Shown in pieces: positions 1 through 61,775 of a stretch of DNA of 61,775 bases (within the stretch, counting starts at the first letter, position 1; every line of letters starts with the position of its first letter). The stretch comes from Bacteroidales bacterium (lineage in GTDB: Bacteria; Bacteroidota; Bacteroidia; Bacteroidales; UBA932): positions 1 through 61,775 of the forward strand of contig JAFUMO010000031.1 in the NCBI GenBank assembly GCA_017482565.1, written 5' to 3'. Under the pieces are notes generated by a model. That model did not search any database. It saw only the letters and a list, made by a program, of their open reading frames with translations, and was not told the DNA's origin. A program made the translations under genes and the position numbers.

Positions 1-32
1 CATCAGTGGAGGAGCAAGCCAGAAGACCTGCC
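1..32 (+). promoter_or_regulatory. Cobalamin riboswitch, 3' end only (cut by window edge)
   Basis: The sequence AAGCCAGAAGACCTGCC at about 16-32 matches the strongly conserved 3' segment of AdoCbl riboswitches (typically AGCCAGGAGACCTGCC). The rest of the aptamer lies upstream of the window. It faces the PepSY-cbiK-PepSY-TonB operon beginning at 198, so that operon should be repressed by cobalamin. The roughly 165 nt between aptamer and start codon must hold the expression platform. It contains a short palindrome (TGCAGCATTGCTGCA, about 123-137) and a 9-bp inverted repeat touching the start codon. The complete homologue on the other strand near 15.7 kb supports the call. Confidence 0.8.
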
Positions 33-164
33 AAGATCAATTTGTTTTGAAGCTTTCGGGTAATAAGAGCTTGCAGACAGACACCAGATCCCACCAGAGA
101 TTTCTTGTCCGGCTGAACCTGTTGCAGCATTGCTGCAGAGGCCATTGTATATGCATGATTTCCT

Positions 165-197
165 ATTCCCGATAGTTGAATTTAATTCATCGGGAAT
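165..197 (+). repeat. 9-bp inverted repeat ending at the start codon
   Basis: ATTCCCGAT (165-173) and ATCGGGAAT (189-197) are perfect inverted repeats with a 15-nt loop, and the right arm ends on the base before the ATG at 198. It could be the output hairpin of the cobalamin riboswitch, hiding the ribosome entry site. Alternatively it is an inverted pair of the TCGGGAA motif that recurs throughout the window. Confidence 0.6.
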
Positions 198-1646
198 ATG
201 AAAAGAATTGCAGTCCTGCTTTATAAGGCACATAAATTCACGGGAATAATCATATCAGCATTTTTTCTGATGTGGTTTGTAACTGGTGTAATACTCATCT
301 ATCATCCATATCCAAAATTATCTGAAAGCAAGTACAACTCAATGAAGGAGACCCTCCCTTCTTCACTGCCTGACCTTTCATACATACAGGAGAGGGTTGA
401 GGGTGAACCAAGGAGCATAAGGATAAGAGAGTTCCAGGGACAGACCCTAATGGATGTAAGGACAGAAAAAGGGAAGTATCAGCTTACGACTGATACCCTC
501 AATGATATAAAACCTATAGATTTTAAGTGTGTAGAGAAGGTTGCAAGCCAATGGGTGGATGCTCCGGTAATTAAGGTGGACACTTTGCACAAGCGGAGGC
601 AATGGGTACTGTATTCCAGATATGACAGGGAACTGCCTATTTATAAATTCCATTTTGATGACAAGGACAAGACACAGCTCTTCGTATCCGGCAGGACAGC
701 TGATGTGCAGCAGCTGACCACGTCCAAGACAAGGTTCTGGGCGTATATTGGAGCCATTCCCCACAAGCTCTACATCCCGGCCATAAGGAAGGATGTGGAC
801 ACTTGGAAAGCGGCAATAATTACAGGTGCATCCATCTGCCTTGCAGCTGCACTCACAGGGTTCATCTATGGGCTCTATATCTTCATAAGGAGGAGAAAGG
901 TTAAGGGAGAATGGGGCAATCCATACAGGAAACGGTGGCAGAGAATTCATTTTGCTTTCGGACTCATCTTTGGAGTGTTCCTCATCTGGTGGGCAATAAG
1001 CGGAATTTTCTCCATGTCCCGTGTGCCGCAATGGATAATAAGGACAGAAGCGCCATTTACTTTTGACAAGACAAGGCTTTGGGGGAAGAACCTCCTCCCG
1101 ACAGATACCTACAGGCTCAGCTTCAACACCCTGAGGGAGACATATCCGCAGCTGAAGGAGATCACCCTGGCAAGGTTTGCAGATATCCCCGTATACATAA
1201 TTATTGAAGGGGAAAATGAGAGGTACATAGATGCATCATCAGACCAGGTGAAGACGCTCCACATCCCGCAGGAGACAATTGAAGAGGGATTCAGGAAGAT
1301 GTACGGGGAAAAAACGCCGGTAAAGGTTTCTGTACTCAATGAATATGACAACTACTATGTAAACCTCAGGAGGACATACACATTGCCGGTCTATAAGGTT
1401 GAAGTTGACAACAACGATAAGGAACTCTACTACATCAGCCCTGAAGACGGCTACATCAAGTACCTCAACAAGAACAAGAAGGCAGACAAATGGCTCTTCA
1501 GTGCCATCCACTATCTGAATCTCCCTTGGCTGATAAGCAGGCCTTGGCTATGGACAATCTGCATCTGGGTACTTTGTGCAGGGTGCGGGGTTGTATGTTT
1601 GTCGGGAGTGGTTTTGGGGATAAAGTCACTCAGGAAAAGGAAATAA
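198..1646 (+). CDS. PepSY-associated TM protein (putative reductase)
   Basis: An inner-membrane protein of 482 residues with the layout of PepSY_TM proteins: a TM helix at about 14-35, a periplasmic PepSY-like region, two helices at about 204-230 and 248-272, a second periplasmic region and a last helix at about 450-475, ending in a basic tail (SLRKRK). Histidines sit at the membrane borders (H12 in AHKFTG, H189 in IPHKLY, H251 in RIHFAFG, H438 in SAIHYLN). Equivalents are present in the paralogue at 2609. FoxB-like relatives are haem-containing siderophore reductases, so a metal or corrinoid reductase role is inferred. It is the first gene behind a cobalamin riboswitch; cbiK follows after 15 bp. 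Confidence 0.8.
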   Translation: MKRIAVLLYKAHKFTGIIISAFFLMWFVTGVILIYHPYPKLSESKYNSMKETLPSSLPDLSYIQERVEGEPRSIRIREFQGQTLMDVRTEKGKYQLTTDTLNDIKPIDFKCVEKVASQWVDAPVIKVDTLHKRRQWVLYSRYDRELPIYKFHFDDKDKTQLFVSGRTADVQQLTTSKTRFWAYIGAIPHKLYIPAIRKDVDTWKAAIITGASICLAAALTGFIYGLYIFIRRRKVKGEWGNPYRKRWQRIHFAFGLIFGVFLIWWAISGIFSMSRVPQWIIRTEAPFTFDKTRLWGKNLLPTDTYRLSFNTLRETYPQLKEITLARFADIPVYIIIEGENERYIDASSDQVKTLHIPQETIEEGFRKMYGEKTPVKVSVLNEYDNYYVNLRRTYTLPVYKVEVDNNDKELYYISPEDGYIKYLNKNKKADKWLFSAIHYLNLPWLISRPWLWTICIWVLCAGCGVVCLSGVVLGIKSLRKRK

Positions 1647-1661
1647 TTCAAATCATAAGTT

Positions 1662-2600
1662 ATGAAAAAACTGTTACTGCTTTTATTTGTATTCTCATTT
1701 CCAATGTTGGGGATGGCCCACAGCGATGAGAACTACCAGGAGAGCGATATGCTCAAGAATATGCAGCCGGGAGACAAGGCGGCTGTCCTTATGGTACATT
1801 TCGGAACATCCTACGATGATACCCGTACCGTAACAATTGATGCTATAAATGCAAAGGTTTGTGAGGCTTTTCCTGAACTCAGGTTTGAGGAGGCCTATAC
1901 ATCAAGAATGATTATAAGGATATTGGGAAAAAGGGGAATAGTAAAGAGGACACCCCTTGATGCCCTGCTCAAGCTCAGAGGAGAAGGCTATACACATATT
2001 ATAGTGCAAAGTTCCAATATTATAGATGGTGCAGAGATGGAATCCCTGAGAAGGGATGTTGCCCAGGTTGAACAGTTCTTCAAGGAGGTAAGAGTTGGAA
2101 CACCGCTGCTATCCTCAGTTTGGGACAATTATGCGGTGGCAAGGATTATTGCCGGGAAATATGCTGATAAAGAAGCTGTAAAAGGCCCTAAGCAGCACTT
2201 CATATTTGTAGGGCATGGCACATATACGCCAAGTACAGCCACCTACAGCCAGATGGACTACATCTTCAAATCTATGGGACATGACAATTTCCATGTTGCC
2301 ACTCTTGAGGGATTCCCTTCATACGATACTGCACTTACACAGTTTGAAGATGAGAAAAAGGTAAAGGGAGTTACACTTGTACCATTCATGTTTGTAGCGG
2401 GAGACCACGCACAGAACGACATAGCAGGAGAATGGAAAAACTCGCTTGAAGAGGCAGGATACAATGTTGATGTTGTAATGGAGGGGCTTGGACAAATTCC
2501 TGAAATCCAGGATATGTACATCTGCCATATAAAATTCTCCCTTCACCATAGGGCTATAGGCATTATGGAGAAGAAAGCCAGGTATGCATCAGAAAAATAA
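1662..2600 (+). CDS. cbiK: Periplasmic sirohydrochlorin cobaltochelatase, CbiK type
   Basis: A class II chelatase of the anaerobic CbiK family (312 residues) that inserts Co2+ into sirohydrochlorin. Unlike the cytoplasmic Salmonella enzyme it starts with a signal peptide (MKKLLLLLFVFSFPMLGMA), so it should be periplasmic, like the described CbiKP of Desulfovibrio. The metal-ligand histidines are visible: H185 in FVGHGTY and H249 in AGDHAQND, 64 residues apart, close to the family spacing. The family opening VHFGTSYDDTR is intact. It lies between two PepSY membrane genes (gaps 15 and 8 bp) in a riboswitch-led operon. As ring synthesis is cytoplasmic, a periplasmic chelatase may serve cobalt or tetrapyrrole capture instead; that is inference. 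Confidence 0.85.
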   Translation: MKKLLLLLFVFSFPMLGMAHSDENYQESDMLKNMQPGDKAAVLMVHFGTSYDDTRTVTIDAINAKVCEAFPELRFEEAYTSRMIIRILGKRGIVKRTPLDALLKLRGEGYTHIIVQSSNIIDGAEMESLRRDVAQVEQFFKEVRVGTPLLSSVWDNYAVARIIAGKYADKEAVKGPKQHFIFVGHGTYTPSTATYSQMDYIFKSMGHDNFHVATLEGFPSYDTALTQFEDEKKVKGVTLVPFMFVAGDHAQNDIAGEWKNSLEEAGYNVDVVMEGLGQIPEIQDMYICHIKFSLHHRAIGIMEKKARYASEK

Positions 2601-2608
2601 AATTTGCC

Positions 2609-4108
2609 ATGATACAGAAATTCTTCCGCACATTCCATAAAGTATTCGGTCTGCTGCTTTCACTGCTTTTCCTGATGTGGTTTCTCAGCGGAATAGTGAT
2701 GATATGGCACAGCTTCCCAAAAGCATCCCAGGAGTACAGAATGATGAGGCAGGATCCCCTGCCGGAGAATCTCCCGTCATTGGAAGATATACTCTCTGTC
2801 CTTCCCGACAGCATACAGCCCTCATCCATTACAATCCAGGGAAAATACGGACGACCGGCGGCAGCCTTGGGCGCTAAAGGTTACAATGTTGAGTATTATC
2901 TGGATTCACTGGTACAGGTTGAGGCATTCAGTGAACAAACAAGGGGGAAAATCCTTGCAGAGTGGTGTTCAGCGCCAATTGCAAAGATAGACACCTTGTG
3001 GAAAGTAGACCAATGGATACCGTTTGAAAGATGGAAAAAGGAGATGCCAATCTACAGATACCATTTCAGCGATCCTGAGAAGCATCAGCTTTACATGACA
3101 TCGAAAGATGGCAGGGTAATTCAGTTTACAGACAAGCAGGAGAGATTCTGGGCATGGCTTGGTCCAATTCCACATTGGGTTTATTTCACATTGCTCAGAC
3201 AACATCAGACAGCCTGGACAAAGTTTGTAATATGGTCTGCCAGCATTGGATGTGTAATGTGCATCTGCGGAATATTTGTGGCCGTATCAACATGGTGGAA
3301 ACAGAGGAAAAATGGCATTCTGCATAATCCGTACAAGAAGAGGTGGTACAGGTGGCATTTTGCAAGCGGACTCATCTTCGGGCTGTTTGCCATAACATTT
3401 GCCTTCAGCGGTGTTATGTCAATGACAGACTTGCCGCAATGGCTTAAGAAACAGAAGCCGAAGGAAGGGGGGCGTCAGGAAAAGATGATGCCGGGAAGAA
3501 GGGGAATGGCCGGAGGAAAGGCTTTGTCTGCCGGTACATATATGCTTGATTACCGCAAGGTCATTACGGGATGCGGTCATGTAAAGGCAATATCCTTTGA
3601 GAGCTGGAAAAGCAATCCGTACTATAAGGTGACCTGCAACGGTTCCGTAAAATATATTGATGCATCAGACACATCTGGAATCAGGCCGTTTGTCCTCACA
3701 CAAAAGATGGTTGAAGCCGATGCTGCAGCAAGACTTCCCCAAAATGCCCGATACTCATTGGAACTCATCAATGAGTATGACAAGGATTATTTTGCCAGAA
3801 AGAAAGAACGTGCACCGCTGCCTGTCTACAGGGTAATTGCAGATGATTATATGAATACAAGGCTGTATTACAACCCCAATACTTTACAGGTAAAACAGGT
3901 GAATGATGATACCCGTACAAGAAGCTTCCTGTACGGTGGGCTGCACAGGCTTGATATCAAATTTCTTACAGACCGCCCTGTATTATGGCATATAGTGATG
4001 CTTACACTCCTTGCCGGAGGATCATTCCTCTCCCTCACAGGTGTGGTCCTTACTATCAAGTGGATAAAAAGACAATTCAAAATAACAGACAAATCTGACA
4101 GAAGATGA
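2609..4108 (+). CDS. PepSY-associated TM protein, second paralogue
   Basis: A paralogue (499 residues) of the protein at 198 with the same four-helix layout: N-terminal TM (about 12-33), a central pair (about 205-230 and 250-272), a C-terminal helix (about 460-482) and a basic tail. Border histidines recur (H10 in FHKVFG, IPHWVY, RWHFASG, H446 in GLHRLD), as does the NPYKKRW motif before the third helix. A glycine/lysine-rich stretch near residues 288-305 is absent from the first copy. Its stop overlaps the receptor's start by 4 bp (ATGA), implying translational coupling. The function, reductive handling of imported metal chelates, is inferred from the family and operon. Confidence 0.78.
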   Translation: MIQKFFRTFHKVFGLLLSLLFLMWFLSGIVMIWHSFPKASQEYRMMRQDPLPENLPSLEDILSVLPDSIQPSSITIQGKYGRPAAALGAKGYNVEYYLDSLVQVEAFSEQTRGKILAEWCSAPIAKIDTLWKVDQWIPFERWKKEMPIYRYHFSDPEKHQLYMTSKDGRVIQFTDKQERFWAWLGPIPHWVYFTLLRQHQTAWTKFVIWSASIGCVMCICGIFVAVSTWWKQRKNGILHNPYKKRWYRWHFASGLIFGLFAITFAFSGVMSMTDLPQWLKKQKPKEGGRQEKMMPGRRGMAGGKALSAGTYMLDYRKVITGCGHVKAISFESWKSNPYYKVTCNGSVKYIDASDTSGIRPFVLTQKMVEADAAARLPQNARYSLELINEYDKDYFARKKERAPLPVYRVIADDYMNTRLYYNPNTLQVKQVNDDTRTRSFLYGGLHRLDIKFLTDRPVLWHIVMLTLLAGGSFLSLTGVVLTIKWIKRQFKITDKSDRR

Positions 4109-6462
4109 AAAAAACTTTTACTTTTATTGTGATGCTTTCGCTTTCACTTGCAGCTTCGGCGCAGGAAAATGAGGGCAAAATATCCCAGGAGGATACATTG
4201 AAAGAGATTCAGGTTGTAGGCTACAAGAAACAGCCTCTCCAGCTCCAGCCTGTAAACATGCTCAACCTTAATGTAGAGCTCAAATATCTCCCCATGACAG
4301 TGAGCAAGATTGACAATTCAACATTGGAGAGGAAACACATTGTTGACATGAATGATGCTGTGAGGTTTCTTCCTGGTGTAGTGAGGAGTTCAAACCAGTT
4401 GGGTGCATTTGAACGTTACAGTATCCGAGGTACAACAGATGCTGTATTTGCCTATGATGGAATCAGGGACGAACGTACACTCACAAATACAGTACCTTTC
4501 GGTGACCTTACAGCCGTTGAATCCATTGAGGTGATAAAGGGCCCTGCTTCAATCCTTGCAGGACACTCAGCTATGGGTGGTGTCATCAATATAGTAAGGA
4601 AGAAGCCTACCGAAAAATTTACAGCCAATGCAAGCATCAGCTATGGAAGCTGGGAGGAGAAGGATGCAACTTTGGGCTTTGGCGGCAAGCTTCTGGGACC
4701 TGTAAATTACAGGGCACATATACACTACAGCAACGGAGACGGATACAGGGAGGTTAATTCAGACCGTTTTTCCGGCATGTTTGCCATTGGCTCAAAGATA
4801 GGAAAGAAGGGGTATCTTGATGCAAGCATAAATTTTGCAGACGACTATTACACTACAGATATTGGAGGTGCACCTGTAATGCCTAATGACATCTACAACA
4901 CTTCAAATGACCAGCTGTATCTGCCAAGTGGAGTACGCAATCCCTATTGTGATTACGAAAAGGTATTCAACGACAATTCCAACAATCTTATGCGCCGCAG
5001 GAACCTTGATGTAATGGCAACTTATACCCAGGAACTGACAAGCTGGCTCAAATTGAGGGAAAGGTTCTCATTCCAGCACAGTAATCTTGACTATGCCGCT
5101 GTTGAGAACATGTCATACCTTACCAGCAACGACCCTATTTATGACCATTGGTACATCAACAAGAGAAACAACAAGAAAGTATATGTGAATCTTGATACTG
5201 TGAAAAGGGGGACCCCTCTTGTGTTCAATCCTGATCACAAGACATGGACAAATAACCTTGATTTCTCAGGAACATTTGGGACCGGGGCCATCAGGCATAA
5301 CTTCACATTCGGGTGGAACTATTCATTCTTTGATTTCACCCAGTATAACGGGTATAACGCAGGTGATGTATGGGGTCCCGGCCTTTCAGAGACAATGCCT
5401 GTATCAGACCCACATTCAGAGGGAGCATGGTGGGACTGGAAAGTATCAGCTGCTGTCATAAGGAACTATACCACCAATGCCATTTATATTACAGATGTGA
5501 TAGATTTCAATGAGCATTGGAAAGCAATGGTCAGCGGAAGGTTTGACTCATACAAATACAAGAACTCATCTGCAGTTATTGAGGATGGAAAGCAGCACTA
5601 TGAAAAAGAGAACCGTACAGACTGGACAAAAGTTTCAACATCTGCCTTGACATACAGGTTCGGTGTAGTATATCTTCCTGTTCCTGAAGTATCTATCTAT
5701 GCATCTGCCGCATCATATTACAAGCCTAACAATACCATATACAACAAGAACTACATCTACTATGACAGGAACGGAAATGAGTTCAATCCGGATGAGACAG
5801 GAGGAGAGGTATTCAAACCGGAAACCGGAAACCAGTTTGAAGCGGGTGTAAGATGGCAGAAAAGTTGGTTTGACATCAATGCAAGTGCATATTACATGAG
5901 AAAGCACAATGTGGTAACAACAATAGGAAACCTTACCGTTGAGGAGAACGGAGAAGAAGTAAGCAAGAGTGTCCGAGCACAGGTTGGCCGTTCAAAATCA
6001 ATAGGATTTGATTTTGATGTCACTGTACGTCCTGTACAGAACCTGCAGGTGGTGGCCGGTTTGGGATGGTCGGATTTCAGGAAGATTGCCAGTGAAATGG
6101 ATTGGGCAAAGAATCTGGATTGGGTAACCCTCAATGAAGATGGCACAATCAATCTGCGTGCAACAGGGGTTCCCCGTACAACTTTCTTTACCTATGCAGA
6201 CTATACTGTTCCAAAAGGATTGTTCAAGGACCTGTCATTCCACTTGAGCGGAACTTATACAGACAAGATATACAGCGATGTTGTAAATAATGTTTACGAC
6301 CCTGCCCGTTACATAGTGGATGCCGGTGTATATTATACCATCAACAATACCGTTACAGTTTCCTTCCTGTTGAACAACGTGTTCAACGAGCATTATTTTG
6401 CAAGTGCCACACGTCTTGCCAAGCCAAGGAATTTCAGAGTGACTGTAGCATACAGGTTCTAA
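4105..6462 (+). CDS. TonB-dependent outer-membrane receptor
   Basis: A 785-residue outer-membrane receptor with a signal peptide (MKKTFTFIVMLSLSLAASAQ) and a short extension carrying a TonB-box-like stretch (DTLKEIQVVGY). The plug domain shows DAVRFLPGVV, YSIRGTT and VIKGPASILAG, followed by a 22-strand barrel ending in an aromatic residue (VAYRF). It lacks the CarboxypepD_reg domain of SusC-type proteins and resembles siderophore receptors of the FhuA/FoxA kind more than BtuB. It is last in the cobalamin-riboswitch operon and overlaps the PepSY gene by 4 bp. The substrate is likely a cobalt chelate, corrinoid or siderophore; the sequence alone cannot decide. Confidence 0.88.
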   Translation: MKKTFTFIVMLSLSLAASAQENEGKISQEDTLKEIQVVGYKKQPLQLQPVNMLNLNVELKYLPMTVSKIDNSTLERKHIVDMNDAVRFLPGVVRSSNQLGAFERYSIRGTTDAVFAYDGIRDERTLTNTVPFGDLTAVESIEVIKGPASILAGHSAMGGVINIVRKKPTEKFTANASISYGSWEEKDATLGFGGKLLGPVNYRAHIHYSNGDGYREVNSDRFSGMFAIGSKIGKKGYLDASINFADDYYTTDIGGAPVMPNDIYNTSNDQLYLPSGVRNPYCDYEKVFNDNSNNLMRRRNLDVMATYTQELTSWLKLRERFSFQHSNLDYAAVENMSYLTSNDPIYDHWYINKRNNKKVYVNLDTVKRGTPLVFNPDHKTWTNNLDFSGTFGTGAIRHNFTFGWNYSFFDFTQYNGYNAGDVWGPGLSETMPVSDPHSEGAWWDWKVSAAVIRNYTTNAIYITDVIDFNEHWKAMVSGRFDSYKYKNSSAVIEDGKQHYEKENRTDWTKVSTSALTYRFGVVYLPVPEVSIYASAASYYKPNNTIYNKNYIYYDRNGNEFNPDETGGEVFKPETGNQFEAGVRWQKSWFDINASAYYMRKHNVVTTIGNLTVEENGEEVSKSVRAQVGRSKSIGFDFDVTVRPVQNLQVVAGLGWSDFRKIASEMDWAKNLDWVTLNEDGTINLRATGVPRTTFFTYADYTVPKGLFKDLSFHLSGTYTDKIYSDVVNNVYDPARYIVDAGVYYTINNTVTVSFLLNNVFNEHYFASATRLAKPRNFRVTVAYRF

Positions 6463-6480
6463 TGTTTAGTTTAGCATGAA

Positions 6481-6517
6481 AAAGACTGGGTCAAATCTTT
6501 GATCCGGTCTTTATTTT
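6481..6517. terminator. Bidirectional terminator between receptor gene and nrdG
   Basis: AAAGACTGGGTCAAA (6481-6495) pairs with TTTGATCCGGTCTTT (6498-6512), followed by ATTTTTG. It lies between convergent genes and its right arm reaches into the nrdG stop codon, so it can serve both strands. Confidence 0.75.
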
Positions 6518-7002
6518 TGTAGAATTGCGGCAATCTCTCCTGCATCCAGAATCCTTTGGTTTGAACTTCCCCTGAAACCGAGCTGTTCATCCCGCAGCCC
6601 CTCTACAAAAGGGCCGTCAACCAGCACATCAACAAGGCGGAGCAGTTCCATCCTCACAGGGTCATTTTCCAGAATTAGTTCTTCAAGTGTAAATCCGGTA
6701 TAGCACCAGATTGTTCTGGAAGTATCTTCCTTAATCCTACGTGCAAGATATGCAAATTCTGCAGCCTGATAAAAAGGGTCTCCTCCGGAAAAAGTAACGT
6801 TCCAGGGGGAGGCCTTTACCGTTTCCAGCAGCTCCCCTACCGTAACTTGCCTCCCGGCCCCAATATCCCAGCTCTGCGGGTTATGGCATCCTTTGCATCT
6901 GTGTCCGCACCCTGCACAATAGATGGAGAGACGGAAACCGGGTCCGTCAACCACGGTTCCGTCAATGATATCCAACACACTTATCTTTATTGAATCTTCC
7001 AT
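6511..7002 (-). CDS. nrdG: Anaerobic ribonucleotide reductase activating protein
   Basis: A radical-SAM activase of class III ribonucleotide reductase that generates the glycyl radical on NrdD. The ATG at 7002 is chosen, giving 163 residues beginning MEDSIKISVLDII. An upstream in-frame start would run into nrdD and lacks family similarity. The cluster motif CGHRCKGC (CxxxCxxC) is near residue 32, preceded by the family hallmark DGPGFRLSIYCAGC. A SAM-binding glycine segment FSGGDPF follows. It starts 4 bp after the nrdD stop, so the pair is co-transcribed. Confidence 0.92.
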   Translation of the reverse strand: MEDSIKISVLDIIDGTVVDGPGFRLSIYCAGCGHRCKGCHNPQSWDIGAGRQVTVGELLETVKASPWNVTFSGGDPFYQAAEFAYLARRIKEDTSRTIWCYTGFTLEELILENDPVRMELLRLVDVLVDGPFVEGLRDEQLGFRGSSNQRILDAGEIAAILQK

Positions 7003-7006
7003 AAGC

Positions 7007-9250
7007 TTACTCGTGTACCACACGGTCATTAAGTTCTGCCAATTTTGCCCTGTTCCAGCGGTCAGTAGTGCCCACAAGATAACCGGTAATCCTCTGAAGC
7101 TTGTCTATATTGCTGCTGCCGCATTTGGGGCACTCCGTCATATCCTTACGGGCATTCTCATAACCACAATCCATACACCTGTTGCGGTTATGGTTAACTG
7201 AGCCATATCCTATATCATACTTGTCCATAAGGTCCACAATGTTCATGATAGCCTCAGGATTATGCGTAGCGTCTCCGTCTATCTCAACATAGAAGATATG
7301 TCCGCCTCCCGTAAGCTTATGATATGGAGCCTCTATCTCAGCCTTGTGCTGTGGGGTGCATTTGTAATATACCGGAACATGATTTGAATTGGTATAATAG
7401 TCCTTGTCCGTAACCCCCTCCACAATACCAAAGTCCTTCTTGTCTCTTCTTGTAAATCTTCCCGACAGCCCTTCTGCAGGTGTAGCCAGCACACTGTAAT
7501 TATGGCCATAGCGGGTTGAGAACTCCTGAACCCTGTCCCTCATATATGTAACAATCTTCAGACCAAGCTCCTGGGCAGCAGCATCCTCACCATGATGCTT
7601 GCCTACAAGGGCAACAAGTGTCTCGGCCAAACCTATAAAACCTATACCCAAAGTACCCTGGTTGATTACAGATTCAATTGTATCAGTAGGCTTCAATTTC
7701 TCTGAGCCGTTCCATAATGCCGACATCAGCAGGGGAAACTGCTTTGCAAGCGCTGTCTTCTGGAAGCAGAACCGCTCATGGAGCTGTTTTGCTGCAATCT
7801 CAAGTGTAGCATCAAGCTTGCTCATGAAAAGATTGATTCTCTGCTCAATGTTATCTGTTGCCTGCATGCTCTCAAGGGCCAGCTTTACAATGTTTATTGT
7901 TGTGAACGAAAGGTTGCCCCTTCCAATTGAAGTCTTCTCCCCAAAACGGTTCTCAAACACCCTTGTACGGCAACCCATGGTTGCAACCTCATATTTGTAA
8001 CGCTCGGGATCATCCTCCCTCCACAATTCATGGTGATTGTAGGATGCATCCAGATTTACGAAATTAGGGAAGAACCTCTTGGCACTCACCATACATGCAA
8101 ACTTGTATAGGTCATAGTTCCTGTCTGTAGGAAGATAGCTCAATCCCCTCTTCTTTTTCCAAATCTGTATAGGGAAGATTGCTGTTGAGCCGTTTCCTAC
8201 ACCATGATATGTTGTATGGAGCAGTTCTCTGATGATACAACGTCCTTCAGCAGAGGTATCAGTTCCGTAGTTGATTGAACTGAACACTACCTGGTTCCCT
8301 CCACGGGAGTGGATTGTGTTCATATTATGTACGAATGCCTCCATAGACTGGTGCACCCTCTGGGCAGTACGGTTTATTGCATGCTGCTTTACCCTGTCTA
8401 TCCCTTTTAACGGAACACTTGTCTGCTTCCCTTCATAATCCTTTCCATCCAGATCCCTGATGATATAATCATCAACAGGTGCATTATACAAAGAGGAGTA
8501 ATCCTCACCTGAAAGTTTCTCAAGAATCTTGATCTCTTCAATATAACTGCTCCTTACAAATGGCGCAAGATAGTAGTCAAATGCCGGTATGGCCTGACCG
8601 CCGTGCATCTCATTCTGGGCTGTCTCCATAGAGATACAGCAAAGTATGCTGGCTGTTTCAATCCTCTTTGCCGGACGTGATTCACCATGGCCTGTACTGA
8701 AACCGTTCTTGAGTATCTTGTCAATGGGGTGCTGTACACATGTGAGGCTCTTTGTAGGGTAGTAATCCTTGTCATGGATATGAATGTAGTTCCTGGCTAC
8801 CGCCTCCTTCACATCATCCGAGAGGAGATAATCATCTACAAAAGGTTTGGTGGATTCACTTGAGAACTTCATCATCATGCCGGCAGGTGTATCTGCATTC
8901 ATGTTGGCATTCTCACGGGTAACGTCATTTGATTTTGTCTCAATTATCTCAAGGAATATTCCCCTTGTCTTGGCTTTTCTGGCCACAGTCCTCTTGTTCC
9001 TGTATGCAATATAAAGCTTTGCAACCTCCTTGCGGGGGCTTTTCATCAGCTCAAACTCCACAAGGTCCTGGATCTCCTCCACATGCATCTGCTCGTTTCC
9101 CCTGCATGCGATACGGTCAGTAATCTTTTTGATGAGCTCCTCATCCTCACCCTCAGGGCTGTGCAGCATTGCTTTCCTTATGGCTGCAGCAATCTTGGCC
9201 TCATTGAAGCCTACAATACGGCCGTCTCTTTTGATAACTGTTTGAATCAT
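7007..9250 (-). CDS. nrdD: Anaerobic ribonucleoside-triphosphate reductase
   Basis: Class III ribonucleotide reductase that makes dNTPs without oxygen and without B12. The ATG at 9250 gives 747 residues starting MIQTVIKRDGRIVGFNE, the usual ATP-cone opening; an in-frame ATG 11 codons earlier is less likely. After the ATP cone come the catalytic barrel (HIHDKDYYPTKSLTC near residue 160), a C-terminal zinc site (CMDCGYE and CPKCGSS) and the glycyl-radical segment RITGYLVG. The gene begins about 29 bp after the stop of the cbiJ-cbiD fusion on the same strand with no TAnnTTTG box visible between. It is probably read from the riboswitch-controlled cobalamin operon. Confidence 0.95.
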   Translation of the reverse strand: MIQTVIKRDGRIVGFNEAKIAAAIRKAMLHSPEGEDEELIKKITDRIACRGNEQMHVEEIQDLVEFELMKSPRKEVAKLYIAYRNKRTVARKAKTRGIFLEIIETKSNDVTRENANMNADTPAGMMMKFSSESTKPFVDDYLLSDDVKEAVARNYIHIHDKDYYPTKSLTCVQHPIDKILKNGFSTGHGESRPAKRIETASILCCISMETAQNEMHGGQAIPAFDYYLAPFVRSSYIEEIKILEKLSGEDYSSLYNAPVDDYIIRDLDGKDYEGKQTSVPLKGIDRVKQHAINRTAQRVHQSMEAFVHNMNTIHSRGGNQVVFSSINYGTDTSAEGRCIIRELLHTTYHGVGNGSTAIFPIQIWKKKRGLSYLPTDRNYDLYKFACMVSAKRFFPNFVNLDASYNHHELWREDDPERYKYEVATMGCRTRVFENRFGEKTSIGRGNLSFTTINIVKLALESMQATDNIEQRINLFMSKLDATLEIAAKQLHERFCFQKTALAKQFPLLMSALWNGSEKLKPTDTIESVINQGTLGIGFIGLAETLVALVGKHHGEDAAAQELGLKIVTYMRDRVQEFSTRYGHNYSVLATPAEGLSGRFTRRDKKDFGIVEGVTDKDYYTNSNHVPVYYKCTPQHKAEIEAPYHKLTGGGHIFYVEIDGDATHNPEAIMNIVDLMDKYDIGYGSVNHNRNRCMDCGYENARKDMTECPKCGSSNIDKLQRITGYLVGTTDRWNRAKLAELNDRVVHE

Positions 9251-9279
9251 AGTAGTGTATTTTAAATGTTTATTTTTTG

Positions 9280-11061
9280 TCATTCTTCAACCAATACCAC
9301 CTCAAGCTCACCGCAGGGGAGCAGCGGCGCGCATTGCTTACGGCAAAGTTCCCTTATCTCTCCAAAAAACCTTGTGGCATCTTCCCCATCAAATGCTCCC
9401 CACAGTTCCCTTGCAAGGGTAAAGTTGTCGGGAATAAAGGAACAGCCGCATTTGCGGGCCACTTCCTTTACAAACTCCTTGTCAACTGTCACAACACGGC
9501 TGTGGGTATCCAGGTTTCCGGCTGCCAGCTTTACCGCCTTGCCTATCATTATGCCTAATGTAACCTTTCTGAATCCATGCTCTGATGCCATCCTAACCGT
9601 ATCCCCAATAAAGTTGCCATAATGGATAAATGCCTGTGGAGGAAGTCCGGCTCCCACCCTCTCCTTAAGTTTCTGTTCACTTTTGGCACCTGAGTTTATG
9701 ATAAGATGCTCCACGCCCAAAGCCTTTGCCACATCCATCTCCCGGCTTATGGACTCCAGAAAAGCCTCCTTGGAAAATGGCCTCACAACACCACTCGTTC
9801 CAATGATTGATATTCCTCCGGAAACTCCCACACGTGGGTTGAAAGTCCTGGCGGCAAGTTCCCTCCCACCCGGAACCGAAATTGTAATCTCAGCACCCTT
9901 GCCAGGAATCTCCTCCTCAACAACCTTTCTCATCATCCTTCTCGGACCATTGTTGATTGCTGCACCTCCTACTTCCAGTCCCAAGCCGGGTAATGTTACT
10001 GTTCCTACCCCTTCTCCGGCAAAAAAACTCACCTCACCTGCATCATTTACTCTTACATGTGCTATTATATCGTACCCGCTGGTTGCATCAGGATCATCTC
10101 CTCCATATTTGGTTGCAGCTCCCCAGGCACCATCTTCAGTTAATCCGCTCCCTTTGAGGGGCATCATTACCCTTTCACCTTGGGGAAGAACAACACATAC
10201 TCTTGAATTGTCCTCACCATACAGCAGGCGTCTCAGGGCACCCCTCACAGCTGCAGTTGCTGTACTCCCGGTTGTAAGCCCTATACGCAAAGGGAAAAAG
10301 CCGGATGCATGCCTTTCAACTTCAAGCCTCAATCCTACAGGACCATAGACTGTAATGAACTCTTCCGGAAGCTGCGGCCTCCTCACTGCATATACCTTTA
10401 CTCCTGATGCTTTGGCAGCCTTAACCTTCTCGTTAAAATAGCCGCTTGCACCACTATCTTTTGTAATTATAGCCTGAGGTGATAACCTTTCCAGCAGTTC
10501 TGTTTCTGCCTCCAGTCCGGCATAATCCTCACTGAAAAACAAGAGCCTTTCTGCAGGAAATCCTGCATTTGAAGCCAGCTCCCTTGATTCATCCCTGTCC
10601 AGCACCCTGAAATGGCACACATTTCCTTCTCCACTCCACCATTCCTTTAATTTTGGGATGGTATTTACACCGGTAAGTGCCAGCAGGGAGGTAATTCCAT
10701 CTTTGGACAGCCGCGAAACCGCATCTTGGAATGAACTGCACCAGATTATATTGTCATCTGAAGATTCTGATTCCCTTTCATACCTGATTACCGGAATATC
10801 CAATTCTTGAGAAACAGCATGGGCCGTATCATGTACCCCAATGGCAAACGGATGTGCTGCATCAACAATCAGTCTCACTCCATTATCCCTGCAGAACTCC
10901 AATGCACGGCCGGCATCCATTGCACCGCAAAGCCTCTCCCCGTTGCACATTTCAATCTCCTGCAGGCTCCCTTTGGTTGAGTAGAAGAAAGGGCTGCCCG
11001 CTGCATCCAATGTCTGCACGGCAATCCGTCCTTCTGTTGTACCACCAAAAACCAGTATCAT
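9280..11061 (-). CDS. cbiJD: CbiJ-CbiD fusion (precorrin-6A reductase / C1-methyltransferase)
   Basis: A two-domain cobalamin enzyme of 593 residues. The N-terminal ~245 residues are CbiJ/CobK, the NADPH-dependent precorrin-6A reductase (MILVFGGTTEGR, VDAAHPFA). The C-terminal ~340 residues are CbiD, the cobalt-precorrin-5B C1-methyltransferase (LRIGLTTGSTATAAVRGAL, GGDDPDATSG, INNGPRRM). CbiD belongs to the anaerobic route, consistent with CbiK at 1662. It is the fourth gene of the riboswitch-led operon, about 62 bp downstream of cbiG-cbiF and followed by nrdD. Both domains look complete, so the protein should carry out two non-adjacent pathway steps. Confidence 0.92.
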   Translation of the reverse strand: MILVFGGTTEGRIAVQTLDAAGSPFFYSTKGSLQEIEMCNGERLCGAMDAGRALEFCRDNGVRLIVDAAHPFAIGVHDTAHAVSQELDIPVIRYERESESSDDNIIWCSSFQDAVSRLSKDGITSLLALTGVNTIPKLKEWWSGEGNVCHFRVLDRDESRELASNAGFPAERLLFFSEDYAGLEAETELLERLSPQAIITKDSGASGYFNEKVKAAKASGVKVYAVRRPQLPEEFITVYGPVGLRLEVERHASGFFPLRIGLTTGSTATAAVRGALRRLLYGEDNSRVCVVLPQGERVMMPLKGSGLTEDGAWGAATKYGGDDPDATSGYDIIAHVRVNDAGEVSFFAGEGVGTVTLPGLGLEVGGAAINNGPRRMMRKVVEEEIPGKGAEITISVPGGRELAARTFNPRVGVSGGISIIGTSGVVRPFSKEAFLESISREMDVAKALGVEHLIINSGAKSEQKLKERVGAGLPPQAFIHYGNFIGDTVRMASEHGFRKVTLGIMIGKAVKLAAGNLDTHSRVVTVDKEFVKEVARKCGCSFIPDNFTLARELWGAFDGEDATRFFGEIRELCRKQCAPLLPCGELEVVLVEE

Positions 11062-11123
11062 TTTTCAATCTGCATTAAATATCATTGGACCAGATGCTCC
11101 AACAAGTTTTATACATTCTGCCA

Positions 11124-12911
11124 TCACTTTCTGAACAAATGTTTGAACTCATGTGCATATAGCCTTGAAAGACCTTCCCTGTTATCTATTGCATCTCCAA
11201 CTACAATCATTGTTGTAAGGGTAAGGTTATTCCCTTTTACTATGGCTGCAAGGTCCTTCAACTCACCCCTGAAGATTTTCTGGTCTTTCCATGTAAGATG
11301 GTAACAGGCAGCTACAGGCGTTTGCGGCGGATAATGTACAAGAAGTTCCTCTTGAACCTGATCCACAACACCTGCACTCAGGAATATGCACATTGTGCTC
11401 CTGTGCCGGGCAAGCATGTGGAGCTTCTCCCTCTCAGGCATTGATGTACGCCCTTCCCCTCTTGTAAGGATTATGGTCTGCACCCTCTCCGGAATGGTAA
11501 ACTGGCTCTGAAGTTCCGCAGCTGCAGCAAGGAACGAAGAAATACCGGGTGTAATGTGATAGCTCATGTTGTATTTGTCAAAGAAAGCCATCTGTTCCTG
11601 TATTGCACCATATATGCAAGGATCTCCTGTATGGAGCCTCACAACGAGCAGTCCCTTGTCATAGAACTCCTTCATGAGCTGGAACTGCTCTTCAAGGTCC
11701 ATAGAGGCAGAACTCCTCACTACGGCCCCCTCCTTTGCATAGTATGTAAGTTCCTTAGGGACAAGACTGCCGGCGTAAAGGATAAGGTCCGCCTCCTCAA
11801 GCATCCTCTTTCCCCTCACTGAAACAAGTTCAGGATCTCCTGGGCCTGCACCTACAATCTCTATATGCCCTTTCCTCACAGCCCTGGAATCCATTGCCAT
11901 TGCAAAAGTCCAGTTCCCCATCTTCTGCTTCTCCACCAGCAGTTTCCCTCCTCCCGATGATTTTATTGCAGATGCCTCAGCCACAGAAGCGGTACCTGCC
12001 ACCTCAAGAGCCTTGCTGCTTGGATTCGGCACCTCAATGGCATTAAGGCTGTCGGGAGTATAAATATTATATTCCCCCTGTGCCCCTACAAGTGCACCCC
12101 TGAGCTGGAGCATCAAAGGCTCATTTTCCTTGATATCCACTGTGGAAATGGAGGCAATTGCAGCAGGGTTGTACCCTTTGTCTGTAATATATGAAAGAAT
12201 ATCTGCAACTGCACCGTCTGCCTGTGCCCCCTTACGGCATCCCGCACCTAAATGGAATACTTTTGGCACGTATGTAACCATTGGCATTTCTGAATAATAG
12301 AGGTATGGAGTAACTGCAATTATAAGGTCATAATCATATCCGGGAGCATCAAGACGGTGTTTCGGCAAATCGGCAAAGCTGTAGAATACATCTACATTGT
12401 CACCTTTGGTCTTTTCCAGCCACTGGGTTCCCCGGTCCCTGATGTCGAGCACAAGGGCAACCTTCCCGCCGTTCACGTATGTAGCTATAGGGCCGTTGAG
12501 TCCGTCAACATTTGTAAAGGTCTCCCAGCCGAACTTCCTGCCAATGGTATCCAAAGACCACAGGCCGCTGTTGTCCGAGCGGGTGGTAATTACAGCCTCT
12601 CCCCCTATAATGGAGGCAATTTCTGATGCAAGGGTATTGGCACCTCCTATATGGCCGCTCAATACAGATATCACATTGTTGCCGCAGCTGTCTGCACACA
12701 CCACTGCAGGATCAGTATGCTTGTCCTTTATGTAGGGGGCTATGCATCTTACACATATACCCAAAGCTCCCACAAAGAGAATCCTGCCATAGCTGTTGAA
12801 ATGTAGTTCAGAGAAATCTGCATAGCCAATAATCTCATTGTCCGGAAATTCCCTGCAGATAACATTTGTGCAGTCTCCTTTTCCAACTATCAGTAAAGTA
12901 TCCTTCTTCAT
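11124..12911 (-). CDS. cbiGF: CbiG-CbiF fusion (hydrolase / C11-methyltransferase)
   Basis: A fusion of CbiG (cobalt-precorrin-5A hydrolase, which opens the lactone and extrudes the C20 fragment as acetaldehyde) with CbiF/CobM (precorrin-4 C11-methyltransferase). The start at 12911 (MKKDTLLIVGKG) gives 595 residues; the upstream ATG at 12956 would overlap the preceding gene. The CbiG part spans about 1-340 (LSGHIGGANTLA; HLGAGCRKGA). The CbiF part begins at IEIVGAGPGDPELVSVRGKR and carries LYAGSLVPKE, HTGDPCIYGA and TPGISSFLAAAA. It lies in the middle of the cobalamin operon, 29 bp from cbiE-cbiT. Confidence 0.92.
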   Translation of the reverse strand: MKKDTLLIVGKGDCTNVICREFPDNEIIGYADFSELHFNSYGRILFVGALGICVRCIAPYIKDKHTDPAVVCADSCGNNVISVLSGHIGGANTLASEIASIIGGEAVITTRSDNSGLWSLDTIGRKFGWETFTNVDGLNGPIATYVNGGKVALVLDIRDRGTQWLEKTKGDNVDVFYSFADLPKHRLDAPGYDYDLIIAVTPYLYYSEMPMVTYVPKVFHLGAGCRKGAQADGAVADILSYITDKGYNPAAIASISTVDIKENEPLMLQLRGALVGAQGEYNIYTPDSLNAIEVPNPSSKALEVAGTASVAEASAIKSSGGGKLLVEKQKMGNWTFAMAMDSRAVRKGHIEIVGAGPGDPELVSVRGKRMLEEADLILYAGSLVPKELTYYAKEGAVVRSSASMDLEEQFQLMKEFYDKGLLVVRLHTGDPCIYGAIQEQMAFFDKYNMSYHITPGISSFLAAAAELQSQFTIPERVQTIILTRGEGRTSMPEREKLHMLARHRSTMCIFLSAGVVDQVQEELLVHYPPQTPVAACYHLTWKDQKIFRGELKDLAAIVKGNNLTLTTMIVVGDAIDNREGLSRLYAHEFKHLFRK

Positions 12912-12940
12912 AATATTTCCTTTAATTGTGTGCCGCCTTA

Positions 12941-14179
12941 TTATAATCTCACGCAACGGCAGCAGGTTATCCTGTTATAATTGTCTACGGTAATCTCAGT
13001 TTTTTCAGGGGATGAAAATCCGTTTTCCTGAGCAGCCTTGGCAAAAGTGTCACACTCAATTACTGAGTTATATACCACAATGCAGCCTTTGGGAACCATT
13101 TTGGAAAGCATCTCCATTATCCTGGCCATTTTGCCGCCATGACCGCCTATGAATACAGCATCCGGAAGATGTACGGTTCCGTCTTGAAGCATATCAGGAA
13201 GATCCATTGCCGTAAAATCCCCAATATGGGCATTGATGCCGGGCACCCCAAGCTTATGGCAATTCTCATCCATGATTGCAGCACATTGTTCCCTAATCTC
13301 AAATGCATCAACAAGCAGGTGGGGGAACTGCATCTTTGCCTCTATAGATACTGAACCGGTGCAGAAGCCAATATCCCAGAGCGCTGTTCTGGAGTGCAGG
13401 TCAAGCATGCTGAGGCTCAGGAGCCTTATGGGCATTTTGGTTATCATCTTCTCCCTTCCGTCTAAAAGTGCAAACTCTTTATGAGGGATGCCGAAATATC
13501 TTTTGGGAAGTTTTATATCCCATTCAGGACCTGCATCAGACGGGTGCATCTCCATAATCAGACAATTTGGCAGAGCAAAAGTGCCTGCTGCAGCCTCCTT
13601 TAAGGTAAGTGTTGAGATTTGCTCCCGTTCACTACCAAGACACTCCCCTATATGCATCCTGTAGTTGGTGTAACCATACTCAATGGCATGTGCTGCAATT
13701 GACGCCGGTGTATGGATCTTGTCAGTAAGTATCCCAATCTTTCCCCTCCTTTCAATGAGGGCCTGGTCAAACTTATGCCAGGGGCGTCCTGTAAGGGAGA
13801 CAACGGTCATGTCATCATACGGCATCACAAGCTTGTGCGCAAGGTTCTGCAGAGAATTGAAAACAGGGTATACCTTAATTTCTGCCTGTGGCATCCTCCT
13901 TCTGAGCGTTGCCGCAAACCCAAAGAAAAGCGGGTCCCCGGATGCAAATACCACAATCTTCTCCCGGCCTGACTTTTCATACTCCTCAAATACCCTTTCC
14001 AGAGGTACTGTAATATCAATCCAACTGTAACTGTCGGGAAGAAAACCCTTAACCAGCTCATGGTGCCTCTTTCCTCCGGAAAATACTGCTGCACTCCGCA
14101 GCTTCTCCTGCACAAATGAGAGATTCCGCTCCACTGAGTGGGGGTTGTCATCAATTCCTATTATGGTAAAACTGTACAT
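12941..14179 (-). CDS. cbiET: CbiE-CbiT fusion (precorrin-6Y C5,15-methyltransferase)
   Basis: A CobL-like bifunctional enzyme that methylates C5 and C15 and decarboxylates the C12 acetate. The start at 14179 (MYSFTIIGIDDNP) yields 412 residues and leaves 10 bp to the preceding stop; an earlier ATG at 14227 would overlap it. The N-terminal tetrapyrrole-methylase half (CbiE) has FASGDPLFFG and SLTGRPWH. The C-terminal Rossmann methyltransferase half (CbiT) begins near WDIGFCTGSVSIEAK, where Cys replaces the usual second Gly of the SAM-binding loop. VFIGGHGG and VVYNSVIE follow. It is second in the operon. Confidence 0.92.
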   Translation of the reverse strand: MYSFTIIGIDDNPHSVERNLSFVQEKLRSAAVFSGGKRHHELVKGFLPDSYSWIDITVPLERVFEEYEKSGREKIVVFASGDPLFFGFAATLRRRMPQAEIKVYPVFNSLQNLAHKLVMPYDDMTVVSLTGRPWHKFDQALIERRGKIGILTDKIHTPASIAAHAIEYGYTNYRMHIGECLGSEREQISTLTLKEAAAGTFALPNCLIMEMHPSDAGPEWDIKLPKRYFGIPHKEFALLDGREKMITKMPIRLLSLSMLDLHSRTALWDIGFCTGSVSIEAKMQFPHLLVDAFEIREQCAAIMDENCHKLGVPGINAHIGDFTAMDLPDMLQDGTVHLPDAVFIGGHGGKMARIMEMLSKMVPKGCIVVYNSVIECDTFAKAAQENGFSSPEKTEITVDNYNRITCCRCVRL

Positions 14180-14189
14180 GGCATCATAC

Positions 14190-15608
14190 CTATAAATCCC
14201 TTCCAGGACGCAGCTGTGCCGCATCATTGAAAGTAAGGATTGAGTTCACAATGGTAGCTGCAAGGTTGCTGCCCCCCTTGCGCCCTTCAATTATAACCTG
14301 AGGCACATCTGTAAAAGGCTTGAGGCTGTGTTTGGACTCCTCCACATGCACAAACCCAACCGGTGCCGCCACAACACCAAGAGGCCGGGCTGAGCCCCTC
14401 TTTATATGGGTGCATAGCTCCAGGAGTGCAGTTGGAGCGTTTCCGAATACATACATTGCCCCGGGATGCTCCTGTACGGCAAGCCTTATGCCCGCCTGAC
14501 TGCGGGTAATTCCCATCTGTAGGGCCATCTCTGCAACACGTGGGTCATTGAGGTAGCATTTCACCCCAATCCCCAGCCTCTGCAGAGCCCCTTTCCTGAT
14601 TCCTGCTGCAGCCATAGTTACATCAGTAATGATTGTCTTGTCTGCCCGGGAATCATTGCAGATTGCCTCATACATATTCTCCACAGCACCAGGAGTGGTA
14701 TAGAGCAGGTTCTCCATCTCAAAATCAGCTGTAGTGTGTATTGCATGCAAGAGTGTCCATTTCTTTCCTGCAGGAATATCCTTAGCCTTCAGTTCCCCCT
14801 CAATGGTCCTGAAACTCTTCATCATTATGTTTTGGCCAATCTTAATTGCCGGATCTTCCTCTTCCCGATAATAACCCCTCGGAGTGATGAATTTTCCCTC
14901 CTTTATGTAGGACTGCGAATTACCTATCAATACAACAGTGAACATATCCACATCTTCAGGATTGAACTGTTCAAGAGTTGTTACTGTTATCTGCTGGTCC
15001 TCCCTTCCGGCCTGCCTTACAAAACCTACAGGAGTATTGCCGCTCCTCTTCTTAAGGAAAAGTTCCTTAAGCCTGTAAAGCTGCCAGTAGCGCCCGTGGC
15101 TCTTCGGATTATATATTGCGGTAATGAAATCTGCGTATGCAGCCGCCCTGATCCTCCTTTCAATCTTCTCCCAAGGGGTCATGAGGTCTGAAAGGGAAAT
15201 GATGCACAAATCGTGTCCTATAGGAGCTCCAAGGAGCGATGCTGCCTTCTGGAAGGCGCTGATACCGGGAATGACCTTAAGATCCAGTTCCTCTGCAAGC
15301 CCCTCCTCCTTCTTGTGAAGGTACATCTCCCAGATAAGTGGCGCCATACCATATATTCCTGCATCACCGGAGCTGATGACACAAACTGTGAGCCCCTCCA
15401 TTGCATAATTGAATGCCTGCAGAGCCCTCTCCCTCTCCTTGCGCATTCCGGAATCTATACACACGGCCTTGCTGGAAAGATAAGGCTCAATGAACTGGAA
15501 ATAGTACTTGTATCCAACAATCACATCACTGGCCGATACAGCTTCCATTACTGCCGGAGTTATATCCTCACGGCTGCCGGGACCGATTCCCGCCACAATG
15601 ATTCTCAT
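14190..15608 (-). CDS. cbiHC: CbiH-CbiC fusion (C17-methyltransferase / precorrin-8X methylmutase)
   Basis: The first gene of the cobalamin operon (472 residues). Residues 1 to about 245 are CbiH/CobJ, the precorrin-3B C17-methyltransferase that contracts the ring (VAGIGPGSREDITP, SSGDAGIYGMA, IPGISAFQKAAS, YNPKSHGR). Residues ~265-460 are CbiC/CobH, the precorrin-8X methylmutase that makes hydrogenobyrinate/cobyrinate (HTTADFEMENLL with the catalytic-type His, NAPTALLEL, APVGFVHVEESK). The ATG at 15608 is about 45 nt after the riboswitch aptamer and 15 nt after a T-rich run. The CbiL, CbiA, CbiP and lower-ligand genes are not in the window and must lie elsewhere. Confidence 0.92.
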   Translation of the reverse strand: MRIIVAGIGPGSREDITPAVMEAVSASDVIVGYKYYFQFIEPYLSSKAVCIDSGMRKERERALQAFNYAMEGLTVCVISSGDAGIYGMAPLIWEMYLHKKEEGLAEELDLKVIPGISAFQKAASLLGAPIGHDLCIISLSDLMTPWEKIERRIRAAAYADFITAIYNPKSHGRYWQLYRLKELFLKKRSGNTPVGFVRQAGREDQQITVTTLEQFNPEDVDMFTVVLIGNSQSYIKEGKFITPRGYYREEEDPAIKIGQNIMMKSFRTIEGELKAKDIPAGKKWTLLHAIHTTADFEMENLLYTTPGAVENMYEAICNDSRADKTIITDVTMAAAGIRKGALQRLGIGVKCYLNDPRVAEMALQMGITRSQAGIRLAVQEHPGAMYVFGNAPTALLELCTHIKRGSARPLGVVAAPVGFVHVEESKHSLKPFTDVPQVIIEGRKGGSNLAATIVNSILTFNDAAQLRPGRDL

Positions 15609-15651
15609 ATAAAATGAAAAAAAAGTTATGCAGCTCCACCTTGTCCCCGAG

Positions 15652-15828
15652 GCATCACCGCTTCCACTCCATCCGGCAGGTTTTCTGACTCGCCTTACAG
15701 ATACGCCTTCCCTTTTACAGTGGCTCAGAATGTATCTGCCTTACAAGGCACACAGCAACGGGCATTGTTCCGGATTCCAACCGGATTCCCTCTCTGCGGA
15801 CCAGAATTGGTACGCATCACCGAATGTT
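15652..15828 (-). promoter_or_regulatory. Cobalamin riboswitch (complete)
   Basis: Read on the minus strand this segment carries the AdoCbl-riboswitch landmarks in order: AGAGGGAATCCGGTTGGAA, the CCCGTTGCTGTG core, GCCACTGT, GGGAAGGCG and finally the box GAGTCAGAAAACCTGCC (on the plus strand around 15673-15692). It sits 40-220 nt upstream of cbiH-cbiC and should switch off the whole operon when cobalamin is plentiful. I do not see a clear intrinsic terminator between aptamer and start, so translational control is more likely, as is usual in Bacteroidota. Confidence 0.93.
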
Positions 15829-15905
15829 TTGCGAATATAGTTATTTTAATTCTTGTTTTCATTGTATCTTCGCACGAAATATTAACAATTACATGTTGAA
15901 ATATC

Positions 15906-16175
15906 ATGAAAATAGACAGCAAATACATAATGAGGGAGATAGCCGGTGAGAAGGTTGTGGTAAGACAAGGGACCCACGGTGTGGATATGACCAGGATAAT
16001 TTCCTTCAATGAGAGTGCCGCGGCACTCTGGGAGGAGTTCTGCAAGAAGGAGTTTACAGCAGAGGATGCAGCAGGATTCCTTGCTTCCCGATATGGCATA
16101 GATATGGAGACTGCAACCAAAGATGCAGGGAATTGGATCAGCAGGCTGGCTGATTGTGGTGCAATTATTGAATAG
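15906..16175 (+). CDS. PqqD-like peptide-chaperone domain protein
   Basis: A small cytoplasmic protein of 89 residues with the PqqD (RRE) fold signature: DSKYIMREIAGEKVVV, two short strands ending in IISFNESAAALWE, then the helix pattern FTAEDAAGFLASRYGID and a final helix with ISRLADCGAII. PqqD domains bind leader peptides of ribosomal natural products, but many stand-alone copies have no known partner. No radical-SAM enzyme or precursor peptide is visible nearby. It is divergent from the cobalamin riboswitch, has a TATCTTCG box around 15867, and is followed after 8 bp by the NamZ-like gene, so the two form an operon. Confidence 0.8.
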   Translation: MKIDSKYIMREIAGEKVVVRQGTHGVDMTRIISFNESAAALWEEFCKKEFTAEDAAGFLASRYGIDMETATKDAGNWISRLADCGAIIE

Positions 16176-16183
16176 GTAAAGGT

Positions 16184-17410
16184 ATGTTTTCATTCAGGAC
16201 AACTTCATTGTTTGAGCAGCCGGATCTGGTGCTGCAGAGGGGTAAACTGGGAGTGCTGTGCAACCAGACAGCATGGGACCCGGAGAGGGGGGAATATCTG
16301 TTTGAGAGTGTGGCACGCAGGGGTAGGCTCACAAAGGTTTTCATGCCGGAGCACGGCCTGTTCGGCGAGCTTCAGGACCAGGTGAAGCTGAACAGCGGTG
16401 ATGCCTACAGCAGGCTGCTGGAGGGTGTGGAGTTCATATCGCTTTATGGCAGCAAGGAGGAATCATTGGCTGCAAGCCTCAAGGACCTTACAGAAATTGA
16501 TGCCCTCATCATTGAGCTTCAGGATATGGGATGCAGATATTACACATATCTCTCAACCATATTCAACCTGTTCAAGGTGCTTAAGGCAAACGAAATGGAT
16601 TTGCCTGTATATATTATTGACCGCATCAATCCGGCAGGCAGGCAGGTTGAGGGTACAGCCCTAAGGGCAGGCTACAGGTCATTCATAGGCATTGAAGGGA
16701 TAGTGCACAGGCACGGCCTTACTATTGGTGAGATTTCATATATGCTTTATAATGAGATTAATGCCAAATTCCCGCTGCATATAATATCATATAAAGCCTC
16801 TGCAGTGAACAGGGAGCTTATGCCTTGGAGCATTCCCCCTTCCCCTAACTTTCCGGGCTTGTTCACTGCCCACTTCTACAGCGGCCAGTGCCTCTGGGAG
16901 GGGACAAATGTGAGCGAGGGAAGGGGTACCACCCGCCCGTTTGAGATGTTCGGGGCACCATACATGGAAAATCTGAAAGGATACTGCAAGGAACATGGCC
17001 TGCAGGGTTGGAATGACAAGGACTCCCCTATTGCAGATGAGGGTATCTGGGTAAGATGGCTCAGGTTCATCCCAACTTTCCACAAATGGAAGGATGAGTG
17101 CTGCTTCGGTTTCCAGTTCATCCCAAATCCTAACATGCAGTACCACGCACTGGCACACAACTTGAGGGTAATGAGGTTCCTGCATGATACTTGTCCCGAG
17201 TTTGAATTCCGCCCGGGCAAATATGAGGCAGGGAATGACAGGACAGCCATTGAACTGCTGTTGGGAGACAAGGAGCTGATTGACTATGTGGCAGGAAATG
17301 GAGATTGGCACGATATTAAAGAGCATATAAAGGTAGAGGAACAGAAATGGATCAGAAAAGCCAAGAAGGCACTTCTTTATGAGGATGACCAGCTTTTCAG
17401 AATCAAATAA
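16184..17410 (+). CDS. DUF1343 / NamZ-like exo-beta-N-acetylmuramidase
   Basis: A 408-residue protein of the DUF1343 family, whose characterised member NamZ removes terminal N-acetylmuramic acid from peptidoglycan fragments. Family motifs are present: VLCNQTAWD, FMPEHGLFGE, LQDMGCRYYTY, DRINPAGRQVEG, PWSIPPSPNFPG and CLWEGTNVSEGRGTTRPFE. The protein opens MFSFRTTSLF with no signal peptide, so it appears cytoplasmic, unlike secreted homologues. That suggests recycling of imported muropeptides. It follows the PqqD-like gene by 8 bp. Confidence 0.88.
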   Translation: MFSFRTTSLFEQPDLVLQRGKLGVLCNQTAWDPERGEYLFESVARRGRLTKVFMPEHGLFGELQDQVKLNSGDAYSRLLEGVEFISLYGSKEESLAASLKDLTEIDALIIELQDMGCRYYTYLSTIFNLFKVLKANEMDLPVYIIDRINPAGRQVEGTALRAGYRSFIGIEGIVHRHGLTIGEISYMLYNEINAKFPLHIISYKASAVNRELMPWSIPPSPNFPGLFTAHFYSGQCLWEGTNVSEGRGTTRPFEMFGAPYMENLKGYCKEHGLQGWNDKDSPIADEGIWVRWLRFIPTFHKWKDECCFGFQFIPNPNMQYHALAHNLRVMRFLHDTCPEFEFRPGKYEAGNDRTAIELLLGDKELIDYVAGNGDWHDIKEHIKVEEQKWIRKAKKALLYEDDQLFRIK

Positions 17411-17449
17411 ATCTGCTGCCCTACGATTAATCAATTAAATTTTGACACT

Positions 17450-18202
17450 ATGGCAAATCCGGTATTGAACCAGGAAATTTTCAGAAAACAGAGTTATGCT
17501 TACGCAAATACAGGCGTAATGACAGTTGGTGGAACAGCAACAAAGACACTGCTGCTCTTGATGATGGTAATTGCAGGTGCAGCATACACCTGGAAGCTTT
17601 ACTATAATGCAGTAAACCCGCAGTCCATTACAGGATGGATGATTGGAGGCCTCATTGCAGCATTTGTAATGGCAATGATAATCTCATTCAAGCCCAAGAT
17701 GGCACAGTACCTTTCCCCTGTATATGCAGCGGCTGAAGGTCTTGCACTGGGAGGCATCTCAGCAATCTTCAACGAGCAGTTCGCCCTTACTGCCCCCAAC
17801 ATTGTAATAAATGCTGTTGCCCTTACATTGGTAACTGCCCTTGTGATGCTTACTGTCTACAGAAGCGGCCTCATAAAAGTAAACGGCACATTCATGAAAG
17901 TGCTTACAATTGCACTAATCTCAATAATGGTATTCTATGTGGGCAGCTGGATAGTATCACTCTTTGGTGTTAACCTCAGCATGCTCCACAACAGCAGCCC
18001 GCTGAGCATAGGCATCAGCCTTGTAATAGTAGCTGTAGCGGCCTTCAGTCTCCTTATGGACTATGAGTTCATCCGCCAGGCTTCAGCTGCAGGTGCCCCA
18101 AAATACATGGAGTGGTACGGTGCTTTCGGTCTTACTGTCACCCTTGTATGGCTCTATCTGGAGCTTTTGAAGCTCCTTGCAAAGTTCTCAAACAGGGAAT
18201 AA
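17450..18202 (+). CDS. Bax inhibitor-1/YccA family membrane protein
   Basis: A 250-residue inner-membrane protein with about seven hydrophobic helices. It matches the BaxI_1 family common in Bacteroidota: MANPVLNQEIFRK opening, the segment PVYAAAEGLALGGISAIF, and a C-terminal helix pair with LLMDYEFI, KYMEWYGAFGLTVTLVWLYL and a terminal LLAKFSNR. Related proteins are pH-sensitive calcium leak channels or FtsH-associated; the bacterial role here is unknown. It begins 39 bp after the NamZ-like gene and may be read through from it. Confidence 0.85.
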   Translation: MANPVLNQEIFRKQSYAYANTGVMTVGGTATKTLLLLMMVIAGAAYTWKLYYNAVNPQSITGWMIGGLIAAFVMAMIISFKPKMAQYLSPVYAAAEGLALGGISAIFNEQFALTAPNIVINAVALTLVTALVMLTVYRSGLIKVNGTFMKVLTIALISIMVFYVGSWIVSLFGVNLSMLHNSSPLSIGISLVIVAVAAFSLLMDYEFIRQASAAGAPKYMEWYGAFGLTVTLVWLYLELLKLLAKFSNRE

Positions 18203-18234
18203 TTGCAGGATAAATGAATTTTAGTGCAATAAAT

Positions 18235-18265
18235 TTTGCAATCACAAATTGAATTGTTACATTTG
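18235..18265 (+). promoter_or_regulatory. Bacteroidota promoter of rpmE2
   Basis: A -33 TTTG box (18235-18238), a 19-nt spacer and a -7 box TACATTTG (18258-18265) match the Bacteroidota sigma-ABfr consensus exactly. Transcription should start near 18272, leaving a leader of about 28 nt before L31. Confidence 0.8.
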
Positions 18266-18300
18266 CGCGCTGAAAATTAACATTTAAACACAATAAAGAA

Positions 18301-18546
18301 ATGAAAAAAGGTATTCATCCCGAAAACTACCGTCTTGTAGCTTTCAAGGATATGTCAAATGACGTTGTATTCATTACACGTTCATGTGTAAACACAAAAG
18401 AGACAATTGATATTGACGGCGTAACTTACCCTGTAATGAAACTTGAGATCTCCAACACTTCTCACCCATTCTACACTGGTAAGATGAAGCTTGTTGATAC
18501 TGCAGGTAGGGTTGACAAGTTCTACAGCCGTTACAAGAAAAAATAA
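18301..18546 (+). CDS. rpmE2: 50S ribosomal protein L31, type B
   Basis: An 81-residue ribosomal protein, starting MKKGIHPENYRLVAFKDM and containing SNTSHPFYTGK with the lysine-rich end RYKKK. It lacks the CxxC zinc motif, so it is the zinc-independent (type B) form that replaces the zinc form under zinc limitation or is the only copy. A strong promoter precedes it and a terminator follows. Confidence 0.97.
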   Translation: MKKGIHPENYRLVAFKDMSNDVVFITRSCVNTKETIDIDGVTYPVMKLEISNTSHPFYTGKMKLVDTAGRVDKFYSRYKKK

Positions 18547-18565
18547 TTCCTCTTACGGAGAGAAC

Positions 18566-18600
18566 AAAAGCCAGCTGGAGATTCCCGCTGGCTTTTTTAT
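18566..18600 (+). terminator. Rho-independent terminator after rpmE2
   Basis: AAAAGCCAGC (18566-18575) pairs with GCTGGCTTTT (18587-18596) and runs into a T stretch. It ends the L31 transcript just before the next gene's promoter box. Confidence 0.88.
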
Positions 18601-18603
18601 TGC

Positions 18604-18611
18604 TATCTTTG
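18604..18611 (+). promoter_or_regulatory. -7 promoter box abutting the DUF2400 start (leaderless)
   Basis: TATCTTTG matches TAnnTTTG and ends only 6 nt before the ATG at 18618. Bacteroidota transcripts start a few bases after this box, so the mRNA would begin at or beside the start codon. No good -33 TTTG is seen, because the terminator stem of rpmE2 occupies that place. Confidence 0.55.
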
Positions 18612-18617
18612 TACTGT

Positions 18618-19442
18618 ATGGAAGAAAAAATCAAGATAGTCCGCTCACTTGCGGAAAAATATAACAGGGAGGAGTATTTCCAGGGGGATCCCATCATTTT
18701 CCCAAAGCATTTCGCAAGGCTGATGCAGGGCAAGGAGGGGATTCCGGGGCTTGGTAGTGCCGGAACCTGCAAGGATGTTGCGGAAGGCAGTGGGGAGGAA
18801 AGTGGCGGAGAGAATCTGTCGGGAAGAAAATATACCCTGCATGATGTGGAGATTGCCGCTGTGATTGCCGCGCATCTGGCCTGGGGACGGAGGGATATGA
18901 TTGTGAGGGACTGCAAGAGGGCCTTTGATGAAATGGGCTGGGAACCATACAGGTATGTTATGGCAGGCAGCTACAGGGATGAGGATGCAAGCCTCCACCG
19001 CACCATAAAGTGGAGTGAGTTTGCAGCAATTTGCGGCAGGCTCAGGGAATTTTACAGCAAGAATGAAACCCTTGAGATACTTACTCCCGACGGGTTCCGC
19101 ATGAAGGTATACGGACAGAAAAGTGACCCTAAGGCAGCCAACAAGAAAATCCACATGCTCCGCCGCTGGATGGTGCGCGATGACGGGATTGTTGACCTGG
19201 GGCTCTGGAAAGGGATCACACCGGCAGAGCTGGTGATTCCATTGGATGTACATGTCCACAGGAGTTCCCTGAATCTTGGGGTGACCTCCCGCAACAGTGC
19301 AGACATCACCACAGCACTTGAAATTACTGAATTCTTAAAGGAAGTATTCCCAGGAGACCCTTGCAAAGGGGACTTCGCATTGTTTGCATACGCTGCTACA
19401 CTTAGGGAAGAAAAGGAAAAATCAAATAAAGTACAGATATGA
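18618..19442 (+). CDS. TIGR02757/DUF2400 family protein
   Basis: A conserved protein of unknown function (274 residues) found in Bacteroidota. Family landmarks: GDPIIFPKHF, EIAAVIAAHLAWGRRDMI, MLRRWMVRDDGIVDLGLW, ELVIPLDVHVHR and the end KGDFALFAYA. The helix-rich pattern with an aspartate in PLDVHV recalls HhH-GPD DNA glycosylases, but I would not assign a reaction. Residues 42-72 form a low-complexity glycine/serine/glutamate insertion between two family blocks. It encodes ENLSGRK from the recurring TCGGGAAGAAAA sequence, also seen inside the flavoprotein at 31859. The last 4 bases overlap the M14 peptidase start. Confidence 0.85.
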   Translation: MEEKIKIVRSLAEKYNREEYFQGDPIIFPKHFARLMQGKEGIPGLGSAGTCKDVAEGSGEESGGENLSGRKYTLHDVEIAAVIAAHLAWGRRDMIVRDCKRAFDEMGWEPYRYVMAGSYRDEDASLHRTIKWSEFAAICGRLREFYSKNETLEILTPDGFRMKVYGQKSDPKAANKKIHMLRRWMVRDDGIVDLGLWKGITPAELVIPLDVHVHRSSLNLGVTSRNSADITTALEITEFLKEVFPGDPCKGDFALFAYAATLREEKEKSNKVQI

Positions 19443-20992
19443 AAATGATAAAAGTAATGGCTGCAGCAGCATTCATGCTTGCAGCAACAGCCGCAACGGC
19501 ACAAATCAGATTCTCGGCAGACTTTGAAAGCGGCTCAATGGAAAAGGCCGAACTTGTATCACAGGAGACAAAGAACGGCAAAGAGGTGATAACCTACGAT
19601 TTCTACAGCAGGTTTGACCCTGCAAACCCTGCACGCCCTACCCTTGCCCCAAGTGCAAGATGGTACTACTTCAAGATGACAGGTGTAAAGGACAAGGAGG
19701 TTATCCTGAACGTGAAAAACTCGGATGCACGCCGCCCATTCTACAGCTATGACAACAAGAACTGGACAAGGTTCTCTGCAGCGGAATCTCCTGATGAGAA
19801 GACAATTATCAAGACCTATGACCAGGATGAAGTGTATATAGCATACTACATCCCTTATACATACAGCCGTCTTTTGGGCAAAATCCAGGAATGGGTAAAA
19901 CATGACTGGGTTGACCTCAGCTCAATAGGCGAGAGTGAGCATGGCAGGAACATGCCTCTCCTTACCATAACCAACAAGAACGGCAAGGCAGACAAGAAAG
20001 TTGTATATATTCACGGCCGAGTACATACCAGCGAAACACCGGGCAGCTGGCACCTTGAGAGGATGATTGATGTGCTCACATCAGACACCCCTTATGCAAA
20101 TGCACTGAGGGAGAATGTAATATATCATATTCTCCCTTTCACTAATCCCGACGGTGTAGTGGAAGGAAACAGCCGTTCAAATGCAAACGGTGTGAACATG
20201 GAGGTGAACTGGGATGACCCTGAGGAGGTTACAGCCAGGGAGGTGAAGAACATGAGGGCATTCCTGAAGTCACTCCTTGCACAGGACAATGTGGATGTAT
20301 TCCTGAACATGCACTCGCAGAGCATGCACCAGGCAACATACTGGGTACACACCGCAGAGACATCATCTGACTACTTCTACAAGAACCTTATGATACTTGC
20401 AAACCTCACAATCAATGACAACCCCTACTTTGCAAAGAGGGATCTCTGCTTCTCAAAGATGGGCTCAAGATATTGCGAAGGGTGGTTCTGGAACAACTCA
20501 GGAGAGAAGACTCTTGCAGTGACATTTGAGACCCCTTACACATATTACAGCCAGAACAAGGATGGTGAGTGGGTATCACTTGAGAACCTGAGGACTTTTG
20601 CAGACCACAATGTGCTTGCACTTGGAGATTACCTTGGCGAGGGAGCCCCTTACAGGATTATCATTGAGGAGCCTGCAGCAGCAGCCGGATTCCAGACAAT
20701 GAAGGACAACAGCAAATTCTACAACGGTACAAGCTACCTGAAGGCCGTTAAGGACGGTGCTGCCGTAAAATATGTATTCAACGGCAGGAAAGAGGGTGTT
20801 GAAATTCCTGCAGGAAAATACGAAGTATACAAATGGGCGGCAGGCGACAACCTAAAGGAGAGCAAGGCAGGTGAGAACGAGTGGGTTAAAGTTGGCGAAC
20901 TCCAGCATAAAGGGGGCAAGAAGATCAGATATACCCTTAAAGCTTCCTCCGGAGAACTTGTTGACAATATCCTCCTGAAGAGAGTTAACTGA
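19439..20992 (+). CDS. Secreted M14-family zinc carboxypeptidase
   Basis: A 517-residue metallopeptidase with a signal peptide (MKMIKVMAAAAFMLAATAATA). The N-terminal ~130 residues are a beta-sandwich like the M14_N domain of cytosolic-carboxypeptidase-type enzymes (ARWYYFKMTG). The catalytic domain shows the zinc HxxE in GRVHTSETPGSW, NPDGVVEGNSRSNANGVNMEVNW, the third zinc ligand in LNMHSQS and the catalytic Glu in VTFETPYTYYS. It should trim C-terminal residues from peptides in the periplasm or outside. It overlaps the preceding gene by 4 bp and precedes tldD by 6 bp. Confidence 0.88.
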   Translation: MKMIKVMAAAAFMLAATAATAQIRFSADFESGSMEKAELVSQETKNGKEVITYDFYSRFDPANPARPTLAPSARWYYFKMTGVKDKEVILNVKNSDARRPFYSYDNKNWTRFSAAESPDEKTIIKTYDQDEVYIAYYIPYTYSRLLGKIQEWVKHDWVDLSSIGESEHGRNMPLLTITNKNGKADKKVVYIHGRVHTSETPGSWHLERMIDVLTSDTPYANALRENVIYHILPFTNPDGVVEGNSRSNANGVNMEVNWDDPEEVTAREVKNMRAFLKSLLAQDNVDVFLNMHSQSMHQATYWVHTAETSSDYFYKNLMILANLTINDNPYFAKRDLCFSKMGSRYCEGWFWNNSGEKTLAVTFETPYTYYSQNKDGEWVSLENLRTFADHNVLALGDYLGEGAPYRIIIEEPAAAAGFQTMKDNSKFYNGTSYLKAVKDGAAVKYVFNGRKEGVEIPAGKYEVYKWAAGDNLKESKAGENEWVKVGELQHKGGKKIRYTLKASSGELVDNILLKRVN

Positions 20993-20998
20993 GAAAGC

Positions 20999-22426
20999 AT
21001 GCAGAATTATACAAAATATCTCAATTTCTTTGGAGTTACTGAGGAGAACCTCAGGGAACTTGTTGCAACCGCCCTCTCAAAGGGCGGTGAATATGCCGAC
21101 ATCTTCTTTGAGCACTCTGTAATCAATGAGCTTACCCTAAGGGACGGGGAAGTGAATGCTGCCGGAACCCATATTGATTATGGTGTGGGAATAAGGGTTG
21201 TAAAGGGTGAAAAGACAGGGTATGCCTACTCGGAGATAACTACCATGCCCCTGATGAAGAAGGCTGCCCTTACAGCCGCCCAGATTGCTGAAGAGGCTAC
21301 TGCTGTTGTGGATGCATCAAGGGAGGTGAAGATCCTGAAGGGGGAGAACCTCTACCCTATCGGGAAGGATTGGGACAAGACTGGTATAGACTACAAGATC
21401 CCTTATCTGCAGAAATTGAATGAGAAGATCTTTTCCAAGGATACAAGAACAGCCAAGGTTATAGGGAAGATAGCGGACTCAAACACTCTTGTGCTGTTCT
21501 ACAACTCTTTGGGAGAGGCCTTTACAGATGAAAGGCCTATGATAAATGTGGTAGCCAATTGTGTTATGGAGGATGGCAAGGGGAGGTCTGAGACAGGAGG
21601 TGTATCCAGAAGTTACAGGATGGGGTTTGAGCTCCTTACAGATGAGCTTATTGAGGAGATTGCATCGGAGGTGGTATCCAAGACTGCATTCCTCTTCAAT
21701 GCCTCGCAGCCGAAAGGGGGTGCAATGCCCGTGGTAATGGGTGCAGGCGGGAGCGGAATCCTGCTGCATGAGGCCGTAGGACACGCCTTTGAAGCTGATT
21801 TTAACCGTAAGGGGACATCAATATTCTCAGACATGATGGGGCAACAGGTATGCGCTGCCGGCATAAACATTGTAGATGACGGAACCCTTGCCGGGAACCG
21901 CGGAAGTTGCAACTTCGATGATGAAGGAATCCCCGGACAGAAGACATATCTTGTAAAAGACGGAATCCTCAATTCATACCTGCATGACCGTATAAGTGCC
22001 AAGTTCTATGGTGTAGCTCCTACCGGCAACGGAAGGCGTGAATCATTCAGATATATGCCTATTCCACGCATGAGGGCAACCTATATGGAGAACGGCACAA
22101 TGGCCGAAGAGGAGCTCATTTCCCAGGTAAAGAAGGGAATATATGTAGACAACTTCAGCAACGGACAGGTGCAGATTGGAGCCGGAGACTTCACTTTCTA
22201 TGTAAAGAGCGGCTGGCTCATTGAGAAAGGGAAGCTCACACAGCCTATAAAGGATGTGAATGTGATTGGCAACGGCCCCGAGGCCCTCAGGCAGATAACC
22301 GGTGTTGCAGACAACGGCAGGATGGAAAATGCCACCTGGACATGCGGAAAAGGGCAGTATGTACCCGTTTCATGCGGAATGCCAAGCATACTGGTAAAGA
22401 AACTTGTAGTAGGAGGAAGCAATTAA
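20999..22426 (+). CDS. tldD: TldD-type metallopeptidase subunit
   Basis: A TldD/PmbA family protein of 475 residues carrying the zinc motif HEAVGHAFEAD (HExxxH) near residue 258, preceded by MGAGGSGILL and followed by FDDEGIPGQKTYLVKDGIL. In characterised systems the active TldD pairs with zinc-free TldE, and the complex cleaves unfolded peptides such as microcin B17 leader or CcdA. The partner is the next gene. No signal peptide is seen, so it acts in the cytoplasm. Confidence 0.93.
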   Translation: MQNYTKYLNFFGVTEENLRELVATALSKGGEYADIFFEHSVINELTLRDGEVNAAGTHIDYGVGIRVVKGEKTGYAYSEITTMPLMKKAALTAAQIAEEATAVVDASREVKILKGENLYPIGKDWDKTGIDYKIPYLQKLNEKIFSKDTRTAKVIGKIADSNTLVLFYNSLGEAFTDERPMINVVANCVMEDGKGRSETGGVSRSYRMGFELLTDELIEEIASEVVSKTAFLFNASQPKGGAMPVVMGAGGSGILLHEAVGHAFEADFNRKGTSIFSDMMGQQVCAAGINIVDDGTLAGNRGSCNFDDEGIPGQKTYLVKDGILNSYLHDRISAKFYGVAPTGNGRRESFRYMPIPRMRATYMENGTMAEEELISQVKKGIYVDNFSNGQVQIGAGDFTFYVKSGWLIEKGKLTQPIKDVNVIGNGPEALRQITGVADNGRMENATWTCGKGQYVPVSCGMPSILVKKLVVGGSN

Positions 22427-22446
22427 CAAACAGAAAATTGATGGCC

Positions 22447-22487
22447 GAGGTTACGTAGTGAATCCCGCTCATCAAGTTTCACCGGAT
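22447..22487 (+). repeat. Degenerate conserved-loop stem-loop repeat
   Basis: A 41-nt segment before tldE resembles two units at 31764-31851: it shares the loop TTACGTAGTGAAT and the tail AAGTTTCACC. Flanking arms (TTGATGGCCGAGG on the left, CCCGCTCATCAA on the right) are imperfectly complementary, so it folds similarly although its arm sequence differs. Confidence 0.6.
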
Positions 22488-22490
22488 AGA

Positions 22491-23846
22491 ATGAAAACAG
22501 ATAAAATAGACAACAGATTTGAGGTTGAGGCGGCCCGGAGCGCCCTGGACATGGTGATGAAGCAGGGGGTACAGGCATGCCGCATTACCATGAACCTGGG
22601 TATCCAGAACTCATTTTCAGCCCTTGACGGCAAACTTGAGAACCTGCAGAATGCCAACGACCGCAACCTCTACATACAGATAATCTCCAACGGAAGATAT
22701 GGAGCCTACTCCACCAACCGCCTGGAAAAGGAGGACCTTGAGAAATTCATTGGGGAAGCGGTAAGGACAAACTCATATCTTGCTCCCGACGAATGCAGGA
22801 CACTCCCACCCAAGGAGATATGCTGGTGGGGCAAGGAGGATGACCTGGACCAGTATGACCCCTATATCCTTGAAATGGATCCTGCCAGAAAAAAGGAAAT
22901 TGCCTTTGAGGTAATGGAAGAGATTTACGGCAAGAACAAGAAGACTGTATCCGTAAGCACCGAGTACGGCGATATGCTGGAATACCAGTATATGGTGGAT
23001 TCGCAGGGCTTTGAAGGGGATTCCCTGCAGAGCAACTTTACAGTAAGCGCAGAGTGCTCGGTAAAGGGGAGGGGCAATGCCCGCAGTGAGGGATGGTGGT
23101 ATGAATCATCTCTACACTACAAGGACTTCAGCTATGCAGGATGCGGAACGGCAGCACTTGAAAGGGCCCTTGAAAAATTGGGGCCAAAAGAGATGGCAGG
23201 AGGAGAAATGACAATGATAGTTGACAACACCTGTTCCAGCAGGCTCATCTCCCCTATCTTCCAGGCATTGAACGGAAGCAACATACAGCAGCGCAACTCA
23301 TTCCTTATGGAGAAGAGAGGGGAAAAGGTATTTACAGAGAAATTCACCCTCATTGACACCCCTCACTGGAAAGGGATGTCGGGCAGCCGCTACTTTGATG
23401 GGGACGGAATTGCCACACGCCCTATGGATATCATAAGGGAAGGTGTAGTGGAGAGCTATTTCATAAACACATACTCGGCAAACAAGATGGGATGCTCTCC
23501 TACTGTTGAGAGTGCATCGGTTCCACATTTCTCACTTGAGGGGTTTCCGGAAGAGATGAGGAACCTTACATACAGGGATATGGCAAGGATAGCCGGAAAG
23601 GGCATTCTGGTAACCGGTTTCAATGGCGGAAACTGCAACGGACTTACCGGTGATTTCTCATACGGGATAGAAGGATTCTATTTTGAGGGCGGAGAGATAT
23701 TATTTCCTGTAAGGGAGATGAATATCAGCGGCAATATTATATCTTTGTGGCGCAATTTGGTTATGGTTGGGAACGATGCCAGAAACTGTTCAAGGTGGCT
23801 CATCCCTTCACTTGCCTTTGAAAACGTAAACTTTACTGGAATCTGA
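22491..23846 (+). CDS. tldE: TldE/PmbA-type partner subunit
   Basis: A 451-residue TldD/PmbA family protein without the HExxxH zinc motif, matching the TldE partner role. It carries PmbA-family segments such as MIVDNTCSSRLISPIFQALNG and GNCNGLTGDFSYGIEGF. The ATG at 22491 (MKTDKIDN) is chosen; an in-frame GTG 33 bp upstream lies inside a repeat element and is unlikely to be used. It is separated from tldD by the repeat and ends 2 bp before nhaC. Confidence 0.9.
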   Translation: MKTDKIDNRFEVEAARSALDMVMKQGVQACRITMNLGIQNSFSALDGKLENLQNANDRNLYIQIISNGRYGAYSTNRLEKEDLEKFIGEAVRTNSYLAPDECRTLPPKEICWWGKEDDLDQYDPYILEMDPARKKEIAFEVMEEIYGKNKKTVSVSTEYGDMLEYQYMVDSQGFEGDSLQSNFTVSAECSVKGRGNARSEGWWYESSLHYKDFSYAGCGTAALERALEKLGPKEMAGGEMTMIVDNTCSSRLISPIFQALNGSNIQQRNSFLMEKRGEKVFTEKFTLIDTPHWKGMSGSRYFDGDGIATRPMDIIREGVVESYFINTYSANKMGCSPTVESASVPHFSLEGFPEEMRNLTYRDMARIAGKGILVTGFNGGNCNGLTGDFSYGIEGFYFEGGEILFPVREMNISGNIISLWRNLVMVGNDARNCSRWLIPSLAFENVNFTGI

Positions 23847-23848
23847 TC

Positions 23849-25306
23849 ATGAAAAAGACACCGGCCTGGATGGCCACCATACCAGTTGCCGTACTGGTAG
23901 CACTTATTGTCATAGGTTCAATACTTTTTGGGGATAACCTCACTTCAGGCCCTTCCCAGATTGCCCTGCTCCTCGCTGCAGTAGTTGGGGCACTCATTGC
24001 AATGTTCCGCCTGAAGATCTCTTGGGAGAAGATTGAGGAGGGAATCGCAGACAACTTCAGCAAATCGGGAGGCGTATTCTTCATACTCCTTTCAATTGGT
24101 GCACTTACCTCATCATGGATGCTGTCGGGAGTGGTACCCACACTTATCTATTACGGATTGAACCTCATCAACCCGTCAATCTTCCTCCTTGTGATATTCA
24201 TCTTCACATCAGTCATCTCCCTTATCCTGGGAAGTTCATGGACAACCATAGGGACAATTGGAATTGCCATGCTGAGTGCGGGAGAAATCATGGGTTTCAG
24301 CAGCGGATGGCTGGCAGGTGCAATCATCTCTGGAGCTTATTTTGGAGACAAGATCTCACCGCTTTCAGACACTACAAACCTTGCTGCCGGCATTTCTGGG
24401 GTAGACCTGTACAAGCATATCAAGTATATGCTCATCACAAATATCCCTACAATCATAATTACAGCAATCATTTTTGCCGTGGCAGGCTTTGTGATACCTT
24501 CAACCGCTCAGCTTGATGTGGCTGCCGAGAGTGCAAAGATTGCCTCTACCTTCAATATTTCGCTGTGGCTGCTGCTGATTCCTGCAGTTACCATATTTAT
24601 GATATACAAGAAGGTTCCTGCATTCCTCACACTCTTCATTTCAGCCATTTTGAGCTCAATAATTGCTGTTATCGTACAGCCTCAGATTGTATCCCAGATT
24701 ATTCCTTGTCCTGTAGATTCACTTGAGGCATTCATATACGGGCCGCTCAAGATACTATCCATGCCTGTAGAGATTTCAACCTCAAGCCCTATGCTTGATG
24801 AACTTGCAAGCACAAGCGGCATGGCTGGGATGCTCAACACCGTTTGGCTGATCATGTGCGTTTGTGCATTCGGTGGCGTAATGGAGGCCGGCGGATATAT
24901 CCAGGCAATCACCGAGTCCCTTACAAAGGTAATCAAGTCCCGCACAAGCCTTGTGGGAAGTACACTTGGCACATGTATCATCAGCAACCTCACCCTTTCT
25001 GACCAGTACATGTCAATCATACTGCCGGGCAAGATGTTTGCACCGCTGTACAGGAAGGAGGGCTATGAACCGCAGCTGTTGAGCCGCTCGCTTGAGGATT
25101 CTGCAACCGTTACATCTGTACTCATTCCATGGAACTCCTGTGCGGCAATGCAGAGCAGCGTGCTGGGAATATCCACACTTGCATATCTCCCATACTGCTT
25201 CTTCAATATCCTCTCCCCTATAGTATCCCTGATAATTACCGCAATAGGATACAGGATTACCCGCTGGGGCAAGCCTGTAACAGGAAAAGGTGCAGCCGGC
25301 AAGTAA
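23849..25306 (+). CDS. nhaC: NhaC-type Na+/H+ antiporter
   Basis: A 485-residue integral membrane protein with about 11-12 helices. The NhaC family core is clear: SSWTTIGTIGIAML, GAIISGAYFGDKISPLSDTT, and a late repeat with ATVTSVLIPWNSCAAMQ. It exports sodium (or malate/lactate-linked sodium in some members) in exchange for protons. The start is 2 bp after tldE, so it is likely co-transcribed with the peptidase genes, an uncommon grouping. Confidence 0.93.
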   Translation: MKKTPAWMATIPVAVLVALIVIGSILFGDNLTSGPSQIALLLAAVVGALIAMFRLKISWEKIEEGIADNFSKSGGVFFILLSIGALTSSWMLSGVVPTLIYYGLNLINPSIFLLVIFIFTSVISLILGSSWTTIGTIGIAMLSAGEIMGFSSGWLAGAIISGAYFGDKISPLSDTTNLAAGISGVDLYKHIKYMLITNIPTIIITAIIFAVAGFVIPSTAQLDVAAESAKIASTFNISLWLLLIPAVTIFMIYKKVPAFLTLFISAILSSIIAVIVQPQIVSQIIPCPVDSLEAFIYGPLKILSMPVEISTSSPMLDELASTSGMAGMLNTVWLIMCVCAFGGVMEAGGYIQAITESLTKVIKSRTSLVGSTLGTCIISNLTLSDQYMSIILPGKMFAPLYRKEGYEPQLLSRSLEDSATVTSVLIPWNSCAAMQSSVLGISTLAYLPYCFFNILSPIVSLIITAIGYRITRWGKPVTGKGAAGK

Positions 25307-25370
25307 ATTTGGGATAATGGAAAATTTAAGTCAATTTTGCAATAAATAAAATAAACTAAACATAAAGGAA

Positions 25371-25919
25371 ATGGAAATAAATCTTAACAAAGTAGTTTCG
25401 TTATCATATACACTGGAAGTTGATGGCGATGTTATTTAGACTGTATCAGCAGATAAGCCTATGATGTTCATCTATGGGACAGGCTATCTTCTTCCAAAAT
25501 TTGAGGAGTACATTGCAGGAAAGAAAGTTGGTGACACTTTTGAGTTCACACTCACAGAGGATGAGGGTTACGGCAAAGTGAACCCTGATGCAATAGTAGA
25601 ACTCAAGAAGAAGATGTTTGAGATTGACGGCAAGATTGAGGACGGTCTCCTTACAGTTGGCAACGTTCTCCCTATGATGGATTCGGAGGGCAACAGGCTC
25701 AACGGTGCAATTGACGAAGTTAAGGAGGATACAATCATCATGAACTTCAACCACCCTCTTGCAGGTGCTGCACTTCACTTCACCGGTAAGGTTGAGGCTG
25801 TAAGGGAGGCAACAGAGACAGAGCTTACAAACGGCCTTTTTAACGAGAAGGTGCAGCACTCATGCGGTGACAGCTGTGGTTCAGACTGCTCATCTTGCGG
25901 TTGCGGCGGCTGCCACTAA
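25371..25919 (+). pseudogene. slyD: SlyD-like FKBP prolyl isomerase with in-frame amber codon
   Basis: The frame opens with MEINLNKVVSLSYTLEVDGD, typical of SlyD, reaches VI and then meets TAG at 25437-25439. It continues in frame with TVSADKPMMFIYGTGYLLP through a complete FKBP/IF domain to TAA. The family normally has a charged residue, often Glu, at that place; GAG to TAG is one base change. Translation could restart at the ATG at 25461, but that would lose the first FKBP strand. The C-terminus is Cys-rich (CGDSCGSDCSSCGCGGCH), like metal-binding SlyD tails. Everything after the stop looks well conserved, so the lesion is recent, a sequencing error, or tolerated by readthrough. TAG is a genuine stop in other genes here. 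Confidence 0.85.
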
Positions 25920-25990
25920 TTAACAGACAGCTATGCAGCTATAAGATAATGTGAGTATAAGAGCTCATAGAGATAGCTGGAGAGTATATT

Positions 25991-26111
25991 GAGGGTGACT
26001 CAAAAGGTGGAAATTTAAGGCTTGCACAGGTGAGGAAACCGGAGTTTACTTAGGTAAATGAGGATTTCCGAGGCAAGCGTAACGCAAAATTTACCCTTTT
26101 GAGTCACCCCC
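25991..26111. repeat. 121-bp imperfect palindromic repeat
   Basis: The left arm begins GGGTGACTCAAAAGG and continues with AAATTT and GGCTTGC. The right arm, read on the minus strand, begins GGGTGACTCAAAAGGG and continues AAATTT and GCTTGCC, so the whole element folds into a long hairpin. The apical part contains GAGTTTACTTAGGTAAATGAGG, which resembles the loops of the smaller repeats at 22447 and 31752. It has no coding capacity and lies between convergent slyD and tamB, where it could act as a terminator. Confidence 0.8.
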
Positions 26112-26126
26112 TTTAATTTTCCGGAA

Positions 26127-29100
26127 TTAATCCTGAGATTTCTTCTGTGCTTTCCTCTTCGCCCTCTCCTGCTTTTCGTACGCCTTCTGGGCCTTGGACT
26201 TGCCTTTCAGGAGGCTCCTGAAACTGTTGAACTCCTTCTGATAGACAATACCAACGCCGCTTCTCTGGCTGCTATTATTGTCATTATATGTAGAATACTG
26301 GTCCTCTGCATGAGAGAACACATCCAGGCGCACATTGCCAGGATTGTCAAGCTTTATCTCCACATCAATGTTTCCTATCACATCCCTGCTGCTGTTGCCG
26401 TAAGGATCATTTCCAATATTCCCGTTTATAACCACCCTGTTGTTGAACAGCTGCGTTGAAACAGCCACATCAAATATATCCGTACCCCGTTCTCCTGGCT
26501 GGTAGTTCAATCCAAGGTCAAGAGGGATTCCCAGCTGCTGGAAGATCATGTTTATCTGGTTGCTCAGGATTTCCGAGGCGTTTGAATACAGCAGTGATGA
26601 GTTGTTTGCTATGCCGCTCTGCTCGTCGGGAATAAAGCCTCCTGAAACCAGAAGGGCCATAAGCTGCTTCTGTACCTTGCCCTGGGTATTGAGGGCGCTC
26701 TCAACCCTGATCTTTGTTGTAGGGTCAAGGTCAGGGACATTGATTGAGAAGGTGAGCTGAGGATTCATCATCTTTCCTTCCATTCCAATGATGCAGTCCA
26801 CATTCCTCCGTGTTGAAACACTGCTTGTATCTGCAATAAGCGGATTGATGGATGCCTTTGTATGATAGACAGCCTCAAGGTTGAGGTTGGTATTGGTAAT
26901 GTCACCGTTGAAATTGATTGTTCCTCCCGGCTGCAAGGTAAAGTCCTTTGCGGCAAAGCCTGCAAGGACAAACTTGTAGCTTCCGTCAGTTACATGATAA
27001 TCACCAAAAATGTCAAACACCTCTTTTGAAGGATTTATGTCCATGTCAATTGTGCCGTTACCCTTTGCCCTTATCACATCACCTACAGACTTGTCAATCT
27101 CAATCATAATCTCAGCATCCGGGGTAAGACGGGCCTCCATGTTCACATCAAGCTGGGTCTCGCCCTTCACAATACCTGACGTATTGATTGACAGCGTATC
27201 ATACGGATCAATCCACACATTGCTTTCAGACTCAACAAAAGTGAGCAGATTTGTCTGCGAGGCAGTTGCAGAACTTGAAAGAGGTATATGGATAACAGTA
27301 TTCTTGTCTGAAACAACACCTATATCAATTCCAATCCTCTCAAGCGGGCCTTTCAGATGAACTGCACCTGTTGCAAATGCACTGCCATAGAAGAATTCGT
27401 TGTCCCTTTCCGTGGTATTGAGGCACTGCATTCCGGTAAAGTCAACATTTACATCAAGGGCAAGGTTCCTGAAATAATTGTATGTAAGGCTACCGTTCAC
27501 CAATCCCCTTGAATTGAACTTGTCATAAATAGGTAGGTTCCTGAAGAAGATACCCTTCTCAGTAAGCTCAAACGGGCCGTTCAGCTTGTAAGGCACCCTT
27601 GTAAAGTCCAGAATAAAACCCAGATTGCTGAACCTGCACTCCTCACCTGTGAGGGAAAGCTTGTCAAGCGGGCCATTAAGATGGAGTTCTCCCGACAGGC
27701 TGCCGCTTGTCCTGGACACCAGCCCCTGCAGGAACGGCTCAAAATAGCCTACAGAGAGGTCTTCCAATGAAGCATTCATGCTCAGATAAGAATCCTCAGG
27801 CCTATAGAAGCCTGTAGCTGAAAGATGGGGCTTTCCCTCAAGCCTTGATTGTACAAGTATATTGAGGTGCTTTCCTGATGCATCCCATCTGCTCATCATC
27901 CTGAGGGAGCCCGCCATGTTGTTATATACTGAAACATCCTCTCCCTTTATATCAAAGAAGGCCTTAGGTTCCCTATAGAGGTCAGATATGATTCCGCTGC
28001 CCGAGAAGAATCCCTCAAGGTTGAAGGATTTGGTGAGGAACAGGTTTAATATCCCAATATTGAAATTCTTGAGACTGAAATTCAAAGTGTCAGGCCTGTT
28101 CTTCGAAACGTCTCCATAAAGGGAGAATATCTGTTCCCTGTTTGCAATTTTGAAGTTGGAGACATGTATTGAACTGTCTGCCACTGAGATATATGCAGGT
28201 GTAAAGCTCCACTTCTCCCCTTTAAGGCTTATGGCTGAAGAGCCGTCAATATTGATGTCAAGCTCCTTCTGCGGCTTGAATACCACATCGGCAATAAGGC
28301 TTGCACTGTTGTCCTCTGTTGAATCATTTCTGAAATTGAAACCGGCCTTGAGCAGATTCCCCTCAGCCTTCAGGTCAATTGAACTGCTGTCCATCCTCAT
28401 CCCGGCAAACCTGATGTTTCTTGAGAAAAGGGAGAGCACTGTGGGACGAGAAGTGCCGGCAGTAAGGTTGAGCTTCAGTCCCTTGAGATAATCGGCACCG
28501 TTTGCAATCCTGCCGGAAAGTACCGTAGCCTTCAGATTGTCTTTTCTGTCAATGGTAACCTTTACTCTGGTGCTGTCCATTATATATAGTCCGGGCTTGA
28601 TTGCCCTGCACAGGTTTTGTGTATTGAATGTCTGCACAGAGAAATTATATATTCCGTTATTGAAAATTTCAGCGGTATCCCTGCTGAACAGGTTGTCCAG
28701 GTTTGAATAGGCAACTATATCGGCTGCCTTGCTTATGAACATGTTGATAGGGCCAGGGCCTGAATAGCGGGCCTTGGCAAATGGGGAATCAAGTGAAGCA
28801 GTGAATACCCTGTTGGAATTCATTGAAAGCACCGTTACGTTGCCAAGCTTGTACTTGCCTGCAGAAGTCCTGTATTCAGCATTCTTTACATCAATCCTTC
28901 CTGTAACATAGCTGTCCTTGATATGGGTAAAGTTGGCAGTAGTTGAAAAACTTACCTCCTTGATATCCGTACCCGAATTTATATTGAGGGAATCCAGATT
29001 GACATATGGCACCAGTGCCTTAAAATCATACTTGCTCTCTTTCTCCCTTGCAAACGAGAAGAGCCCCTGGAATATGAAGTCGAGGTTAGGGTCATGACAA

Positions 29101-30635
29101 GTGATGCTGCCGTTGAAGAATTTGTCCGTATACCTTCCGTTTGCCATAATCCTTGAATAATCATAGCCGTTGAAGCCAAGACGCTCTACCCTTATGCTGT
29201 CTATCTTCACATCCATCCCCTTATTTGAAGAGCCGAACAGTGCATTTACATCCGCCTTGAGATCCAGCTTCCCAAAAATGGGATTTGTAAGTGCCTGCCC
29301 CATATCAAACCCAACTGCAGCAATGCTTCCGTCAAACCTCACCCCATTCTGCGGCTCATTCCTGAAAAGGAGGTCAAGGTCTATATTTCCTATAGCGGAC
29401 TCTATTGAACCGTTTGCAACAAAGTCATCCAGAAGACCCATAAGCGAGCCTGTAAAGCTGTAGTTTACAAAAGGCGAAAGGGATGAAATGAACCTGTTCT
29501 CGGGAGTATTGTTGATTGAAGCAACAATTGCAGCAATATCCCTGCAGTTTGTGGAACTCCTTGTCACCTGGGCAACGGCCATTGTCCTTCTCACATCCGG
29601 AAGACCCATTATCCTTGCATCAATCGTAAGGTATGAGAGGCCCGATTCTGATGTTACAGTAAGGTTGCTTGTCCTGAAGCTGTCCACAGTACCTTCAGCC
29701 TGTCCGTTGAGAAAAAATGCAAGGCTGCTGCCATACATTGAAGGGGCAATCTTCCCGATAGTCTTGAAGTTGAGGTGTGAGCCATTGAAATCAATCCCCA
29801 TACGCACCTTTGAGGTAAAGTCTGCAAGATCCCTCGGCGAAGTATATTTCATAAAGAAATACCTTGCATCAAGAACAGAATAGCTGTCTGCAAGATAAAT
29901 GTCGCTCACAAGCGCTTCAGTTCCGCTGATTCTGGCATTTCCCCTCAATCCGGCAAGCTTGAATCCGCTGTGGTCTGTACCCGAAACATTGTTAATGCAT
30001 GCATGGAGCGTATCCGACTTGAGATGAACATCACTGATATTCACATTTATGTCACTTACACTAAGATTGGAGAAATTGATTATGCTGTCCCCCTTGTCAA
30101 CAAACTTGTACGGATTATTGAGGGTAAAGCGGAAATCATTCACCCTAATGGAATTCGCAAGAAGGTCAATTGACCCTTTTGAAGTATCTTTGGGAGCATT
30201 CTTGTCAAGCCTGAAGATCCTGTCCAGATTGGTCTGCTTCCCTTTCTCCGTCTGGAGGTTGAACACACCGCCTGAAACTGAAACTGACTTGAGCTTGAGC
30301 TTCATCCTCAACAGCTGGGAAGGATCAAGGGTTACAGAAAGCTTGTTGCAAGCAAGGAGTGTGTCATTATAGTTGAAATTGGCCCTGAGGGAATCAATCA
30401 GGGGGGACTGTTCTGTTGAAACAATGGAGAAATCCTTTACAATCAACTTGTTGAAAAAGACAACATACACATTCCCAACAGACATCCTTCCATCAATACC
30501 ATCTGACAATGAAGATACTGCCTTTCTTACAATTGCTGTCTGTACAGACGGGAACTGGAAAAGGATCAGTGATACCACCTGCAATGAGACAAGCAGCACA
30601 AAAACGGCAACTGATATTTTTAATGTCTTTTTGAT
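26127..30635 (-). CDS. tamB: TamB-like translocation/assembly module (DUF490), non-ATG start
   Basis: A very large AsmA/TamB-type protein (about 1502 residues) that bridges the periplasm and supports outer-membrane protein or lipid transport. It has an N-terminal membrane anchor, a long beta-helical body of repeating short strands, a DUF490 C-terminal domain (VTDGSYKFVLAGFAAKDF, FSINVPDLDPTTKIRVESAL, QLMALLVSGGFIP) and a basic tail. There is no ATG. Codons between the upstream TAA and the anchor are AAG GAG ATT TTT ATC AAA AAG. I place the start at the ATC at 30635, 6 nt after GGAG, because this restores a charged n-region (KKTLK) before the hydrophobic stretch. The conventional alternative is GTG at 30599, which cuts the anchor short. 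A TAAATTTG box at 30672-30665 fits either. Confidence 0.85.
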   Translation of the reverse strand: MKKTLKISVAVFVLLVSLQVVSLILFQFPSVQTAIVRKAVSSLSDGIDGRMSVGNVYVVFFNKLIVKDFSIVSTEQSPLIDSLRANFNYNDTLLACNKLSVTLDPSQLLRMKLKLKSVSVSGGVFNLQTEKGKQTNLDRIFRLDKNAPKDTSKGSIDLLANSIRVNDFRFTLNNPYKFVDKGDSIINFSNLSVSDINVNISDVHLKSDTLHACINNVSGTDHSGFKLAGLRGNARISGTEALVSDIYLADSYSVLDARYFFMKYTSPRDLADFTSKVRMGIDFNGSHLNFKTIGKIAPSMYGSSLAFFLNGQAEGTVDSFRTSNLTVTSESGLSYLTIDARIMGLPDVRRTMAVAQVTRSSTNCRDIAAIVASINNTPENRFISSLSPFVNYSFTGSLMGLLDDFVANGSIESAIGNIDLDLLFRNEPQNGVRFDGSIAAVGFDMGQALTNPIFGKLDLKADVNALFGSSNKGMDVKIDSIRVERLGFNGYDYSRIMANGRYTDKFFNGSITCHDPNLDFIFQGLFSFAREKESKYDFKALVPYVNLDSLNINSGTDIKEVSFSTTANFTHIKDSYVTGRIDVKNAEYRTSAGKYKLGNVTVLSMNSNRVFTASLDSPFAKARYSGPGPINMFISKAADIVAYSNLDNLFSRDTAEIFNNGIYNFSVQTFNTQNLCRAIKPGLYIMDSTRVKVTIDRKDNLKATVLSGRIANGADYLKGLKLNLTAGTSRPTVLSLFSRNIRFAGMRMDSSSIDLKAEGNLLKAGFNFRNDSTEDNSASLIADVVFKPQKELDINIDGSSAISLKGEKWSFTPAYISVADSSIHVSNFKIANREQIFSLYGDVSKNRPDTLNFSLKNFNIGILNLFLTKSFNLEGFFSGSGIISDLYREPKAFFDIKGEDVSVYNNMAGSLRMMSRWDASGKHLNILVQSRLEGKPHLSATGFYRPEDSYLSMNASLEDLSVGYFEPFLQGLVSRTSGSLSGELHLNGPLDKLSLTGEECRFSNLGFILDFTRVPYKLNGPFELTEKGIFFRNLPIYDKFNSRGLVNGSLTYNYFRNLALDVNVDFTGMQCLNTTERDNEFFYGSAFATGAVHLKGPLERIGIDIGVVSDKNTVIHIPLSSSATASQTNLLTFVESESNVWIDPYDTLSINTSGIVKGETQLDVNMEARLTPDAEIMIEIDKSVGDVIRAKGNGTIDMDINPSKEVFDIFGDYHVTDGSYKFVLAGFAAKDFTLQPGGTINFNGDITNTNLNLEAVYHTKASINPLIADTSSVSTRRNVDCIIGMEGKMMNPQLTFSINVPDLDPTTKIRVESALNTQGKVQKQLMALLVSGGFIPDEQSGIANNSSLLYSNASEILSNQINMIFQQLGIPLDLGLNYQPGERGTDIFDVAVSTQLFNNRVVINGNIGNDPYGNSSRDVIGNIDVEIKLDNPGNVRLDVFSHAEDQYSTYNDNNSSQRSGVGIVYQKEFNSFRSLLKGKSKAQKAYEKQERAKRKAQKKSQD

Positions 30636-30664
30636 AAAAATCTCCTTTTAGTATCTCCAAATAG

Positions 30665-30695
30665 CAAATTTAATCAAAAATACTGAGTAACTTTG
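30665..30695. promoter_or_regulatory. Divergent -7 boxes for tamB and tsaD
   Basis: On the minus strand TAAATTTG (30672-30665) faces tamB; on the plus strand TAACTTTG (30688-30695) faces tsaD. Both fit TAnnTTTG. Leaders would be about 20-25 nt for tamB (if ATC is the start) and about 15 nt for tsaD. Confidence 0.55.
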
Positions 30696-30716
30696 CAAGA
30701 ATTCACAAATATCTGT

Positions 30717-31742
30717 ATGAGTCTTTTTATTTTAGGTATAGAGTCATCTTGCGATGATACATCGGCTGCAGTATTGAGGGATGAGTATCTCCTCTCAAAC
30801 GTAATGGCCAGCCAGGAAGTTCACAGGAACTATGGTGGTGTGATACCGGAACTTGCATCCAGGGCACACCAACAGAACATACTCCCTGTAGTTGACCAGG
30901 CCCTGAAACAGGCCGGTGTCACCATGAAGGATATTGATGCAATTGCATTCACCCGCGGCCCCGGACTGCTGGGTTCTCTCCTTGTAGGGACATCTTTCGC
31001 CAAGGGGCTCTCAATTTCAACAGGGAAACCTCTTGTGGAGGTAAACCACCTCCAGGGACATATCCTCTCCCACTTCATAAAGGAAGAGGGAAAAGAGAAC
31101 AGGTGCCCAGAATTCCCGTTCCTCACCCTTCTGGTATCAGGCGGGCACACACAAATAGTAAAAGTTACCGATTACCTGAATTTTGAAGTAATAGGGCATA
31201 CTATAGATGATGCTGTTGGAGAAGCATTTGACAAATGCGCCAAGATGATGGGGCTCGGATACCCTGGCGGCCCTATAGTGGACAAGCTTGCCAAGGAGGG
31301 TAATGCCACAAGATTCAAGTTCTCCAAGCCGCACATTGCGGGCCTGGACTACAGCTTCAGCGGAATAAAGACCTCCCTACTCTACTTCCTGCGTGACCAG
31401 CTGAAAGAGAACGCCAGCTTCATTGAAGAGAACAAGGCAGATATCTGCGCTTCATTCCAGAAGCATCTGACAGATATCCTCATGGACAAGCTCCTGAAAG
31501 CAGTGAAACAGACCGGAATCAGACAAATTGCCATTGGAGGCGGTGTATCTGCCAACTCCGGCCTCCGCAACAGGATATATGAAGAGGGTGTGAAGAGGGG
31601 CTGGACCACATTCATCCCGGAATTCAAGTTCACCACAGACAACGCAGCAATGATTGCCATGAGCGGACTATGCAAGTTCCGCCTTGGGATGACCTGCCCA
31701 ATTGATGCCGCCCCAATATCCCGCGCCGCGGATATGAAATAA
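30717..31742 (+). CDS. tsaD: tRNA threonylcarbamoyltransferase TsaD
   Basis: The universal Kae1/Qri7 family enzyme (341 residues) that transfers threonylcarbamoyl to A37 of ANN-decoding tRNAs (t6A). The ATG at 30717 gives MSLFILGIESSCDDTSAAVL, the family start. The iron/zinc-binding histidines lie in VNHLQGHILSH, the nucleotide-binding glycines in LLVSGGHTQI, GLGYPGGPIVDKLA and IGGGVSANSGLR, and the C-terminal aspartate in TTDNAAMIA. It is divergent from tamB, an arrangement I recall from other Bacteroidales. Confidence 0.96.
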   Translation: MSLFILGIESSCDDTSAAVLRDEYLLSNVMASQEVHRNYGGVIPELASRAHQQNILPVVDQALKQAGVTMKDIDAIAFTRGPGLLGSLLVGTSFAKGLSISTGKPLVEVNHLQGHILSHFIKEEGKENRCPEFPFLTLLVSGGHTQIVKVTDYLNFEVIGHTIDDAVGEAFDKCAKMMGLGYPGGPIVDKLAKEGNATRFKFSKPHIAGLDYSFSGIKTSLLYFLRDQLKENASFIEENKADICASFQKHLTDILMDKLLKAVKQTGIRQIAIGGGVSANSGLRNRIYEEGVKRGWTTFIPEFKFTTDNAAMIAMSGLCKFRLGMTCPIDAAPISRAADMK

Positions 31743-31751
31743 AATATATGG

Positions 31752-31795
31752 AACTCGATACACGAGTTTACGCAGTGAATCTCGTGTATCGAGTT
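31752..31795. repeat. Perfect 15-bp-arm stem-loop repeat, unit A
   Basis: AACTCGATACACGAG (31752-31766) and CTCGTGTATCGAGTT (31781-31795) are perfect inverted repeats around the loop TTTACGCAGTGAAT. It sits directly downstream of tsaD and could end its transcript, although there is no T-run. Confidence 0.85.
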
Positions 31796-31810
31796 TCACC
31801 AATTGAAAAT

Positions 31811-31851
31811 GAGTTTGCGAAGTGAATCTCGTGTACCGGGTTTTACCAATT
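31811..31851. repeat. Conserved-loop repeat, unit B
   Basis: A second copy 47 bp after unit A: GAGTTTGCGAAGTGAATCTC followed by GTGTACCGGGTTTTACCAATT. About 35 of 41 positions match unit A, but the left arm is not duplicated, so it does not fold into the same perfect stem. Confidence 0.75.
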
Positions 31852-31858
31852 AAGACAA

Positions 31859-33442
31859 ATGAAAGAAGTTGAGATAATTTTCCCAGCAAGGCACAATCCT
31901 TCTGACAATGATATTGTTGCAGCGTGCGAGAAGAGCTTGCGCGTGCGTCCGGGCACAATTATAAGCCACGAGGTGCGCAAGAGGTCCCTTGATGCCCGCA
32001 GCGGGGAAATCAAATACAGATACAGGGTAAATGTGGCCCTCAAGGGCGAAGCCCCAATTGAGCCATACAGGCTCCTCCCGTTCAGGAATGTAAAGGAGGC
32101 CGACCCGGTAATTATTGTAGGTTGCGGCCCGGCAGGGCTGTTCGCCGCCCTCAAGCTCCTGCAGCTCGGTCTCAAGCCTATAGTCCTGGAAAGGGGGAAG
32201 GATGTCCACCAGCGTAAGTTTGACATGGCCAAACTTTCAAAAGAACAGAAAGTGAACCCTAACTCCAACTACTGTTTCGGTGAAGGCGGCGCGGGAACAT
32301 TCTCTGACGGAAAGCTCTACACCCGCTCCACAAAGAAAGGGGACATAAGGGAAATACTCAACCTGTTCGTCCATTTTGGGGCAGATCCTGCAATACTCAT
32401 TGAATCCCACGCCCATATAGGTAGCGACAAGCTTCCACGTGTAATAGAGAACATGCGCAACAGCATCATTGAACATGGCGGCCAGGTACATTTCAATTCC
32501 CATGTGGTGGATTTTATACAGACACCAGCCGGCTGGAATGCTGTTGTTGAAGAGGTGAATCTTCCCGATGAAAATACACGAGAAAATCTATCGGGAAGAA
32601 AAATATACTCCGCAAAAAACATTATTCTTGCCACAGGGCATTCTGCAAGGGACATATATGAACTTTTCCATTCAAAGGGGTGGACAATTGAGCCAAAAGG
32701 ATTTGCCATTGGAGTAAGGGTTGAGCATCCGCAATCCCTGATAAATAATATCCAGTACCACGGAAAATACCAGCCATACCTCCCTACTGCTGAATATTCA
32801 CTTGTAACACAGGTAGATGGCAGAGGAGTATTCTCATTTTGCATGTGCCCGGGCGGCATCCTCGTACCTGCAGCAACCTCTGAAGGGGAAATGGTACTCA
32901 ATGGTATGAGCAATTCAATGCGAAATTCAAAATGGGCAAACGCAGGAGTTGTGGTACAGGTAAACCCTGAGGATGTTCCTGAATATGAAAAGCATGGCCC
33001 TCTTCAGGTGCTCCGTTTCCAGCAGGATGTTGAGAAAAAGATGTACCAGTTCAGCAATAGTATAAAGGCACCTGCCCAAAGGATGGAAGACTTCTCAAGA
33101 GGGGTAATTTCTAAGGATCTTCCTTGCAGTTCCTACAAGCCTGGTACAATATCAGCTCCTCTGCATGAACTTCTTCCCCCATTCGTGGCACAAAGGCTCC
33201 AGAAAGCATTCCCAGAATTCAACAAGAAGATGAGGGGATACTTCACCAACAAGGCACTGCTCCTCGCTATAGAATCCCGCACCTCCTCACCTGTGAGGAT
33301 ACCGAGGGACAAGGATACACTCCAGCACCTTACATTGCCAGGAATTTACCCGTGCGGTGAGGGAGCCGGATACGCCGGAGGAATTGTCTCTTCCGCAATG
33401 GACGGAATCAACTGTGCCATGAAGATATATGAAAACAAATGA
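31859..33442 (+). CDS. FAD-dependent dehydrogenase, COG2509 family
   Basis: A 527-residue flavoprotein. After an N-terminal alpha/beta domain, the FAD-binding Rossmann motif VIIVGCGPAGLFAALKLLQL lies at about 83-102, followed by CFGEGGAGTFSDGKLYTR, ILATGHSARDIYELF, VFSFCMCPGGILVPAA and the C-terminal FAD motif PCGEGAGYAGGIVSSAMDG. The family is widespread but its substrate is unknown; an oxidoreductase role is all the sequence supports. Residues ~234-250 (LPDENTRENLSGRKIYS) form an insertion encoded by a palindromic pair of TCGGGAA motifs. It is followed by a shared terminator. Confidence 0.88.
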   Translation: MKEVEIIFPARHNPSDNDIVAACEKSLRVRPGTIISHEVRKRSLDARSGEIKYRYRVNVALKGEAPIEPYRLLPFRNVKEADPVIIVGCGPAGLFAALKLLQLGLKPIVLERGKDVHQRKFDMAKLSKEQKVNPNSNYCFGEGGAGTFSDGKLYTRSTKKGDIREILNLFVHFGADPAILIESHAHIGSDKLPRVIENMRNSIIEHGGQVHFNSHVVDFIQTPAGWNAVVEEVNLPDENTRENLSGRKIYSAKNIILATGHSARDIYELFHSKGWTIEPKGFAIGVRVEHPQSLINNIQYHGKYQPYLPTAEYSLVTQVDGRGVFSFCMCPGGILVPAATSEGEMVLNGMSNSMRNSKWANAGVVVQVNPEDVPEYEKHGPLQVLRFQQDVEKKMYQFSNSIKAPAQRMEDFSRGVISKDLPCSSYKPGTISAPLHELLPPFVAQRLQKAFPEFNKKMRGYFTNKALLLAIESRTSSPVRIPRDKDTLQHLTLPGIYPCGEGAGYAGGIVSSAMDGINCAMKIYENK

Positions 33443-33472
33443 GGAGAGCCGCAAAAGCTCTCCTTAAATTTT
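33443..33472. terminator. Terminator between convergent flavoprotein and mtaB
   Basis: GGAGAGC (33443-33449) pairs with GCTCTCC (33457-33463) around CGCAAAA, followed by TTAAATTTTAT. Confidence 0.75.
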
Positions 33473-34760
33473 ATATCACTTCATCGCAGATCTCCCCAAT
33501 CTTGTTCTTGTCGTAAGGCCTCTCAACCCTTATATAGTTGCCTGTATAGCCGTACATCATTCCTCCCTTCTGGGTTGATTCAAAGAGCACCTGCTGTGTC
33601 GTTCCCTTGTGGCGGGAAACATATTCTTCATGCAGCTGGTCTGAAAGCGCTGTAAGGGCCTCCACCCTGGCTGTCTTGGTTGCCTCATGCACCTGGTTTG
33701 GCATTGCTGCTGCAGGGGTATTTGCCCGTCGGGAATAAGGGAATACATGAATGAATGCAGGCTTGATTGTCTCCTTGAGGAAATTGTAGCATTTCTGGAA
33801 TTCCTCATCTGTCTCGCCCGGGAAACCCACTATCACATCAATTCCAAAGAACACATCCCCCATAATGCGGCGTACCATTTCAATCTTCTGGGCGAACATG
33901 GTGGTATTATATCGGCGGCGCATCACCTTGAGCACCTCATCCGAACCGCACTGGAGCGGGATATGGAAATGGTTCTGGAACTTTGTACCGCTTGCAATCC
34001 ACTCAATGATATCCTCCCTGAGGAGGTTAGGCTCTATTGATGAAATCCTGTAGCGCTCTATTCCAGGCACCTGATTGAGGGCCTTGAGCAGATCCAGGAA
34101 GTCCTCTCCGGTTGAGCGTCCGAAATCACCGGTATTCACACCAGTGAGGACAACCTCCTTTATCCCTTTTGCGGCAATTGCCTCTGCCTCCATAACCAAT
34201 GTTGCTATCGGGAGATTACGGCTCTTCCCTCGTGCAAGGGGGATTGTACAATAAGAGCAATGATAGTTGCAGCCATCCTGCACCTTAAGGAATGAACGGG
34301 TACGCTCTCCATGTGAGAAGGCAGGGAAAATGGTCTCTACTTCATTGATGGCACAAGAGTATGAACGGGCAGTGCCAAGCTTGGAAGGTATTTTACTCAC
34401 CAGCTGGAACACATCTCCCTTGCGGTCTGCACCCACTACAAGGTCAACACCCTCAATCCCCATAATCTCCTGCGGCTTCAGCTGTGCATAGCATCCTGTA
34501 ACAGCAATTACCGCATCCGGATTCTGCTTGTGCAGCTTGCGGATTGCCTGGCGGCACTTCTTGTCTGCATGCTCAGTAACACTGCAGGTGTTGATTACAT
34601 ATATGTCAGCCGGCTTGCTCTGTGCAACCCTCTCGTACCCGTTCTCTATGAACTGCTGTGCAATTGTGGAGGTTTCAGAGAAGTTAAGTTTGCAACCTAA
34701 TGTTACAAAGGCTATGGTTTTTACGTTGTCCTTTTGTATATTTAATTGATTTTCAGCCAT
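33471..34760 (-). CDS. mtaB: tRNA t6A methylthiotransferase MtaB
   Basis: A radical-SAM methylthiotransferase (429 residues) that converts t6A37 to ms2t6A37 in tRNA. It has the N-terminal UPF0004 domain (AFVTLGCKLNFSET, NTCSVTEHADKKCRQ, VTGCYAQ, supplying three cluster cysteines), then the radical-SAM motif CNYHCSYCTIP and a C-terminal TRAM-like region. It is last of a leftward operon rsmI-like/folB/mtaB with 12 bp to folB. Its substrate is the product of TsaD, encoded 2 kb away on the other strand. Confidence 0.93.
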   Translation of the reverse strand: MAENQLNIQKDNVKTIAFVTLGCKLNFSETSTIAQQFIENGYERVAQSKPADIYVINTCSVTEHADKKCRQAIRKLHKQNPDAVIAVTGCYAQLKPQEIMGIEGVDLVVGADRKGDVFQLVSKIPSKLGTARSYSCAINEVETIFPAFSHGERTRSFLKVQDGCNYHCSYCTIPLARGKSRNLPIATLVMEAEAIAAKGIKEVVLTGVNTGDFGRSTGEDFLDLLKALNQVPGIERYRISSIEPNLLREDIIEWIASGTKFQNHFHIPLQCGSDEVLKVMRRRYNTTMFAQKIEMVRRIMGDVFFGIDVIVGFPGETDEEFQKCYNFLKETIKPAFIHVFPYSRRANTPAAAMPNQVHEATKTARVEALTALSDQLHEEYVSRHKGTTQQVLFESTQKGGMMYGYTGNYIRVERPYDKNKIGEICDEVI

Positions 34761-34772
34761 TCAAAAAAGCAG

Positions 34773-35129
34773 TTATAGATTCATTGTAACCCTTGATGCA
34801 TAAACATGTCCACCCAGCGGCGGGTTCAGCTTGTCTATCTGTACCTGTGCGTTTTCAATATAAGGAAATTTCTCCTTCACCGCACCCAGAATCCTCCTTG
34901 CAACATTCTCCAGCAGATGAGACTTTATCTTCATCTCTCCGGCAATGATATTATATACCTCCTGGTAATTCAGGGCATCCTCTATATTGTCTGTCCTGGC
35001 CGGTACTGAGAGGTCCGCCTCTGCCCAGAAGTTTACAACAAACTTATTTCCTATCCTCTGTTCTTCCTCAAAACATCCATGATATGCGTAAAACTGCATA
35101 CCTACAAGTTCCACTCTATTCATCAACAA
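34773..35129 (-). CDS. folB: Dihydroneopterin aldolase
   Basis: An enzyme of 118 residues that cleaves dihydroneopterin to 6-hydroxymethyl-dihydropterin in folate synthesis. Family motifs: VELVGMQFYAYHGCFEEEQ with the conserved Tyr-His-Gly and Glu, the DALNYQEVYN strand, HLLENVARRI with the active-site Glu, and a terminal KLNPPLGGHVYASRV carrying the catalytic Lys. MNRVEL two codons in is an alternative start. Confidence 0.93.
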   Translation of the reverse strand: MLMNRVELVGMQFYAYHGCFEEEQRIGNKFVVNFWAEADLSVPARTDNIEDALNYQEVYNIIAGEMKIKSHLLENVARRILGAVKEKFPYIENAQVQIDKLNPPLGGHVYASRVTMNL

Positions 35130-35182
35130 TCAATATTATATTTTCCAATGTATTTATAAATACATCTACATTATCAATAAAC

Positions 35183-35890
35183 TTATGCTAACAGTATAAA
35201 TACGCACGGCCGTTTACCTATCTCAACGGGTGATTTCTTCCAAGCTGCAACACTTCTGGAGAGTATTGTCTGGGTTGGAAGGGTTATGTCCGCAGCCACG
35301 CAGATGCGGGTTTTGGGAGAGCAGACTGCAAGCAGGTCTGCAAAGAGCTGGCCGTTACGGTAAGGTGTCTCAATAATTATCTGGCTCTGGTTGAGCTGAG
35401 AAGAGACCTTTTCTATCAATTTTATCTTGGCTTTCCTCTCATCGGGCTTTACAGGGAGATAGCCGGTAAAGGCAAAACATTGGCCGTTAAGGCCGCTTCC
35501 CATAAGGGCAAGCATGAGTGAAGATGGTCCTACCAGAGGACACACCTCAATTCCATGTGCATGGGCAAGGGCAACCAGCTGGGCTCCCGGGTCAGCAACT
35601 GCAGGGAGACCCGCTTCAGAAATCAGCCCCACATCGTTTCCTTCAAGGAGAACCTTCACATATCCCTCAATCTGCGCCTGTGGCGTATGCTCATTCAGCT
35701 CATACATCTGCAGCTTCTCAATTGAGCCTTTAAGCCCCGCCCGGGAAAGGTACCTGCGTACTGTCCTGAACTCTTCAACCACATAATGGTTTATATTCTT
35801 GAGCAGATCCAGTACATACGAAGGGATTACCTCGGCCGGATCATTCTCCCCCAGAGGAGACGGTATAAGATATAATTTTCCACTACTCAT
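35183..35890 (-). CDS. RsmI-type SAM-dependent tetrapyrrole-fold methyltransferase
   Basis: A 235-residue protein of the tetrapyrrole-methylase superfamily in the RsmI branch (16S rRNA C1402 2'-O-methylation). It starts MSSGKLYLIPSPLGE and contains FRTVRRYLSRAG, GLISEAGLPAVADPGAQLV, VGPSSLMLALMGSGLNGQCFAF and IIIETPYRNGQLF. It is shorter than canonical RsmI and closer to the Bacteroidota paralogue whose target is not established. The ATG at 35890 is chosen over one 9 bp upstream because a TACCTTTG box ends 6 nt before it, implying a leaderless message. Confidence 0.85.
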   Translation of the reverse strand: MSSGKLYLIPSPLGENDPAEVIPSYVLDLLKNINHYVVEEFRTVRRYLSRAGLKGSIEKLQMYELNEHTPQAQIEGYVKVLLEGNDVGLISEAGLPAVADPGAQLVALAHAHGIEVCPLVGPSSLMLALMGSGLNGQCFAFTGYLPVKPDERKAKIKLIEKVSSQLNQSQIIIETPYRNGQLFADLLAVCSPKTRICVAADITLPTQTILSRSVAAWKKSPVEIGKRPCVFILLA

Positions 35891-35896
35891 AGGGAA

Positions 35897-35925
35897 CAAA
35901 GGTAGGGAAAAAAATTCTACCTTTG
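35897..35925. promoter_or_regulatory. Mirror-image divergent promoter (two leaderless starts)
   Basis: CAAAGGTAG (35897-35905) and CTACCTTTG (35917-35925) are perfect 9-bp inverted repeats, and each contains a TACCTTTG -7 box pointing outward. The left box ends 6 nt from the ATG at 35890 and the right box 4 nt from the ATG at 35930, so both mRNAs would start at or next to their start codons. Confidence 0.6.
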
Positions 35926-35929
35926 CACT

Positions 35930-36721
35930 ATGGGAAAAATTACTTTTTTAGGTACAGGAACATCACAGGGGATACCGATGATTGGGTGCAGCTGCAAGGT
36001 GTGCACATCCTCCGACCCCAAGGACAACAGGCTCAGGACTTCTGCCCTCGTTGAGCACAACGGGTTCAGGATACTCATAGACTGCGGCCCCGATTTCCGC
36101 CAGCAGATGCTCCGTGAGAACATTTCAGACCTGGATGCAGTAATCCTCACCCACCAGCACAAGGACCACACCGGAGGCCTTGATGACATAAGGGCTTTCA
36201 ACTATTTCAGGAAAGAGGCTTTCCCAATATATGCGGAAGAAATTGTACAGGAATCTCTGAAAATGGAGTATTACTATGCATTCTCAGAGTACAAATACCC
36301 GGGAGTGCCGGACTACATCCTCCACACAATAGACGAGAAGCCCTTCACCATAACCAAAAAGCTTCCCGACAATTCTACGTCAACTCTGGAAATCACACCA
36401 ATAAGGGTATTCCACTACAGGCTCCCCATCCTGGGCTTCAGGATTGGGAACATGGCCTACATCACAGACGGAAGCCGAATACCTGAAGAGGAACTTGCAA
36501 AGCTGAAAGGAGTGGAACTCTTCATAATCAATACAGTGAGACATGAAAAGCACATTTCCCACTTTTCACTTCCGGAAGCCCTTGAGATTATAAGGAAAGT
36601 TGGGGCCCCACGCAACTTCCTTACACATATGTCCCACCAGCTTGGGAGACATGAGGAGCTTTGTGCCATACTCCCTGAAAAAGTTAAGCCCGCTTACGAC
36701 GGACTCACACTTGAATTCTAA
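35930..36721 (+). CDS. MBL-fold metallo-hydrolase, PhnP/LipB-associated type
   Basis: A 263-residue metallo-beta-lactamase-fold protein. MGKITFLGTGTSQGIPMIGC opens the fold, followed by a CSCKVCTSSDPKDNRLRTSA segment typical of PhnP-like phosphodiesterases. The metal motif is THQHKDHTGGLDD (HxHxDH), then ITDGSRIPEEE, NFLTHMSHQLGRHEE and a C-terminal YDGLTLEF. PhnP hydrolyses cyclic ribose phosphates; the many Bacteroidota homologues are unassigned. It is divergent from the RsmI-like gene and convergent with mnmA. Confidence 0.88.
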   Translation: MGKITFLGTGTSQGIPMIGCSCKVCTSSDPKDNRLRTSALVEHNGFRILIDCGPDFRQQMLRENISDLDAVILTHQHKDHTGGLDDIRAFNYFRKEAFPIYAEEIVQESLKMEYYYAFSEYKYPGVPDYILHTIDEKPFTITKKLPDNSTSTLEITPIRVFHYRLPILGFRIGNMAYITDGSRIPEEELAKLKGVELFIINTVRHEKHISHFSLPEALEIIRKVGAPRNFLTHMSHQLGRHEELCAILPEKVKPAYDGLTLEF

Positions 36722-36729
36722 GACAGGAG

Positions 36730-38004
36730 TTATCTCCCTATAACACCGCTACCTATCATCTCCTCCTCACCAGGGGTGTACCAAGCTGCAAACTGCCCGG
36801 CAGAAATGCCCCTCTGCGGCTTGTCAAAAATAATATAGAGGCCGTCCTCCTCCCTATAGAGGGTAGCCTGCTGCAGCGGCTGCCTGTAGCGTATCCTCAC
36901 CATATATCTGCGCCTCTCCCCTACAGCCATCTCAAGGTCTTCCCTTATCCAATGGATTTCTGTGTTTTCAATCTTTATCCCCCTGCGGTACAGGCCCGGA
37001 TGCGAATGTCCTTCACCCACGTAAATCACATTCTCCCGGATGTCTATTGAAATGATGAAGATAGATTCCTTATGGCCGCCTATGTTCAGCCCTTTCCTCT
37101 GCCCTATAGTATAGAATTGGGCACCGGTATGTTTTCCAATCACCTTGCCGTCTGCAGGGGTATATTTGTGCGGAGCGGCCAGGGCAGAGAGTTCTTCAAG
37201 TGAATAATCCTGATAATCAGCTCCAAGCTTGTCTGAAACCGCCAACACATTGCCTTCAAGGTCTGCAACGCATTCCCCTGCCTTAAGTGCTGCAGCTGTA
37301 TATGGCGCCCTATCTTCTTCAGTAGCAAAGATCTCTACAACCTTCCCCTCCTTAGGCTTGAGCTTCTGCTGGAGGAAAACCGGCAGATCAACTTTCCCCA
37401 CAAAGCAGATTCCCTGGGAATCCTTCTTCTCTGCACTCGGCAGACCGGCCTCCTTGGCAAGGCGCCTCACTTCAGGCTTGTCTATGTCACCTATCGGGAA
37501 GAGGGCCTTTGAAAGCTGCTCCTGGGAGAGCTGGCAGAGGAAATAGCTCTGGTCCTTGTTCTTGTCATCACCTGCAAGTATCCTGTATATCTTCTTTCCG
37601 TTCCCATCCACAAACTCATCCTTCTTGCAATAATGGCCGGTAGCCACATAGTCCACATTGAGCTCAAGTGCACACTTGAGGAAAGCATCAAACTTTATCT
37701 CCCTGTTGCACAACACATCAGGATTTGGGGTACGCCCCTTCTCATACTCAGAGAACATATAATCCACAACCCTCTGGCGGTAGATGTCACTCAAATCCAC
37801 AAAATGGAAGGGTATGCCTATCTTCTTTGCAACCATCTCAGCAACAACCTTGTCCTCTTCCCACTCACAGTCACCGTGCAGCGTACCTGTGGTATCGTGC
37901 CAGTTCTGCATGAAAAGTGCTACCACATCATGTCCTGCCCTCTTGAGCAGAAGGGCGGCCACACTTGAATCCACACCGCCTGAAAGTCCAACCGCTATTC
38001 TCAT
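36730..38004 (-). CDS. mnmA: tRNA-specific 2-thiouridylase MnmA
   Basis: An enzyme that thiolates U34 of Lys, Glu and Gln tRNAs. It has a PP-loop SGGVDSSVAALLL at the N-terminus and two catalytic cysteines in PDVLCNREIKF and DSQGICFVGKVD. Other family segments are ATGHYCKKD, DQSYFLCQLS, YTIGQRKGLNIGG and a C-terminal RYRQPLQQA. At 424 residues it is about 55 longer than the E. coli enzyme, mostly from an insertion around residues 225-285 between the second Cys domain and the GQRKGL motif. It starts 2 bp after mltG. Confidence 0.94.
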   Translation of the reverse strand: MRIAVGLSGGVDSSVAALLLKRAGHDVVALFMQNWHDTTGTLHGDCEWEEDKVVAEMVAKKIGIPFHFVDLSDIYRQRVVDYMFSEYEKGRTPNPDVLCNREIKFDAFLKCALELNVDYVATGHYCKKDEFVDGNGKKIYRILAGDDKNKDQSYFLCQLSQEQLSKALFPIGDIDKPEVRRLAKEAGLPSAEKKDSQGICFVGKVDLPVFLQQKLKPKEGKVVEIFATEEDRAPYTAAALKAGECVADLEGNVLAVSDKLGADYQDYSLEELSALAAPHKYTPADGKVIGKHTGAQFYTIGQRKGLNIGGHKESIFIISIDIRENVIYVGEGHSHPGLYRRGIKIENTEIHWIREDLEMAVGERRRYMVRIRYRQPLQQATLYREEDGLYIIFDKPQRGISAGQFAAWYTPGEEEMIGSGVIGR

Positions 38005-38006
38005 GT

Positions 38007-39020
38007 CTATCTTATCTTTAATCTGTTCAATGCTGCCTGATACTCCCTGGCATTCCGGTTGTGCTCAGAAAGGGTACGGGCAAATTTATGTGTACCGTCC
38101 ATATTGGAATTGGCACAGAAATAGAGGAAGTTGTGATTCTGGTAATCAAGTACGGCATCTATCCCCTTTACTCCAGGAATTGTAATTGGGCCCGGAGGCA
38201 GTCCCTCATGTTTGTAGGTGTTGTACGGAGAATCAACCTCAAGATGCCTGAACAGTATCCTCCTGATTGAAGGGTCTCCCAGCGCAAACTTCACTGTAGG
38301 GTCAGCATCCAGCTTCATCCCCCTCTCCAGCCTGTTCATATATACTCCCGCCACCTTTGGCATCTCCGGGGTATAGTTGGTCTCCTCACACACAATGGAA
38401 GCAAGGATTGAAACCTCCACGGGAGAAAGGCCTATGGAATCGGCCTTGGCCCTCCTCTCCCCGTTCCAGAACTTGTCATACTCCTTCTTCATCCTTGAAA
38501 CCAGCTTCTCCGGGGTAATTGTCCAATAAACCTCATATGTATTGGGGATGAACATTGCCATGAAAGTCTCCTTCCCGAATCCGTTCTCCTCCCATACCTC
38601 AGGCTTGGAAAGGTAATCCATAAATTCAGCGGAATCAGCCGCAAGCCTCCTTCCCAATATTCCCGACAGCTTCTCAAGACTCCTGATATTCCCGCTCAAG
38701 GTAAGCATCATTGGGGACTCCCAGCCATGCTGGAGCATCCTCACCAGCTCCTTGTTAGTCTTCTCTGGGGTAACCTGATACCTTCCGGGCCTGAAGTTCC
38801 TTTCCAGTGAAGCCCTTTGGGCAACCTTTTCAAATGAGTCCATATTCCCCACGGCCTTTGAAAGGGAATCCAGCATTTCACCGTATGTGGAACCGGGCGG
38901 GATATATACCACACTCCTCTCACCTACACTTTTCCTGTACTCATCCAGATAGCGTGGGACAAAAATTGCGGCAGCACCGCATAGGGCACCAACAAGTATC
39001 AAAAAAACAATATTCTTCAT
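38007..39020 (-). CDS. mltG: Endolytic murein transglycosylase MltG
   Basis: An inner-membrane lytic transglycosylase (337 residues) that cuts nascent glycan strands. It has one N-terminal TM segment (KNIVFLILVGALCGAAAIFV), a LysM-like subdomain and the YceG catalytic region ASIVCEETNYTPEMPKVAGV, where the Glu preceding Thr is the expected acid/base. DADPTVKFALG, SPYNTYKHEGLPPGPI and FCANSNMDGTHKF follow. It sits in a tight operon with the LysM glucosaminidase upstream (2 bp) and mnmA downstream (2 bp). Confidence 0.93.
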   Translation of the reverse strand: MKNIVFLILVGALCGAAAIFVPRYLDEYRKSVGERSVVYIPPGSTYGEMLDSLSKAVGNMDSFEKVAQRASLERNFRPGRYQVTPEKTNKELVRMLQHGWESPMMLTLSGNIRSLEKLSGILGRRLAADSAEFMDYLSKPEVWEENGFGKETFMAMFIPNTYEVYWTITPEKLVSRMKKEYDKFWNGERRAKADSIGLSPVEVSILASIVCEETNYTPEMPKVAGVYMNRLERGMKLDADPTVKFALGDPSIRRILFRHLEVDSPYNTYKHEGLPPGPITIPGVKGIDAVLDYQNHNFLYFCANSNMDGTHKFARTLSEHNRNAREYQAALNRLKIR

Positions 39021-39022
39021 CT

Positions 39023-39892
39023 TCAGCGTAACTTTATCTGGGAACCTATTGCCAATCCGTTTGCCTTTATACCCGGATTGAGCCTGTAAAGTTCATCCAG
39101 TGTAACTCCGTTGCTCCTGGCTATTGAATAGAGGGTATCCCCTTTCTTTACTACATGGACATCCTTTGGTTCCGGCAAGGTGCCCTGTGGTGCCTTTACA
39201 GCTTCATCAAGGGTCTTTACCGTATTCTGCGGGGTCTCCCCTGTAAATTCATAATACTTGAAGTTTGCCTTGCGTGCCTTCTCCGCAGCCTTGGCTGCCT
39301 TGCGCTCCAGCCTCTGCCTCTTCTTCTCTATCTTGGCTGCCTTCCTTTCTTGCCGGGAAGTGGACTTGAGCTGCTTGTAGGCCTCTCCCGTATCATATTT
39401 GTACAGCTTGTACTCCTCAATTATATCAATCAGGAGCCTGGCATACTTGGGATTGGTGGCATATCCTGCCGCCTTGAGCCCATGGGCCCAGCCCTTATAG
39501 TCTGTAATTGGGAGGTCAAACAGAGAATTGTACCTGCTGCCGGATATCAGGAAATATGAATGGTCTGTAAATGAATCAATAGGGTCATTGTACTTCCTGA
39601 AGCACTCGTTCTTCTTGTCATCATCATGCCTGAACTTCTTGCCTATCCAGCCGTTGTGGCACTTTATCCCAAAATGGTTGTTCGCCTTCCTGGCAAGGGT
39701 AGAATTGCCGTCACCGGATTCAAGACATGCCTGGGCAAGAGTGATGCTGGCCGGAATCTTGTGCTTGTGCATCTGCCTGATGGCAACATCCTTGTATTTC
39801 TCTATATATTGTTTCCTGGTAAGGTTCTGTGCAGATGCTGAAAATGCAATGCACAGCAAAATAAACTGGATAAGTGCAACTCTTGTTCTCAT
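39023..39892 (-). CDS. Secreted glucosaminidase with LysM domain
   Basis: A 289-residue peptidoglycan hydrolase. The signal peptide is about 1-21 (ALIQFILLCIAFSASA). The GH73-type glucosaminidase domain (about 25-165) includes ITLAQACLESGDGNSTLA with the catalytic Glu, NNHFGIKCHNGW and GYATNPKYARLLIDII. A basic linker (about 170-210, rich in Lys/Arg/Ala) follows, then a C-terminal LysM (VHVVKKGDTLYSIARSNGVT) for wall binding. The start follows a TATCTTTG box by only 4 nt, so the mRNA looks leaderless. It heads the operon with mltG and mnmA. Confidence 0.92.
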   Translation of the reverse strand: MRTRVALIQFILLCIAFSASAQNLTRKQYIEKYKDVAIRQMHKHKIPASITLAQACLESGDGNSTLARKANNHFGIKCHNGWIGKKFRHDDDKKNECFRKYNDPIDSFTDHSYFLISGSRYNSLFDLPITDYKGWAHGLKAAGYATNPKYARLLIDIIEEYKLYKYDTGEAYKQLKSTSRQERKAAKIEKKRQRLERKAAKAAEKARKANFKYYEFTGETPQNTVKTLDEAVKAPQGTLPEPKDVHVVKKGDTLYSIARSNGVTLDELYRLNPGIKANGLAIGSQIKLR

Positions 39893-39896
39893 AATA

Positions 39897-39904
39897 CAAA
39901 GATA
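39897..39904 (-). promoter_or_regulatory. -7 promoter box of the glucosaminidase operon (leaderless)
   Basis: Read on the minus strand TATCTTTG ends 4 nt before the ATG at 39892. This matches the leaderless spacing at 35930. Confidence 0.55.
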
Positions 39905-39946
39905 GCAATAAAAATAACTAACTTTAAGGCAGAAAACAGATATCTC

Positions 39947-40402
39947 ATGTTCCAGGAATACAAATCAAAATCAGAACTGCCCCATACTTATGGGAAACTT
40001 CTTGAGGAAGCAATAAGTGCCACAGCATCATCATACGCACCATATTCCGGATTCAATGTTGGTGCCGCGGTGCTGATGGAAAACGGCCAGGTAGTTACAG
40101 GTTCCAACCAGGAGAATTCATCATATCCGTCAGGCCTGTGCGCAGAGAGGGTTGCTCTCTTCTCCGCACATCACAGGTATCCTGATATTCCTGTAATTGC
40201 AATTGCAATAGCAGCAAAATGCGAAGGCAAAGTTACCCCTGACCCTGTCTATCCATGCGGAGCTTGCGTTCAGGTAATGGTGGAGAGCCAGAAGAGGGGC
40301 GGACAGCAGATAAAGGTAATAATGGGTTCTGCCGGAAGGATACAATCAGTTGATTCTGTTGAAGAACTGCTCCCATATTCATTCAGCAGCATTCCTGAAT
40401 AG
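39947..40402 (+). CDS. cdd: Cytidine deaminase
   Basis: A zinc enzyme (151 residues) converting cytidine and deoxycytidine to uridine forms in pyrimidine salvage. YAPYSGFNVGAAVLMENG is the substrate site, CAERVALFSA carries the first zinc Cys and catalytic Glu, and PVYPCGACVQVM the other two cysteines. It is divergent from the glucosaminidase gene, with a TAACTTTA box about 25 nt upstream. It ends with TAG. Confidence 0.95.
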   Translation: MFQEYKSKSELPHTYGKLLEEAISATASSYAPYSGFNVGAAVLMENGQVVTGSNQENSSYPSGLCAERVALFSAHHRYPDIPVIAIAIAAKCEGKVTPDPVYPCGACVQVMVESQKRGGQQIKVIMGSAGRIQSVDSVEELLPYSFSSIPE

Positions 40403-40444
40403 ATAAAACGGGCGGCATTCATATTGTACCACCCGTCATTTTCA

Positions 40445-40475
40445 TTTGCGGAATAAATAAATTTTCTTACCTTTG
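40445..40475 (+). promoter_or_regulatory. Promoter of SRP RNA
   Basis: TTTG (40445-40448), a 19-nt spacer and TACCTTTG (40468-40475) match the Bacteroidota consensus perfectly. They place the transcript start near 40481. Confidence 0.85.
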
Positions 40476-40480
40476 TGCCC

Positions 40481-40583
40481 GGGTAAGTCATATACGACCA
40501 GCTCCTGCAAAACTCCCCCAGGGCCGGAAGGCAGCAAGGGTATGCGGTTGTAGCGGTGCGATATATCAAGCTTACCCTTTTTT
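40481..40583 (+). ncRNA. ffs: Signal recognition particle RNA (4.5S type)
   Basis: A roughly 100-nt RNA containing the universal SRP tip CCCAGGGCCGGAAGGCAGCAAGG, i.e. the GGAA tetraloop flanked by the symmetric and asymmetric loops that bind Ffh. The ends pair (GGGTAAG near 40481 with CTTACCC near 40571-40577) and a T-run follows at once, giving an intrinsic terminator. A perfect promoter lies just upstream. The T-run touches the stop codon of the convergent S41 peptidase gene. Confidence 0.93.
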
Positions 40584-42174
40584 ATTTCCCTTTCCCAAGC
40601 TCTTCAACCGCACGCATAATCTCCCTGTCATTGCCGTTTATGAACTCAATGAAGTTGTTGAAGCTATAGACAGAACGGATTATCAGCCCCTTGAAATATC
40701 TCCTTATTTCATTGCCGGAAATTGCCATATCACCCTCCTTTGGCTCAACCCCATTCTCCTTGCAGTAGGCAAGGAATGCTTCAATTTCACTGTCGGGAAC
40801 ATCATATTTTTCTGCAAAATCCTTGAATGTGTGGTATTTCTTCAGAATCTGGAGCCTGTGCTTGTCTGAATACTCATTCATATAGTCTGTAAGGAGCCCC
40901 TTCCTGAGTATCTCTCCATAGAATGGTGTATAGAATGTTGTATCCTGTGGTATGAAGATGTCCGGCATGATGCCTCCTCCGCCATATACAGGCCTGCCCA
41001 GTTTTCTGGTCCTGAATACAAGGGAATCTGCCAGATGAATACTGTCTCGGCTGAATGTCTCCCCCCTGTTGAAACGCTCCACCATCTGCCGGTAATATTC
41101 ATCCTTCTTTCCCTGCTCATACGGGCTCTGGATTACCCTTCCGCTTGGAGTATGGTACCTTGAAACTGTGAGCCTGAGGGCAGAGCCGTCCTGAAGAGGA
41201 AGCTGCTGCTGTACAAGTCCCTTCCCGAAAGATCTCCTCCCTATTATCACACCCCTGTCCCAATCCTGTATTGCACCAGAAACAATTTCACTGGCAGAGG
41301 CTGAGTTCTCATCTATAAGTACTGCAACAGGAACATTTTTAAGCCTGCCGTGCCCGTTGGCATACTCATCCATCCTTTTCACGGTGCGCCCTTCGGTATA
41401 TACTATAAGCTGCCCCTCATCCAGGAACTCATTGGCAATCTGGATGGCAGCTATCAGATAGCCTCCAGGATTCCCCCTCAGGTCAAGAATTATCCCTTCA
41501 GGCTGCACTTCCAGTTCATTGAGTGCCATGAGCATCTCCTTGAAGGAGGTTGCCGCAAACCTGGTAAGACGCAGATATACAATATTTTTGTCAATCACAT
41601 AATATGAATCAAGGCTGTTCAATGGGATCTTGTCCCTTGTTATCAGGAAAACAAGAGGGGCTGGAGCTCCCTTCCTTATCACTTCAACCTCTACCTTGGT
41701 ACCCTTCGGCCCCCTCAGGTACTCATGTACCCTTTCTATCGTAAGCCCGGTTCCTGATATAAGCTCCCCGTCAACCTTGTTTATCTTGTCACCTGCCCTT
41801 ATGCCCACCTTTTCAGAAGGGCCTCCAGGTATGGTTGAATTGATGGTAAGGGTATCATTTATAAGGGCAAACTCAACGCCAATACCGTCAAAGTTCCCTT
41901 CAAGAGGCTCATTCATGGCCTTCATGTCCTTGGCTGTAATATATGACGAGTGGGGGTCAAGCTCCTTCATCATTGCTACAAGGGCCTTGTCCGCAAGCCT
42001 GTCCAGGCTAGCCGTATCAAGATACAGCTTGTTGATATAGAAAAGTGTCTGGCCAAGCTTGTTTGCCTGCAATGAGATGTCATTCTGGGCATTGGCAAAG
42101 CTCCATGCAAGCAAGCCCGCTGCAAGGAGGATAAGATGCTTTCTGAAAGCTAAGGTAAACATATGTGATGTCAT
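40582..42174 (-). CDS. S41 carboxy-terminal processing peptidase
   Basis: A CtpA/Prc-type serine protease of 530 residues exported by an N-terminal signal (LILLAAGLLAWSFANA). An N-terminal helical region (LDPHSSYIT) is followed by a PDZ domain (GIGVEFALINDTLTI, GIRAGDKINKVDG) and the S41 core: GIILDLRGNPGGYL, DENSASASEIVSGA with the catalytic Ser and RRSFGKGLVQQQLPL with the Lys. A long C-terminal helical extension follows. The start codon overlaps the rnz stop (ATGA), so rpsA-rnz-S41 are coupled. Confidence 0.93.
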   Translation of the reverse strand: MTSHMFTLAFRKHLILLAAGLLAWSFANAQNDISLQANKLGQTLFYINKLYLDTASLDRLADKALVAMMKELDPHSSYITAKDMKAMNEPLEGNFDGIGVEFALINDTLTINSTIPGGPSEKVGIRAGDKINKVDGELISGTGLTIERVHEYLRGPKGTKVEVEVIRKGAPAPLVFLITRDKIPLNSLDSYYVIDKNIVYLRLTRFAATSFKEMLMALNELEVQPEGIILDLRGNPGGYLIAAIQIANEFLDEGQLIVYTEGRTVKRMDEYANGHGRLKNVPVAVLIDENSASASEIVSGAIQDWDRGVIIGRRSFGKGLVQQQLPLQDGSALRLTVSRYHTPSGRVIQSPYEQGKKDEYYRQMVERFNRGETFSRDSIHLADSLVFRTRKLGRPVYGGGGIMPDIFIPQDTTFYTPFYGEILRKGLLTDYMNEYSDKHRLQILKKYHTFKDFAEKYDVPDSEIEAFLAYCKENGVEPKEGDMAISGNEIRRYFKGLIIRSVYSFNNFIEFINGNDREIMRAVEELGKGK

Positions 42175-43142
42175 TCTTTATATTTCTCCAATTCAATTTC
42201 AAACTTGGCACCTTCTCTGGCAAGGTATGACTCAGGAAATACTGCCCTGGCCTCTTCAAGCATCGTATCCAGTGACTTGTATCTTGAAGAGTAGTGCCCG
42301 AGGACAAGCTTTTTTGCACCTGCCTCTAATGCACAACAAGCGGCAGCCTGGGAAGTTGAATGGAACGTTGTTTTTGCAAGCTCGGAATATTCATTTGTAT
42401 AGGTAGAATCGTGGTAGATCAGATCTGCCCCCTTCACCCAACCGGCAAGCCTCTTGAAAGGGAGGGTATCCGTACAGTAGGCAAATGACCTTGGCTTGTA
42501 TGGAAGGTAAGTGAAGTCCTTGTTCAGGAGTGTCTGTTCATATTCAACCTCACTGCCATCTTCATCTGTAAATGTAGCCGGGCGTACAAGGTCTTTTCCC
42601 TCCTTCAAACGGGCAATTTCATATAGTGAGAGCTTGTATGGCTCTATAAGATGCTTGTGAACATTAAGCTGCGGCTCCTTCTCCCTGAAGAGGAACCCGT
42701 ATGTCTCACCCCTGTGCACAAGCGGGAAGGCAAATGCCTCCACCTGTCGGGAATCATATATGAGCTGCGGTTCCCTGCATTTGATGGGGTGGAAATTTAT
42801 GTTGTATTTTATCCCTTCCCCAAACTGCTCCATAAAGAACGCCAGAATCCTGCCGAATCCCTCCGGGGCATAGATGTTCAGGTCTCCCTGCCTTCCTCCC
42901 ATGGCCATGGTGGAAAGGAGCCCGAAGAGGCCGAACAGATGGTCTCCATGAAGGTGTGAAATGAATATGTGGTCTATTTTGCCGAACGACACCCCGTACT
43001 TGCGCATCTGCATCTGCGCACCTTCTCCGCAGTCTATCAAGAACAAGCGCTCACGAACCGTAAGGATGTGAGCGCTTGGGTATCTGTTGGCAGTGGGGAG
43101 GGCAGAAGCCGTCCCCATTGTCAGAAATGAAAATTCCATCAA
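42171..43142 (-). CDS. rnz: Ribonuclease Z
   Basis: A tRNA 3'-end endonuclease (323 residues) of the metallo-beta-lactamase superfamily. FLTMGTASALPTANRYPSAH opens the fold, LIDCGEGAQMQMRKYG is the family motif, SHLHGDHLFGLFGLL the metal centre, and YHDSTYTNEY and LVLGHYSSRY complete it. Its ATG directly adjoins the rpsA stop with no spacer, and its stop overlaps the S41 peptidase start by 4 bp. Confidence 0.94.
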   Translation of the reverse strand: MMEFSFLTMGTASALPTANRYPSAHILTVRERLFLIDCGEGAQMQMRKYGVSFGKIDHIFISHLHGDHLFGLFGLLSTMAMGGRQGDLNIYAPEGFGRILAFFMEQFGEGIKYNINFHPIKCREPQLIYDSRQVEAFAFPLVHRGETYGFLFREKEPQLNVHKHLIEPYKLSLYEIARLKEGKDLVRPATFTDEDGSEVEYEQTLLNKDFTYLPYKPRSFAYCTDTLPFKRLAGWVKGADLIYHDSTYTNEYSELAKTTFHSTSQAAACCALEAGAKKLVLGHYSSRYKSLDTMLEEARAVFPESYLAREGAKFEIELEKYKE

Positions 43143-44996
43143 TTATTTTGCAGATTTTTCCATCTCGCTTTTGAGAGCTGCAAGGGCATCAATGTCACCG
43201 AGAGTTGTCTTCTCAATGTTAGCCTTGATCTTCTTAACAGCTTTCTGGGTTGACTCAGCCTCAGCTGCCTTCTCCTTGTTCTCCTTAGCCTCTACCTCTT
43301 TCTTTGCATCCTCTGCAATTCTAGAGTGTGAAAGGATGATCTTCTTGTTGCCTTTGTTGAACTCAACAACCTTGAAGTCAAGTTTCTCCTCAGCTTTGGC
43401 AGTAGTACCGTCCTCCTTTACAAGAGCCTTTGCAGGAGCGAAGCCCTCAATTCCATAAGAAAGAGCTACAGTTGCACCTTTCTCATTGAATGAAACTATA
43501 GTGCCCTCGTGAACAGAACCTACTGTAAATACTGTCTCAAATACATCCCAAGGGTTCTCCTCAAGCTGTTTGTGACCGAGGCTCAACCTTCTGTTCTCTG
43601 CATCAATCTCAAGAACTACAACCTCAAGTTTCTCGCCGATAGCGGTGAACTCAGACGGATGTTTAACTTTCTTGGTCCAAGAAAGGTCGCTGATGTGTAC
43701 AAGACCGTCAACACCCTCCTCAAGCTCTACGAATACGCCAAAGTTGGTAAAGTTCCTTACAACTGCGCTGTGCTTAGAGCTTACCGGGTATTTCTCGCTG
43801 ATGTTAGCCCATGGGTCAGCCTTGAGCTGTTTGATGCCAAGAGACATCTTTCTCTCCTCCCTGTCAAGGGTAAGGATGCTTGCCTCAACCTCATCACCTA
43901 CCTTAAGGAAGTCCTGTGCGCTTCTCAAGTGTGATGACCAAGACATCTCAGAAACGTGGATAAGACCCTCAACACCTGGCTGGATCTCAATGAATGCACC
44001 GTAATCAGCAAGAACAACTACTTTACCTTTAACAGTGTCACCTACCTTGAGGTTTGCATCAAGTGCATCCCAAGGATGAGCGCTGAGCTGTTTCAAGCCA
44101 AGGGCAATACGTTTCTTTGTATCATCAAAGTCAAGGATAACAACATTGATCTTCTGGTCAAGTGCAACAACCTCCTCAGGATGGTTGATCCTGCCCCATG
44201 AAAGGTCAGTGATGTGGATAAGGCCGTCAACACCGCCGAGGTCAATGAACACACCGTATGAAGTGATGTTCTTGACTGTACCCTCAAGTACCTGGCCTTT
44301 CTCAAGTTTGCCTATGATGTCAGCTTTCTGGGCCTCGAGCTCTGCCTCAATAAGGGCTTTGTGTGAAACAACTACGTTCTTGAACTCGTGGTTGATCTTC
44401 ACAATCTTGAACTCCATAGTCTTGTTTACAAATACATCGTAGTCGCGGATAGGCTTAACGTCAATCTGTGAACCTGGCAAGAATGCCTCAATTCCAAATA
44501 CGTCAACGATCATACCACCCTTAGTGCGGCACTTGATGTAACCCTTAACGATCTCATCCTTGTCAAATGCCTCGTTAACTCTATCCCAAGACCTGAATGA
44601 ACGTGCTTTTTTGTGTGAAAGAACAAGCTGGCCCTTTTTGTCCTCAGCGTTCTCCACATATACTTCTACCTTGTCACCTACTGCAAGATCAGGATTGTAT
44701 CTGAACTCACTTACAGCAATGACACCCTCGCTCTTGTAACCAATGTTAACAAGAACCTCTCTTTTGGTTACAGCTACTACAGTACCCTCTACAACCTCGT
44801 TCTCAATTACAGTTGAAAGAGTCTGGCTGTATGCAGCCTCTACTTCCTCTTTAGATACACCGTAGTCTGTATCAGACTCAAATGCATCCCAGTCAAATTT
44901 GTCAATTGCAACAGATGCGTTGCTTTTGCGTTTTTTAGTCTCAACTGCTACTGGAGCCTCTACCTCCATTACAGTCTCTTTAGTTTCGTTACTCAT
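43143..44996 (-). CDS. rpsA: 30S ribosomal protein S1
   Basis: A 617-residue RNA-binding ribosomal protein with six S1 repeats. The two degenerate N-terminal ones bind the ribosome (VVAVTKREVLVNIGYKSEG; GYIKCRTKGGMIVDVFG). The canonical ones include NITSYGVFIDLGGVDGLIH, LADYGAFIEIQPGVEGLIH and NFTNFGVFVELEEGVDGLVH. An acidic/alanine-rich C-terminal tail follows. It is translated ahead of rnz with no intergenic gap. A 17-bp palindrome lies in its leader. Confidence 0.96.
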   Translation of the reverse strand: MSNETKETVMEVEAPVAVETKKRKSNASVAIDKFDWDAFESDTDYGVSKEEVEAAYSQTLSTVIENEVVEGTVVAVTKREVLVNIGYKSEGVIAVSEFRYNPDLAVGDKVEVYVENAEDKKGQLVLSHKKARSFRSWDRVNEAFDKDEIVKGYIKCRTKGGMIVDVFGIEAFLPGSQIDVKPIRDYDVFVNKTMEFKIVKINHEFKNVVVSHKALIEAELEAQKADIIGKLEKGQVLEGTVKNITSYGVFIDLGGVDGLIHITDLSWGRINHPEEVVALDQKINVVILDFDDTKKRIALGLKQLSAHPWDALDANLKVGDTVKGKVVVLADYGAFIEIQPGVEGLIHVSEMSWSSHLRSAQDFLKVGDEVEASILTLDREERKMSLGIKQLKADPWANISEKYPVSSKHSAVVRNFTNFGVFVELEEGVDGLVHISDLSWTKKVKHPSEFTAIGEKLEVVVLEIDAENRRLSLGHKQLEENPWDVFETVFTVGSVHEGTIVSFNEKGATVALSYGIEGFAPAKALVKEDGTTAKAEEKLDFKVVEFNKGNKKIILSHSRIAEDAKKEVEAKENKEKAAEAESTQKAVKKIKANIEKTTLGDIDALAALKSEMEKSAK

Positions 44997-45042
44997 TTTA
45001 ATTTAATTAACTGACTAGTGGGTTAAACATTATTTATAGTCT

Positions 45043-45059
45043 CAAAAATATTTTGAGCG
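45043..45059 (-). promoter_or_regulatory. 17-bp palindrome in the rpsA leader
   Basis: CTCAAAAATATTTTGAG is a perfect palindrome apart from its central base. It is flanked by GCGCGC and a TAGTTTCG box on the minus strand, about 50 nt upstream of the rpsA ATG. It could be an operator or an autoregulatory mRNA hairpin. Confidence 0.35.
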
Positions 45060-45130
45060 CGCGAAACTACTAATAATTCAGCAGTTAACCAAATTTATCT
45101 TAATTAATTGCCAATGAATACATATATTAT

Positions 45131-45138
45131 TACTTTTG
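45131..45138 (+). promoter_or_regulatory. -7 promoter box of the BspA-like lipoprotein
   Basis: TACTTTTG fits TAnnTTTG and lies 23 nt before the ATG at 45162. A TTG-like -33 element is about 20 nt further upstream but imperfect. Confidence 0.5.
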
Positions 45139-45161
45139 TAATATCTGAATCAAATTAAACT

Positions 45162-48100
45162 ATGAAAAAATATCTTCTATTTATAGTAATCATATTGGCA
45201 ACCATTATCAGTTGCAGCAAAAGTGATCCTGAAAACCAGACCCAGACTCCAGGAACTCCTGACACACCTAAACAGGAAAGCATAACACTTGATAATGGCA
45301 CAAATTCAAACCCTACAGTATCATCATCGGGAAGCACTACAAAAATCTCATTCAATTCAAGTACTGCATGGACAGCTTCAATCATAAATGCAAATGCCGA
45401 CAGTTGGTGCAGTATCTCACCTGCAAGTGGAGGGGCAGGATCTGCTGTCATAACAATAACAGTAAAAGAAAATACTAGTCCCGACAATAGAAGTGCATCT
45501 ATAATAATCAAGGCTGGCAATGCCACCAAAACCATTAAGATAGAGCAAAAACAAAAAGATGCGTTGACTACAACAACTTCCTCATTTGAGGTTGGAGTTG
45601 AAGGTGGTGAAATTAAAGTAATTGCCAAATCCAATGTACCATTTGCACATACAATTTCAAAAGATGCCCAAAACTGGATAAAAGCAGTAAGCACAAAAGC
45701 ATTGAAGGACTCTGTCTTAACTTTTGAAATATCAGCAAATAATAACGTTTCAAGGCGTAGTGGTATGATATTTCTGGAAAACGGGACTCTGAAAGATACA
45801 ATCAATGTCTACCAAAAAGGAGAAATGCCAACTATAGTTGTAAGCAAAAATGAATATACGTTAGGATCTGAAGGAGGTAACATTGAAGTTGAAGTTACCA
45901 GCAACGTAAACGCAACCGCAAACATAATACATCCGCAAGGTGCAGATACCTGGCTAACAGCAAACGTAACAAGGTCCGTTTCAACCAATAAGTTCTACTT
46001 TTCTGCAAAAAAGAATGAGACATACGACTCTCGCACAGCTCTAATTATCTTCAGAAATGTAGAGAACAATGTTGCAGATACCGTTTCGGTAAGCCAAATG
46101 CAACATGGTATAATTAATGTAAATAAAGAAGAGTTTTCACTAGATGCTAATGGAGGTGAAATAACTATTGAAATTGAACACAGCATTGGATATGAATATA
46201 AGATTTCAGAAGAGTGGATTAAGAAAGTTGAGACACGTGCTTTAGAAAAATCCAATCTGACATTCTCAATAGATCCAAATAAATCTAAAAATAAAAGAGA
46301 ATGTACAATTAATATTTTTTCTACAGAAAAAGGAATTTCCAGAATCATTAAGGTTATACAGGCTGGCGGTAATACCTTAAGTGGAGTGAAGTGCGCTCCA
46401 AATGAGATTCTTTATACCACAAAATATGGTTTGGTAATAGAACTTGGGAACACTCTGGGGTTTGGTGGCAATTTGGTATACAACACATATGAAAATGGAA
46501 TTGGCAAACTGGTTTTCGGAAATGACATAACCGCTATTCCAGATAATGCATTCAAAAACTGTAATTCCATAGAAAATATACTTCTGCCAGATGGAATAAG
46601 AAGCATAGGAAAATCTGCATTTGTAGGGTGCACAAGCATTAAAAAAATTGAAGTACCAAAAGGAGTTATATCCATTGGGGAAAATGCATTCTACGAATTG
46701 AGAAACCTGACTGAAATAAACATTCCAAATGGCGTTATTTCGATTGGCAATCATGCATTTTCAAGTTGTCTAGGCTTAAAGAAAATTCAAATTCCAGAAA
46801 GTGTCACTATAATTGGTGAGGGTGCATTTAACGGGATGGCATTTTTAACTGAAATAAATATACCCGAAAAAGTGACTTCTATTCAAAAATCCACTTTTGG
46901 TAATTGCTTATCACTAGAAAGTATTACAATTCCAAAATCAGTTTCCTTTATTGGAGAGGGTGCATTTTATCAATGTGCAAAGCTTAGTAGTATTCAAATT
47001 CCTGAAAGTGTAAAGAAAATAGGTGAATCAGCATTTTATTGTTGTAATAGTATTACACAAATTTCCGTTCCCAACGGAGTAACAGAAATCGGTGAAAAGA
47101 CATTTTATTATTGCAAAAATCTTAAAAATCTAACTATACCATATAGTGTAAAAACAATAGGAGAAGATGCTTTCGCCGGTTGTAGTGGAGAAATAAATTT
47201 AAATTGTGAGATTGATTATCAATTCAATAAAGCATTTTATAACTCAGAGTTTGAGTTGGTAAACATATGTGAAGGAGTAACTACCATTGAAGAGACAGCA
47301 TTCAGTAACTGCAAAAAAATCAAAAAATTTATAGTACCAAATACTATCACATACATCGGCAAAAACGCTTTTAATGGTTGTAAAGGTAAACTGATTGTAA
47401 ATTGCAACACTAATGGAATTCAGATACCGACTGGTCAACCTGGAATCGTGACAATTAATGGTGTATTTGAGAATTCTGAATTTTCAGAAATAATTATCGG
47501 TGAAGGTGTCACTGTAATTGGAGAAAAAGCATTTTATGGATGTAATGCAGTAAATAACATATCAATACCACGAAGCATCACATCTATCGGTAAAAATGCA
47601 TTCTATGGTTGTACAGGTGATATCACAATTAATTGCAATGTGCCAGATTGTATTACAAATAGCTTTGGGGGTATAACTCAAACTCCATTCCAAGGTGCTG
47701 AATTCAAAAAAATTATTATTAGTGAAGGTGTAACACGAATTGGAGACCATGCTTTCTTAAATTTAAAGAGTATTACAGATATTATTATGCCTAATACATT
47801 AATCACAATCGAAGATGGCGTTTTTAGTGGTTGTACAGGGCTGACAAACATTACTATTCCAAAAAATGTAACTTCAATAGGGATTAATGTATTCAATGGA
47901 ATAACTGGAACTTTAATTATAAATTGTAACATTCCAGACCCAGACCCGTATTGGGGAGCTTTTGAAGGATATGATATTTCGGAAATTAAAATTGGAAATA
48001 ATGTTACCAAAATTGGAGAAAAGGCATTTAAAGATTGCAAAAAACTAAATAGTATAACAATCCCAAATAGTATACAATCTATTGGTAAAGAAGCATTCTT

Positions 48101-49754
48101 TGGCTGTGAAGGAGAACTTACTATTTTTTGCGATATTCCTGATGCTATAATTGATGAAAATAGTAATAGCTTTGGTTCATTCTACGGTTCAAAATTTACA
48201 AAGGTCGCAATAAATGAAGGTGTAGCTAAAATCGGTAGTCACGCGTTCAAAAATTGTAACACTATCACACATATTGATATACCTAATAGCATAACAACAA
48301 TTAATGATCACGCATTCGAAAACTGTAATGCTTTAACTAATATTACTATTCCAAATAGAATTACAAATATTGGTAAAGGTGCATTTTATGGATGTATTAA
48401 TTTAACTGGCAATATTGATATTCCCAATGGTATAACTAAGATTAATGCAGAAACATTCTATAATTGCAAAAATTTAAATGAAGTAAAAATTCCAGATAGT
48501 GTAAATGAAATTTGTGATAATGCATTTGAAGGCTGCAATTTACTTAAAACTGTATATTGCGAATCTACAACACCACCATCATTAGGGAATAATGTTTTTG
48601 ATTATAATTACACAGATAGAATATTTTATGTCCCAATAGTTTCTGTTGATATTTATAAAAATGCAATAAATTGGACTAATTATAAAGATGCAATTTTCAG
48701 TAAAATACAGGGTAATAATGAAATAGTATATACAACTGAAGACAATTCAATTATTGAACTTTATAACGCAGATGCATTTAGCGCAAATATCATTTCAAAT
48801 ACATATTCAAATGGTTTGGGAATCATTCTTTTTGATAAAGATATTAGTTCTATTGGTTATAATGCGTTCATTAATTGCTCTAAAATAACTTCAATATATA
48901 TACCTAATAGTATATCTTCTATTGGAGATTTTGCTTTCTATGGCTGTAGAAATTTAACCTCAATAAAGATACCAGATGGTGTAACTTCTGTAGGAAGCCG
49001 TGCATTTAGTTCTTGTTCAAGTTTAAAAGAGATTGAGATACCAAATAGCTTAACTTCCATTGGAAGCTCTGCATTCGAGGGATGTACAAGTTTAACCACT
49101 ATCAATATTCCCAATAAAATTACAACCATAGAAGAATATACTTTTTCTAATTGTACAGATTTATCTACTGTAAACATTCCAAATACTGTAATAAGTATTA
49201 ATAGATTTGCTTTTTTAGATTGTTCAAGTTTAACATGTATTGATATTCCAAATAGTGTAACGAGTATCGGATTAGCTGCTTTTTATGGATGCTCAAAATT
49301 AAGTACTGTTATACTTTCAAACAACCTTACTAAAATAGAACAAAATGCATTTATGAATTGCATAAGTTTAACATCAATATCTATTCCAAATCTAGTAACC
49401 TCCATAGAAGCCTATGCGTTTAAAGGTTGCTCAGGATTAGTATCAATTAACTTTCCAAGTAGCTTAACCAATATAAAGGCCAGTTCATTTTATGAATGTT
49501 CAAATTTATCATCAATAATTATTCCAAATAGTGTTAAAGAAATAGGGCATAATGCTTTCTTAGGATGCTCAAAACTTAAAGACATATATCTACAACCAAT
49601 AACACCACCTTCTTTAAAAGGCAGTGTAGTATTTTCTGATGGTGTTGCCGATAGAAAGATGCATGTACTATCATCTTCTTTGGAAGCATATAAAACAGCA
49701 AACTATTGGAGTAATTACATTAATGAATTTGTGGGAGATTTACAAAACAACTGA
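45162..49754 (+). CDS. BspA-like leucine-rich-repeat surface lipoprotein with BACON domains
   Basis: A 1530-residue lipoprotein. The signal MKKYLLFIVIILATIISC ends in a lipobox with Cys18, followed by a Pro/Thr/Gln linker. Four BACON-like Ig domains span about 45-400 (WCSISPASGG, WIKAVSTKAL, WLTANVTRS, WIKKVETRAL). From about 440 to 1120 and again from 1215 to 1490 there are more than 30 BspA-type (LRR_5) repeats of about 23 residues, pattern IPxxVTSIGxxAFxGCxxL. Each block opens with NEI(L/V)YTT and closes with a PPSL unit. Relatives bind host proteins or other bacteria. Codon use is clearly more AT-rich than in neighbours, more so toward the 3' half, suggesting transfer or repeat expansion. 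The peptide transporter starts 4 bp downstream. Confidence 0.9.
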   Translation: MKKYLLFIVIILATIISCSKSDPENQTQTPGTPDTPKQESITLDNGTNSNPTVSSSGSTTKISFNSSTAWTASIINANADSWCSISPASGGAGSAVITITVKENTSPDNRSASIIIKAGNATKTIKIEQKQKDALTTTTSSFEVGVEGGEIKVIAKSNVPFAHTISKDAQNWIKAVSTKALKDSVLTFEISANNNVSRRSGMIFLENGTLKDTINVYQKGEMPTIVVSKNEYTLGSEGGNIEVEVTSNVNATANIIHPQGADTWLTANVTRSVSTNKFYFSAKKNETYDSRTALIIFRNVENNVADTVSVSQMQHGIINVNKEEFSLDANGGEITIEIEHSIGYEYKISEEWIKKVETRALEKSNLTFSIDPNKSKNKRECTINIFSTEKGISRIIKVIQAGGNTLSGVKCAPNEILYTTKYGLVIELGNTLGFGGNLVYNTYENGIGKLVFGNDITAIPDNAFKNCNSIENILLPDGIRSIGKSAFVGCTSIKKIEVPKGVISIGENAFYELRNLTEINIPNGVISIGNHAFSSCLGLKKIQIPESVTIIGEGAFNGMAFLTEINIPEKVTSIQKSTFGNCLSLESITIPKSVSFIGEGAFYQCAKLSSIQIPESVKKIGESAFYCCNSITQISVPNGVTEIGEKTFYYCKNLKNLTIPYSVKTIGEDAFAGCSGEINLNCEIDYQFNKAFYNSEFELVNICEGVTTIEETAFSNCKKIKKFIVPNTITYIGKNAFNGCKGKLIVNCNTNGIQIPTGQPGIVTINGVFENSEFSEIIIGEGVTVIGEKAFYGCNAVNNISIPRSITSIGKNAFYGCTGDITINCNVPDCITNSFGGITQTPFQGAEFKKIIISEGVTRIGDHAFLNLKSITDIIMPNTLITIEDGVFSGCTGLTNITIPKNVTSIGINVFNGITGTLIINCNIPDPDPYWGAFEGYDISEIKIGNNVTKIGEKAFKDCKKLNSITIPNSIQSIGKEAFFGCEGELTIFCDIPDAIIDENSNSFGSFYGSKFTKVAINEGVAKIGSHAFKNCNTITHIDIPNSITTINDHAFENCNALTNITIPNRITNIGKGAFYGCINLTGNIDIPNGITKINAETFYNCKNLNEVKIPDSVNEICDNAFEGCNLLKTVYCESTTPPSLGNNVFDYNYTDRIFYVPIVSVDIYKNAINWTNYKDAIFSKIQGNNEIVYTTEDNSIIELYNADAFSANIISNTYSNGLGIILFDKDISSIGYNAFINCSKITSIYIPNSISSIGDFAFYGCRNLTSIKIPDGVTSVGSRAFSSCSSLKEIEIPNSLTSIGSSAFEGCTSLTTINIPNKITTIEEYTFSNCTDLSTVNIPNTVISINRFAFLDCSSLTCIDIPNSVTSIGLAAFYGCSKLSTVILSNNLTKIEQNAFMNCISLTSISIPNLVTSIEAYAFKGCSGLVSINFPSSLTNIKASSFYECSNLSSIIIPNSVKEIGHNAFLGCSKLKDIYLQPITPPSLKGSVVFSDGVADRKMHVLSSSLEAYKTANYWSNYINEFVGDLQNN

Positions 49755-49758
49755 TTCT

Positions 49759-51036
49759 ATGAAAAATAAAGGATTTGAAAAAAACTTTTGGGTAGCCATA
49801 ATAATGGAGTTCTTTGAAAGGGGCGCGTATTATGGTGTACTTTCTGTCCTCTCGGTCTATCTGGTACTGCAAGGCGAAGAGGGGGGCCTGGGATTCAGCA
49901 AGGCCCAGGCGGGAACAATTATGGGAACTATACAGCCTCTGCTCTATTTCCTCCCTATTGTGGCTGGAGGTATAGCTGACCGCTACGGCTACAGGAGGAT
50001 ACTCTTCTTTGCATTCACATGCATTGCCGGCGGTTATTTCTTCACTGCAATCACAAGTTCATATATTCCGGTATTTGCCTCATTGCTCCTTATGGCTGTA
50101 GGAGCAGGATTCTTCAAGCCTGTAATTTCAGGTACAATTGCAAAATCAACCACTGAGGAGAACTCAACCCTGGGATTCGGCATCTTCTACTGGTCAATCA
50201 ACCTGGGAGCATTCCTTGTACCGCTCATTCTGGTTCCAATCCTGAAGGCCCAAGGATACCACAACATATTCTATATGGCAGCCGCGGTAGGATGTATCCT
50301 TATGCTTATCAACACTTTCCTCTACAAAGAGCCGGCCGCCAACCTCAATGCCCCTAAACAGGGAAAAAGCCTGAAGGAGCTGCTTGTAGGTATTGTGGAG
50401 GTACTTAAAGACTATAAATTCATTGTGCTTATCTTTTTGTATTCGGGCTTCTGGATCCTCTATTTCCAGATGTACGGCACAGTGCTCTGGTACCTGAAGG
50501 AGTATGTGGACATGACTCCGTTTGACAACGCAGTGAATTCATTCCTGGGAATATTCGTGGATAATCCGCAGTGGAAATTTGATACAGAACACGTTACCGT
50601 AATCAACGCAGGTGTCATCATCTGCCTTCAGCTCTTTGTATCAAGGCTTGTACAGAACTGGCCTGCCCTCCCTACCATGATTATGGGTATAGGATGCGGA
50701 ACCCTCGGCATGGCAATCCTCAGCATCAGCGGCTCTCCATGGATATTCATTATAGGACTCATGGTATTCACTCTGGGAGAAATGACAACCCACCCAAAAT
50801 TCCTCTCATATATAGGAATCATTGCCCCTCCCGACAAAAAGGCGCTCTATATGGGGTATTCATTCCTTTATGGAGTGATAGGAAGCTCAATAGGCTCTTT
50901 CCTGGGAGCAAGCCTCTATGTTACAATCATTGAGGAAATGGGCAAGCCCCAGCTGCTCTGGCTCATCTTCTCAGGTATTGGAGTACTGAGCATCGTGGGT
51001 CTTCTGCTATACAACAAATTTGTCGGGAAGAAATAA
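49759..51036 (+). CDS. POT/PTR-family peptide MFS transporter
   Basis: A 425-residue proton-coupled oligopeptide transporter with about 12 helices. The family signature FFERGAYYGVLSVLSVYL lies at residues ~18-35, followed by GGIADRYGYRRILF and FYWSINLGAFLVPLI. HPKFLSYIGIIAPPDKKALYMGY is the C-terminal PTR motif region. The ATG at 49759 (MKNKGFEKNFW) is chosen; an upstream in-frame start would lie inside the lipoprotein gene. Base composition returns abruptly to the genome norm here. It ends VGKK, encoded by a TGTCGGGAAGAAA copy of the recurrent motif. Confidence 0.88.
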   Translation: MKNKGFEKNFWVAIIMEFFERGAYYGVLSVLSVYLVLQGEEGGLGFSKAQAGTIMGTIQPLLYFLPIVAGGIADRYGYRRILFFAFTCIAGGYFFTAITSSYIPVFASLLLMAVGAGFFKPVISGTIAKSTTEENSTLGFGIFYWSINLGAFLVPLILVPILKAQGYHNIFYMAAAVGCILMLINTFLYKEPAANLNAPKQGKSLKELLVGIVEVLKDYKFIVLIFLYSGFWILYFQMYGTVLWYLKEYVDMTPFDNAVNSFLGIFVDNPQWKFDTEHVTVINAGVIICLQLFVSRLVQNWPALPTMIMGIGCGTLGMAILSISGSPWIFIIGLMVFTLGEMTTHPKFLSYIGIIAPPDKKALYMGYSFLYGVIGSSIGSFLGASLYVTIIEEMGKPQLLWLIFSGIGVLSIVGLLLYNKFVGKK

Positions 51037-51066
51037 AAAAATCCTTGGGGAAACCCAAGGATTTTT
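51035..51066. terminator. Bidirectional terminator between peptide transporter and gapA
   Basis: AAAAAATCCTTGGG (51035-51048) and CCCAAGGATTTTT (51054-51066) form a perfect stem with a GAAA-type loop, with A- and T-runs on both sides. Confidence 0.9.
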
Positions 51067-51087
51067 CTTTTACATATATCTGACTGA

Positions 51088-52116
<1,029 letters not shown>

Positions 52117-52217
52117 TTAAACAATTGCCTTCTTACGCACTATCGTTAAAAACGGTGCAAAGATATAAAAATGGCCGAAAAATAACTATCTTTACAAAGT
52201 TTTTTATGAATATTTTC

Positions 52218-53003
52218 ATGGAGATACTTGTAACGAATGATGACAGCTACACATCAAAAGGCATAAAGCTGGTGGCACAGATGCTTTCCGCTTTTGGAAA
52301 TGTAACTGTTGTGGCACCCAAATATCCCCAGTCCGGCAAATCGGCAGCACTTACCCTGTCAGAGCCGCTGAGATGCACAGAGCTGTATTCAACGAAATCT
52401 GAACACGGTACATCCATAACATTCCACGCCCTCACAGGTTCACCGGCAGACTGCATCAAATGGGCTGCCAACTACATATATACGGATAGGAAACCGGACC
52501 TGATAGTTTCCGGCATAAACCATGGTGCCAACACATCTGCCGCATCTGTATATTCAGGAACACTCGGGGCTGCTGCAGAGGGGGTCCTCTACGGCGTACC
52601 TTCCATAGGGATATCCATTGACACCCATGACCCTGACCCTGATTTTTCTGCAATTGAGGCAATGTTTCCAAAATTTGTCGGGAAGCTTATTGAAAATCCT
52701 CTTCCCAGTGGAATTTACCTTAATATAAATTTCCCCAACCTCCCTGCAGGAAAGGTTAAGGGGATGAGGATGGCCTCACAGGGAAAAGGGCGCTGGATAA
52801 AGGAGTTTGAGAAAAGGACAGACCCAAAAGGTGCGGACTATTACTGGATGACAGGCAACTTTGAGGACCTTGAGGACTCCCCTGCCGGAGACCACAAGCT
52901 TGTGGAACAGGGATATGTCTCTGTTGTACCCCACAGGGTTGACACAACAGACTATGCCCTTATGGAGGAGTTGGGAAACAGATGGAAAATTAGTGAAATA
53001 TGA
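52218..53003 (+). CDS. surE: 5'/3'-nucleotidase SurE
   Basis: A metal-dependent survival phosphatase (261 residues) acting on nucleoside monophosphates. MEILVTNDDSYTSKGIKLV carries the metal-binding Asp-Asp. SGKSAALTLSEPL, LTGSPADCIKWA and IVSGINHGANTSAASVYSGT with the metal Asn are further family motifs. An ATG at 52206 (MNIF) is an alternative start. It overlaps lpxB by 4 bp. Confidence 0.95.
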   Translation: MEILVTNDDSYTSKGIKLVAQMLSAFGNVTVVAPKYPQSGKSAALTLSEPLRCTELYSTKSEHGTSITFHALTGSPADCIKWAANYIYTDRKPDLIVSGINHGANTSAASVYSGTLGAAAEGVLYGVPSIGISIDTHDPDPDFSAIEAMFPKFVGKLIENPLPSGIYLNINFPNLPAGKVKGMRMASQGKGRWIKEFEKRTDPKGADYYWMTGNFEDLEDSPAGDHKLVEQGYVSVVPHRVDTTDYALMEELGNRWKISEI

Positions 53004-54142
53004 GATACTATATAATTGCAGGAGAAGCGTCAGGTGACCTTCACGGTTCCAACCTGATAAAAGGTATAAGGGAGGTTGATCCCGCGGCCCAGATACGCTG
53101 CTGGGGCGGTGACCTCATGAAAGAGGCAGGTGGAGAGCTGGTAAGGCATTACAAGGAGGGGGCAATAATGGGCTTCGTGGAGGTTGTGGCCAACCTTGGG
53201 AAACTTGCCCGTAACCTCAATGACTGCAAGAAGGACATTCTGGAATACAGTCCGGATGCAGTGATTCTGATAGATTACCCGGGGTTCAACTTCAGGATTG
53301 CACAGTTTGCAAAGGAAAAGGGGCTGAGGGTGTTCTACTACATAGCCCCAAAAGTATGGGCATGGAAGGAGAAGAGGGTGCACAAGCTCAGGAAGTATGT
53401 AGACAGGCTCTTCATAATCTTCCCGTTTGAGATTGAATACTTCAAGAAATGGGGAATCAATGCCATCTACAGGGGTAATCCCCTCCTGGACAGTGTTGAC
53501 AATTACCCGAGGGCAACGGAAACCAGGGAGGAGTTTGCACTCAGAACCTGCATTGATGCATCAAGGACATCTGTTGCCCTACTTGCAGGGAGCCGTAAAA
53601 GTGAGATAAAATATCTCCTTCCAAGGATGATTGAGGTTGCAAAAAGGTACCCGGAATACCAGTTCCTTATGGCCTGCGCCCCTTCCATGGAGGAGGAGTT
53701 CTACCGCTCTATCATCGGGAACAAATGCAGCAACATAAAGCTACTCTTTGGGGAGACATACTCAATCCTGAGGCATTCTGATGCTGCAATAATCAGCTCC
53801 GGCACTGCCAGCCTTGAGGCTGCACTTATAGGTGTGCCACAGGTTGTATGCTACGGAGGAAACGAGATTTCATACCAGATAGCCAGAATGGTGGTGAAGC
53901 TCAAATATATAAGCCTTGCAAACCTCATTATGGACAAGGGACTCTTCAAGGAGCTCATACAGCATGACTGTACTCCCGACAAAATATCAATGGAGCTTGA
54001 CCAGCTGCTTGGAAATGAGGAATACAGGAATGAAATGATGGGCAACTATGCCAAGGTGAGGGAAATCCTCGGCGGGAAAGGGGCCTCAGCCAAGGTTGCA
54101 AGGGCTATGACAGAAGAATTGGAACAAATGATTAAAAACTGA
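53000..54142 (+). CDS. lpxB: Lipid-A-disaccharide synthase
   Basis: A GT19 glycosyltransferase of 380 residues that joins lipid X and UDP-diacylglucosamine at the inner membrane. Motifs: YYIIAGEASGDLHGSNLIKG, VILIDYPGFNFRIAQFAK, YYIAPKVWAWKEKRV, RGNPLLD, LLAGSRKSEI and the donor-site SSGTASLEAALIGVPQVV. It confirms a lipid-A-bearing outer membrane. It is coupled to surE by a 4-bp overlap and followed by dapF after 5 bp. Confidence 0.96.
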   Translation: MRYYIIAGEASGDLHGSNLIKGIREVDPAAQIRCWGGDLMKEAGGELVRHYKEGAIMGFVEVVANLGKLARNLNDCKKDILEYSPDAVILIDYPGFNFRIAQFAKEKGLRVFYYIAPKVWAWKEKRVHKLRKYVDRLFIIFPFEIEYFKKWGINAIYRGNPLLDSVDNYPRATETREEFALRTCIDASRTSVALLAGSRKSEIKYLLPRMIEVAKRYPEYQFLMACAPSMEEEFYRSIIGNKCSNIKLLFGETYSILRHSDAAIISSGTASLEAALIGVPQVVCYGGNEISYQIARMVVKLKYISLANLIMDKGLFKELIQHDCTPDKISMELDQLLGNEEYRNEMMGNYAKVREILGGKGASAKVARAMTEELEQMIKN

Positions 54143-54147
54143 ATATT

Positions 54148-55005
54148 ATGTTGATACACGCTTACAAATACCAGGGTGCAGGCAATGACTTTGTGATCCT
54201 GGACAACAGGAATGATGAATACAACCTTACACCTGAGCAGATAAAGCTGTTGTGCGACCGACGTTTCGGCATTGGAGCAGATGGAATGATGCTCCTTGGA
54301 AAAGCAACCCAAGGGCACGATTTCTCAATGAGGTACTTCAATGCAGACGGCTACGAGGGGAGTATGTGCGGAAACGGCGGAAGGTGTCTTGTGGCATTTG
54401 CCGCACACAGGGGGATCAAGAAATTTGATTTCAATGCAATTGACGGTTTCCATACCGCACAGGTACTTGACTTCACCCCTTACAGGTGCATTGTGAAGCT
54501 GAAGATGAAGGACCTTGAGGCATGTGACAAATACTCTGAGAATGCATACTTCCTCAATACAGGTTCACCTCACTATGTTGAGTTTGTGGAGGATACCGCA
54601 ACCTACCCTGTAGACGAGAAAGGCAAATACTGGAGATACCATGAGGATTTTGAGGGTGGCACCAACGTGAACTTCGTGCAGATAAGGGAGAACTGCATTA
54701 ATGTACGCACATACGAGAGAGGCGTTGAGGCAGAGACATTTGCCTGCGGTACAGGAGTTACGGCCTCATCAATTGCAACATATCTCTACTCACCTGAGAA
54801 GGGACATTCAGAGAAGCAGACAGTTGCAGTATGCCCTAACGGTGGTGAGAAAGAGGAACTTGAAAAACTCAAATATGACATCCACGCCCTGGGTGATGAC
54901 CTTCAGGTATGCTTCACATACAACAAAAGCAGCAAGACCTTTACAGATGTATATCTTACAGGCCCTGCCACCTTTGTATTTGAATGTGATATAGAGATCA
55001 AATAA
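54148..55005 (+). CDS. dapF: Diaminopimelate epimerase
   Basis: An enzyme of 285 residues converting LL- to meso-diaminopimelate for lysine and peptidoglycan. YQGAGNDFVILDNRNDEY opens the fold. The two catalytic cysteines lie in GSMCGNGGRCLVAFA and ETFACGTGVTASSIA; RFGIGADGMMLL and FLNTGSPHYVEFV are substrate-site segments. It is third gene of surE-lpxB-dapF and ends immediately beside the convergent YggS-like gene. Confidence 0.96.
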   Translation: MLIHAYKYQGAGNDFVILDNRNDEYNLTPEQIKLLCDRRFGIGADGMMLLGKATQGHDFSMRYFNADGYEGSMCGNGGRCLVAFAAHRGIKKFDFNAIDGFHTAQVLDFTPYRCIVKLKMKDLEACDKYSENAYFLNTGSPHYVEFVEDTATYPVDEKGKYWRYHEDFEGGTNVNFVQIRENCINVRTYERGVEAETFACGTGVTASSIATYLYSPEKGHSEKQTVAVCPNGGEKEELEKLKYDIHALGDDLQVCFTYNKSSKTFTDVYLTGPATFVFECDIEIK

Positions 55006-55680
55006 TCACTTGTTGTAGTTTCTGGCACCAAAAATGGTAGTGCCTATGCGCACCATTGTGCTGCCATACCCAACGGCAATCTTATAGTCTCCACTCATTC
55101 CCATTGAAAGCTCACTGAAGCCTGGGAGGGTGGAGACATATTTATCCCTCGCACGGTCAAAAATCCCCTTCAGACGTGCAAACTCATCCCTAATCTGCTC
55201 CTGGTCGTCTGTAAATGACGCCATTCCCATCAGTCCGCATATCTCAACACCCGGAAGCGGTGCAGCTGAGAACCTTGCGAGAAGGTCAAACAGCTCCTCT
55301 TCAGAAAATCCCTGCTTGCTCTCCTCCTGTGCAATGAAAACCTCCAGAAGACACCTTATATTAAGGCCGTTCTTAACTGCATATTTGCTGATCTCGCTAA
55401 GAAGCCTTTCACTGTCAACCGAATGTACAAGTGATACATAAGGAAGCACCATCTTCAGCTTGTTGGTCTGGAGGTGACCTATAAAATGCCACTGGATATC
55501 ACTGGGAAGAACTGCAACCTTCTGCTGCATCTCCTGCGGCCTGCTCTCCGCAAAAATTCTCTGACCCGCATCATAGGCCTCCTGAATGGCCTCTGCCGGA
55601 TTGAATTTTGAAACTGCCACCAACTTTACAGTTGATGGCAGCTCCTCTTTAAGTCTAAGTATTTCTGATGAAATCCCCAT
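55006..55680 (-). CDS. YggS-family PLP-binding protein
   Basis: A PLP homeostasis protein of 224 residues (PLPBP family). The PLP lysine is in VKLVAVSKFNPAEAIQEAYD. FAESRPQEM, WHFIGHLQTNKLKMVLPYV, VHSVDSERLL, CGLMGMASFTDD and LSMGMSGDYKIAVGYGSTMVRIG are the usual blocks. The last residues FGARNY are typical. It has no known enzymatic activity and stabilises PLP supply. It starts 3 bp after yidC. Confidence 0.94.
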   Translation of the reverse strand: MGISSEILRLKEELPSTVKLVAVSKFNPAEAIQEAYDAGQRIFAESRPQEMQQKVAVLPSDIQWHFIGHLQTNKLKMVLPYVSLVHSVDSERLLSEISKYAVKNGLNIRCLLEVFIAQEESKQGFSEEELFDLLARFSAAPLPGVEICGLMGMASFTDDQEQIRDEFARLKGIFDRARDKYVSTLPGFSELSMGMSGDYKIAVGYGSTMVRIGTTIFGARNYNK

Positions 55681-55683
55681 ATC

Positions 55684-57564
55684 TTATTTTCTGTTTCTCA
55701 TTTGTTGCTGCTGCTGTCTCTGCAACTCCTGCTGCTGCTTGTACATCTCATCCAATCTCTGCTGGAATTTTGATTTCTTTGGAGCCTTTGTACTGGCAGC
55801 CTTTGCCTGAAGCTGTGCATAAAGCTTCTTCTCATCTACAAAATACTTCCTGATTATCCAGGTCTGTGCAATTGTAAAGAGGTTAGAAAGCATATAGTAG
55901 TAGCTCAATCCGCTTGAGAAGTTGTTACATAATACAAGGAGGAAGATTGGCATGAAATAGAGCTGCATGCTCCTCATGCCGGCCATCTCATTGCTGCTTG
56001 GCATCTGGTCCATGTTCATCTTTGAATAGAAGTACATTGAAACTGCCATAAGGATTGCAAAGAGGCTCACATGGTCTCCGTACAATGGGATGTTGAACGG
56101 AAGCTGCAGGATAGAATCGTATGTACTCAAGTCATCTGCCCAGAGGAAACCCTCCTGTCTCAACTCAAATGATGCAGGGAAGAAGCGGAACATTGCAAAC
56201 AGGATAGGGAACTGCAGCAGCATAGGGAGACAGCCTCCGAACATGCTCACACCTGTCTTGTTGTACAATGCCATAACCTCCTGCTGTTTCTTCATTGCAT
56301 CCTCTTTCCTTGGATATTTCTCATTGATCTTGTCAATCTCAGGCTTGAGCACCCTCATCTTCGCCGATGACATATAAGACTTGAGTGTAAGCGGAGAGAT
56401 CACAAGCTTGATAGCAATTGTCATCAGCAGGATGATAAGGCCGAAGTTTGAAGTGAATCTGCTCAGATAATCAAAGAAGTTGATGATGATTACCCTGTTG
56501 ATCCAACCGATGAGCCAGCCGCCCAGCGGAACAATCTTCTCAAATCCGTAGCCATAGCTCTTGAGCTCCTTATAGAGGTTAGGACCATAGTAGAAGCTGA
56601 ACGGAATGTCTACAGAAGCTGCACCGTCATAATCCACAAGCATGCTTGCCCTGCAGTCCATCAGGCGCACATCCTCATCTGTAACATCGTAGAACTTGTA
56701 TGAAAGGTCACCCTCTGAGAAATCATCCTTTGCAACCATGATTGCAGAGAAGAACTGCTGCTGGAATGCAAACCACTCCAGCTTGGTTGAGATATCCTCC
56801 TTTGACTCAGCCTTCCTGAGCCCAAGATCCTCCACATCATCATCACCAGGATATTTGTAGGCAATGGTAGAGTAGTTCTTCTCGTTCTCATACCCCCTTT
56901 CGAGCCTTGGAATGTCCATTCTCCAGTCGATACCCAGTTGTGACATGTTCCTTGAGATGTACTTGTCCATTCCAACCATCCTTAGGTTGAAATCTATCAT
57001 ATAGCTCTCCTGAGGCAATGTATATACATGCTCAATGTACGCATCCGCACCATATGGGAGCCTGAATACAATTGATGAATCTGTCTGCGCTACCTTTGTA
57101 AAGTTGAAGTCAGAAGTGCTGAGCTGCTGGTCTGTATAGAAATCAATGGCAAACTTGCTCGCATTCTTCCTCATCAGGTAGAGGTCAAGGCTGTCATGTG
57201 TATAGTAATTCTTCACCTGAACCTCATACGCCTGTGCGCCCTTTGAAGTGAAGACAACCTTTATCTTGTCATTCTCCAAAACATAAAACTCTTCTGCAGC
57301 CTTGCTTGCAGCCTCAAGAAGTGAATCCTTATAGACAGGTGACATGAGCCTGCTCTCCTCTGCCCTTACAGCAGCCAGGCTGTCATTCAAAGCTACAATG
57401 GCAGAATCAATCTTAGGGGCGTTCTTCAACGCCTCCACCCTCGCAATGGAATCTGCAACAAATCTTTCTCTCTCCTGTTCCTTGAAAATTTTGGTGTTGT
57501 ACCAGCTGAACCCAATCAAAATTACTCCTATAAGTACAAAACCAATGATAGTATTCTTGTTCAT
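55684..57564 (-). CDS. yidC: Membrane protein insertase YidC
   Basis: An Oxa1-family insertase (626 residues). An N-terminal TM (IGFVLIGVILIGFSWYNT) is followed by a coiled region and a large periplasmic beta-sandwich (about 90-360). The conserved five-helix core includes NFGLIILLMTIAIKLVISPL, KKQQEVMALYNKTGVSMFGG and LPMLLQFPILFAMFRFF. The end is a Gln- and Lys-rich basic tail (about 600-626) like those that touch the ribosome. DUF349 protein upstream and YggS-like gene downstream are on the same strand. Confidence 0.95.
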   Translation of the reverse strand: MNKNTIIGFVLIGVILIGFSWYNTKIFKEQERERFVADSIARVEALKNAPKIDSAIVALNDSLAAVRAEESRLMSPVYKDSLLEAASKAAEEFYVLENDKIKVVFTSKGAQAYEVQVKNYYTHDSLDLYLMRKNASKFAIDFYTDQQLSTSDFNFTKVAQTDSSIVFRLPYGADAYIEHVYTLPQESYMIDFNLRMVGMDKYISRNMSQLGIDWRMDIPRLERGYENEKNYSTIAYKYPGDDDVEDLGLRKAESKEDISTKLEWFAFQQQFFSAIMVAKDDFSEGDLSYKFYDVTDEDVRLMDCRASMLVDYDGAASVDIPFSFYYGPNLYKELKSYGYGFEKIVPLGGWLIGWINRVIIINFFDYLSRFTSNFGLIILLMTIAIKLVISPLTLKSYMSSAKMRVLKPEIDKINEKYPRKEDAMKKQQEVMALYNKTGVSMFGGCLPMLLQFPILFAMFRFFPASFELRQEGFLWADDLSTYDSILQLPFNIPLYGDHVSLFAILMAVSMYFYSKMNMDQMPSSNEMAGMRSMQLYFMPIFLLVLCNNFSSGLSYYYMLSNLFTIAQTWIIRKYFVDEKKLYAQLQAKAASTKAPKKSKFQQRLDEMYKQQQELQRQQQQQMRNRK

Positions 57565-57581
57565 TTCGGTTTAACGGTTAT

Positions 57582-59264
57582 TTACTCAAACTGATTATCA
57601 ATAATTTTAATTTTCTCCTCTATCTTAAGCAGCTCTTCCCTGGCAATTTCTATCTTCTTTCGGATGTCTGCCATCATGCTGTCTGCATTCTTTGACTTTG
57701 CAAAGAAGCCCATATTGTTCTCAAGGGTAGCAATGTCCTGCTCCAGCTTCCTGTATTTTAGGAGCTGCCTCTCCCTTTCCATTCTGAGTCCCCTGTCTCC
57801 TTTCCCGGAATTCTTCACCTCTGTAACCATTCTCCTGAACTTGTTGAGCTTCTTCTCGCTCTCAAGTGACCTGATATCGGAGAAATGCACATCAAGTGCT
57901 GCATTGAACTCCTTCTGGATCCTCTCCTTATCCTTTATAGGGACAAAACCAATACTGCTCCACCTGTTCTGAAAATCCCTCATGGCCTTTACATCATCCT
58001 CTTTGGTGGCGCTAACCTTGTAGGCCTTCACCTCCTCAATGAGGGCGAGCTTCATTTCAAGATTGCCGGCATACTGCTCGTCCATCTTGTCAAAATGCCT
58101 TGCCTTGTTGTCAAAGAAATGGTCACATGCCTCCCTGAACCTCTTCCATACGGCATCAGACTGCTTGCGGACCACCGGACCTACCTCTTTCCATTGTTTC
58201 TGGAGCGCAATCAGCTGGTCAGTTGCCTTCTTCCAGTCCTCACTCTCCATAAGGGCCTCTGCCTGTTCACACAGATTCTCCTTGAGCTTGAGGTTGTCCT
58301 GCATCACATTCTTGAAGTTGGCATAGTACTCCCTCTTTGCATTATAGAACTTGTCACATGCAGCCCTGAACCTGTCATATATCTTCTGGTTCTCCTTCTT
58401 TGCGGCAAAACCTATATTCTTCCACTCCTCCTGCAGCTGGTCCATCTTCTTTGAGAGGGTATTCCAGCCATTTGACTCCTGAGGCATCTCCCCGGCAATC
58501 TCTTCTGCCCTTTCACAAAGCAGCGTCTTGGCCTCAAGATTCTTCTTCTGCTCCTCCTTCAGGTTCTCAAAATAGTGCTGGTGCTTCTTGTTTATCTCCG
58601 TTGTCACAGCCTTGAACCTCTCCCAGATGCTCTCCCTGTACTCCTTTGCTACAGGTCCCAGCTCCTTCCATTCATCATGGAGCTTCTGGAGTTCCTTGAA
58701 TGCAGCTACAATGTTCTGCTCATATGCCAATGCCTCCGCCCTCTCACAAAGCTGCTGCTTAGCCTCCAGGTTCTTCTTGAAGTCAATGTCCCTGAACTCA
58801 TTGTTGATCTTTATATAGTCATAGAACTTCTCCACATGATACTGATAAGTCTCCCACAGGTCTTTTGCCTTTGCCTGGGGAACCATGTCAATGGACTTCC
58901 ACCTGTTCTGCAGATCCCTGAATGCAGGGAATGTATGGTTGACATCCTCCACCTTTCCCAGAAGATCCTTAAGTTCCTCAATTATCTGCATCTTGGCTGC
59001 ATAATTCTCCTCCTTCATCCTTTCAATATCCTGTGCATGGAGCTGCCTGTCAGACTTATACTTGGAATAAAGCTCCTTGAATCCGGCCTCAAGGGCAGCA
59101 AGCTCATCAAGCTGCTCCTGCTGCGCATTTTCCTTTTCCTCATTCAAAAGCTTATAGAACAACGCCTTGAGCTGTTCACCCCTCTCATAAAGTTCCTGAC
59201 GGTTTTCAGAATCATACAGTTCCTTGAACTTCTGTACAACTCCAACAACTTTTTCCTGGTCCAT
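57582..59264 (-). CDS. DUF349 coiled-coil protein
   Basis: A 560-residue, highly charged, helix-rich protein. Six to seven DUF349 repeats follow one another, each with a W-rich core such as FRDLQNRWKSIDMVPQAK, LHDEWKELGPVAKEYRESIW, LQEEWKNIGFAAKKENQKIY, LQKQWKEVGPVVRKQSDAVW and FQNRWSSIGFVPIKDKERI. There is no signal peptide. The function is unknown; single-domain relatives have been linked to RNA or stress. It lies 17 bp upstream of yidC, a common neighbour in this phylum. Confidence 0.85.
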   Translation of the reverse strand: MDQEKVVGVVQKFKELYDSENRQELYERGEQLKALFYKLLNEEKENAQQEQLDELAALEAGFKELYSKYKSDRQLHAQDIERMKEENYAAKMQIIEELKDLLGKVEDVNHTFPAFRDLQNRWKSIDMVPQAKAKDLWETYQYHVEKFYDYIKINNEFRDIDFKKNLEAKQQLCERAEALAYEQNIVAAFKELQKLHDEWKELGPVAKEYRESIWERFKAVTTEINKKHQHYFENLKEEQKKNLEAKTLLCERAEEIAGEMPQESNGWNTLSKKMDQLQEEWKNIGFAAKKENQKIYDRFRAACDKFYNAKREYYANFKNVMQDNLKLKENLCEQAEALMESEDWKKATDQLIALQKQWKEVGPVVRKQSDAVWKRFREACDHFFDNKARHFDKMDEQYAGNLEMKLALIEEVKAYKVSATKEDDVKAMRDFQNRWSSIGFVPIKDKERIQKEFNAALDVHFSDIRSLESEKKLNKFRRMVTEVKNSGKGDRGLRMERERQLLKYRKLEQDIATLENNMGFFAKSKNADSMMADIRKKIEIAREELLKIEEKIKIIDNQFE

Positions 59265-59374
59265 AATATTCAGACTATAAATTTGACAACTTGCAAATAT
59301 AGTAAAAATTGATAATAGCTGAGTAATTTTCTATCTTTGCAGCAGCCGGCAAAAGGGCAGAAACATTATTGGAA

Positions 59375-60052
59375 ATGAGAATAGATATACTTACAGTAGT
59401 ACCTGAACTTCTGCAGAGCCCCCTTAATCACTCAATTGTACAGAGGGCAAAGAACAAAGGTCTGGTAGAGATACACATACATGACATAAGGGAATACGGA
59501 AAAGGCAATTACCACCAGGTTGATGACTACAGCTACGGTGGGGATGCCGGCATGATACTCATGATAGAGCCAATCTATACCCTCATTGAAAAGCTTAAGG
59601 GGGAGAGGAAATATGATGAAATAATATATATGTCTCCCGACGGAAATGTGCTTGACCAGCCAATTGCAAACAGGCTTTCCTGCCTTGAGAACATAATGAT
59701 ACTCTGCGGGCACTACAAGGGGATAGACCACAGGATAAGGGAACACCTCATCACAATGGAGATTTCTATAGGGGACTATGTCCTCAGCGGTGGGGAACTG
59801 GCAGCCGCTGTGGTGTGTGATGCTGTCATAAGACTCATACCGGGGGCAATCTCAGACGAAACCTCTGCCCTGAGCGACTGTTTCCAGGACAACCTCCTCT
59901 CTGCACCTGTATATACAAGGCCTGCCACTTTCAACGGATGGGAGGTACCAAAGGTATTGCTGTCGGGAAACCCAAAGCTTATAGCCCAATGGCAAGAAGA
60001 GCAGTCCCTTGAGAGAACTGCCCGTCTTAGACCTGATCTGCTGAAAAAATAG
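59375..60052 (+). CDS. trmD: tRNA (guanine-N1-)-methyltransferase TrmD
   Basis: A SPOUT methyltransferase (225 residues) that makes m1G37 in tRNAs with G36. Motifs: [77 protein letters not shown] in the trefoil knot, and [13 protein letters not shown]. The ATG at 59375 is preferred to a TTG 6 bp before. A TATCTTTG box about 35 nt upstream serves as promoter. It ends with TAG and is convergent with the symporter gene. Confidence 0.96.
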
Positions 60053-60073
60053 CAGAAACATTTTGCATGCCTG

Positions 60074-61480
60074 TTACCAGCACTCCAGATCCTGCCGGAT
60101 ATCAGGCATTGATTCTTTCTTGAACACAGGATCCTTGATACCCTGTTTCTTCTGTGCCACATAATCATTGAGCAGGCGTACCGCATACTTGCTCAAAAGG
60201 ACAATTGCCACAAGGTTACATGCTGTCATGCAGGCCATACAGATGTCTGCAAGGCTCCACGCAAGGTTCAATGATGCAAGTGCACCGAACATCACCATAC
60301 CGCATGTCATGAGCCTGAAGGCCACGAGAGCCCATTTCTGTTTTGTAAGATACCTTACGTTTGCCTCACCGTAATAGTAGTTTCCTATGATGCTGCTGAA
60401 TGCAAAGAACAGAATGGCAAGGGCAATGAATATGTTTCCTGATACACCTATCTGGCTTGTAAGTGCCTGCTGGGTAAGCTGTATTCCGTTTGACTCAGGA
60501 CCAAATGGCACACCGCTGAAGAGGATGATGAATGCTGTACATGTACAGATGATCAAAGTATCTGCAAATACGCCGAATACCTGAATAAGACCCTGTTTTA
60601 CAGGATGCGATACATCTGCAGTAGCTGCAACATTAGGTGCAGAGCCCTCTCCCGCTTCATTGCTGAAGAGCCCCCTCTTGATACCGTTCATCATGGCTGC
60701 TCCAATCATACCGCCGAATGCCTGGTTCCATCCCAATGCACTTGAGATTATGAGTTCAAGTACGTCAGGAATCTTTGTGATGTTCATTGCCACTACAAAA
60801 AGAGCCAGGGCAACATAGCCGAGGGCCATCACAGGTACAATTACGCTGCTCACATTAGCAATTCTCTGGATACCGCCAAAAATTATCACAAGTGTAACAA
60901 GGGTAAGAATACTTCCAACTATTACAGGGTCAAAGCTGAACGCCTCCTGGAAGGCAGCACAGATGGTATTGCTCTGCACAGTATTGAAAGAGAACGGGAA
61001 TGTGAAGATAAGGAGGACTGCAAACAGCGAACCCATCCAAGGCTTCTTGAGCCCAATGCTCATATAGTATGCCGGACCTCCTACAAAAGAATCATTACCG
61101 CGTACCTTATAAAGCTGTGCAAGTGTATTCTCAACGAAAGAACTGGCTGAACCCAAAAGAGCAATTATCCACATCCAGAAGATTGAACCCGGACCTCCTA
61201 TTGCAATTGCAGTTGCCACACCGGCAAGGTTGCCTGTACCCACATGGCTTGCAATTGATACCATAAATGCCTGAAAAGAGGAGACCTGTTTCTTCCCTTC
61301 AGCATTTTTGGAAGAAGAGGTAGAACCGGCAAGCAGCCTGAATGTTTCGCCAAACATTCTGAACTGTACGAATTTTGTCCTGATAGTGAAATATAGGGCA
61401 CATCCAATCAGGACTGCAATGAGGATGTATGTCCATATAAAATCATTGATGGTGGTAATCCATTGGGTCAGTTGATCCAT
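60074..61480 (-). CDS. Alanine/glycine:cation symporter (AGCS family)
   Basis: A sodium-coupled amino-acid symporter of 468 residues with about 11 helices. The AGCS hallmarks are SIASHVGTGNLAGVATAIAI, GGPGSIFWMWIIALLGSASS, FVGGPAYYMSIGL, GIKRGLFSNEAGEGSAPNVA and a C-terminal cytoplasmic tail ending in DLECW. It imports Ala, Gly or Ser. It has its own transcription unit between convergent trmD and the rRNA-type terminator at the right edge. Confidence 0.94.
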   Translation of the reverse strand: MDQLTQWITTINDFIWTYILIAVLIGCALYFTIRTKFVQFRMFGETFRLLAGSTSSSKNAEGKKQVSSFQAFMVSIASHVGTGNLAGVATAIAIGGPGSIFWMWIIALLGSASSFVENTLAQLYKVRGNDSFVGGPAYYMSIGLKKPWMGSLFAVLLIFTFPFSFNTVQSNTICAAFQEAFSFDPVIVGSILTLVTLVIIFGGIQRIANVSSVIVPVMALGYVALALFVVAMNITKIPDVLELIISSALGWNQAFGGMIGAAMMNGIKRGLFSNEAGEGSAPNVAATADVSHPVKQGLIQVFGVFADTLIICTCTAFIILFSGVPFGPESNGIQLTQQALTSQIGVSGNIFIALAILFFAFSSIIGNYYYGEANVRYLTKQKWALVAFRLMTCGMVMFGALASLNLAWSLADICMACMTACNLVAIVLLSKYAVRLLNDYVAQKKQGIKDPVFKKESMPDIRQDLECW

Positions 61481-61553
61481 AAATATTCTGTAATTGTTTA
61501 AAATACGATTAAATTACAAATATAAGAAATATATGGACAGATGACAATGATAT

Positions 61554-61586
61554 AAAAAAAGACCTCCAGAATTTCTTCTGAAGGTC
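61554..61586 (-). terminator. rRNA-operon-type terminator
   Basis: On the minus strand GACCTTCAGAAGAAATTCTG continues to GGAGGTC and then TTTTTTT. The stem GACCTnCAGAA/TTCTGnAGGTC is perfect apart from one position. It directly follows the 5S-like remnant, so it should be the end of an rRNA operon transcribed leftward. Confidence 0.75.
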
Positions 61587-61591
61587 CTCAA

Positions 61592-61609
61592 AGTTGGCGG
61601 CTACCTACG
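61592..61609 (-). rRNA. rrf: 5S rRNA 3'-end remnant
   Basis: On the minus strand GTAGGTAGCCGCCAACT matches the end of Bacteroidota 5S rRNA (…GAGAGTAGGTnGCCGCC…), and a terminator follows about 7 nt later. The expected GGGAGA preceding GTAGG is missing; instead unrelated IS-like sequence begins. Only about 17 nt of the gene remain in the window. Confidence 0.55.
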
Positions 61610-61775
61610 GATCAGAGGCCTTCGCCCAATTATTTGAGGAGCAATTGAAAAAGTAGGTGGAGTAAAGTAAAAGGTCTATCTTTGAAAACAAAAAAGATGG
61701 ATAAGAAAAAAGTTAGTTACGAGGATTTGCTCCGATTGATTTTACCTGAAGAAATATTTGATTTCTTTGAAGTCC
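61610..61775 (+). mobile_element. Left end of an ISAon1-like insertion sequence
   Basis: Sequence from about 61610 to the window edge breaks from the 5S gene and leads to a promoter-like TATCTTTG (61677-61684) and a small frame resembling the N-terminal-region protein of ISAon1-family elements. The other end lies beyond the window, so the terminal inverted repeats cannot be defined. Confidence 0.5.
61697..61775 (+). CDS. ISAon1-family transposase N-terminal-region protein (partial)
   Basis: The first 26 codons are visible: MDKKKVSYEDLLRLILPEEI followed by FDFFEV. The LLPxEIxxYFE pattern is that of the small first frame of Bacteroidota ISAon1-type elements, which precedes the DDE transposase. 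It is cut by the window end, so completeness cannot be judged. Confidence 0.6.
   Translation, partial: MDKKKVSYEDLLRLILPEEIFDFFEV

Follow-up and report, generated by a model that had tools for sequence, protein, structure and literature searches.

A cobalamin-controlled CbiK, PepSY and TonB receptor operon in Bacteroidales, possibly the outer part of cobalamin synthesis from an imported precursor

Four B12-controlled genes at the start of a Bacteroidales contig seem to serve for loading cobalt onto a scavenged ring precursor directly beneath the outer membrane. Judged from sequence, the operon may form the outer half of a cobalamin pathway that is fed by an external tetrapyrrole, a reading to which we give a probability of roughly 45%. 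The computed basis is the gene content, the B12 riboswitches, the catalytic histidines, the missing HemB, HemC and CbiX in genomes with corrin genes, and the linkage to cbi genes and to importer and CbiL genes. How Bacteroidota can have corrin enzymes and yet lack the early steps of tetrapyrrole synthesis has long been a puzzle, to go by the title of Roper et al. In the sampled genomes a B12-controlled gene set tracks with the missing early genes, and with a concrete gene set that follows the gap the missing uptake step becomes testable.

Searches of open-licence PMC text for CbiK with PepSY or TonB, for CbiK with a signal peptide and a riboswitch, and for TonB with sirohydrochlorin yielded no paper whose listing points to this system. 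PMC8123684 lists a predicted cobalt-uptake set, "cnoABDC", and credits it to Rodionov 2019, in the main text of which the term is absent; given that listing, part of the operon may already have been predicted.

Operon organization and B12 control

The window (the whole stretch of 61,775 nucleotides that was analysed, from contig C19 of genome G000) opens with four long plus-strand ORFs, separated by 15 bp, by 8 bp and then by a 4-bp overlap. They encode a PepSY_TM protein that is a putative haem-dependent periplasmic metal reductase (482 aa; 198..1646; PF03929, 44.5 bits), a CbiK-type class II chelatase with a predicted signal peptide (312 aa; 1662..2600), a second PepSY_TM protein (499 aa; 2609..4108; PF03929, 56.8 bits, and alignment) and a TonB-dependent receptor of siderophore type with barrel and plug (785 aa; 4105..6462; PF00593/PF07715). 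In front of them lies the 49-nt 3' tail of a cobalamin riboswitch (1..49, plus strand; cmscan RF00174, model positions 141-189; E 0.0066), the score of which, 18.6 bits, is below the RF00174 gathering score of 31.5. The first-pass annotation had described this very arrangement under B12 control, and ORFs, domains, gaps and riboswitch tail all bear it out. The 5' half of the riboswitch is lost because the window starts at an assembly break, its position 1 being the first base of C19.

The same annotation had remarked that no BtuCDF genes are present here. The remark holds for the window, yet the assembly break may be what causes the absence, since a contig of 3.9 kb (C57) carries a riboswitch followed by BtuF-BtuC-BtuD-type genes, the permease of which matches BtuC best, under that cut-off. 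Both ends of C57 are identical 141-nt riboswitch 5' halves, and their last stem strand is complementary to the first bases of the window over 9 nt. Another contig end with a riboswitch tail was not found at the starts of all 70 contigs or at the ends of 54 of them, C19 and C57 among these; the other 16 contigs, below 2.7 kb, were covered at their starts only.

A complete cobalamin riboswitch with a cbi operon, absent from the first-pass annotation, lies near the four genes on the minus strand. Behind the riboswitch (15658..15839; RF00174, 82.8 bits) an anaerobic corrin operon runs from 15608 down to 9280, as four fusions: cbiH-cbiC (14190..15608; TIGR01466, 318.9 bits; PF02570, 219.2 bits), cbiE-cbiT (12941..14227; TIGR02467, 154.6 bits, and TIGR02469, 83.7 bits, both above cut-off), cbiG-cbiF (11124..12956; PF11760, PF11761 and PF01890; TIGR01465, 340.7 bits) and cbiJ-cbiD (9280..11061; PF02571 and PF01888; TIGR00312, 338.2 bits).

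The exported CbiK

The N-terminus of CbiK, MKKLLLLLFVFSFPMLGMA, reaches a 12-residue hydropathy maximum of 2.59 and has no lipobox. A signal peptide of 19 aa with cleavage at GMA/H is predicted (1662..1718, plus strand), a call made by simple computation and reading of hydropathy and motif only; it agrees with the export signal proposed earlier, and we infer that the protein is exported to the periplasm. A cytoplasmic CbiK with a mispredicted start was considered and rejected: a hydrophobic stretch of 38 aa precedes the domain, and five relatives of cytoplasmic type start 6-12 aa before it. Two further relatives of that type have 19 and 38 aa ahead of the domain, counted from the first possible start, and these are not strongly hydrophobic.

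The chelatase domain scores far above its threshold (PF06180, 242.4 bits against a curated cut-off of 26.2). With 179.9 bits the protein stays under the cut-off of 400 for the sirohydrochlorin cobaltochelatase equivalog NF047852, and it is therefore not filed as such. Twelve signal-peptide CbiKs group in a single clade (support 98/99) that does not include FetB; the window protein falls outside the FetB-containing clade (support 100/99). The QSLH His, a putative haem ligand of the periplasmic CbiK-P, is lost in 12/12 of the signal-peptide clade (Asn in the window CbiK), with the catalytic pair kept. Window residues H185 and H249 correspond to His145 and His207 of Salmonella CbiK, the catalytic roles of which are given in the available part of PMC7689651, and H145, H207 and E89 are kept throughout the clade (12/12). 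Insertion of cobalt would be the direction of the reaction.

PepSY proteins and TonB receptors

Four histidines (10, 189, 250 and 446 in the numbering of the second protein) are invariant in an alignment of 12 sequences, namely both window PepSY proteins and 10 relatives. They would supply the conserved pairs for two haems expected of a FoxB-type protein, following the scheme of haem-based metal reduction outlined in the accessible part of PMC13038864, and so speak for the earlier view of the pair as reductases. A predicted model (pLDDT 42, from an alignment of two rows) leaves the two-haem geometry unconfirmed, and sequence and profile searches yielded no relatives with a solved structure.

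The window receptor scores best to the siderophore receptor model TIGR01783 (174.7 bits, under the cut-off of 223.5), which upholds the first-pass view of a metal-chelate receptor; the relative in locus L069 of genome G741 reaches 237.8 bits. The receptors adjoining CbiK in G525 and G671 are best to B12 and haem receptors, under those cut-offs. Such a B12/haem-type receptor beside CbiK was not located in G000. A "BtuB" identity for the L094-type receptor finds no support, as its best matches are haem and catecholate receptors and the B12 receptor model gives 115.6 bits.

Distribution among Bacteroidales

In a survey of 393 Bacteroidales genomes, CbiD was found over the cut-off in 27; a 28th, below the cut-off and with stops, was left out. 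HemB is present in 12 of these (in G665 as a fragment at a contig end only) and was not found in 15. HemC agrees with the HemB status in 25/25 genomes tested, and SUMT exceeds its cut-off in 11/11 tested HemB-positive versus 1/14 tested HemB-negative genomes. Because HemB was not found and HemC agrees, the 15 genomes seem unable to make uroporphyrinogen III. In G000 (89% complete) CbiD and further corrin genes are present, HemB and HemC were not found and no SUMT exceeds the cut-off, which gives it the profile of a putative tetrapyrrole precursor salvager.

The module, defined as a signal-peptide, non-lipoprotein CbiK at most two genes from a TonB receptor, occurs in 13/15 HemB-negative and 0/12 HemB-positive genomes (Fisher p=6e-6). 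Counted by family the figures are 8 versus 0 (p=1.6e-4), with family f141 on both sides and with f2 and f3 each also including a HemB-negative genome without the module. Within one genus (g259), G480 is HemB-positive and lacks the module, and G732 and G580 are HemB-negative and have it. A dedicated CbiX (E <1e-20) is found in 7/12 HemB-positive and 0/15 HemB-negative genomes. A CbiL-type match of at least 110 bits, mostly below the cut-off of 163, occurs in 13 of the 15 HemB-negative genomes; no separate CbiL match was found in G000 or in G717 (93% complete).

In relatives the module is often continuous with corrin genes or with an importer. Three genomes (G525, G238, G761) share the order receptor, CbiK, receptor, PepSY, cbiHC, cbiET, cbiGF, and two (G671, G486) the order CbiK, receptor, PepSY, BtuF/C/D-type genes, CbiL. 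A B12 riboswitch was found at 12/12 module loci read, besides the tail in the window, although shared B12 control is by itself able to cluster genes. The first-pass annotation had proposed a self-contained route of cobalt or corrinoid acquisition: the role in cobalt or corrinoid supply stands, whereas this linkage does not support "self-contained". Nor is there support for its argument that ordinary corrin synthesis would have little use for a chelatase in the periplasm: in the carrier genomes corrin genes are kept but HemB, HemC and a dedicated CbiX were not found, so their tetrapyrrole probably has an outside source and would be encountered first in the periplasm.

Several genomes fit the precursor-fed reading poorly. 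G768 and G423 are HemB-positive and have signal-peptide CbiKs followed by BtuFCD-CbiA-CbiL; in HemB-negative G347, which has corrin genes, no CbiK or CbiX match was found; and G766 has a CbiK of the signal-peptide clade beside a receptor, yet no CbiD match, and the stretch read there contains no riboswitch.

Proposed mechanism and alternatives

In the precursor-fed pathway, low B12 would let the riboswitch permit expression. The siderophore-type receptor of the window would bring a metal (cobalt) chelate into the periplasm, and a sirohydrochlorin-like tetrapyrrole would enter through a TonB receptor, in relatives the B12/haem-type one beside CbiK. The PepSY pair would reduce the chelated Co(III) to Co(II), which periplasmic CbiK would insert to give cobalt-sirohydrochlorin. 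A BtuFCD-type ABC importer would carry this product into the cytoplasm for completion of the corrin by CbiL and the cbi enzymes. The transported compounds and the importer cargo are what we infer from the genes. If true, this would explain the source of the B12 starting material in some Bacteroidales unable to build the ring from scratch; tetrapyrroles at the level of sirohydrochlorin would then be among the nutrients that gut communities exchange, and one step of cobalt insertion would be periplasmic. Haem was rejected as a source for the corrin ring, as we know of no chemistry by which it would yield sirohydrochlorin.

The main rival explanation is that only cobalt is pirated, as in a XusABC-like system: a foreign Co(III) chelate would be reduced by PepSY in the role of XusC (PMC13142918, available part), CbiK would hold Co(II) for an ion importer, and the tetrapyrrole would arrive by an unrelated route. 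The siderophore type of the window receptor fits this, as does locus L069 of G741, where an MxcH-type receptor and PepSY accompany a XusB-like protein (PDB XusB 9hqe, E 2e-8); XusB was not among the matches of the companion protein in L074. An Nramp metal importer within the cbi operon of G498 likewise points to free metal as a possible cargo, against the precursor-fed reading. A mere holder, however, need not keep the catalytic His pair and Glu, and piracy leaves unexplained the link to missing HemB/HemC and CbiX and the B12/haem-type receptors and BtuFCD-type importers adjoining CbiK. We regard it as rather unlikely.

It is improbable, in our estimate, that the metal is swapped in the periplasm. 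Foreign siroheme would then be imported, PepSY would reduce its iron, CbiK would take Fe(II) out and put Co(II) in, and a BtuFCD-type copy would pass the product to CbiL; if so, B12 would be built on scavenged siroheme, with the first committed step of the tetrapyrrole pathway outside the cytoplasm.

Equally doubtful is that the operon is an accessory of ordinary corrinoid uptake, with CbiK an extracytoplasmic corrinoid or haem binder that lies near cbi genes only through shared B12 regulation. Lipoprotein CbiKs do occur beside TonB receptors in 5/12 HemB-positive genomes (G475, G577, G665, G724, G768), which also counts against the precursor-fed reading. All five receptors share the type of the receptor that adjoins CbiK in G525; at three loci (G475, G577, G665) BtuFCD-type genes follow, and a B12 riboswitch was found at the one locus of the five that was scanned, in G665. 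When every type of extracytoplasmic CbiK is counted, the figures are 14/15 HemB-negative versus 5/12 HemB-positive genomes (p=0.008). The title of PDB 9b86 calls the relative FetB a haem protein. Against such a binder, the signal-peptide clade is separate from both FetB and the lipoproteins, its members lack the QSLH His but keep the catalytic pair, and CbiX was not found in carrier genomes. A role in acquiring haem or iron, which has been suggested for P. gingivalis FetB or HmuS, accords with PepSY, the siderophore-type receptor and the exchange of porphyrin metals described for FetB (PMC13402209, available part), but the B12 riboswitches and the linkage to cbi genes make it very improbable.

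Comparison with known systems

HmuS (PMC13227078, in the part available) is likewise a chelatase homologue that is exported and encoded in a TonB operon of Bacteroidota, but a class I protein of CobN type, unlike the class II CbiK; a CobN/HmuS system was rejected here, as G000 has no PF02514 match. FetB of Porphyromonas gingivalis (PDB 9b86) is a CbiK homologue, 34% identical to the window protein over 246 aligned residues, that groups with lipoprotein CbiKs, whereas the window CbiK has no lipobox. The periplasmic cobaltochelatase CbiK-P of Desulfovibrio vulgaris (PDB 2xvx/2xvz) has in common with the window CbiK an export signal, which in the latter is called from hydropathy and a cleavage-like motif only; it sits on another branch of the tree. 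The QSLH His is kept in CbiK-P and lost in the window clade. To our knowledge, no receptor or PepSY operon is known for CbiK-P.

The tetrapyrrole precursor salvagers of Shelton et al. (PMC6461909) likewise have corrin genes without early tetrapyrrole genes, and the authors name P. gingivalis as a species without the steps that lead to precorrin-2; the available part of that paper names no uptake machinery, unlike the gene set described here. Finally, XusABC of Bacteroides thetaiotaomicron, according to the accessible part of PMC13142918, also combines a TonB receptor with a PepSY inner-membrane reductase in one operon. None of the four window genes resembles that for XusB (a DUF4374 lipoprotein), of which a similar protein occurs in the relative G741; to the XusABC plan the window operon adds a B12 riboswitch and a chelatase.

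Organization of the window operon and its genome

ORF and domain reading bore out the four-gene order and spacing claimed in the first-pass annotation: PepSY_TM (198-1646), signal-peptide CbiK (1662-2600), a second PepSY_TM (2609-4108) and a TonB receptor (4105-6462), all on the forward strand. The proposed cobalamin riboswitch tail also holds (1-49; RF00174 positions 141-189, 18.6 bits, below the gathering score), and is only a tail because the window begins at the first base of contig C19. Nine kb on, the opposite strand carries the fusions cbiH-C, cbiE-T, cbiG-F and cbiJ-D, headed by a complete cobalamin riboswitch (82.8 bits). The window also contains a Bacteroidales small SRP RNA and, at 45162-49754, encodes a 1530-aa protein with four BACON and eleven BspA-type leucine-rich repeat stretches.

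The draft genome (G000; 2.10 Mb, 70 contigs, 89% complete) has no further PF06180 or PF03929 match and no PF02514 (CobN/HmuS) match at E 0.001. The three complete B12 riboswitches recovered by genome search precede the cbi operon, BtuF/C/D-type genes on contig C57 and, on contig C69, a receptor whose top score, below cut-off, is to B12 receptors. In other loci, the labels BtuF, BtuC and BtuD denote similarity to the Peripla_BP_2/FecCD/ABC set of L094, a locus of Bacteroidales bacterium RGIG8040 from water buffalo rumen, of which the permease scores best to BtuC and the ATPase to FecE, both under cut-off. That set lies 1.6 kb before a signal-peptide CbiK, amid CbiA, a TonB receptor, a lipoprotein CbiK, cobalamin adenosyltransferase, cobyric acid synthase and CbiB.

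Both ends of C57 (3946 bases) are identical, inverted 141-nt riboswitch 5' halves (model 1-125; L143 1-141 and 3806-3946). The two B12 riboswitches flanking its genes thus share 5' halves, which probably broke the assembly here. The first bases of the window are complementary to the last stem strand of the C57 5' half over 9 nt. In a comparison of 30 tails, counting that of the window, this is the longest such stretch, followed by 8 and 7 nt, and a matching tail is absent from all other contig starts (70 of 70 read) and from the other contig ends (54 of 70 read). On these grounds the window operon may well adjoin the BtuFCD-type genes, at one side or the other of C57.

Corrin genes where early tetrapyrrole genes were not found

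Corrin enzymes need a tetrapyrrole at the level of sirohydrochlorin, and cobalt, to start. Among 393 evenly drawn Bacteroidales genomes, CbiK was over cut-off in 25 and CbiD in 27 (one further sub-cut-off match with stops was dropped). HemB was present in 12 of these 27 (HemB+; in G665 only as a fragment at a contig end) and not found in 15 (HemB-), a missing gene in a draft genome being weak evidence; G525 and G732 are each a single contig. The search for early genes covered HemB, HemC and SUMT. HemC agreed with HemB in all 25 genomes searched (the 27 less G347 and G610), and SUMT was over cut-off in 11/11 HemB+ and 1/14 HemB- genomes tested (G667). CbiX matches below E 1e-20 occurred in 7/12 HemB+ and 0/15 HemB- genomes; CbiX-profile matches in the latter were CbiK itself, plus a single weak additional match in each of two genomes, G238 (22.4 bits, against a cut-off of 22) and G525 (21.6 bits). 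CbiL-type matches of at least 110 bits were found in 13/15 HemB- genomes (missing in G000 and G717) and 11/12 HemB+ genomes (missing in G475), the cut-off of 163 bits being reached in only 7 of the 27.

Since HemB, HemC, CbiX and mostly SUMT were not found, both tetrapyrrole and cobalt probably come from outside, and the chelatase at hand in HemB- genomes is probably the signal-peptide CbiK.

In G238, where HemB and HemC were not found, a methylase resembling SUMT (160.7 bits, below cut-off) sits between a TonB receptor/periplasmic-binding-protein pair and BtuD/BtuC-type genes, beside methylmalonyl-CoA mutase; the whole stretch (L132 4855-10833) is possibly a second tetrapyrrole salvage cluster.

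Signal-peptide CbiK beside a TonB receptor

A non-lipoprotein signal-peptide CbiK with a TonB receptor at most two genes away was found in 13/15 HemB- and 0/12 HemB+ genomes (Fisher 6e-6). As the genomes are related to one another, families were counted as well, giving 8 versus 0 (p 1.6e-4), where f141 stands on both sides and f2 and f3 also contain a HemB- genome without the module. G347 has no CbiK match; G230 has two receptor-adjacent CbiKs that fall in the FetB-like part of the tree; one carries a lipobox, the N-terminus of the other is ambiguous, and counting this genome gives 14/15 (p 7e-7). In HemB+ G768 and G423, BtuFCD-CbiA-CbiL-cbiHC comes after a signal-peptide CbiK that has no receptor at most two genes away; in G423 a receptor lies about 6 kb away, behind its own riboswitch.

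Lipoprotein CbiKs adjoin receptors, of the G525 kind, in 5/12 HemB+ genomes (G475, G577, G665, G724 and G768), and including them gives 14/15 versus 5/12 (p 0.008). G665 (L079 6311-15564), G475 (L077) and G577 (L078), which are HemB+ and carry CbiX too, have the order receptor, lipoprotein CbiK, receptor, BtuF-BtuC-BtuD-type genes; L079, the only one of the three scanned, is headed by a B12 riboswitch. G766, without a CbiD match, has a CbiK of the signal-peptide clade beside a receptor, its motif changed to CGNH (L080 9754-12720). In a phylum-wide sample of 395 genomes, 20 had a CbiK above cut-off; a single family, f19, accounts for 15 of these, and the four f19 CbiKs whose N-terminus was read do not start strongly hydrophobic.

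Operon forms and receptor kinds

A B12 riboswitch is present in every one of the 12 module loci fetched. G525 reads receptor-CbiK-receptor-PepSY-PepSY-cbiHC-cbiET-cbiGF; G238 is the same with one PepSY, as is G761 with an inserted BtuF-type gene. G671 and G486 share CbiK-receptor-PepSY-BtuF-BtuC-BtuD-CbiL, continuing to cbiHC in G671. G741 has receptor-XusB-like-PepSY-CbiK-riboswitch-receptor-PepSY, and G732 CbiK-receptor-432 aa protein-PepSY-cbiHC-cbiET-cbiGF-CbiL, with a haem/B12-type receptor further along, as well as a lipoprotein-like CbiK. Ten of the 13 CbiK loci include PepSY (G000, G671, G486, G525, G238, G761, G680, G498, G741, G732); in G580 PepSY accompanies the cbi genes on another contig, and none was seen within the stretches read of G717 and G667. 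CbiL adjoins BtuF-/BtuD-type genes, or is divergent from BtuF, in G671, G486, G525, G761, G498 and G238. In G498 an Nramp metal importer lies between cbiET and cbiGF (L137 1075-2334).

The receptors are of three kinds: the window's scores best to TIGR01783, those of G525, G671 and G230 to B12 and haem receptors, and those of G741, G732, G717 and G667 to MxcH, all below curated cut-offs except the TIGR01783 copy of G741.

A histidine directly follows the likely cleavage site (AHS, AHG, AHE, AHT) in 6/12 signal-peptide CbiKs, namely the window's (1662-2600) and those of loci L061, L063, L065, L067 and L069, so the mature protein might begin with a metal-binding N-terminal histidine.

Proposed function and comparison with known systems

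Taking the observed gene content, riboswitches, conservation and co-occurrence as starting point, we infer substrates, reaction direction and transport as follows. The periplasm would be where chelated metal and tetrapyrrole come together, and a BtuFCD-type importer would then pass the charged macrocycle to CbiL; two receptor types, the putative PepSY reductases and CbiK are consistent with such a two-substrate scheme. The nearest alternative is cobalt piracy resembling XusABC, with CbiK as metal holder. The system may instead serve corrinoid uptake, in line with the related lipoprotein systems of HemB+ genomes.

No publication joining CbiK, PepSY and TonB was found in the open-licence literature searched. 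PMC6461909 introduces the category of tetrapyrrole precursor salvagers and, citing Roper 2000, describes P. gingivalis as lacking the steps to precorrin-2; PMC8123684 gives precorrin-2 salvagers as 0.6% of genomes and lists the cobalt-uptake set cnoABDC. Sequence search gave no solved relative of the PepSY pair. The pair's histidines H10, H189, H250 and H446 (numbered as in the second PepSY_TM) are invariant across 12 alignment rows, and four is the number required for two bis-His haems such as those of FoxB, as described in PMC13038864.
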